DNA of 36,584 nt, from the NCBI GenBank assembly GCA_028694405.1, contig JAQUTM010000002.1:1-36584 (forward strand), read 5' to 3'. The position numbers and the translations under genes were made by a program. Below, one piece after another: positions 1 through 36,584 of the stretch (its first letter is position 1; every line of letters starts with the position of its first letter). The notes under the pieces are model-generated. The model saw nothing but the letters and a program-made list of their open reading frames with translations. It made no database searches and was not told where the DNA came from. The DNA is from Oscillospiraceae bacterium. GTDB lineage: Bacteria > Bacillota > Clostridia > Oscillospirales > Ruminococcaceae.

Positions 1-725
1 TCCTCCTCGGGCAAGCAGCTTTGTACAACGCCCACGTCACCCATAACGCTGGCAATGCCAAACTCCTCGCCGCGCAAGGCAGCTTCCTCTTGCTTTAAGT
101 AAATAGCAGCGCTTAAGGGGTGACAGCCCTGACGGATAAACGAACCGCCGCCGTTATATTTCCAGTAAGCGGCATGATGTGCGTGAGAGCCGCAGTGGCT
201 CTCCTCGCCGCGCATGTACAAAATTTTGCTTTTTTTTGCCTTTAACAGCTCCAGATTTTTTTGCATAGCAGGGGCATATACAAAGTTTTCGGCATACATA
301 AACAGCTTATCGGTGCCTTTTAAAAATTCTGCCAAATCGTCCATTTCGTCCACAACGGCTTTTAGCATATCGCTTTTTTTCACGTTGTGGCCTACGTCCT
401 CGGCACCCTTTTCGCCAAAAAATCCGGTTAGGGGTTTTTCGCAAATAACGTGCTTGCCTGCTGTCATAGACGCTTTTACCATGGGAATGTGTAAAACAGG
501 CGGGGTACAAATGTCGATTACATCAATCTCGGGGTCTTTCAACATTTCGTTATAATCGCTGTAAATATCGGTAATGCCGTATTTGTTTGCAAAGTCGTTT
601 ATAGTTGGCTCTACTGACGCAACTGCCTTTAGTACAACTTCCAGCCCATACACTTTTTGATAGGCCTCTGCGTGGAGGATTGCGCTAAAGCCGCTTCCCA
701 CAAGCCCTACTACTACTTTATTCAT
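1..725 (-). CDS. Gfo/Idh/MocA family oxidoreductase, 3' part cut off by window edge
   Basis: Minus-strand reading from ATG at 725: MNKVVVGLVGSGFSAILHAEAYQKVYG...IDICTPPVLHIPMVKASMTAGKHVICEKPL; Rossmann start and EKP motif typical of the family. Runs off position 1, so absent from the ORF track. Confidence 0.85.
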   Translation of the reverse strand, partial: MNKVVVGLVGSGFSAILHAEAYQKVYGLEVVLKAVASVEPTINDFANKYGITDIYSDYNEMLKDPEIDVIDICTPPVLHIPMVKASMTAGKHVICEKPLTGFFGEKGAEDVGHNVKKSDMLKAVVDEMDDLAEFLKGTDKLFMYAENFVYAPAMQKNLELLKAKKSKILYMRGEESHCGSHAHHAAYWKYNGGGSFIRQGCHPLSAAIYLKQEEAALRGEEFGIASVMGDVGVVQSCLPEE

Positions 726-769
726 TTATGATTTCTCCTTAATTTATGGTTGCCTTTTAAAACGGGGTT

Positions 770-2284
770 TTAATTGGATGCTTTACTTTTTTTGTCAAAT
801 AACTTGCGTACTTTTTTAAATACACCCAGTTGAGATAGGATTAAACCTACTACTGCAATGAAGAACACCAGGCAGATGGGACGTGTTACAAAGGGCATTA
901 AGCTGCCTTTGGAAAGGCCCAGTGCGCGGCGCAGGTTAGAGTCGGCCATGTTGCCAAGGATAATACCCAGCATAAAGGGTGCTGCGGGGAACTCCAGCTT
1001 GCTCATAAAATAGCCAACAATACCAAAGATAAACATGCACTGTACGTCAAACATATAGTTACGCACTACAAAAGAGCCAACTACGCAAAGTGCCAAGATG
1101 ATAGGCATTAAAATTTCGCGTTTAACGCCCAGCACGCGTACGGTAAATTTAGAGATTAACAATGCCAATGCCCACATGGCAAAGCTTGCAACCAGCATGT
1201 AAATGCACAGGTTGTACAGCAGTGCAGGGGTCTCTGTCATTAACAGCGGGCCGGGACGGTAGCCGTGCAGCTGGAAAGCAGCAAGCAGTACCGCCGCAGA
1301 GGAAGAGCCGGGCACGGCAAGGCTTAACACGGGGATAAGCGCGCCGCCCACGCAGGAGTTGTTACCGGTTTCGCAGGCGACAATACCGTCGGGGTTGCCT
1401 GTACCGTAGGTAGCTTTTTTCTCCTCGGGTGTGCTGGATTTTAATGCCCAGTAGCTTAACCAGCCGCCAATGTCCTCGCCAACGCCGGGGATAATACCAA
1501 CACCAACGCCGATTAAAGCGCTGCGGATAACGTTTACAATATTGCGGCGCAAAATGGAAAAGCCCTCGCGCATATTAAAACGGCTCATTTTGCTTACTTC
1601 GCTTTTGCTCTTGCGGTCAAACATGCGCAGCAGCTCGGGAAAGCCAAACAGACCAATCATAACGGGGATAAGCTGAATGCCGCCGTTTAGCTTGGTAATG
1701 CCGTAGGAAAAACGCGGAAACGCACTGATGGTATCAAGGCCAATCATGGCAACCATCAGGCCCAAAATGCCGGAAATCCAGCCGCGCAGGGGTTTGCCGT
1801 TAGAGGTAATGCTGCCGCAGATAATAATGCCAAACAGGGCAAGCATAAAGTATTCGTAAGTACCAAATTTAAGTGCCAAGCTGCTTAGCAAGGGGGTAAC
1901 GGTCATAAGCAGCAATACACTGATAACCGTGCCGAGGAAGGACGCAGACGTGGCAAGAAAAATTGCCAAGCCCGCTTTGCCCTGACGGCCTAAGGGGTAG
2001 CCGTCCAGCGCGGTGCTGGCGCTTGCGGGTGTGCCGGGTATATTGAGCAAAATTGCCGATTGGCACCCGCCGGAAATTGCACCTACATATACGGAAATTA
2101 AAATTACCAAAGCCGTTTGGCTTGGCAAACCAAAGGATAAACCCGTTAACAGGGCTACCGCCATGGTAGATGTAAGGCCCGGCAGCATACCTACCATTAA
2201 GCCCACAAAGGTGGCGCCGATTAGGCAAACCAAATTAAGCGGCTGCAACACAGTGGCAAACGCTTGTAAAACATAAGTACCCAT
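770..2284 (-). CDS. Tripartite tricarboxylate transporter permease, TctA family
   Basis: 504 aa, many TM segments; GMLPGLTSTMAVALL and GGCQSAILLNIPGTPASASTALDGYPL are TctA-family signatures; adjacent to TctB- and TctC-like genes. Confidence 0.93.
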   Translation of the reverse strand: MGTYVLQAFATVLQPLNLVCLIGATFVGLMVGMLPGLTSTMAVALLTGLSFGLPSQTALVILISVYVGAISGGCQSAILLNIPGTPASASTALDGYPLGRQGKAGLAIFLATSASFLGTVISVLLLMTVTPLLSSLALKFGTYEYFMLALFGIIICGSITSNGKPLRGWISGILGLMVAMIGLDTISAFPRFSYGITKLNGGIQLIPVMIGLFGFPELLRMFDRKSKSEVSKMSRFNMREGFSILRRNIVNVIRSALIGVGVGIIPGVGEDIGGWLSYWALKSSTPEEKKATYGTGNPDGIVACETGNNSCVGGALIPVLSLAVPGSSSAAVLLAAFQLHGYRPGPLLMTETPALLYNLCIYMLVASFAMWALALLISKFTVRVLGVKREILMPIILALCVVGSFVVRNYMFDVQCMFIFGIVGYFMSKLEFPAAPFMLGIILGNMADSNLRRALGLSKGSLMPFVTRPICLVFFIAVVGLILSQLGVFKKVRKLFDKKSKASN

Positions 2285-2306
2285 AGTTTTTCTCCTTTTT
2301 TAGCAA

Positions 2307-2786
2307 TTATGGCAGTGGTACATGGAACGCGTATACAAACACGCCCATAACCGCAGCTACGGTAAGCACAGAAATAAGCGCTGCCTTAAGCCAGCTGGTA
2401 GCTTTCAAGTACAAGAACAAAAATACCAGCATGATAAGGGTAGCCAGCCAATAGCTAAACAGGTTTAGCAGCACAAAAATGTAAACGCCAATAAAAATTA
2501 CGCCCAAAAACGTGTTTTTTACAACGGGGTCTTTTACAAGCCCGCCAAACCACTGTTTGGTTTGTGCCAAAATGTTTTTAAAGCCCACGCCTTTTATACT
2601 GTTTACAAGCATAATGGTGGCGCAAAGCACCAGCATAATACCCAAAAAGCCGGGCATTAAACCCGGAGAGGCCAAAATTGCCTTTTTAGAGGCGATTGTC
2701 ATACCCACGCTTTCCAGCGTAACATACACGCCAAGCGCAATAAGCACCAGCGATGTAATAAAATCGAGATGTTTTTTGTTGTCCAT
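2307..2786 (-). CDS. Tripartite tricarboxylate transporter small subunit, TctB family
   Basis: About 159 aa with 4 predicted TM segments, between TctA and TctC; start chosen at MDNKKHLDF, preceded by GGAGG. Confidence 0.85.
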   Translation of the reverse strand: MDNKKHLDFITSLVLIALGVYVTLESVGMTIASKKAILASPGLMPGFLGIMLVLCATIMLVNSIKGVGFKNILAQTKQWFGGLVKDPVVKNTFLGVIFIGVYIFVLLNLFSYWLATLIMLVFLFLYLKATSWLKAALISVLTVAAVMGVFVYAFHVPLP

Positions 2787-2967
2787 GCAAATTCCTCCAT
2801 TTGCCAAACGCCCACGCAGGCGGCGGCAAGCTTTCCGTTTCTATGGAAAAGTTATAAGTTTGTGTAAAACACGGCGGCCGATAAAAAATTGCCACCGCCC
2901 CACAGCGGAGCGGGACGATGGCAATACTTTGGGGTTTTGTAACAGGCCGTTTGTAAAGGGCTACGGC

Positions 2968-4041
2968 TTAGCCGATTTTTTCAATGCCAAAATCAGCAGG
3001 GCTGATTTGAACAGTGCCGCCCTCGTACAGGGTCCAGTCAACAAGGCTTGCCAATTTGCCTACATAGTCTTGGCTTGTGGCAGCGCCGTTGTAAGTTACA
3101 ACCATACCTTTGCTCTCGCAGAACTCGTTAAAAGCTTTGCTCTCGGCAACAGCAGGCATAACCTCGTCTAATTTGTCGATGATAGCTTGGTCTACGCCGG
3201 AAGGTACGCACAGAGCGATTGTTTCGCCCATAGGTACTACAGCAGCCATTTCGGGTACAGCTGTCAAAACGCTGGGGATTGTAATCTCGCCGATTGTCAA
3301 GTCTTTGTCAGACATAACGCCCAAGCATTTTAGGTCGCCGCTGCGGATATAGTCTACAACCTCGGTGATAAGCTGGCAGTTCATGTCAACCTCGCCGGAC
3401 AATGTTGCAACAACAGCGTTAGAACCGGAATCGTAAGGAACGTGGTCATAGGTAAAGCCTGCGCCTTGGCTTAAAATCTCGGCGCCTGTGTGTCCGCCGG
3501 AGCCTACGCCTGCGCTGCCGATTGTGATAGCTGTGCCGCTTTTAGCTGCTGCAATCAAATCTGCCAAGGTGTTGTATGGAGAATCTTTAGGCACTACGAT
3601 AACGTTTGGAGCGTAAGCCATTGTAAAGAATGTCCACTCTTTATAAGTAACGTCGGTGTAGCCGTTAACGGGGTAGGTTACCAAAGCCTGCAAGCCTGCG
3701 CCAAGCAGATTGTAACCGTCTTTTGGGCCGTCTTGTACAGCAATGGTGCCTACAGAGCCTGCAGCGCCTGCTGTATTTGCGATTGTAACGTTAACGCCAA
3801 GTTGTTTTGCCAGCTCGTCAGAGAAAGCACGAACGGTTAAGTCGGTAACTCCGCCCGGATTCCAAGGTACAGTCATGGTGATGTCACGTTTGGGCCAGTC
3901 TGTGGTAGAGGCAGCGGGAGCAGAGGTTGCCTCGGAAGTTGCTGTGCTGGCAGGTGCGCTGGAAGCAGCTGTTGCGCCACAGCCTGCAAAGGCGAAAAGT
4001 GCCATAACAAGCACAAGGGCTAATGCTAAAATTCTTTTCAT
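2968..4041 (-). CDS. Tripartite tricarboxylate transporter substrate-binding lipoprotein, TctC/Bug family
   Basis: Lipobox FAFAGCGA; WPKRDITMTVPWNPGGVTDLTVRAFSDELAKQLG and AAGSVGTIAVQDGPKDGYNLL are typical of Bug/TctC proteins. Confidence 0.93.
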   Translation of the reverse strand: MKRILALALVLVMALFAFAGCGATAASSAPASTATSEATSAPAASTTDWPKRDITMTVPWNPGGVTDLTVRAFSDELAKQLGVNVTIANTAGAAGSVGTIAVQDGPKDGYNLLGAGLQALVTYPVNGYTDVTYKEWTFFTMAYAPNVIVVPKDSPYNTLADLIAAAKSGTAITIGSAGVGSGGHTGAEILSQGAGFTYDHVPYDSGSNAVVATLSGEVDMNCQLITEVVDYIRSGDLKCLGVMSDKDLTIGEITIPSVLTAVPEMAAVVPMGETIALCVPSGVDQAIIDKLDEVMPAVAESKAFNEFCESKGMVVTYNGAATSQDYVGKLASLVDWTLYEGGTVQISPADFGIEKIG

Positions 4042-4095
4042 TGTGTTTTCCTCCTGATTTTTTGTTTTGCGTTTTTTCGTTTATAAAATCACTTC

Positions 4096-5133
4096 TCACA
4101 GAAGCGTTTTTACCGATTTACCCTGTAACAGCGTACCTTTAATGGTTTCGCTTACGGGGGTGTGGGGGGTGTCTTGGCCGGTTGCCAAAATTTTGTCAAA
4201 CAGCAGCTCTGCCGAGCGCTGGCCCACCTGAAACGCCGGAAGCTGAATACAGGTAAGGGGTGGGTCTGCAATAAATTCCCATTCGGGGTCACCTACAATT
4301 ACCACCGATATGTCCTCGGGTATGCGCACGCCGCACTCTTTCAGTGCCTTGTAGCCGCCCAGCGCCTGTACGTGATAATCGTACACAATGGCGGTAATGT
4401 CGGGGTTATCCTTTAACATTTGGCGTGTAAGCCGTGCGCCTGCCTCCTCGGAAAAGTCGCCCGCGTAAAGCAGGTTTGGAGAAATTTCCAGCCCTGCCTC
4501 TTTCAAGGCGGCATAGTAGCCCTCGGGGCGGCCCTGCAGCGTGGTAACGTTGGTGCGCCATGTCATTAAGCCAATGCGGCGGTGACCGCAGTTTATCAAG
4601 TGCTTGGTGGCGGTATAGCCCGCGTCGTAGTTGTCCATGGCAACAAAGTCATAATTATGGCTTTGGTGGAGGGGACGCTCGGCAACTACATAGGGCACTT
4701 GAAAGTTGCGCACTATTTCGTAGTTGCTGTAGCTGCCCTCGGTGGGAACCAGTATAAATCCATCTACATGGTGGCCGATAGCGTTGTACAGCACCTGTTT
4801 TTCGTACACGCTGTCATCGAAGGTGTTGCACACCGAAATAATGTAGTTATTCCGGTGTGCAACTTGTTCAACACCAAGTAGGAATCGGTTAAAAAAAATG
4901 TTGGTAAACTGTGGAACAAGAGCTGCAATAATGCCGCGCTTTTTACCTTTTAGGCCGCTTGCCATGGTGCTGCGTATGTAGTGCAGCTCGGCGGCGGCGT
5001 CCAGTACACGTTTACGCAAATCTGCGCTTACATAGCGGCTGGGTACCTCGTTAAGGACATAGGATACTGTAGCGGTAGAAGTATTTGCCAAGCGTGCCAC
5101 ATCTTTAATAGTTGCAATCTTCTTTTCGGACAC
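4096..5133 (-). CDS. LacI family transcriptional regulator
   Basis: N-terminal HTH IATIKDVARLANTSTATVSYVLNE and periplasmic-binding-protein-like sensor domain. Confidence 0.95.
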   Translation of the reverse strand: MSEKKIATIKDVARLANTSTATVSYVLNEVPSRYVSADLRKRVLDAAAELHYIRSTMASGLKGKKRGIIAALVPQFTNIFFNRFLLGVEQVAHRNNYIISVCNTFDDSVYEKQVLYNAIGHHVDGFILVPTEGSYSNYEIVRNFQVPYVVAERPLHQSHNYDFVAMDNYDAGYTATKHLINCGHRRIGLMTWRTNVTTLQGRPEGYYAALKEAGLEISPNLLYAGDFSEEAGARLTRQMLKDNPDITAIVYDYHVQALGGYKALKECGVRIPEDISVVIVGDPEWEFIADPPLTCIQLPAFQVGQRSAELLFDKILATGQDTPHTPVSETIKGTLLQGKSVKTLL

Positions 5134-5168
5134 GATGCTCTCCTTTAAGTAATTTTAACTAAGTTACA

Positions 5169-5187
5169 TAGGCAAACGTTTACTTAG
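5169..5187. promoter_or_regulatory. Putative LacI-family operator upstream of the LacI gene
   Basis: GGCAAACGTTTACTTAG, with AAACGTTT core; related sequence at 5380-5397. Confidence 0.5.
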
Positions 5188-5363
5188 TTTTGTAAAAAAT
5201 AAGGCTGCTACAGCCCTGCTTCTTTTTGGTGATTTTGTCTTGTTTGTTTGCCTTTCCCTGTTTCTATCTTATGCATTTTTTTGTGATATGTCAACAAAAA
5301 ATCGTTTCTCGCCTACAATTTCGGCACATTGTAGATGAAATAACAAGTTTCATTATATAACCT

Positions 5364-5398
5364 ACATAAGTAAAAAATAGGTAAACGTATACTTATGT
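5364..5398. promoter_or_regulatory. Second putative LacI-type operator inside a larger inverted repeat
   Basis: GGTAAACGTATACTTATG; ACATAAGT (5364) pairs with ACTTATGT (5391). Confidence 0.45.
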
Positions 5399-5636
5399 AA
5401 TTTTTCCCATTATTTTTGTATTTTATAGAGATTTGTGCGCAATACACTTACAGTTTTTTAAAATACACCATAAAAAGGCTAGTTTTTTTCTTTTTTAAAA
5501 AAAGACGGTAAACCATAGGTAAAAACGGCAGCAAGTGCCAACCGTTTTGCCCAAAAAACAGCGTTCGGGCACCCTTACCGCCTGTTTTGGCTTAAGAGTG
5601 CCCAAATATTTTTGCTTTAAAAAGAAAAAATGCCGT

Positions 5637-6308
5637 TTACTTTTGGCTGCCTGTCTTATCTGCCACAAGCGTGGTAACTGCCGCGTACAGCGTAACCAGT
5701 GCCGCGCTAAGCAGAGCACCGCCTAAAATATCGGTAAACCAGTGCACCCCCGAAGCCAGCCGTCCGCCCACCATAAAAACAGTAAATGCGGCGCACAATA
5801 CTTGTACCGCACAGCTTATTTTTTTGGCGGATATGCGGCGGCCAAGCTGCATCATGGCGGTTGGCATAATGCACATTACCAGCATGGTGGTGGACGAGGG
5901 ATAAGACGCCTCCAAAAAGCCGCCTATTAAAACAGGACGGTAATTTACCACGTTTAGCTCAAAAAACACGTATACCAAAATAACAAGCAGGTAAAACCCG
6001 CCAAGCACCAAAATACTGCTGTCCACCTTAGCCAGACTTTTGCGGCGTACCAGCTGTACAAGCCCTGTCACCCCAAAGCCAAAGGCAATAAGCAGCGCGG
6101 CTATGCTTGCCCAATCGGTAATGGTGTAAAGCAGCATATTAACGCCAAAAAAACGGTGTAAAAAGCCGTTAAGGGCGGCAAACCCCACGGTAGAGCTTTG
6201 CGGGCCTATGGGCTGTACGTCTATCAGCATAACGGCAAAGGTATAGGCTGCAAACAGGGCAGCCAACCCCGCTGACAGTGCAAAGTAACGATACGTTTTT
6301 TGTTTCAT
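5637..6308 (-). CDS. PAP2-superfamily phosphatase-like membrane protein
   Basis: About 223 aa with several TM segments; GVHWFTDILGG resembles the PAP2 C-terminal motif and SYPSSTTM the SGH-like motif. Start at MKQKTYRYF preceded by AAAGGAG. Confidence 0.75.
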   Translation of the reverse strand: MKQKTYRYFALSAGLAALFAAYTFAVMLIDVQPIGPQSSTVGFAALNGFLHRFFGVNMLLYTITDWASIAALLIAFGFGVTGLVQLVRRKSLAKVDSSILVLGGFYLLVILVYVFFELNVVNYRPVLIGGFLEASYPSSTTMLVMCIMPTAMMQLGRRISAKKISCAVQVLCAAFTVFMVGGRLASGVHWFTDILGGALLSAALVTLYAAVTTLVADKTGSQK

Positions 6309-6413
6309 GGAAAAGCTCCTTTGTAATGTATTGGCAACTTGCCTGCCAACACCGTACCAAAAAGCCGCCAAAAACAAAAGAAACACGCCGTAGCATGTGT
6401 GACACGATTGGTG

Positions 6414-7022
6414 TCAGGAGCATTTTAGCAGTAAAATACCTTTGATAATAAAAAGCACAAACACCAGCGACGCGGCATACGGCTCTAGCGTTGCCATAAA
6501 AAACAAAACAGCCAAAATGCTAAGGGCGGCAGACACGCCGCTTTTACACCTTTGCCAAAAAGAGGCTGTGCAGTTTTGCAGAGCCAAGGTTGCCACACCC
6601 CACCCCGCCGACAGCAAAATAATTATAAAATACATAGTTGTTACATACCACATTTTGTAATTGGATAAGGCAATTAGCGGTACTTGGCGGATAAAAGTGC
6701 CCTCTCGCTGTGTAAACAGCGGAATAAAAAGCAGTAACAGCATGGAGCAATCCAGCAGGCCAAAGGTTAAATCTATCAGGTGGCGGCTCTTGGCACGGCT
6801 CTCTGTCTGGGCAACGCACAGCAGCTCTTTACCGGACAACAGCTCGTCCACAGTGACGTTAAAGTATTCTGCAATAAGCTTTAAGGAGTCAATACCGGGA
6901 TAACCGCGTCCCGACTCCCACTTGGAAACGGCAGTGCGGGACACAAACAGTGCTGCGGCAAGCTCCTCTTGGGTTAAGCTTTTTCGGTGGCGCAGCTCTT
7001 GCAGGTTTTGGCTAAATTCCAT
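6414..7022 (-). CDS. XRE family HTH regulator with C-terminal TM segments
   Basis: LRHRKSLTQEELAAALFVSRTAVSKWESGRGYPGIDSLKLIAEYFNVTVDELLSGKEL, then hydrophobic segments. Confidence 0.92.
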   Translation of the reverse strand: MEFSQNLQELRHRKSLTQEELAAALFVSRTAVSKWESGRGYPGIDSLKLIAEYFNVTVDELLSGKELLCVAQTESRAKSRHLIDLTFGLLDCSMLLLLFIPLFTQREGTFIRQVPLIALSNYKMWYVTTMYFIIILLSAGWGVATLALQNCTASFWQRCKSGVSAALSILAVLFFMATLEPYAASLVFVLFIIKGILLLKCS

Positions 7023-7252
7023 AACAACTAACTCCTATTTGTTATTTTTTTGCATACAACAACTTATTGTATAAAGGCAATGCAAAATACAGGCTTGTAA
7101 AAGCGGCAGGCAAGGTAAAAGCACCTTTATGTCAAGCACAAAGCCAAAAGGTAAAATTATAAAACGCAAAAGGACAAAAACAAAAAAAATAAAACACAAA
7201 GTGGAAAAAGCAAACGCAAAGCCTTAAAAGCCAAAAACGAAAGTAAAATGTA

Positions 7253-7285
7253 AAAAGCAGCTCCTATAAAAAAACGGAGCTGCCT
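7253..7285 (-). terminator. Rho-independent terminator of the GGDEF gene
   Basis: GCAGCTCC (7257-7264) pairs with GGAGCTGC (7276-7283); T-tract on minus strand. Confidence 0.6.
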
Positions 7286-7321
7286 GTTTAAAACATGGTA
7301 CCCTTTGTGCTTTTGCACCGG

Positions 7322-8371
7322 CTAAAAGTTGGTTTCGGCAAGCTTGTTTGCACGTTTGTTTTCGTACATACGGCTGTCGGCAAGCTGCATAAGCTGTTGC
7401 AAATTTAAAGGGTTTTGGGCATCATTTACCGCTATGCCTACGCTGTAGCTTAAGTACAAGTCCTTTTGCAGGCTGTTGTGTACTTGGGTGCGCTTATCAA
7501 TACTGTCTAAAATTTGCTCTGCAGTTTCCAGGGTGCCCTCCCCTGTCACCAGTAAAAATTCATCGCCGCCTATGCGTGCCACAAACACGCCCTCGCTGCT
7601 ATAGCTGCGCAAAATGCCCGCAAATGTAACAATCAAATCATCGCCCACGCGGTGGCCTTGGGTATCGTTGGTTGTTTTTAAATTGTCCAAATCAAACATC
7701 AGGCAGGCGTGGCCTATACAGCTTTGGGGTGTTGTATGGCTGTCCAAAACGGCCTGTGCCGCCGCACGGTTGGGCAGCTCGGTAAAGGCATCTATCTGTG
7801 TTTGCTGTTTTAATCGGCTGTTTTTTTCGGTTAAGGTGCTTAGCCATTTTAGCGTGCTCCACAAATAAAGCAGCAGCATGCCCACCACCAAAACGTTTAC
7901 AAACCGCACCCAGCTGTTTACTGCTTCTACATACTGTCTGGCAAGCTGTAGGGTATTGCCGCTAATGTCGTAATATTCCTCGCTTAACAAAATAAGCTGT
8001 ACTGTCTCGTTGCCGTTACGGTAGTTTAAAATAGCCTGACGCAGCGTTTGCCAGCTTTGGCTTTGACGGGTAAGGCTTTCCATGTAGGCGCTGTGCTGTA
8101 GACGAACAAGCCGGTGCCTGCCACGCCCGGTAAGCAGATTTTCCATTACACCGTCCAAGGTGTTAATTAGGTCATCGTCCGGATAGCCGCAAAGCTCCAG
8201 CTTAACCAAGCGCTGGGTTGCGCCGTGCAGCATAGAAACATTATTTGTAGTGACGGTAATCATTTGGCTCCAAGTAACCAGTACCACCAAAGTAATTACC
8301 AACAGTGCCATACCTATCGTACCCAGAGCACGCAGATGAGACCGCCTTTTAAAGCTTTTATTCTTTTCCAT
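7322..8371 (-). CDS. Membrane-associated GGDEF protein (diguanylate cyclase)
   Basis: Two TM segments flank an extracytoplasmic region; DAFTELPNRAAAQ...ARIGGDEFLLVTGEG. Confidence 0.92.
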   Translation of the reverse strand: MEKNKSFKRRSHLRALGTIGMALLVITLVVLVTWSQMITVTTNNVSMLHGATQRLVKLELCGYPDDDLINTLDGVMENLLTGRGRHRLVRLQHSAYMESLTRQSQSWQTLRQAILNYRNGNETVQLILLSEEYYDISGNTLQLARQYVEAVNSWVRFVNVLVVGMLLLYLWSTLKWLSTLTEKNSRLKQQTQIDAFTELPNRAAAQAVLDSHTTPQSCIGHACLMFDLDNLKTTNDTQGHRVGDDLIVTFAGILRSYSSEGVFVARIGGDEFLLVTGEGTLETAEQILDSIDKRTQVHNSLQKDLYLSYSVGIAVNDAQNPLNLQQLMQLADSRMYENKRANKLAETNF

Positions 8372-8576
8372 TTATTCTCCCGTGTATAAAACACAATTTT
8401 AGGCTGTTACCGTCTTACATTATAGTAACAAAGCCAAGTAAGGTCAACGATTTGTGATTTTTTTGCGGGAATATAAACGATTTTGGGCATATTTCTTTTA
8501 TAAATCTGCTTGTTTTTAGAAAACAAGTGCATATATGCCCTTTTTTTGTGACGGCTGTACAGCTTATGCAGAGCCG

Positions 8577-10340
8577 CTAAGCGGCGGGCGGCAGGGTGTT
8601 CTGCACACAGCTCTCTAAAATTTGAAAGGACAGCAGATTTTTTTGCTGCATACGGCTGTACAGTGCCTCTACATAGGTGCTTTCCGGTATATCACTTAAG
8701 CCGCACTGCTGCAAAGCGCCTGTAAAATCGCCCTGATAGTGCAGCAGCTGCATATAGTGCTGCATAGCTTGGGTTGGATTATCCAGATAATTGAGGCTCA
8801 TCTCTGCCGCGCCAAGGCCTGCAAGCAGATAGCTGTCGGCATAAAAAGGGCTTTGCACAAAAATGCTGTTTTCCAGCCACAGCATACGGTTATCGGCGTT
8901 TGTTTGGGTGCCAAACAGACCGTAGCCCTCAAATATTTGCACATACAGTTGCAGCATTTCCTCATCGGTCATGTCGGGGGATTGATACACAGCGTCCTCA
9001 AAGGTGCCCACCGCTGCCATGTAGGCAAGGTTGGTAACACACTGGGCGCTGTTCCACAGCTCGGCATATTGGTTGTAGCTGCCGTACAGTGCCGTGCTGT
9101 TAAAACCGCTCATATACTCTAAGCTCATGGATTGCAGCTCCATTACCTCATAGCTGTTGTACGCCTCTAAGGCGGCATAGTCGGTGGCAAAATCGGCAAA
9201 GGCGTGGCCAAGCTCGTGCAGCACCGCTGTTTCGCCCATGCTGCCCGGCACCCAGCCCACATATACAAAGGGCTGGTTAAACTGGTGAAAGGTAAAGGTG
9301 TAGGCGGTGCGGCTGCAATTTGGCAGGCTGCAAAGCAGCAAGCTGCCGTGCTGTTTTAAATAGGTGTAGCAATCCTGTAGCTGCTGCGGGGTGGTTGCAA
9401 TCATGTGCTCTACGGCTTGCAAACCCTCTTTCATCTCTAAGGAAACAGGGTTTTGTACGCCTTTGTAATACAAATCATACATCTGTGCCACGGCGGGGGC
9501 AAAGCTGGTTTGCACCTGTGCCCGCAAAGGCGCACAAACGGCGGTGTCTACATCTCTAAAATAGAGCTGCTCGTCGGCATAGGCGCGGTAGGTTGTATAG
9601 CCGTTTGCCTGCGCCAAGGCGTTGCGCACCTGCAAAAGCTGACGGTACAGCCCCGTAAGCCTGCCGTTCATATCTGCAAACCAAATGCCAAAGGCGTGTT
9701 GATACGCCGCCAAGCTTGGCAAATCCAGTATTTCGTCATAGGTCATGGGGGTGCCGTCAATGTTTACGGGTATGCTGTTTAAGTTGTAATACAGCTGATT
9801 ATACGCCACTTGCAGCTGTGCCTCGGCATCTGACAGCTGCTGTATTTGGGCGCGGTTATCCTCTGCCGCCTGCTGCTGCAAGGTTAGCGGTGTACCTGTA
9901 ATGTAGGCGTACATGGCGTTTAAATCTACCTGATAGCCCTGTAGCCGATTATCCATCTCGGCGCAGGCAAGCTGGGCGTCTGCGTTTGTTTGGTCTTTTA
10001 AATAGGTAATAAACAGCAGCGCGTTTTGGGTGGCAATTTCTTGCAAAAGCGGCTCCAGCTTTAGCGTCAGCCCATATACCTTTATGCGGTTTATCAGGTG
10101 CATACCGTCGGTGTTTTGCATAAGGGTGTTGGCGCGCGCCACCAGTTCGTCCGGCTGCGCATAGCTTGGCGCGGTATAGGTTAAGGTGCTTATGTTTACA
10201 TCGGCGCGTTTTACGGTACTGACAAGCGGCTTTTGCACCGCACTGCACCCGCTTATAAAAAATGCAGCCGCCAAACAAAGGGCGGCCGACTTTAGGCGGC
10301 TTACCCTTTTTTTGCCTGTAACCCTGCCGTTTTTTATCAT
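8577..10340 (-). CDS. M3-family-like metallopeptidase, predicted lipoprotein
   Basis: Lipobox-like CLAAAFFISGCSA and zinc motif HELGHAFADFATDY. Confidence 0.8.
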   Translation of the reverse strand: MIKNGRVTGKKRVSRLKSAALCLAAAFFISGCSAVQKPLVSTVKRADVNISTLTYTAPSYAQPDELVARANTLMQNTDGMHLINRIKVYGLTLKLEPLLQEIATQNALLFITYLKDQTNADAQLACAEMDNRLQGYQVDLNAMYAYITGTPLTLQQQAAEDNRAQIQQLSDAEAQLQVAYNQLYYNLNSIPVNIDGTPMTYDEILDLPSLAAYQHAFGIWFADMNGRLTGLYRQLLQVRNALAQANGYTTYRAYADEQLYFRDVDTAVCAPLRAQVQTSFAPAVAQMYDLYYKGVQNPVSLEMKEGLQAVEHMIATTPQQLQDCYTYLKQHGSLLLCSLPNCSRTAYTFTFHQFNQPFVYVGWVPGSMGETAVLHELGHAFADFATDYAALEAYNSYEVMELQSMSLEYMSGFNSTALYGSYNQYAELWNSAQCVTNLAYMAAVGTFEDAVYQSPDMTDEEMLQLYVQIFEGYGLFGTQTNADNRMLWLENSIFVQSPFYADSYLLAGLGAAEMSLNYLDNPTQAMQHYMQLLHYQGDFTGALQQCGLSDIPESTYVEALYSRMQQKNLLSFQILESCVQNTLPPAA

Positions 10341-10423
10341 GTTTTCCCCCTTATAGCGGTATTTTGGCAGGCTGTACGCCGCAAAGCTGCACAGCGCTTG
10401 GTTTGCCCCCGTGGCAAGGGTTG

Positions 10424-10720
10424 TTAATAGCCCCGCTCTATTTCAAAACCGGGACGGCGCACCAGCTTTTGCGCCACCGCCTGTGCGTGGATACCGTTTA
10501 ACCACGCCTTTATTTCGGGCAAAGCCTCGCGGCTTAGCGCAAAAAGCTTTTCGTCTACCACGGTGCTGTTTTGCAGGTTGTAATAGCCATACCAAACCAC
10601 AACCTGCAAGCCCTCTTGGCAGGGGGTAATTTTATAGTGAAAATCTTTTATGCTGCCGGTATATATGTTTTTATTTTCCAGCACCTCAAAGTTTGGGATA
10701 ATCATCTCGTCCTTTTGCAT
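10424..10720 (-). CDS. Hypothetical protein, 98 aa
   Basis: Intact ORF starting MQKDEMIIPNFEVLENKNIYTGS; no family recognised. Confidence 0.6.
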   Translation of the reverse strand: MQKDEMIIPNFEVLENKNIYTGSIKDFHYKITPCQEGLQVVVWYGYYNLQNSTVVDEKLFALSREALPEIKAWLNGIHAQAVAQKLVRRPGFEIERGY

Positions 10721-10987
10721 AACGGCCTCGCTTAAAAATTTTCTTATTTTTTGTTAAAATTTTATTTTTTTATCAGTATACATCAAAACTGCCCATAGCG
10801 TAACTGTTTTTTGTACTTTTGAAAAAAAGAATTATTCTCTTTTTAGGCTGATTTGCTTGTAGGTAAACGGTTTCACAAAATATTTACAGTAGACAAATTT
10901 ACCCTGTGCGTTTTATAATATTAAAAATAATTTTATTTTATGCACCCTTTTCAGCCATAAAATTTACAGGGAGGAGCCGCATAGATT

Positions 10988-12663
10988 ATGAACAAAAGCA
11001 AGGCGTTTTCCACCCTTGCCACCTGTTTGGTGGCGGTGTCACTTGCCATTATTATATTTGTTTTTTGTACTGCACCCTTTACCGCAAACCGCCTTAACGC
11101 TGCCACAGACGTTGCCTCTCTTAGGGACGGCTGGAGCCTGCTTTTGCAGGACGGCACGTTGCAGCCGGTGACAATGCCGTATACCCATAAGCAGACAGAT
11201 ACCGCCCCCTTTACGTTGACCTACACCCTGCCCCACAGCCAGGCGGATACGCTGCTGCTTACCGCCTACTACTGCAACACCCAAATACTGCTGGACGGCG
11301 CGCCTATATACAGCTACCAAACCTCTGCTGACTGTGCCAATTTTAAAACAGACGGCAAGGTGTACATGCTGGTTTCGCTGCCCGATAACAGCGGCGGCAA
11401 GGTACTTACGGTAACCTATACGCCTCAGTTTGGCGGGCTGAAGGGCTACCGGCTGGACACGCCTTTACTGGGCGATAAAACCAACCTTATTATGGACGCC
11501 CTTGCCGACGGGCTGCCCCATATGATATTGATGTTTATTTTGCTTTTGCTGGGCATTGGGCTGATGGTATACCATTTTATCAACACCCGCAACCCCCGCT
11601 ATGACGGCAATATGCTGTATCTTGGCTTGTTTTGCGTGCTGTGCGTTTGCTATTTAACGCTGCACCAAAGGTGGATACACCTTATTTACCCCAGCCACTT
11701 TGCGCTGTATGTGATTGAATTTTTAAGCCACGGCACCTTAATCATGCCTATGCTGCTTATCCTGCGTAATATCACAAAAGGTATTAACCACAAGCTTATA
11801 AACGCGGGGATTTCTCTTTGCATGGCAAACCTTTTTGTGCAGCTTGTGTTGTACTTTTTTACCCCCGTTGAGCTGCGACAAATGCTGCTGTTTTCTCACC
11901 TTACCATGATTATTACCCTGCCTATTATTATGGGTATTTTGTTAAACCCCAAAGGCATGATTACCACCGCGCGGCTTGAGATTATTTACAGCTTGGTGCC
12001 GCTTGGCATTTTTGGTGCGCTGGACATTGCACTGCACTATTTGTTTCCCAACACCCGTGGCGGCTTTTTTTACAAATTGGCGTAATTGCTTTTGTTGCCC
12101 TGCAATTTTACTATAACTATCGCCGCTACTGGACGCTGTTTTTGCGCAGCCGCGAAAACGAATTTTACCGCCGCATTGCCTATTTGGACGTGCTTACCGG
12201 CATAAAAAACCGCAATGCCTACGAAAGCGATTTAACCCAGCTTGACGCTGCCCGCGAAGCTTACGGTGACATTTGGTGCATTGTAATTGACTTAAACGGC
12301 CTAAAGACACTAAACGACGCTTACGGTCACGCCGCGGGGGACAGCCTGCTGCAAGCCATGGGCCATATTTTAGACAGCGTTGCGCAAAGGGCACACGGGG
12401 TATACCGCATAGGCGGCGATGAGTTTGTGGTTTTGCTTACCCACGGCCACATAGAGGCCACCAGCCGTTTGATAGAAGCTTTATATGACGAGCGCGCCGC
12501 CTACAACGCCGCTGCTGCCCACCCGCTTACCTTTTCTATGGGCTTTGCCTGCTACAACCGCGTAAAGCACACCACCTTGGCAGACATGGTACGCGAGGCG
12601 GACGAAATGATGTACAACGATAAGTTTTACCAAAAAAACAGCGGCTCTTCCCATAGGCAGTAG
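10988..12663 (+). pseudogene. 7TM (7TMR-DISM-like) plus GGDEF diguanylate cyclase, split by a frameshift at T7 (12065-12071)
   Basis: ORF 10988-12085 ends shortly after the T-run in GGCTTTTTTTAC. The next frame reads on without a stop through QIGVIAFVALQFYYNYRRYWTLFLRSRENEFYRRIAYLDVLTGIKNRN into GGDEF (YRIGGDEFVVLL), ending at 12663. Confidence 0.8.
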
Positions 12664-12695
12664 CCGATTAACCATGCAAAAGCAGAGATTTATAT

Positions 12696-13085
12696 AGCAA
12701 CTTTTAGACAAGCTTTAAGCAACGTTAGAGTAACCTGAAAGCAACTTTTAAGAAGCAACGTTAAGCCAGCTTTTAAGCAATCTTAAAGCAGCTTTTAAGT
12801 AATCTTAAAGCAGCTTTTAAGTAATCTTAAAGCAGCTTTTAAGTAATCTTAAAGCAGCTTTTAAGTAACGTTAAGCCAACTTTTAAGTAATCTTAAAGCA
12901 GCTTTTAAGTAATCTTAAAGCAGCTTTTAAGCAATCTTAAACTAACTTTTAAGTAATCTTAAGCCAACTTTTAAGCAATCTTAAAGCAGCTTTTAAGAAG
13001 CAACGTTAAGCCAGCTTTTAAGAAGCAACGTTAAGCCAGCTTTTAAGAAGTAACGTTAAACCAGCTTTTAAGAAGTAACGTTAAG
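12696..13085. repeat. Degenerate tandem repeat array, about 22 bp unit AGCAGCTTTTAAGTAATCTTAA
   Basis: Many consecutive copies of gcagcttttaagtaatcttaaa with variants gaagcaacgttaagcc; adjacent copies are self-complementary (TTAAAGCAGCTTTTAA). Confidence 0.95.
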
Positions 13086-13133
13086 CCAACGCCCTTACCG
13101 GCACAAAGCGCGGTAAGGGCGTTGGTTTGTTTT
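13086..13133 (+). terminator. Strong hairpin/terminator following the repeat array
   Basis: CCAACGCCCTTACCG / CGGTAAGGGCGTTGG (13086-13125), followed by TTTGTTTT. Confidence 0.7.
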
Positions 13134-13250
13134 ATAGCGCCACAGGGTGTGCGCCGCCTGTCTTTTATTGTGGTCTTTATTGCCGCTTTTATTGTGGTCT
13201 TTGTTCCGTCTTTATTGCCGCTTTGCTTAAAGGCTTGGGTAAAAGCAGTG

Positions 13251-14075
13251 CTATAAATTCAGCTCCTCCAAAATGGCGTTTGCCTGGGCGGCGGTAATAA
13301 TGCCGCTGTTAATGCGGGCGCTCAGCTCCGCTTGTGCGGCGCTTTCGGCATAGGCGGCGTCGCCGCCGTACAGGCTGTAGCTTAAATTGTACTGCCCACC
13401 GGCGGCATTTTTTGCCGCGGTATAGGCAGCCTGTTGGGCTTGCTGTGTGGTTTGCGCCGCGCCGCTTTGTGCCGACGCAGCCTTTGCCTGCAAGCCCTGT
13501 AAGTAAGTATTGTGCTTTAACGCCGCCGACAGCATATTTTCGTAGTAGGTGTCTGCGGCAGCCATGTTCTCTTTTGCAAGGTCACTCTCCACGCCTGCCA
13601 AGGCGGCAAGCTTTTGCTTGTACAGGTCGCGCAAGCCCTCTTGATACCCCGTCTCAAGGCGCAGATTGGCTGTTTCGGTAAGACCGCCGGCACCTGCCAG
13701 CTTATTTTGCTGAGGCATGGCAAGCTTTGCCTGCTCGTTGGAAATATACTGCTTGCGGGTGCTTTGGGCAAAGGCGGTTTCAATGCTTTGGCGCGCCACC
13801 GCCGCTTGTGCCTGTAGCTGTGCCTGCCGCTGTGCGCGCTGACGCTCTACCAGCGCCATATAGGCGGCCATGGCGTCATAGGCGGGGGCGGCGTTATAGT
13901 TGGCGGCAGCAGGGCTTTGGGCTGCGGGGCTTTGGGCAGCAGCGGCGCTTTGATGCGCTTTTTGTGCCTGCGCCGTTGCCGCACTAATACTGCCCGTAAG
14001 GATATTATTCCCCTTGCCCGAGCTTACAAGGCTGCCGTTTCCGGCAATGTCTGCGTCTCCTTTTACATATGCCAT
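13251..14075 (-). CDS. Ala/Gln-rich phage structural or ejection-like protein (cluster D, last gene)
   Basis: 274 aa, Ala/Gln-rich and helical, 3 bp from the holin gene; C-terminus LSARINSGIITAAQANAILEEL resembles XkdX-type motif. Confidence 0.55.
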   Translation of the reverse strand: MAYVKGDADIAGNGSLVSSGKGNNILTGSISAATAQAQKAHQSAAAAQSPAAQSPAAANYNAAPAYDAMAAYMALVERQRAQRQAQLQAQAAVARQSIETAFAQSTRKQYISNEQAKLAMPQQNKLAGAGGLTETANLRLETGYQEGLRDLYKQKLAALAGVESDLAKENMAAADTYYENMLSAALKHNTYLQGLQAKAASAQSGAAQTTQQAQQAAYTAAKNAAGGQYNLSYSLYGGDAAYAESAAQAELSARINSGIITAAQANAILEELNL

Positions 14076-14078
14076 AGG

Positions 14079-14549
14079 TTATTTTTCCTCCTGTGTTGCG
14101 GTTGTTGTGGTTGCGGCGGTTTCGGCTTGGGTGCGCACCCATTTTACAAGGGGCATTAAAAAGGGCACGTCAACACCCATGTCGCCGATGTTTTCCAGCA
14201 CGCTGATGATTTCGTTGGCAAGCAGCCAAAGGCACACCAGCGCCGCCAGTGCAAAATTTACAGGCAGCCCAACGTTTAGCGTTTGTGCCACATATGCCAG
14301 TAAAATATCCAGCATAATGCCAATGGCCACAAGCAGCCACATGGCAATTTTTTTGGCTATGCCCTTTATGCCTGTGCGGCTGCTGCGCACTTGCGCGCGA
14401 AAGGGCGCCGCCAAAAGCCCTGTAATATAGTCCATTACATTAGCACCTGCCAGTAAATACACCGGCACCGCCAAAATGCCAAGACGTGCCGTAAGCAGGC
14501 CCGCGGCGGCCGCAAACGCCGCTTTGGCGTGTTGCAGGTTTGGTTTCAT
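14079..14549 (-). CDS. Phage holin family protein (phage_holin_4-like)
   Basis: 156 aa, TM segments, VMDYITGLLAAPFRAQVRSSRTGIKGIAKKIAMWLLVAIGIMLD typical of this holin family; beside GH25 lysin. Confidence 0.85.
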   Translation of the reverse strand: MKPNLQHAKAAFAAAAGLLTARLGILAVPVYLLAGANVMDYITGLLAAPFRAQVRSSRTGIKGIAKKIAMWLLVAIGIMLDILLAYVAQTLNVGLPVNFALAALVCLWLLANEIISVLENIGDMGVDVPFLMPLVKWVRTQAETAATTTTATQEEK

Positions 14550-14677
14550 GGTACATTCTCCTTTTTGTTATAAATTGTTTTTTGTTTTAAATACAGCAAA
14601 GGCAGCATTTACACCGCTGATTTTTGCGATTATTTTGTTTGTTTTAAGCAGTGGCAACCTATTATCGTCTCTTTTGG

Positions 14678-15463
14678 CTAAGCGCCGCTTTGGCAAAGCG
14701 CCACCTGCGCCGGCACTTGCAGCCGCTGTGCCAAAGCCTTTAGCGCGGCACAGTCGCCTGTACTTACGGGGCCCACGGTTAGGTTGTAAAGCGGTGCGGC
14801 GGGTACGCTGTTTGGGGGCGACGGCTGCACATAAGCGCTGTAACCGTTTAAACCAAGGCCCTTAATCAGCGGGGGAAAATTTTTGGTGCAGGTGGATAAA
14901 TCCACTTTGCCGTCAATGCCCGCCACGGTGCCGCTGCTTGTGTACTGGTGCATGGCACAGGGAATGGTCGTATCGTATTTTGTGCGGTAGTCGGCTTTCC
15001 ATAGGGTGTATTTGCTTAAGTATGCCGTGTCAAACTTTTTGAGAAGCCACGCGGTGTAGCTGTAATAGCCCGCAAAGTAGCCCGCTTTTTCTAAGGTGCT
15101 GCAAAAGGTGTCGGTAATAGCGGTTATGGCGGCTTTGCCAAGGGTGCCCTGACGCTGTGTATTTTCCACATCGTAGTAAATGGGCAGCTCAAACTGCTTG
15201 CCTTTTAGCAGAGACAGGCAAAACGCCGCCTCCTTTTGCGCCGTTTTTACACTGTCGGCGGCAGAATAATAGTAAGCGCCCACGGGCACACCCTTTGCTT
15301 TAAAGCCCTTATAGTGCATTTCAAAAGAGGGGTCTGCCTCCATGCTTTGTGCGCCCCAGTAGGTTAAGCCACAGCGCAAAATAACACCGTCAATGTCCTT
15401 TGCACAGGCGGCGTAGTCAATTACAGGCTGGTATTTGCTCACATCTAAAATTTTGTATGCCAT
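14678..15463 (-). CDS. GH25-family lysozyme/endolysin
   Basis: KILDVSKYQPVIDYAACAKDIDGVILRCG...GVPVGAYYYS...PIYYDVENTQ...AMHQYTSSGTVAGIDGKVDLSTC are GH25 features. Confidence 0.92.
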   Translation of the reverse strand: MAYKILDVSKYQPVIDYAACAKDIDGVILRCGLTYWGAQSMEADPSFEMHYKGFKAKGVPVGAYYYSAADSVKTAQKEAAFCLSLLKGKQFELPIYYDVENTQRQGTLGKAAITAITDTFCSTLEKAGYFAGYYSYTAWLLKKFDTAYLSKYTLWKADYRTKYDTTIPCAMHQYTSSGTVAGIDGKVDLSTCTKNFPPLIKGLGLNGYSAYVQPSPPNSVPAAPLYNLTVGPVSTGDCAALKALAQRLQVPAQVALCQSGA

Positions 15464-15464
15464 T

Positions 15465-15584
15465 TTAGCCTCCTGTTATCTCATGTGCCTGTGCCTGTGT
15501 GATAATGCCTTTTGTTACAGCCTGCTGCACCTGCACGCCTGTCCACAAGCCTAAATTGTAAAACTTTTTTATTTTTTCAAACAT
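15465..15584 (-). CDS. XkdX-like small phage protein, 39 aa (not in ORF track)
   Basis: Minus-strand translation MFEKIKKFYNLGLWTGVQVQQAVTKGIITQAQAHEITGG*, preceded by GGAGGG; 2 bp from lysin start; matches XkdX-type pattern. Confidence 0.75.
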   Translation of the reverse strand: MFEKIKKFYNLGLWTGVQVQQAVTKGIITQAQAHEITGG

Positions 15585-15587
15585 GGG

Positions 15588-15842
15588 TTATCCCTCCAAA
15601 AGCGTATCGGTCATCATGGCGGTGTAAACCGCCTGGGCTTCTACTGTGTCCCATTGGCTGGGCTGTATTGCGGGGTTATTTTGCGGCAGCGGGTCGTACA
15701 CATAGCTGCCGTTTTGGTAGCGGTAATCGCCCACATCGCCCTCCGGTAACGTCTGTGCCAAAGCCATGCTGTCAGCGGCATATTTTGCATAGGTTACAGA
15801 TAACACACGTCCGTCTGTGCCTAAATTTAATGCGTATTTCAT
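15588..15842 (-). CDS. Small phage tail-associated protein, 84 aa
   Basis: MKYALNLGTDGRVLSVTYAKYA...DYRYQNGSYVYDPLP; directly after the tail fibre gene. Confidence 0.6.
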   Translation of the reverse strand: MKYALNLGTDGRVLSVTYAKYAADSMALAQTLPEGDVGDYRYQNGSYVYDPLPQNNPAIQPSQWDTVEAQAVYTAMMTDTLLEG

Positions 15843-15843
15843 G

Positions 15844-16848
15844 TTACTGTACTCCTTTTATTCCGTAAATTTTAACGGGTATATTATAATTATTATCTGT
15901 ATTATTTCCTGTTGGGATATAAGTGACATTATTTTCAAAAGATACACCATTATCACTCGTAGATATGTATCTAAAATGAAATGCAACATATGCTCCACTA
16001 TAGCCCCCAAACGTTATCTGGGTTTTTTCTCCTTTTTTACACATTACATAATCAGCAACTGTATTTCCTGAAATATATGTGTTTAATGCGATTACAACTC
16101 CATCATATTTGCTTAAATCCAATGCAAGTGTCTGCTCTGCAAATGTACTGCTGGGGCTTATATTTTCCCAAAGCAGTTTCATGCTTAGTTTGGTATCTGT
16201 ATACGCTTTGCCTTGCCCGGCTGTAAAGTTTAGCTGTGTGCCGTCATAGGTAAAGCTTACCCAGGTACCGATGTTATCCGCTGTCAGCGCAGCCTCTGCG
16301 CCTGTTGCGGTTGAGACAGCTGTGCCGTTTACGGTGAAGGTATCACCTGCGGCATATAGGGCGGTTACCAACATACGGCCGTTTGCGCCGTTGCCTGCCA
16401 GTGCGTGCACCGTGCCTGTTTTGGTTTGGGTGTAAATTTTTACGCCGTCAGCAGAATTTGCTGCGCTTGTTGCCAAATCTGCCTTTGCAACAATGCCGTA
16501 GCCGCTGCCTGCATACTCGCCTTTTGCCATGTCGCCCGCGCCCATTTCGATAATTTTTTCATCAATTTTTGCGTCGGTTTGTACTATAGTGTATGCGCCC
16601 ACCTGCGCCGCTGTTATGGCGTGGGGGTTTTGGGTGCTGTCCATATGGGCTTGCAGGGTTATGCCGTCTTTGTTATAGGTGTTAATAATGGTGTTTATTT
16701 TTTCCTCGTGCAGGTTGGGTATGGCGTCCATCAGCTGCTGTACGGCAAGGGTAATTTCCTCTGTGGTGCCTGTGGCGGGCGGGTCCGGCTGGCCTGTGTG
16801 CTTTTTGCCGGCGGTATCTGCGGCGGTAATGGGTAATAGCTGTGTCAA
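15844..16848 (-). CDS. Phage tail fibre/receptor-binding protein
   Basis: NPHAITAAQVGAYTIVQTDAKIDEKI is a common tail-fibre motif; beta-rich C-terminus; first gene of cluster D. Confidence 0.8.
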   Translation of the reverse strand: MTQLLPITAADTAGKKHTGQPDPPATGTTEEITLAVQQLMDAIPNLHEEKINTIINTYNKDGITLQAHMDSTQNPHAITAAQVGAYTIVQTDAKIDEKIIEMGAGDMAKGEYAGSGYGIVAKADLATSAANSADGVKIYTQTKTGTVHALAGNGANGRMLVTALYAAGDTFTVNGTAVSTATGAEAALTADNIGTWVSFTYDGTQLNFTAGQGKAYTDTKLSMKLLWENISPSSTFAEQTLALDLSKYDGVVIALNTYISGNTVADYVMCKKGEKTQITFGGYSGAYVAFHFRYISTSDNGVSFENNVTYIPTGNNTDNNYNIPVKIYGIKGVQ

Positions 16849-16921
16849 AAGTGTGTGCCTCCTTTTTTTGATAGCCTAGGGCCGTGCTTCCCTGTTCTTG
16901 TATAAGCATAACGGGTTATTT

Positions 16922-16943
16922 TGCAATATTATCCGTAAGTTTT
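16922..16943 (-). promoter_or_regulatory. Conserved phage-cluster motif, site 1 (cluster D)
   Basis: Plus strand tgcaatattatccgtaagtttt, 74 nt upstream of 16848 start; near-identical to sites 2-4. Confidence 0.85.
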
Positions 16944-17017
16944 AGCGGCTTGTAAAACCACAGGCTGTAGTTTATAATGAGTCTGATTTCTTTTTATGAC
17001 GGAAACGAGGTACCCAT

Positions 17018-17221
17018 ATGCTTGTTGTGTGGAGCTTGCTTGTACTTACCCTTGGCGTGTTTATGGTGATAACACCCCAAACCGTATATGCGTTTACCCA
17101 AAGCTGGAAAAACAGCACCGCGGCCGAGCCGTCGGATTTGTATTTGCTCAGCACACGCATCGGCGGCGGCTTTTGCTGTTTGGCGGGTGCGGCAGGCATC
17201 GTGGTGCAGTTTGTTGCATAG
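17018..17221 (+). CDS. Small membrane protein, DUF6199-like, 67 aa
   Basis: MLVVWSLLVLTLGVFMVITPQTVYAFTQSWKNSTAAEPSDLYLLSTRIGGGFCCLAGAAGIV; two TM segments with the SW(K)...EPSDLY..STR pattern. Confidence 0.7.
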   Translation: MLVVWSLLVLTLGVFMVITPQTVYAFTQSWKNSTAAEPSDLYLLSTRIGGGFCCLAGAAGIVVQFVA

Positions 17222-17340
17222 CCGAGGTGCTTGCGGGGTTTAAGGGTTTACGGAGATAAGCCTTTGAAAAGGCTTGGCGAAGCTTTTATAGATGTAACCG
17301 TTTACGCAAAAGCACGCCCCGTCCTTACTTAATATAAAAT

Positions 17341-17451
17341 ATGGGTTTGTAAAAAACAGTGGTGTGGGCTTTGCAAAAGCAAACAGCAAAACGCAGAGTT
17401 TTGCGCATTTGCCAAGCCGGCACAGCACCACCGATTTTTTTACAAACCCAT
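17341..17451. repeat. Long imperfect inverted repeat (MITE-like or large hairpin)
   Basis: ATGGGTTTGTAAAAAACAGTGGTG at left; CACCACCGATTTTTTTACAAACCCAT at right; internal CAAAAC/GTTTTG hairpin. Confidence 0.75.
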
Positions 17452-17553
17452 TATTTTTTTACCGTTTCAAAGCACACATTGCCCTATTAAGCGCAAACCC
17501 ACCTCATTAAAAAATTTAGGTTAAGCCTTTTTAAAGGCTTACGGGTTTGGGCA

Positions 17554-17632
17554 GCGCCCAAGCATACCGGTGCCCAAGCATACCGGTGCCCAAGCGTGCC
17601 GCTGCCCAAGCATACCGCTACCCAAGCATATG
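17554..17632. repeat. Tandem repeat, 16 bp unit GTGCCCAAGCATACCG, about 5 copies
   Basis: gcgcccaagcataccg gtgcccaagcataccg gtgcccaagcgtgccg ctgcccaagcataccg ctacccaagcatat. Confidence 0.92.
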
Positions 17633-17646
17633 CCCAAACGCCGCCC

Positions 17647-19542
17647 TTACCGCTGGGTATACGTTACGCGCAGGCCGTATAGTGCAAAGGGCTCGGTACG
17701 GCCGTTTTCAAGCACAAACTGAGCCTGTGTTTTGTTTTTTAAAAGCAGCGGTGCCTTTAGCTGCCTTGGCATGGTGTTGTTGCTGTAGGTAAAGGTGGCG
17801 TAGCTGAAATTGCTGTAGGTAAAATACCGCGCTTGAGAGGTATAGTCTTGTACAAGGTGCTTTGCGCCGCCTGCCAGCGCATACATGCGACAGCCCGTAG
17901 CGGCAAAGGCGCCAAGCAAAACGTACAGGCGCTGAAAATTCTTTTTAAAGGCAAAGCTGCCGCCGTAAAGCTGGGCGGTGTACCACGCCGCATAAACAGG
18001 GGTGCCGTTATCGGCATAGCAGGCAGTTTGCGCCTCGTCGGTGTAAAAGTATTCCATTTTGCCGTTTGCGGTGCCAAAGGCTAGGGTATCGTTTTTGTTA
18101 AACAGCACCCGCGCGCCTATATTTGTCCAGTAAAAAACCGCAAACTGGCGGTGACTAAACGGGGTATTTGCGTCGGTGCTGTACTGGGTGCCGTCCAAAA
18201 TGTACAAAGCGTCGTTTACCGCAATATAGCGCTGCTGGGCTATGGTTACCGCAAAGGCGTTTTGCAGGTTTGGCTCTGCCAAAAGGCGGCCGTTGGCGTA
18301 ATAGCTGCGCAGCTGGGCATAGCGCTCGCCCAAAACGTCACTGGGGGTAATGGCATAATCGCCCTTTTGGGTTAAAAACATGGGCTCGTTTTCCAAGTCG
18401 CTAAAGCAGTGGCGGCTTACGGCGCCCTCGCCCTGATAGCTGCCTGCGCTGATAAACGCCGCGGTGCCGTCATCGGCAAGGGTGCCTGTGCGCAAAAAGA
18501 TGTTGGTATCGTCGGCGGCGTTTTGCTTTACGGTGGCAAGCTTGTCGTTGATAATGCGGTAGCCCATAATGGGGCTGTCGCTTTGGCCAAGCACGGTGTA
18601 CCACTGGTCTGCAAAATAGGTGCCACCGCCTGCCGTGTCAAGCTGGCTGTACCAGTCATAGTTGCAAAACCCGCTGTTGCCCGCCACAAACAGACGGTCC
18701 CTGCCGCCGCTTACGCCGTAAATGGTTACAATGCCGCAACGGTTAATTTTATCGGCGTAGCCCTCCACCGTTTTTGCATAGGTGATGTACACATTGTCCT
18801 TTTCGGTTGGGCTTATGCCGGGCGGCGTGGCAAAGGTTACGGTGCCTAGGGTGCGGTTAACGGTAAAGTGGGTGTTTTCGGTAAGGGCGTGCAGCGTGCC
18901 GTCGGCTTGCAGGGTTTGTGCCGTTACGGGGGCTGCGTCTAAATCGGTGGCGCTCAGCTGGTACACCGTGGCTGTGGCGGTACCTGTAAATTTTTCCTGC
19001 CGCTTTGCACAAAGCAGGTTTATGGGCTCCAGCGCAACGCCGCCCCCTGTGGGGGTGCGTGCAATAATAACCGTGGGCACATAGGCAACGGTATCCAGCG
19101 GCTTTACGCTTTTGCCGTCGTAAACCAAAGCGCGTGTGCCGTCAAAAATGTACAGCATATCGTTTAGCTGTACGCTTTGGCTTATGGCGTTTGCCATGCC
19201 GCTGTACAGGGCTTGCTGTGGGGTAACCTGTACAGGCGGCGCGCCTGCGGTGTGGGCGACGGCAAGGTTTGGGTAAAGGGCGGTATCCGCATGGATAAGC
19301 TGTGTTTGTACCCCCTCCTTGGTAAAGCTGTGACAGCCGTTTATGGCACCGGGGTACACCGCGGCGGTGTAGTGGCCTGTGCGTTTTTTTACCTTGCCCA
19401 CGCTCTCTCGGGTTAGGTTTGGGGCATAAGGACTGCGGGTTTTATGCACATTGGCGGCGCGGTTGGTAAAATCGTTGCCGCAAAAGGTGTCGGTTTCAAA
19501 TACGGCTTGGGTGTAGCCCTGCCGCAGATTGATTTTTGCCAT
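17647..19542 (-). CDS. Podovirus-like tail tube/stabilisation protein (gp12-like position)
   Basis: 631 aa, beta-rich, MAKINLRQGYTQAVFETDTFCGNDFTNRAANVHKTRSPYAPNLTRESVGKVKKRTGHY...NGCHSFTKEG; follows a head-tail connector-like gene. Role inferred from order and style. Confidence 0.6.
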   Translation of the reverse strand: MAKINLRQGYTQAVFETDTFCGNDFTNRAANVHKTRSPYAPNLTRESVGKVKKRTGHYTAAVYPGAINGCHSFTKEGVQTQLIHADTALYPNLAVAHTAGAPPVQVTPQQALYSGMANAISQSVQLNDMLYIFDGTRALVYDGKSVKPLDTVAYVPTVIIARTPTGGGVALEPINLLCAKRQEKFTGTATATVYQLSATDLDAAPVTAQTLQADGTLHALTENTHFTVNRTLGTVTFATPPGISPTEKDNVYITYAKTVEGYADKINRCGIVTIYGVSGGRDRLFVAGNSGFCNYDWYSQLDTAGGGTYFADQWYTVLGQSDSPIMGYRIINDKLATVKQNAADDTNIFLRTGTLADDGTAAFISAGSYQGEGAVSRHCFSDLENEPMFLTQKGDYAITPSDVLGERYAQLRSYYANGRLLAEPNLQNAFAVTIAQQRYIAVNDALYILDGTQYSTDANTPFSHRQFAVFYWTNIGARVLFNKNDTLAFGTANGKMEYFYTDEAQTACYADNGTPVYAAWYTAQLYGGSFAFKKNFQRLYVLLGAFAATGCRMYALAGGAKHLVQDYTSQARYFTYSNFSYATFTYSNNTMPRQLKAPLLLKNKTQAQFVLENGRTEPFALYGLRVTYTQR

Positions 19543-19593
19543 GTGTTCCTCCTTTTTTGAGTTTGTGTAAGGCTTTATAGGGGGTGCTGTGTG

Positions 19594-20181
19594 TTAGCCC
19601 TGTAACACACAGCTTACCCTGCCGCCGCTTACACAGTCTGTTTGACGGCGCGCTAAAAGCTCTAAAATTTCGCCCTCGGCAAGATTTTGATACTCGGTGG
19701 CCTTTTGGGGGTCATCATCGCGCCAGATGTAATACGCCGCAAGCTTTGGCAAAATGCAGGCGGCGTAATAGTCGGGCTCTAGGGGGTAGTCGTCGGGGGT
19801 GTCGGCGGTAATTTTAAGCGGAATTTCCTCGTACCACAGGGTAAAGTCCCCCTGCACCGTGGCGGGTATGTACAGCAGGCTGCCCTGTAAGCGCAGCCCT
19901 TGTACCACCTTGCCTGTGCCGCTGTAATATGCCGGCCGCAAAGCCGCGCGGGCAAAGCGCACGGTGTCCTGTACGGCGGTAAGTGCCGCCAAATCCACGC
20001 TTTTTGCGCTGCCTGTCCCCGTTAGCAAAAGCGGCTTTTCTATGGGCAGCTTTTGCACCAGATAGCTTTGGGCGTGGTTTACCCCCGCCAAAAACAGCGC
20101 GGTGTTTGCACTGTAGGCGGTGGCTTGCTCAAACCCCAGCGCAATAATGTCGTTTTTTACTTCTCCCCAAGTTTTAATCAT
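19594..20181 (-). CDS. Podovirus-like head-tail connector/tail tubular A-like protein
   Basis: About 195 aa; MIKTWGEVKNDIIALGFEQATAYSANTALFLAGVNHAQSYLVQK...FTLWYEEIPLKITADTPDDYPLEPDYYAACILPKLAAYYIWRDDDPQKATEYQNLAEGEI; typical of phage connector proteins. Start at MIK with AAGGAG. Confidence 0.7.
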   Translation of the reverse strand: MIKTWGEVKNDIIALGFEQATAYSANTALFLAGVNHAQSYLVQKLPIEKPLLLTGTGSAKSVDLAALTAVQDTVRFARAALRPAYYSGTGKVVQGLRLQGSLLYIPATVQGDFTLWYEEIPLKITADTPDDYPLEPDYYAACILPKLAAYYIWRDDDPQKATEYQNLAEGEILELLARRQTDCVSGGRVSCVLQG

Positions 20182-20220
20182 ATGCTTCACTCCTTTTTCT
20201 TTTATCTTAGCGGCTTATAC

Positions 20221-20242
20221 TGCAATATTATCCGTAACTTTT
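20221..20242 (-). promoter_or_regulatory. Conserved phage-cluster motif, site 2 (cluster C)
   Basis: Plus strand tgcaatattatccgtaactttt, 40 nt upstream of the 20181 start. Confidence 0.85.
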
Positions 20243-20412
20243 TTGTGCAATTTACAGATATTTACATATATTATGACTTTTTATTGCACATTTCATATAA
20301 ATATGATATCATTACCCTGTAAGTTAGGAGCATTTTACAAAATACAGCAAATTTTTTCTAAAAAACTACCTGCCGGCACAGCGGGTAGCGTTGAAAGGAC
20401 GGAACCCCTATT

Positions 20413-22599
20413 ATGAAGTCTATCAAACAAAAGCTGATTGTTAGCATCGCCATTGTACTTGTGGCAATGTCGCTGTCTACGCTTGCGGTAAGCATAGCCT
20501 CTACCTATAAAAACATGCTTGCCAACGTAGAAAGTGATATGCAGTCTTTAGGTGATTTGGCCAATATAACGCTTGGCAACGAAATTAAACTTGTAAAATC
20601 TCAGGTAGAAAGTTTTGCCATTCAGTGCGACGACACCATGCCGCAGATGGAAATGGCGTTTTTAATCGGTCGTAACGCTGTAATTAAATCTTACGACGGT
20701 GTACTTGCCGCCACTTTTATTGATACAAAGGGCGATGCGGTAGGCCGTGACGGCTACTTAAACGGCAAAAACTGGGCAGATGAAGACTTTGTAAAACGCG
20801 CCCTTTCGGGCGAAACCACCCTTTCTCACACTGTAATTGAGGACGACGGCTCCACTGTTTTTTATGCGGCAGCCCTTGTGCCCGACGATTACCGCTATGA
20901 CGGCATTATTGTATTTACGATGGACGGTCAACATTTTAGCAATGTAATCAACTCCATTACCATAGGTAAAACCGGCAACATCTTTATGCTGGACAATGAG
21001 GGCACCATGATGGCAAATATGCGCCCCGAAATGGTAGCCACACGCGCCAACTACATCACCCAGCCCAAAGAGGGCTACGAGCAGATGGCAGCCGTGTTTA
21101 AACGCATGGTTGCCGGCGAGCGTGCCGTTGACAGCTACAGCTTTGGCGGCGTTGCACGCGTTTGTGCCTTTGGCCCCATTACCGGCAGCGACGGCTGGAG
21201 CTACGGCGTGGCGGCACCCCGTAACGAAATGCTGTCCTCTATTGTTACAACTATTCTTTTAATGGTTGTGGCATCTTTGCTTTGCTTGGCAGCAGGTTTG
21301 GCTGTTGTTTACCGCCTTGCAAGCCGCATTGCCGCCCCCATTACTAAGGTTAGCGCCCGCATGGAAAGCGTGGCACAGGGCGATTTAAGCTCTCCTGTTG
21401 AGATAAGCGCCTCTAAAGATGAAATCGGCCAGCTTACCCACAGCGTATCTGACACCGTGTCTACCTTAAGCACCTACATACAAGAGATTGACAAGGTGTT
21501 AAACCGCCTTGCCGCAGGAGATTTAACCGCAAAGCCCACCGTACATTTTAAGGGCGAATTTGTGGGGATTGAAAAATCTTTAAAAGCCATTACAAAGGCG
21601 TTAAACGCCACCTTTGCCGAAATTATTACCAGTGCCGACAACGTGAGCAGCGGCAGCGAGCAGGTTAGCGGCGGCGCGCAGGCACTAAGCCAAGGCGCAA
21701 CCGAGCAGGCAAGCAGCATTGAAGAGCTTGCCGCAACCTTAGCAAACGTAAACGCAGGCGTTGCCGCCACGGCAACCAACGCCGCAAACGCCAACTCCCA
21801 AACAAAGCTTTCGGGCAAGGAGATGGACGTGAGCACCGCCAAAATGCGTGAACTGGTTGAGGCGATGCAGCACATTCAAAGCAGCAGCAAGGAAATTGGT
21901 AAAATTATCAAAACCATTGAAGATATTGCGTTTCAAACCAACATTTTGGCGCTTAACGCCGCTGTAGAGGCCGCCCGTGCAGGCGCTGCCGGCAAAGGCT
22001 TTGCCGTTGTTGCAGACGAAGTGCGCAACTTGGCAAATAAATCTGCCGAAGCCGCCAAAAACACAGCCGGCTTAATTGAGGGCAGCCTAAAAGCCGTAAA
22101 GGCAGGCGTAACCTTGGTTGGCGAAACCGAGAGCTCGCTTGAAAAAACCACCGCTGTTGTTAACAAGGTTAGCACACTGGTAGACGAAATTGCCGTTGTT
22201 GCCCAAGAGCAGGCAAACGCCATTTCGCAAATATCTTTGGGCGTAGAGCAAATTAGCGGCGTGGTACAAACCAACAGCGCAACCGCCGAGGAGAGCGCCG
22301 CCGCCAGCGAGGAGCTGCACGCACAGGCAGCCACACTAAAACAGCTTGTTAGCAAGTTTCAGCTTAAAAACGCCGACGGCTCTGCCACAATGCGTCTTGA
22401 AGGCCAAGCCATGAGCATTGAATACACCGAGGAGCCTGACGAGCCAATAGAGCAGCCCGCAGAGCAGCCCGCAGCAAAGCCTGTAGAAGAACCCGACCAG
22501 GAGCCCACACCCACCCCTGCCGAAAAAGCAGAGGAGCCCAAAGCCGAGCCGGCTCCCGCAAACTATGAGTTTGAAAACGATAAAAACGACAAATACTAA
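20413..22599 (+). CDS. Methyl-accepting chemotaxis protein (dCache-like sensor, HAMP, MA domain)
   Basis: N-terminal TM, extracellular sensor, HAMP, and [50 protein letters not shown]; Pro/Glu-rich C-terminal tail. Confidence 0.97.
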
Positions 22600-22618
22600 T
22601 CCCTAAATCAGAGTAATA

Positions 22619-22661
22619 AAAAACGCCTTATGCGGCTTTTGGCTGCACAAGGCGTTTTTTT
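22619..22661 (+). terminator. Rho-independent terminator after the MCP
   Basis: AAAACGCCTT...AAGGCGTTTTTTT. Confidence 0.85.
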
Positions 22662-22770
22662 AGGCATAAAAGCAACAAAGGCTTTAAATTTGCCGTTTGG
22701 GTAAATTTTATGCTGCAAACAGAATACACTTTACAAAACAGCAAAGCTCTTTACAAGGAGGAGGCAGCTT

Positions 22771-23166
22771 ATGGACAACAAAATTTTAGTGCGAGATTTT
22801 TTTACCGCCGCCTATACAAACCGTGACAGCGGCTTTGTAATGCGCCACTTTACCCCCCATTATACAGACCACAGCCCCCTTGCCGCACGCAGCAGCGCCC
22901 AAGCCGCCTACGCGCTTTCCGAGCTGTACACCCAGCTTAACCCCATACGGGCAAGCTTGGTGCACATGGCGGCAAGCGGAGACATTGTGGCGGTACTGGT
23001 AAGCTTTACGGCGGTACACAGCGGTCCTTTTATGGGCGTTGCCCCCACAGGGCGCACGCTGCGCTGGCAGGCGCTGGAACATTTTCGCATAGAAAACGGT
23101 CAAATTGCCGAGAGCTGGGGCGCTTGGCCCGACACACAGCTTTACGCCCAGCTTACCGCGCGCTAG
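22771..23166 (+). CDS. SnoaL-like/ester cyclase family protein
   Basis: 131 aa; HFTPHYTDHSPLA..., GVAPTGRTLRWQALEHFRIENGQIAESWGAWP is typical of SnoaL-type proteins. Confidence 0.88.
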   Translation: MDNKILVRDFFTAAYTNRDSGFVMRHFTPHYTDHSPLAARSSAQAAYALSELYTQLNPIRASLVHMAASGDIVAVLVSFTAVHSGPFMGVAPTGRTLRWQALEHFRIENGQIAESWGAWPDTQLYAQLTAR

Positions 23167-23245
23167 CCCAAAGCCCAAAAAAAGCGGGCAGCTTGCAAAC
23201 ACCCAAAAAGCACAGCTTCTTTGCGGTATGTTTTTTGCTTTGGGT

Positions 23246-24043
23246 TTACCCAAGGGCAACGTCCAGCATCATCATAACCAAAAAGCCCACCATTACGCTC
23301 ACCGTGCCCGTGTGGGAATGCTCGCCCAGATTTGCCTCGGGTATCAGCTCCTCCACCACAACATAAATCATGGCGCCTGCGGCAAAGGACAAAATAAACG
23401 GCATAACGCCTGTAATGCCTGCCGCCACAAACACCGTAAGCACGCCAAAAACAGGCTCTACAATGCCGGATAGCGCCCCGTACAAAAACGCCTTTCCGGT
23501 TGGCGTCCCCTCCGATTTCAGCGGCAGCGATATTGCCGCGCCCTCGGGAAAGTTTTGCAGCCCCATACCAATGGCAAGGGCAACTGCACCCCAAAAGGCA
23601 CCGGGGTCACCGTCCTTTGCAACCAGTGCAAACGCAAGCCCTACCGCCATGCCCTCGGGAATATTGTGCAGCGTCACCGCCAACACAATCATAGTGGTAC
23701 GCTTTAGCTTTGCGGGCAGGCCCTCGGGCTGCTGTGCGCCAAGGTGTAAATGCGGCAGCAAGCCGTCCAACAGCATTAAAAAGCCGCCGCCGCACAAAAA
23801 GCCCAACCCCACCGGCACAAATACAATTTGCCCCGCTGCCTTTGCCATTTCCATAGCCGGCATTAACAAAGACCATACCGACGCGGCTATCATAACGCCT
23901 GCGGCAAAGCCCAAAAATATTTGCTGCATTTTTGGCGATAAATCTTTTCTGAAAAAAAACACCATTGCCGCCCCCAGCACGGTTGCCAAAAAGGTAAACC
24001 CCGTGCCCAAAAGGGCGTATAAAACTTCGGTTACTTGCGGCAT
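23246..24043 (-). CDS. ZIP family metal transporter
   Basis: TLHNIPEGMAVGLAFAL, GLQNFPEGAAISLPLKSEG and VVEELIPEA are ZIP TM4/TM5 signatures; start MPQVTEVLY after GGAGAGGG. Confidence 0.93.
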   Translation of the reverse strand: MPQVTEVLYALLGTGFTFLATVLGAAMVFFFRKDLSPKMQQIFLGFAAGVMIAASVWSLLMPAMEMAKAAGQIVFVPVGLGFLCGGGFLMLLDGLLPHLHLGAQQPEGLPAKLKRTTMIVLAVTLHNIPEGMAVGLAFALVAKDGDPGAFWGAVALAIGMGLQNFPEGAAISLPLKSEGTPTGKAFLYGALSGIVEPVFGVLTVFVAAGITGVMPFILSFAAGAMIYVVVEELIPEANLGEHSHTGTVSVMVGFLVMMMLDVALG

Positions 24044-24274
24044 AATGAAACCCTCTCCTACAGCCTTTGCGCGCTGCACTACCCTTGGCAGTTAAACGCC
24101 TTAAAGGCGCCTTTTGCCTACCTTCTAAGCGCCCTTTGGTGCCACCGCCCGCAAAGCTTCTCATGTCACTAAAAAAACAGGCTATCGGTATCAATGGCAC
24201 ATAGCTGTTTGGTAATAAATATTAGCTTATATACAATAATTACAAACAATTTTATCAATAACAGTAATAATTAC

Positions 24275-24289
24275 TGATAATAATCATAC
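24275..24289. promoter_or_regulatory. Possible Fur/Zur-like metal-regulator box upstream of ZIP gene
   Basis: TGATAATAATCATAC: first half TGATAAT perfect, second half weak. Confidence 0.25.
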
Positions 24290-24524
24290 GCTTTTTTTTA
24301 CCAAAGTCAAGGGCATTTTTAGAAAACATTTTGTTTTTATAAAATTTGTGCGCTTTGCTGTTTTTAAAGCCATTTCTCCGAGAGGGTTCTTTTCCATAAA
24401 GCCGATTTAAATTTGCTTTTAAGCCACCCACACCTTGGCAGGCTGTCGTTGCCAAAAGGCTTTCTCAGCGGTATAATAAAGCTACAGGTTGTTCCACATT
24501 TTGTTTGCAGCAAGGAGGCGCACC

Positions 24525-25331
24525 ATGCCTTATAACGCAAAAAACTGCACAATCCAAATAGACAATACCACGATGGACTATATTTCCTTTGGCAGCGGCA
24601 GCAAAAATCTTGTCATTATCCCCGGCCTTGGCGATGCCTTAAAAACAGTAAAGGGGACGGCTTTTAGCTTTTCGCTGCTGTACAAGCTGTTTGCAAAAAA
24701 CTACAAGGTGTATGTGTTTAGCCGCAAAAACAAGCTGAAGCAGGGCTGCTCTACAAGAGATATGGCGGCAGATTTAGCAGCTGCTTTGCATCAGCTTTAC
24801 ATAACAGACGCCTGCGTTATGGGCGTTTCTCAGGGCGGCATGATAGCCCAGCATTTGGCAATCGATTACCCCGAACTGGTAAAAAAGCTTGTTTTGGCTG
24901 TAACCGCTTGCGCGCCAAACGAGACCTCCAAAAGCGTAATTTCCCACTGGCTTGCCCTTGCGGCAGAAAACAACTTTTATCAAATATTTGCAGATACCGC
25001 CGAAAAAACCTACACCGAAGCAAAATTGAAATTGTATCGTCCGTTTTATGGGGTTTTAAGCAAGCTGAGTGCGCCTAAAAATTTGGACCGCTTTATTTTA
25101 CAGGCAACCGCCTGCCTGAACCATAACGCTTTGGAGGGGCTTTCCAAAATTAAGTGCCCCACGCTTGTTATAGGCGGCGACAACGACAAAATTGTAGGCG
25201 GCTTTTCTTGTGCACAGCTTGCAGGCCACATTGCGCAAAGTAAGCTGAAAATTTACAGCGGTCTGGGTCACGGTACATACGAGGAAGCCCCCGATTTTAA
25301 CCGCCGGGTTTTGACTTTTTTTGATAATTAA
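24525..25331 (+). CDS. Alpha/beta hydrolase
   Basis: LVIIPGLGDALKT, nucleophile elbow GVSQGGMIAQHLAIDYPELVKKLVLAVTA, C-terminal GLGHGTYEEAPDF; start MPYNAKN after AAGGAGG. Confidence 0.93.
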   Translation: MPYNAKNCTIQIDNTTMDYISFGSGSKNLVIIPGLGDALKTVKGTAFSFSLLYKLFAKNYKVYVFSRKNKLKQGCSTRDMAADLAAALHQLYITDACVMGVSQGGMIAQHLAIDYPELVKKLVLAVTACAPNETSKSVISHWLALAAENNFYQIFADTAEKTYTEAKLKLYRPFYGVLSKLSAPKNLDRFILQATACLNHNALEGLSKIKCPTLVIGGDNDKIVGGFSCAQLAGHIAQSKLKIYSGLGHGTYEEAPDFNRRVLTFFDN

Positions 25332-25357
25332 ATTTTACTTCATCTGAAAACCCACGC

Positions 25358-25408
25358 AAAAAGCAAGGGCATCACCGCTTAAAACGGTGGTGCCCTTTGC
25401 TGTTTTTT
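25358..25408. terminator. Terminator between alpha/beta hydrolase and phage cluster B
   Basis: AGCAAGGGCATCACCG / CGGTGGTGCCCTTTGCT followed by GTTTTTTT on the plus strand. Confidence 0.8.
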
Positions 25409-25531
25409 TATAAAAGTGCTTTACCTTGCCGCCGCCAAAAGGCTTACAGGTTTGTCCCTGCCAAGCTGCCTGCGGCTGATTTTTTGTAAATGAGACGGTA
25501 CACGCCATTTTTTGCCGCGCAGGCATTTTTG

Positions 25532-25777
25532 TTAAATGTACCCTGCCTGTGTAAGCAAAAGCGCAATGGTTTTGGGTACCTGTACCGTTTGACCGCGGTT
25601 AATAAAATAGTTGTAGCCGTTTACACAAACCGGCACAACCTTATCCTGCCTGTTTAAGGGGTCTGCGGCAATTTTAAGGGTTACTTTTTCCTCTTTTGCG
25701 TACAGCTCGCCCCATTTTTGGGCTTCCGCGTCCAGCTGCAACCCGCTTTGCAGGGTGGTTTGTTTTTGTGTTGCCAT
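25532..25777 (-). CDS. Small phage protein downstream of capsid, 81 aa
   Basis: VVPVCVNGYNYFINRGQTVQVPKTIALLLTQAGYI; directly after the capsid-like gene. Confidence 0.7.
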   Translation of the reverse strand: MATQKQTTLQSGLQLDAEAQKWGELYAKEEKVTLKIAADPLNRQDKVVPVCVNGYNYFINRGQTVQVPKTIALLLTQAGYI

Positions 25778-25858
25778 TTTTTTACTCCTTATTTCTTTTT
25801 AAAATTGCCTGCGGCTTTTTTTGTATTACCGTGCCGCAGGCGTTTTGACAAAGCAGCT

Positions 25859-26794
25859 TTACAGAGTTGCGGCGCTCTCTAAGCGCACCATGCTAAGCTC
25901 TTGCAGGCGAACCGCACAAAACAAAGCTTTCCAACCGCTTGTGGCACGTTGGTTTAGGGGGTCGTCGGTGCCCGCGCTGCCAAGGGGTTTTACAATCATC
26001 TCGGGCTTTGCGCCGCCGCCTGCGCCTGCAACGTCAACCACGCCGTAAGCGTCTGCACCCAAAATCATGGTTTGGTGTACCACTATGCCGCTTGTGTTTT
26101 CCGCTGTAGGGGCGTTGCTGCTTTCAATAAAGCGCACACCTGCCAGCTTGCCGATTTCCCCGCTCATAATGGCGCTGCCGCCGCTGTATTTGCTAATGTC
26201 CTGCCACAAGGGGTCGTTCATAATGTCGTAGGCAATGTCGCTGTCAATAATGCCGATGTAGTAGCCGCCCTCCAAAGGACGAGCGTTGTTGCGCTTTAAG
26301 GTGCGCACAGCCTTGCGGATTTCCCCACTGGTAATGACGTCTGCGGCGGTAACGGCGTCGCGGTTTGCGCGACCGCCCGCATACTGTACGTTTGTGCCGG
26401 CACAAACCACGTCACGCACTACGGTGTCAATGGTAAGGGCGGCGCTTTCGCCAAGCACGTTGGCTGTCTCAATCAGCACAGGGTCAATGCCTGTGGTTTT
26501 AAGCTTGTCGGTAATGCGCACAAAATCTCCGTACTGCTGCACGGTACACTCCACTTTGTCCACGTCAAGCGCCTTGCCTGCGGGGGTTACGCCCTCGGTT
26601 AGCGGGGTTGTGCTGGGTGCAATGCTGTTAAAACGTCTAAACGATATTTTATCGCCCTCGTTTTGCGGCATACTCTTTTTTTGCCCAAAACGGGCAAACA
26701 GCAGGTTTGGCACCAAGCGTTTTAGCAGGGTGCGCTCGTAGTACACCTTGTTTTCTGCCAAGGTGTTTGCAAGGGTATTTGTTACGTCTGCCAT
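25859..26794 (-). CDS. Phage major capsid protein, N4-gp56-like
   Basis: MADVTNTLANTLAENKVYYERTLLKRLVPNLLFARFGQKKSMPQNEGDKISFRRFNSIAPSTTPLTEGVTPAGKALDVDKVECTVQQYGDFVRITDKL; typical N4-gp56-family N-terminus. Start has AGGAGG. Confidence 0.92.
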   Translation of the reverse strand: MADVTNTLANTLAENKVYYERTLLKRLVPNLLFARFGQKKSMPQNEGDKISFRRFNSIAPSTTPLTEGVTPAGKALDVDKVECTVQQYGDFVRITDKLKTTGIDPVLIETANVLGESAALTIDTVVRDVVCAGTNVQYAGGRANRDAVTAADVITSGEIRKAVRTLKRNNARPLEGGYYIGIIDSDIAYDIMNDPLWQDISKYSGGSAIMSGEIGKLAGVRFIESSNAPTAENTSGIVVHQTMILGADAYGVVDVAGAGGGAKPEMIVKPLGSAGTDDPLNQRATSGWKALFCAVRLQELSMVRLESAATL

Positions 26795-26869
26795 GTATTT
26801 TGTCCTCCTGTATGTTGTGTTTTGGCGGCGCACGGTTACCGCCTGTAGGTTAATAGTACCAAGCTATTC

Positions 26870-26891
26870 TGTAATATTATCCGTAACTTTT
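26870..26891 (-). promoter_or_regulatory. Conserved phage-cluster motif, site 3 (cluster B)
   Basis: Plus strand tgtaatattatccgtaactttt, 76 nt upstream of the 26794 start. Confidence 0.82.
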
Positions 26892-26905
26892 GCAGCTTAA
26901 AAATT

Positions 26906-27829
26906 TTATAATCGGCCCTGCATACCAAGCTTTAAGTAATAGTCAAACTCCTCATCGCTCATGGTGGCATAGTTTTTTTCGCCCGCGGGCTGGGCTGTGC
27001 CAATGCTGCCGGGGCTGCACAGCTGGTTTTGCTGCACAGCGGCAACGGCCGCCTGCTGGGCGGCGGCTTGCAAAGCATCAAAATTGGCAAGGCGGTACGC
27101 CTCCAGTGCGCCAAGCCCTTTTGCCATATAGTCGGCATACGCCCCGCTGCCTGAAATTTCACTTAAACAGGTGGCGGTTTCGGCGGGGTATGCCGCCTTA
27201 ATTTCTTGTAGCTGACGCTGCATTAAGCTTTGGGCGGCATTTGTGCCGCTTGCCTGCATCTGCTGTGCAAACACCGCAAGCTGCTGTGCCATTTGGCTAG
27301 GGGTACCCGCCACGCCAAGGGTGGCAAGGGCAGCGTACAGGCTTTGGGTGTCATCGGTTTTGGGGGTAAAAGACGGGTTTTGCCCACCTTGTCCGTCTGG
27401 CAAAGCTTCCCCCTCTGTTGCGCCGCTGTTTTGGCTGGCTGTGACGTGGGCGGTATGGTTTTTTGCAGTGTTTAAGGCAGCTTCGTTTTGCGGCGCAAAA
27501 AAATCTGAGACGCTGTCTTGCCTGTGGGCTTGTGGGACAAGCGCATCTTGTTTTGGCAAGCCTTGCGGCACGCCTGTAGCTGTCGCTTGGCTTTGCGGCG
27601 CCATAATGCCATTTGCCGCCATGCCGCCTGCTGTGCTCTCACCTGTGTTTGCATTAGCTTTGCGTGTGCTTTGGGCATTTTTTTGGGCAAAGCTTGGGGC
27701 AACGCCTGCACTTTCGCTTTGTAAGGGTGCCTGTGCGCCGCTTATAAAGGCGTCGGTGCCGCCAAACGGCGCAAAATCGGTTTGCGGCAAAGCCCCCGCC
27801 CAAAAATCTTCACTTGCGGTTTGGCTCAT
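26906..27829 (-). CDS. Phage scaffold-like protein
   Basis: Low-complexity Gln/Ala/Ser-rich 307 aa between portal and capsid; C-terminal acidic DEEFDYYLKLGMQGRL. Role from position. Confidence 0.65.
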   Translation of the reverse strand: MSQTASEDFWAGALPQTDFAPFGGTDAFISGAQAPLQSESAGVAPSFAQKNAQSTRKANANTGESTAGGMAANGIMAPQSQATATGVPQGLPKQDALVPQAHRQDSVSDFFAPQNEAALNTAKNHTAHVTASQNSGATEGEALPDGQGGQNPSFTPKTDDTQSLYAALATLGVAGTPSQMAQQLAVFAQQMQASGTNAAQSLMQRQLQEIKAAYPAETATCLSEISGSGAYADYMAKGLGALEAYRLANFDALQAAAQQAAVAAVQQNQLCSPGSIGTAQPAGEKNYATMSDEEFDYYLKLGMQGRL

Positions 27830-28026
27830 AGCTGCGCCTCCTTTTGCTCGGCTTTGTCAAGCAGTGTGCGGGTGCCGCTTTGGCCGGCGGCGGTTTGCAC
27901 ACAGTTCACCTTGGCACACCGCGGGTTTTTGCACACATAAAAGTATGTGGTAATCTGTGTATTATCTGTAGTTTTTTGCTCTACATGGTCTACAAAAAGC
28001 TGTAGCTTGCAGTGTGTACATTGCAT
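27826..28026 (-). CDS. Small Cys-rich (zinc-ribbon-like) protein, 66 aa
   Basis: MQCTHCKLQLFVDHVEQ...YFYVCKNPRCAKVNC; overlaps scaffold start by 4 nt. Confidence 0.7.
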   Translation of the reverse strand: MQCTHCKLQLFVDHVEQKTTDNTQITTYFYVCKNPRCAKVNCVQTAAGQSGTRTLLDKAEQKEAQL

Positions 28027-28122
28027 AGGAATTCTCTCCTTTTATAACAGTTTGTAACGATTTATAACCGTATATTGTAAGCGGGTAGTTTAAAAAAAGC
28101 CGACGCACCTGCAAAAACCGCC

Positions 28123-29763
28123 TTATGCCGGGGGTACGCCAACGGCACCACCTTGCGGGGCTTGTACCGCCGCCATTGCCGCGTTTTGGGCTGTGGCGCT
28201 TTTTGCCGCCGCCTCCAGCATTTTTTTCAGCTGCTCTTTAAAGGGCACCACATTGCGCGGTGCAAGCTGTAGGTACTGCTCCAACGTAATTTCACCTTTG
28301 TCATAAAAGCGGTCCAGCGTGGCAATGGCAAGCTCTTCGCCGTACTCGCTGCTGGTGCCCACGTCTACCGCAAGCTTAAAGTCTACGTCCGCATAGCGCG
28401 TACCTACAAAGGCACGGGTTTTTGCCACGCCGTCGGCGTCGGTTACGGTAATGGCGCGCGGCAAGGCATAGTAGGTTTTAAAAAATTGCTCCCAAATGCG
28501 GCCCACCTGCTCCATGGCTCTAAAATAGCGGCGGCTAATCTCTTTAATGGGCGTTTTGGCTTGGTTTTGCAGCGCAATAATGGCACTTGCCGCCATGTTG
28601 CCCGCTATACTTTCGCCGGTGCTTACACCGGTTACGCCTGTAACGGTGCGCGCCATTTCAAACACCTCGTTGGCAAGGCTGCCCGCAAAGCTGCCAAAGG
28701 CAGGCGGATTTAAATATTTAATCCCGTTGCCGTCACTGGTGCGGTCGGTTAAAATTTGTCCCGGCTCGTTGGTAATGGGCTCTTGAATTGCCCCGGCACG
28801 GCGGATAATCTTAGGGCTGCCCAGCTGTTGTACACTATACAAGCTGTACGCTTTTATTAAATTATACGCTTTGTTAATGGTAATTAAATCCTGTGCCTCG
28901 CCAATGCCGTAAATGCACCGTTTGCGCTTGCGCCAGTTTAACACCACAAGCGGATACAACGTAATGGGTGCCTTTGCCGTTTTTGGGGTTAGGGGTGTGG
29001 GCGGCACCACCTGGGCATTTTTGGTGGTTTTTTCAAAATACACTTGGCCGTCCTTTCTAAAATAACGGGTTAACACCGTTACCTTTTCGCCGTCTGCGTG
29101 GGGGGTGTTTTCCTTGGCGGCGTCGTACAGCTCGTAGTCGGCGTCAGGCAAAATTTGGCTGCACCTGCCGCTGCCTACGCCGTAGCGCTTTGCCACCGCG
29201 CGCACGTCCTGCACCCGCTCGCGGCTTGTAATAATAACGTAGGGCTGTTTTTGCACGTCCTTGCACTGGGGGTTGCCAAAAAACACATTTAGCGGGTCAA
29301 CCACGTCACCCCGAATATCCCCTCCGGTACGGCGCGAGGCAGTTGTAACATCGTTGCTCCAGTAGTAGTGCAAAATCCCGGTGCCAAGGGTGGCGGCATC
29401 GTCTATAAAGTCGTCGTTCAGCTCGTCTTGGGCGGCGCTGCTCCACAAAATGCGGGCAAAATCGGTGTAGTCGGCGGCACCCTTTGCGGCAAGAGCGGCG
29501 GCTTGGGTACCCCCTGCCAGCGCCATTGCAGGGCTGTAGTGTATGGCAATGCTCTGGTTGGTAACGCTGGCGCGCTTTGCCTTGATAAACATTTCCACAA
29601 TGTTAAACACAGGCCGTGGAAAATCCGCATTGTCGGCGGTGGGGGTGTTCCACTGGTGGCCCTCCTTAAAGCGCTCAAAGGCGGGAAAATCCTGCCGAAA
29701 GCCCATGCTTTGCTGGTATTGCAGGCCGTCTTGGTACTGCTGCCAGTTTGTTTGTACAGACAT
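28123..29763 (-). CDS. Phage portal protein
   Basis: 546 aa: FPAFERFKEGHQWNTPTADNADFPRPVFNIVEMFIKAKRASV...DVVDPLNVFFGNPQCKDVQKQPYVIITSRE...GVTGVSTGES; typical portal layout. Confidence 0.9.
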   Translation of the reverse strand: MSVQTNWQQYQDGLQYQQSMGFRQDFPAFERFKEGHQWNTPTADNADFPRPVFNIVEMFIKAKRASVTNQSIAIHYSPAMALAGGTQAAALAAKGAADYTDFARILWSSAAQDELNDDFIDDAATLGTGILHYYWSNDVTTASRRTGGDIRGDVVDPLNVFFGNPQCKDVQKQPYVIITSRERVQDVRAVAKRYGVGSGRCSQILPDADYELYDAAKENTPHADGEKVTVLTRYFRKDGQVYFEKTTKNAQVVPPTPLTPKTAKAPITLYPLVVLNWRKRKRCIYGIGEAQDLITINKAYNLIKAYSLYSVQQLGSPKIIRRAGAIQEPITNEPGQILTDRTSDGNGIKYLNPPAFGSFAGSLANEVFEMARTVTGVTGVSTGESIAGNMAASAIIALQNQAKTPIKEISRRYFRAMEQVGRIWEQFFKTYYALPRAITVTDADGVAKTRAFVGTRYADVDFKLAVDVGTSSEYGEELAIATLDRFYDKGEITLEQYLQLAPRNVVPFKEQLKKMLEAAAKSATAQNAAMAAVQAPQGGAVGVPPA

Positions 29764-29831
29764 ATTGCTCCTCCTTTTGATAATGTGGGACAGCTGTCCC
29801 CTTTTGCACTTTTAAGCTTACCGGTTTATTC

Positions 29832-29852
29832 TGCAATATTATCCGTACTTTT
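29832..29852 (-). promoter_or_regulatory. Conserved phage-cluster motif, site 4 (cluster A)
   Basis: Plus strand tgcaatattatccgtactttt, 69 nt upstream of the portal start. Confidence 0.83.
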
Positions 29853-29975
29853 TTACAAGGCTTCCTACGGGTGTATCCCTGTGAAAAATGCCCTCGGTTT
29901 ACAAAAGCGACAACTCCCCTATTTAATTGCTACACAACTTTTTGTAAATCATATAATATTTTATGTCGTATATAC

Positions 29976-30004
29976 TTGACATTATGTAATCTCGATAGTA
30001 TACT
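29976..30004 (+). promoter_or_regulatory. Sigma-70-type promoter for XRE gene
   Basis: TTGACA (29976-29981), 17 nt spacer, TATACT (29999-30004). Confidence 0.7.
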
Positions 30005-30025
30005 TTGGGCATGGAGGTGAGAAAC

Positions 30026-30241
30026 ATGAGCCGCAACATACCCATAAAGGTTGCCCGCGCCGGGCTGGACATGACGCAAAAGCAGCTTGCCGAAAAAGTA
30101 GGCATATCGCGCCAAACCATAAACGCCATCGAGCAGGGTGAATACAACCCCACCATTAAGCTTTGCCGCGCCATATGCAGGGCGCTTAACAAAACATTAG
30201 ATGAACTATTTTGGGAGGACGAAACAGATGAAAATGCGTAA
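30026..30241 (+). CDS. XRE family HTH regulator, 71 aa
   Basis: IPIKVARAGLDMTQKQLAEKVGISRQTINAIEQGEYNPTIKLCRAICRALNKTLDELFW; GGAGGTGA SD before MSRNIP. Confidence 0.93.
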   Translation: MSRNIPIKVARAGLDMTQKQLAEKVGISRQTINAIEQGEYNPTIKLCRAICRALNKTLDELFWEDETDENA

Positions 30242-30707
30242 AAACAAACTAGATGAAATGCAGGAAAAAAAGCTTTTACAAATTGAACACAACGGTGTTT
30301 GGCTGGCATTTTGGGGCCTGCTTATCTCCATGGGCGTACAAATGCTTATTTATCACGGCGAAAGCACCGCCAAAACCCTTGCGGGCGAGTGGACGGTATT
30401 TATGGTATTGGCGCTGTATTTGGCAATTTCGTGCGTGCGCCACAATATTTGGGACAGAACCCTCTCCCCAACCCCAAAGGTTAACCTGCTTTGCAGCTTG
30501 GTGGCGGGTGTCGTTATGGGTGTGCTGTATTTTATACTCAGCTACTTAAACTACGGCAAGCTTTTGGGCTCTGTGGCAACGGGTGTTATCATGTTTATAG
30601 GCGTATTTGTACTGTGCTTTGCAGCGCTGTCTGTCACTGCCGCCATTTACAAAAAGCGTGTGGCAAACGCCGAAAACGCCCCCGAAACCGACACCCCCGC
30701 AAAGTAG
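30228..30707 (+). CDS. Membrane protein co-transcribed with XRE regulator
   Basis: Start MKMRKNKLDEM overlaps the XRE stop, SD GGAGG; 4 TM segments. Confidence 0.75.
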   Translation: MKMRKNKLDEMQEKKLLQIEHNGVWLAFWGLLISMGVQMLIYHGESTAKTLAGEWTVFMVLALYLAISCVRHNIWDRTLSPTPKVNLLCSLVAGVVMGVLYFILSYLNYGKLLGSVATGVIMFIGVFVLCFAALSVTAAIYKKRVANAENAPETDTPAK

Positions 30708-30750
30708 CTGTCTGCAACAAATTTATATGGCTTTCGCCATATCAAAGCAC

Positions 30751-30812
30751 AAAAAAAAGGGCTTGCTTAAACGTGCCAAAACCGCCGTTAAGCAAACCCT
30801 TTTTTATTTTTA
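30751..30812. terminator. Terminator hairpin
   Basis: AAAAAAAAGGGCTTGCTTAA ... TTAAGCAAACCCTTTTTT. Confidence 0.85.
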
Positions 30813-31063
30813 ATAAGTACTGTTTTTGTTTTTGTGCGGTGTTTTGCCGCCTTGCCGCCACAAAAACAGACAACCTGTACCACCCCGCTTTTTTGCGGCA
30901 GGGTATTTTGCACGGCGCAAGACTGCTTTAAATTTATGCCGTTTTGCAGTTTTGCAGTTTTGCAGTTTTGCCGCTTTGGTACTTTAACGGCGTAACCCTT
31001 TGCCGGTACCCACCACGGTTTAAACTTTTTGTAAAGCCGGGGTGTTTTTACCTTGCGGTACTG

Positions 31064-31510
31064 TTACTTCAGTTTGTCGTTCAGCTTTTTTACGCGGCGC
31101 TTCCACCCCAAATATTGGCTTATCCAAACCACTACAAATATACCTGCAAAAATAGCAAAATAGCTTACCATGCCCCAAAAGCTGTGGTGCATCCAGTTTG
31201 CAAAATAGGCAATGGGCATCATAACCATAGCAGTAATAAAAAAGTAAACACCCGTCTGCTTGGCTATGCTCCACTTGTCAATTTCCCATATTAACGAGCT
31301 TGCGCCAAAGGCGGCGCCCAATATGGCGTCCAGCAGCATTTGCATCATTACCGCGTTTAGCTGGTTGCCCATTGCGCTGACAAACGCAGGCACACAGGGA
31401 AAATATTCCCCCTGCCCTATGCACAGCGAAATCCCCACGGTAATTACGTCCCCCAGCACAATTCCAATTAACGCCCCCAAGGCGCCGCGCTGTAAAATTT
31501 GCTTTTTCAT
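31064..31510 (-). CDS. DUF3021-like membrane protein
   Basis: 148 aa, 4 TM segments, directly downstream of a LytTR gene, as in typical LytTR-DUF3021 pairs. Confidence 0.75.
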   Translation of the reverse strand: MKKQILQRGALGALIGIVLGDVITVGISLCIGQGEYFPCVPAFVSAMGNQLNAVMMQMLLDAILGAAFGASSLIWEIDKWSIAKQTGVYFFITAMVMMPIAYFANWMHHSFWGMVSYFAIFAGIFVVVWISQYLGWKRRVKKLNDKLK

Positions 31511-31528
31511 ACGGTTTTCCCCCTTTTT

Positions 31529-31969
31529 TTAAATGCCAAGCAGCTGCTTTATTTTTGTTACATACCGCCGCGAGGCATAAGTAACCGCGCCGTTGCACAT
31601 ACAAACGCAAACGGTTCCCACAAAGCTAACGTCAAAGCTCTTCGTCTTTTTCAGGTTAATCATTTCGCTGTTGGATATGCGCACAAACTGTGCCACATTT
31701 AGCCTTTCCTCCAGCTCGTAAAGGCGCAGCTTTATGGTATAGCTTCCGTTTTGGGTTTCGGCTATGGTTTTTTTGTCCATGGTGTAAATGCGTACAATCT
31801 CCTCCGGCTGCAAAATTTCAAACTTATCGTCCCGCTGTCCCGTAAGTATAAACGGCGTCTCCTGCGCAAGCTTTTTTGCCAGCGCCTGTACTGCCGGCGT
31901 TACACAGCTTGTAACAATAACCACCTTTGGCTGTGCCGCGTGGTCGTCTATGCTAATTTCAACCTGCAT
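31529..31969 (-). CDS. LytTR DNA-binding domain protein
   Basis: IVRIYTMDKKTIAETQNGSYTIKLRLYELEERLNVAQFVRISNSEMINLKKTKSFD...YASRRYVTKIKQLLG. Confidence 0.93.
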   Translation of the reverse strand: MQVEISIDDHAAQPKVVIVTSCVTPAVQALAKKLAQETPFILTGQRDDKFEILQPEEIVRIYTMDKKTIAETQNGSYTIKLRLYELEERLNVAQFVRISNSEMINLKKTKSFDVSFVGTVCVCMCNGAVTYASRRYVTKIKQLLGI

Positions 31970-32485
31970 GGGCTCACCTCCCTGTTCTGCTTTTATTATA
32001 AAAAAAACGGCGACGCATTTCTACCGTTTTAAGCCAATCGGTCGCTTTTAAACACCAAACGGTGGTTGCGGCGGTTTACACTGCCTTGCGCCTGTGTCGG
32101 CTGCGTGTTAAAATAAATTCAAAACAAGCTTTACCGCGTCTCGTCGGCCGCTACGGCCATTAAAATTGTAATGCATTTGCCCCCCTGCTATTGTACAAAT
32201 GTACATCACTTTTGCCCTATCCTATTAGATATAGGCAAATGTCGCCGCGCCGCTCAAGCAAAAAGGCGCACACGTCAACCACCGTCTTAAATGTAAAAAC
32301 AGCAGTATCCCGGCAAACGCAAAAACGGTTGCCGTCAAGCGGGCGCATACCCCAAACCGTTTTTACTGTACGGCAATTCTACCTTCTTTTTTAAAATTGG
32401 GGTTTCAAAGCTTATTGCCTTACCTGTCTGTGAAAAAAAAGCAATGCATTTGCAGGCTTTTTGCGCTGTATAAAAAGGAGCAACC

Positions 32486-33043
32486 ATGAAACAACGACTT
32501 ATGCACAACCTAACCGCCGGCATGGGTATGGTGGCAGGCTTTTGCTTTGCCATAGCCAGCGGGCTGCCGCCCAAAATTGCCTTTTTGGCAGCATTTATAT
32601 TGGGCGTTGTCATTTTGCGCGGCTTTCGCCGCAAGGCGCGCCTACAGCGGCAGCTGGACGACACCCCCCTGCGCGCAAACACCACACACCTGCGGTACAC
32701 CGTACCTGCCACCCCAAACGCCTGCATACAGGCGCTGTCAAAAAAACAAAAAACCGACACCATGGCATATGTGTTTAGCTGGAACGACCAAAAGCAGACA
32801 GGCGTGCTGCTGTTAAAGCCCCAAACCCGCCCCGGCGGCAGCTTATACGACGTAACCTACACCGTATCGTTTACCCAAAACCAAGCCGGCCAAACGGTGC
32901 TTGCTTTACACTGGGCAGACGCCACTGCCTCGCCCCGCTTAAGCGGCGCACCCTTTTACTGGATTGACGACTTTTTAGCCCAAAAGCTAAGCGCCGCACG
33001 CATAGAGGCAGCCCCAACCGCCAAAGCACCAAATACCTTATAA
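32486..33043 (+). CDS. Hypothetical protein with N-terminal TM segments
   Basis: 185 aa, SD AAAAAGGAG; no family recognised. Confidence 0.65.
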   Translation: MKQRLMHNLTAGMGMVAGFCFAIASGLPPKIAFLAAFILGVVILRGFRRKARLQRQLDDTPLRANTTHLRYTVPATPNACIQALSKKQKTDTMAYVFSWNDQKQTGVLLLKPQTRPGGSLYDVTYTVSFTQNQAGQTVLALHWADATASPRLSGAPFYWIDDFLAQKLSAARIEAAPTAKAPNTL

Positions 33044-33201
33044 CCGATAGGTAAATGGGTTAATTTGTATTTTATTGCATAATTTTACATAATTTGTAAT
33101 ATTCTGTTTGATTTTTTGGTATTATTGTATTATTATAAACATGGTATATCTTATTTTATATGTTATATATATCTAATTTTACATAAAAAGGTGGTACGCG
33201 C

Positions 33202-34815
33202 ATGGCACAAAATTTAATTTTCACCGACGAGCAGCTTTGCTTTGGCTGTAACAAGTGCATTTTAAAATGCCCCACCCACGCCAATGACGCTATTTTATCA
33301 AACGGCGAAAATAAAATTCACATAAATGCCACCCGCTGCGTGGGCTGCGGTGCATGTATTACCGTGTGTGACCACGAGGCGCGCAGCTTTAACGATGACA
33401 CCCAGCGCTTTTTTGAAGATTTGGCAGCAGGGGTGCCCATCTCGGTTATTGTTGCACCTGCCGCGCGCACCAACTTTCAAAACCTTGAAAATTTATTCGG
33501 CTACCTAAAAAGCTGCGGCGTAAACTTGATTTATGACGTATCCTACGGCGCCGACATTTGCACATGGGGCTACATAAGGGCAATACAGCAGCAAAACCTG
33601 CAAACGGTCATTGCCCAGCCCTGCCCCGTTGTTGTAAACTACATTGAAAAATTTGCCCCCCACCTTATCCCCTGCCTTGCGCCTATTCAAAGCCCTGCGC
33701 TGTGCACCGCCATTTATCTGCGCAAATATGCTCAAAACACCGATAAACTCGCCTTTTTATCCCCCTGCGTTGCCAAAAAGGACGAGTTTGATGACGACAA
33801 CACCCACGGCCATGTCAGCTATAACGTAACCTACAAAAAGCTGCTTGCCTATCTGCAAAAAAAAGGCGTAAACCTCTCTGCCTTTGCCCCCGCAGGGTAC
33901 GACAATCCGGCGGGCGCGTGGGGGGTTACGTTTTCGCGTCCCGGCGGCTTAAAGGAAAACGTGCGTTTTTATCTTGGCGATGACGCGTGGATTAAGCAAG
34001 TAGAGGGCACCGACCACCTTACCGCATATTTTAACCAGTACGCCGCCGCAGCAAAGGCGCATAAGCCGCTGCCGCTTTTGGTGGACGTTTTAAATTGTGA
34101 GGACGGCTGTAATTTGGGCACAGGTACAGCAAAGGCTGTTGCCTATGACGACATTGACTACACCCTTAACAAGCGCAAGGCAGCCGTTACCAAGCAGGAC
34201 ATGGCAAAGGTAGCCGCCTACTTTGATGATACGCTGGACGTTACCGATTTTTACCGCACCTACACCGATAAAAGCGGCCAGCTGCCCGCAGATAATATTG
34301 CCGCCATTGAGGAAGTGTTTCATCAGCTTGGCAAGCACACCGAAAAGGACCGCAACGTAAACTGTTTTTGCTGCGGCTACGGCAGCTGCCAAAGCTTTGC
34401 CCTTGCGGTGGCAAACGGCCATAACCACAAAGAAAACTGTATCCGCTACGCGCAGGTGGCAAACGCCCAAAAGCTGACGTCCTTTGACGATATGATTGCA
34501 CAATTTACCGCCGAAATGTCGCGCATGAACCAGGACATTCAAGCGGTAACAAAGTCGTCCCGCACGTTAAACGATATTTCTATGCAGACGAAAATTATCT
34601 CCATAAACGCCAGTATCGAGGCAGCCATTGCAGGCAGCGCCGGACGGGGGTTTTCGGTAATTGCCCACGAGATGAAAAACTTGGCGGAAAAATCCGCCGC
34701 CGAAAACCAGCAAAACACCGACAACGCCACACAGCTGCTTAGCCAAATTGACGGTATCAACACCGCACTGGAGCAAATTCGACAGGAGCTGCACCACGTT
34801 ATGCAGCAGGATTAA
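33202..34815 (+). CDS. [FeFe]-hydrogenase-like iron-sulfur sensor fused to a methyl-accepting signalling segment
   Basis: Two 4Fe-4S motifs (CFGCNKCILKCP, CVGCGACITVC), H-cluster-like regions (QPCPVVVNYIEKF; LSPCVAKKDEFDD; LNCEDGCNLGTGTA), FeS motif CFCCGYGSCQSFA, and C-terminal ISMQTKIISINASIEAAIAGSAGRGFSVIAHEMKNLAEKS. Confidence 0.9.
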   Translation: MAQNLIFTDEQLCFGCNKCILKCPTHANDAILSNGENKIHINATRCVGCGACITVCDHEARSFNDDTQRFFEDLAAGVPISVIVAPAARTNFQNLENLFGYLKSCGVNLIYDVSYGADICTWGYIRAIQQQNLQTVIAQPCPVVVNYIEKFAPHLIPCLAPIQSPALCTAIYLRKYAQNTDKLAFLSPCVAKKDEFDDDNTHGHVSYNVTYKKLLAYLQKKGVNLSAFAPAGYDNPAGAWGVTFSRPGGLKENVRFYLGDDAWIKQVEGTDHLTAYFNQYAAAAKAHKPLPLLVDVLNCEDGCNLGTGTAKAVAYDDIDYTLNKRKAAVTKQDMAKVAAYFDDTLDVTDFYRTYTDKSGQLPADNIAAIEEVFHQLGKHTEKDRNVNCFCCGYGSCQSFALAVANGHNHKENCIRYAQVANAQKLTSFDDMIAQFTAEMSRMNQDIQAVTKSSRTLNDISMQTKIISINASIEAAIAGSAGRGFSVIAHEMKNLAEKSAAENQQNTDNATQLLSQIDGINTALEQIRQELHHVMQQD

Positions 34816-34873
34816 CCGCTAAGCGCGGGGTTTCTTTGCTCAAAATAAGCTATTTGTTTCCATCTTTCCCCCC

Positions 34874-34927
34874 AAAAAAAGCAGACGCGCCGCAAAGCCT
34901 TAGGCTGTGGCGTGTCTGCTTTTTTTT
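34874..34927. terminator. Bidirectional terminator hairpin
   Basis: AAAAAAAGCAGACGCGCC ... GGCGTGTCTGCTTTTTTTT. Confidence 0.85.
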
Positions 34928-35018
34928 AGCCGACATAGCGCCGCGTTGCGTTTTGCCTGCGTGGGTGTTAAAATAAATGGAAACAGCCATTATATTGTGT
35001 TGCAGGAGTAACTTTGAC

Positions 35019-36278
35019 ATGATTAAAAACAATAAAAATCCAATAAAATACGCTTGCTATATGGTAAATATCTCTATGTCTGTGGTGGCGGCTTTGTCCC
35101 CCTTGTTGTTTCTAACCTTCCGAAGCCTCTATTCCATCTCGTTTTCCATGCTTGGCGCACTTGTTTTTTTAAACTTTTGCACCCAGCTTACAGTAGATTT
35201 AATCCTGTCCTTTTATGCGCAAAAATTCAATATTCCTAAGCTGATAAAGGTTATCCCCGTCCTAACTGCGGCTGGACTGTTTATTTACGCCGTATTTCCT
35301 TTTGTGTTTCCCGGCCACACCTATACGGGGCTTGTAATCGGCACTCTTATTTTTTCCGCGTCAGGCGGCCTTGCCGAAGCGCTGATAAGCCCTGTAATTG
35401 CCGCCCTGCCTGCCCAAAACCCCCAAAAAGAAATGAGTAAGCTGCACTCTGTCTACGCGTGGGGCGTTGTGGCGGTGGTTGTTATCAGCACCCTTTTGCT
35501 ACAGCTGCTTGGCAGAGAAAACTGGCAGTGGGTGGCTATTTTGTGGATAGCGGTACCGCTTATTTCATTTTGTCTGTTTTTAAACTCCGCCGTTCCCCTG
35601 TTGCAAATGCCACAAAATGCCGCTCACGTTTTTTCTCTGATAAAGCAAAAGGATTTTCTCGTTTGCTTTGTGTGCATTTTTTTAAGCGGCATCAGCGAGG
35701 GCACCATGTCTCAATGGAGCTCGGGCTATATGGAACAGGCGCTGCATATTCCAAAGGTTTGGGGCGATATTTTTGGTGTTGCCATGTTTGCGGTAATGCT
35801 TGGCATTGGCCGCACCTGCTACGCCAAATACGGAAAAGACATCTACAAAGCCTTAGCCCTCGGCGCCGCCGGCACCACTCTTTGCTACCTTGTGGCAACG
35901 GTTACAAACACGCCGCTTGTGGGGCTTATTTCGTGCGTAATGACAGGTCTTTGTGTGGCAATGCTGTGGCCGGGCAGCTTAATTGTGGCGGCGGATAAAT
36001 TTCCTGCCGGCGGTGTAGCGGTTTTTGCGCTTATGGCTGCCGGCGGAGACCTTGGCGGTGCGGTGGGTCCCCAGCTGGTAGGCACCGTTACGGATATTGC
36101 GCTGTCATGGGATTTTTTGCGTCCCTTGTCCGCCGCTTTTTGTATAACGGCAGAGCAATGCGCCATGAAAATCGGTTTGCTGGCGGCAATTCCCTTTCCG
36201 TTGCTTGCCGCGGTCCTCTATTTTAAGCTTTACAAAAAGCAAACCCACCCCGCCGCCCTTACCGCAAAGCAGCCGTGA
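35019..36278 (+). CDS. MFS transporter
   Basis: About 12 TM segments; SD GCAGGAG before MIKNNKNPIKYACYMV. Confidence 0.88.
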   Translation: MIKNNKNPIKYACYMVNISMSVVAALSPLLFLTFRSLYSISFSMLGALVFLNFCTQLTVDLILSFYAQKFNIPKLIKVIPVLTAAGLFIYAVFPFVFPGHTYTGLVIGTLIFSASGGLAEALISPVIAALPAQNPQKEMSKLHSVYAWGVVAVVVISTLLLQLLGRENWQWVAILWIAVPLISFCLFLNSAVPLLQMPQNAAHVFSLIKQKDFLVCFVCIFLSGISEGTMSQWSSGYMEQALHIPKVWGDIFGVAMFAVMLGIGRTCYAKYGKDIYKALALGAAGTTLCYLVATVTNTPLVGLISCVMTGLCVAMLWPGSLIVAADKFPAGGVAVFALMAAGGDLGGAVGPQLVGTVTDIALSWDFLRPLSAAFCITAEQCAMKIGLLAAIPFPLLAAVLYFKLYKKQTHPAALTAKQP

Positions 36279-36500
36279 AGTAAGTACATAGCCGCCATGC
36301 AAGTAAGCAGCCGTGAAGTATGCGTAAGCAACCATGAAACGCGTAAGCAACCATGAAACGCGTAAGCAACCATGAAACGCGTAAGCAACCGAAACGCGTG
36401 CAAGCAACCGAGACGCGTGCAAGCAACCATGAAGTGCGTAAGCAACCATGAAGTGCCTAAGCAGCCGCGAAACACACAAGCAATCGTGAAACGCGTAAGC
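36266..36500. repeat. Tandem repeat, 19 bp unit GTAAGCAACCATGAAACGC
   Basis: Consecutive cgtaagcaaccatgaaacg copies plus degenerate flanking copies; the first copies overlap the end of the MFS gene. Confidence 0.93.
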
Positions 36501-36584
36501 AGACTTAAAAAAGCACTCGCAAAAAACCGCTGTAATAGGCCATTCCTCCAGATAAATTTACCCCTACAGCCCCCTGCGCGCAAG

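Follow-up and report, generated by a model that had tools for sequence, protein, structure and literature searches.

The gene at positions 33202–34815 (forward strand) of the window – the whole stretch of 36,584 nucleotides of Oscillospiraceae DNA analysed here – encodes what is, on balance, probably a cytoplasmic, membrane-free sensor derived from [FeFe]-hydrogenases, of the group C2 type, that supplies CheA and CheW with a non-adapting H2 or redox input. Its architecture is already known: HydDB lists a '[FeFe] group C2, chemotactic (putative)', for which H2 sensing has been proposed (PMC5037454), though no mechanism is given there. The likeness lies in a sensory-type [FeFe]-hydrogenase being tied to chemoreceptor (MCP) signalling – here by fusion in one ORF – and the window protein differs in having the shortest hairpin and two unusual tip residues. 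Our assignment to this group follows from architecture and from branching apart from the PAS-type clade, rather than from the HydDB classifier. What is new here is the ancestry of the outputs, the co-occurrence with CheW, the heptad spacing with its shortest arm, and a tip carrying Lys and Ile.

The ORF runs uninterrupted from ATG to stop, and reading the opposite strand of the same region revealed no comparable ORF. The upstream region is AT-rich and holds one promoter-like match at 33108–33136, which is no evidence by itself, as the pattern scan returned two sites against 3.0 expected; promoter and terminator scanning around the gene gave nothing above chance. Elsewhere in the window, prophage-like genes occupy 13251–29763 on the reverse strand (a P22-type portal at 28123–29763, a capsid gene at 25859–26833 and others without an assignment), a stretch broken at 20413–25331 by host-like genes, among them a dCache–HAMP MCP on the forward strand. 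The main elements of the hydrogenase–MCP gene are as follows.

33187–33194, forward strand: Shine–Dalgarno-like AAAGGTGG, a few nucleotides 5' of the ATG, recognised in the sequence
33202–34815, forward strand: sensory [FeFe]-hydrogenase with MCP-type output (group C2-like), soluble, 537 residues (Pfam, PDB sequence search, homologues, AlphaFold2, Foldseek)
33238–33369, forward strand: two ferredoxin-type [4Fe-4S] sites, C13-C16-C19-C23 and C46-C49-C52-C56 (Pfam Fer4, Fer4_21 and Fer4_10; cysteines invariant in 25 sequences)
33439–34119, forward strand: H-domain Fe_hyd_lg_C, residues 80–306 (Pfam 3.1e-29; Foldseek match to 8zqd at 4.8e-20)
34363–34440, forward strand: C-terminal [4Fe-4S] site CxxCGx3Cx16C, C388/C391/C396/C413 (Pfam FeS PF04060, residues 386–414, 3.9e-4; in 25 of 25 homologues)
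34480–34794, forward strand: truncated MCP signalling hairpin, residues 427–531, equivalent to profile positions 13–117 of 172 (Pfam MCPsignal 4.4e-17; helical in the model)

The two ferredoxin clusters, H-cluster-like motifs, extra C-terminal cluster and soluble MCP tip claimed by an earlier, sequence-only reading of this DNA are all borne out by these matches. Fer4-type diclusters cover residues 7–60, the H-domain scores 102.8 bits against a gathering cut-off of 22.1, and the FeS match lies slightly under its gathering score. The same reading had made its case depend on the C-terminal segment resembling the MCP tip profile, and it does so with 62.9 bits against a cut-off of 34.6. A PDB sequence search returned separate matches to [FeFe]-hydrogenases (1.9e-18) and to MCP signalling domains (2.6e-10), the latter, being independent of Pfam, placing the tip far beyond chance. 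The AlphaFold2 model, built with 22 relatives as input (mean pLDDT 83.8), has a core that Foldseek matches to [FeFe]-hydrogenases and a tail that is helical throughout from residue 428; the tail helices are of lower confidence (pLDDT about 53–77), and the model, being of a monomer, is silent on dimers.

Three motifs line the H-cluster pocket:

33616–33627, forward strand: L1 motif QPCP, with C141 as the CpI C300 ligand and P140 replacing the proton-relay C299 (alignment with group A, B and D-like hydrogenases of the same genome)
33760–33786, forward strand: L2 motif SPCVAKKDE, with ligand C189, K192 equivalent to CpI K358 and S187 replacing M353 (alignments)
34090–34110, forward strand: L3 motif LNCEDGC, with ligands C299 and C303 and L297 replacing CpI M497 (alignments)

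By alignment to the group A, B and D-like hydrogenases of its own genome, C141, C189, C299 and C303 correspond to CpI C300, C355, C499 and C503, the cubane ligands of the H-cluster. These four and P140 are invariant in two alignments (25 and 23 sequences), and the second-sphere set P140/S187/L297 is typical of the clade, which together argue that the pocket is under selection. The prototypical group A signature – TSCC/SP at L1, Cys299, M353 and M497 – is replaced by QPCP, SPC and LNC. It had been suggested that L1 is 'reduced to QPCP'; the motif is indeed present, but the term misleads, as the ligand cysteine is kept and only C299 has become Pro, a signature of the clade. A decayed H-cluster site was likewise considered and rejected, since QPCP and the ligands are kept clade-wide. 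About 10% of the sensory sequences in HydDB carry Pro at CpI position 299 (PMC10055695).

Two characterised sensory enzymes, compared through their published descriptions, share much of this core. HydS of Thermotoga maritima (TmHydS; group C, M2f) has the same two [4Fe-4S] clusters, H-domain and C-terminal [4Fe-4S] cluster, a non-Cys residue at C299, and replacements of M353 and M497 (PMC10055695, PMC8163306); it differs at position 299, which is Ala there and Pro in the window protein, and in its output, a PAS domain instead of an MCP hairpin. HydS of Thermoanaerobacter mathranii (TamHydS; group D, M2e) shares the C-terminal Cx2Cx4Cx16C arrangement and the Ser and Leu that replace M353 and M497 (PMC8163306), but it and group D lack the output domain that the window protein possesses. 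The CxxCGx3Cx16C motif is of the same type as the C-terminal cluster of both enzymes (PMC8163306, PMC13104023).

Proteins of this type are common in gut and rumen Clostridia, with dozens of homologues. Within the order, 30 of 197 genomes gave matches with E<1e-30, a count that includes distant PAS-type proteins; within the family, 30 of 199 gave matches with E<1e-50. A scan of named genomes gave at least 596 matching stretches, with relatives among the matches listed from Lachnospiraceae, Oscillospiraceae, Clostridium, Butyrivibrio, Roseburia and Family XIII MAGs. The set of ferredoxin, H-domain, FeS and MCPsignal is found in all 25 proteins of our first alignment (A1; the window protein and 24 homologues), and no close orthologue was found, the best relative having 48% identity in the core. 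The earlier proposal to survey genomes for the domain combination, with its caveat that the architecture might prove widespread and already characterised, is therefore answered in two parts: it is widespread and named in HydDB, but our literature search found no paper testing a group C2 protein experimentally.

In a tree of the H-domain (91 rows, rooted on PAS-type sensors; a quick tree with SH-aLRT support only), the clade comprises 47 proteins with an MCP tip, six with a histidine kinase (in one clade), one with an HD-GYP domain and 20 in a single, mostly tip-less coiled-coil clade, a few of whose members lack an output or end in a low-complexity tail. The non-MCP outputs were assigned by reading the sequences rather than by profile, and five changes explain all the outputs on the tree. 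MCP output is the commonest state and, by parsimony, the ancestral one, the histidine kinase, HD-GYP and tip-less coiled coil being most parsimoniously derived. The tip-less output (VHAKSVLLARHSEL...NSTMDAxSVxQLVxIL) is an unnamed module of about 140 C-terminal residues on the same sensor core (loci L055, L058, L059, L060, L061, L064, L066, L067, L072 and L073), and some of its bearers belong to CheW-less genomes. At L050 (G317:C89), the same core is fused to a domain that by eye is HD-GYP-like, which suggests a c-di-GMP output.

Of the conceivable signals, H2 suggests itself most readily, but profile searches of the window protein's own genome found no HydG and no HydF over cut-off – the weak HydF matches lie below it and are probably other GTPases – so that a complete H-cluster is not assured. 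This gives some weight to a different reading, which we consider a distinct if minor possibility: that the protein senses redox state, O2 or FeS rather than H2, holding only [4Fe-4S] clusters (the H-domain cubane among them) with the [2Fe] subcluster undelivered, while still driving CheA–CheW. A sensor needs no catalytic activity, and among the genomes of tip-bearing relatives 12 of 23 lack HydG over cut-off, 11 of these 12 also lacking HydF, with several being 97–100% complete. However, the window protein's genome, assembled in 226 contigs, is 86% complete, which leaves room for an unrecovered hydEFG cluster, and the invariance of the ligands and pocket set also counts against this reading. 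Furthermore, the HydG-less genomes still encode catalytic-type [FeFe]-hydrogenases, which implies some maturation route, and activation by HydE and HydF without HydG has been discussed as biochemically possible (PMC9431212). The window protein's own genome also encodes group A, group B, D-like and PAS-type-like [FeFe]-hydrogenases.

Several observations on maturation stand apart from the window protein. Genomes G119, G058, G079, G045, G169, G124, G193, G326, G370, G282, G029 and G026, several of them 97–100% complete, encode catalytic-type [FeFe]-hydrogenases but neither HydF nor a HydG over cut-off. At L136 (G304:C2:2006500-2026400), HydE and HydF adjoin two NifH-like and four nitrogenase-component-1-like genes together with HypF, HypD and HypE; the same run recurs at L137 (G348) and L138 (G381), and part of it at L141 (G367), where the contig ends after HydE, HydF and the first part of a nitrogenase-like gene. 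All four are genomes of relatives and have no HydG over cut-off. These runs are a possible lead to HydG-independent H-cluster maturation or a CO/CN source. Group A hydrogenases with TSCSPGW, in which Ser replaces the cubane ligand equivalent to CpI C300, occur in the window protein's genome (L005; G000:C82:6806-7660) and in many relatives, commonly both with and without HydG. The supposition that genomes lacking HydG have hydrogenases of the TSCSP type alone was rejected, TSCSP being found in HydG-positive and TSCCP in HydG-negative genomes. It is conceivable, though improbable, that in a large part of the clade the H-domain functions without help from canonical HydG and, in many cases, from HydF. 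It might then be a redox sensor for chemotaxis that holds the cubane alone, or its H-cluster might be made by another route, such as one combining HydE/HydF with nitrogenase-like proteins and HypDEF.

The link to chemotaxis is drawn from the hairpin and from the genomes that encode it. Compared with 47 relatives and with six other MCPs of the same genome, the tip shows these features:

34558–34701, forward strand: hairpin tip SRTLNDISMQTKIISINASIEAAIAGSAGRGFSVIAHEMKNLAEKSAA (compared with 47 relatives and the six other MCPs)
34591–34593, forward strand: K464, at the position we take to be Tsr N376; Asn in 42 of 47 relatives and in all six MCPs (tip alignment)
34627–34629, forward strand: I476, at the position we take to be Tsr R388; Arg in 44 of 47 relatives and in all six MCPs (tip alignment)

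The window protein alone among the 48 has Lys and Ile at these two positions, presumably trimer-of-dimers contacts, and its tip has several further unusual residues, while the rest (QT, NASIEAA, GRGFSVIA, NLA) is well preserved. Its arms are also the shortest, at about eight heptads each: 56 residues separate the last cluster Cys from the tip Asn position, compared with 73–119 in the others. This distance is 56, 77, 105, 112 or 119 – every value a multiple of seven – in 40 of the 48 sequences, the remaining values being 73 and 116 (a lone raw value of 120 results from an additional Cys), and five of the seven distinct lengths share one heptad phase (p about 0.007). The methylation region should lie, by our reckoning from Tsr Q297/E304/Q311, 70–84 residues before the tip Asn; the 56-residue arm accordingly leaves no room for canonical methylation sites. 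The mostly whole-heptad spacing agrees with the symmetric heptad insertions and deletions by which MCPs are known to change in length (PMC5907407), and it speaks for the importance of helix register between cluster and tip.

The genome of the window protein encodes CheA (L003), CheW proteins and the six other MCPs, which have canonical tips. CheW is present in all 24 genomes with MCP-tip homologues (this one included), compared with 8 of 17 genomes carrying only other outputs and 6 of 20 sampled non-carriers of the family (Fisher 7e-5 and 3e-7, respectively, uncorrected for phylogeny). Together with the profile matches and homologues, this strengthens the proposed coupling to CheA/CheW, which we regard as probable. 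The other use suggested for the tip, as a dimerisation module, finds little favour across the clade, since every genome with a tip-bearing member also has CheW; for the window protein it keeps some, though low, probability, because tip and arms are atypical.

The hairpin of the window protein might then be a mere dimerising or structural remnant, uncoupled from CheA–CheW – an unlikely reading, but one in keeping with the shortest hairpin, the replacement of near-fixed Asn and Arg, the other odd residues of the tip, and the related clade that swapped its tip for a tip-less coiled coil, so that loss does happen. It sits less easily with the well-kept remainder of the tip, the strong Pfam match, the whole-heptad length and a host genome that is chemotactic. 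The same Lys/Ile tip and short hairpin, with the lack of a close orthologue, count against the preferred reading as a CheA–CheW input. That the protein is instead a monomeric, catalytic hydrogenase whose helical tail is incidental is very unlikely: TmHydS and TamHydS, with comparable pocket changes, do retain slow H2 turnover (PMC10055695, PMC8163306), but here the proton-relay Cys is Pro and both framing Met residues are replaced, separate group A and B enzymes are present in the genome, and the outputs of the clade are signalling domains. A fusion made by misassembly, or a decaying pseudogene, would suit a fragmented assembly and an atypical tip but is hardly credible for a single in-frame ORF with a ribosome-binding site and intact ligands, whose fusion type recurs in dozens of independent genomes.

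In the preferred reading, that of a sensor feeding CheA–CheW, the H-domain, wired by the two N-terminal [4Fe-4S] clusters, would respond to H2, or to the ferredoxin/redox pool, with a change of state. This change would pass to the C-terminal cluster domain and on to a helix held in fixed coiled-coil register, probably as a conformational signal; a relay by cluster redox change is doubtful, given that 1 atm H2 leaves the C-terminal cluster of TamHydS unreduced (PMC13104023). Paired hairpin tips would then alter CheA activity via CheW, and, with the hairpin cut short and the methylation zone absent, signalling would proceed without adaptation by CheR/CheB. Canonical MCPs (PF00015) have in common with this protein the tip sequence, the helical hairpin and a heptad-quantised length, but the window protein lacks their transmembrane segment, HAMP domain and methylation region, and departs from them in its arm length and in the replaced Asn and Arg.

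H2 chemotaxis has been demonstrated in a methanogen, as reported in PMC4266047, but we are aware of no receptor for which direct H2 sensing has been demonstrated. The restriction of tips to CheW-bearing genomes, the mostly heptad-based spacing, and the swapping of MCP, histidine kinase and HD-GYP outputs on one core make H2/redox input to chemotaxis directly testable, and suggest that, in the H2-rich communities of gut and rumen, several pathways can be driven by one and the same H2/redox sensor core. The window protein offers a natural minimal version of the type, probably a non-adapting one, and proteins of this type are good candidates for feeding H2 or redox signals directly into bacterial chemotaxis.
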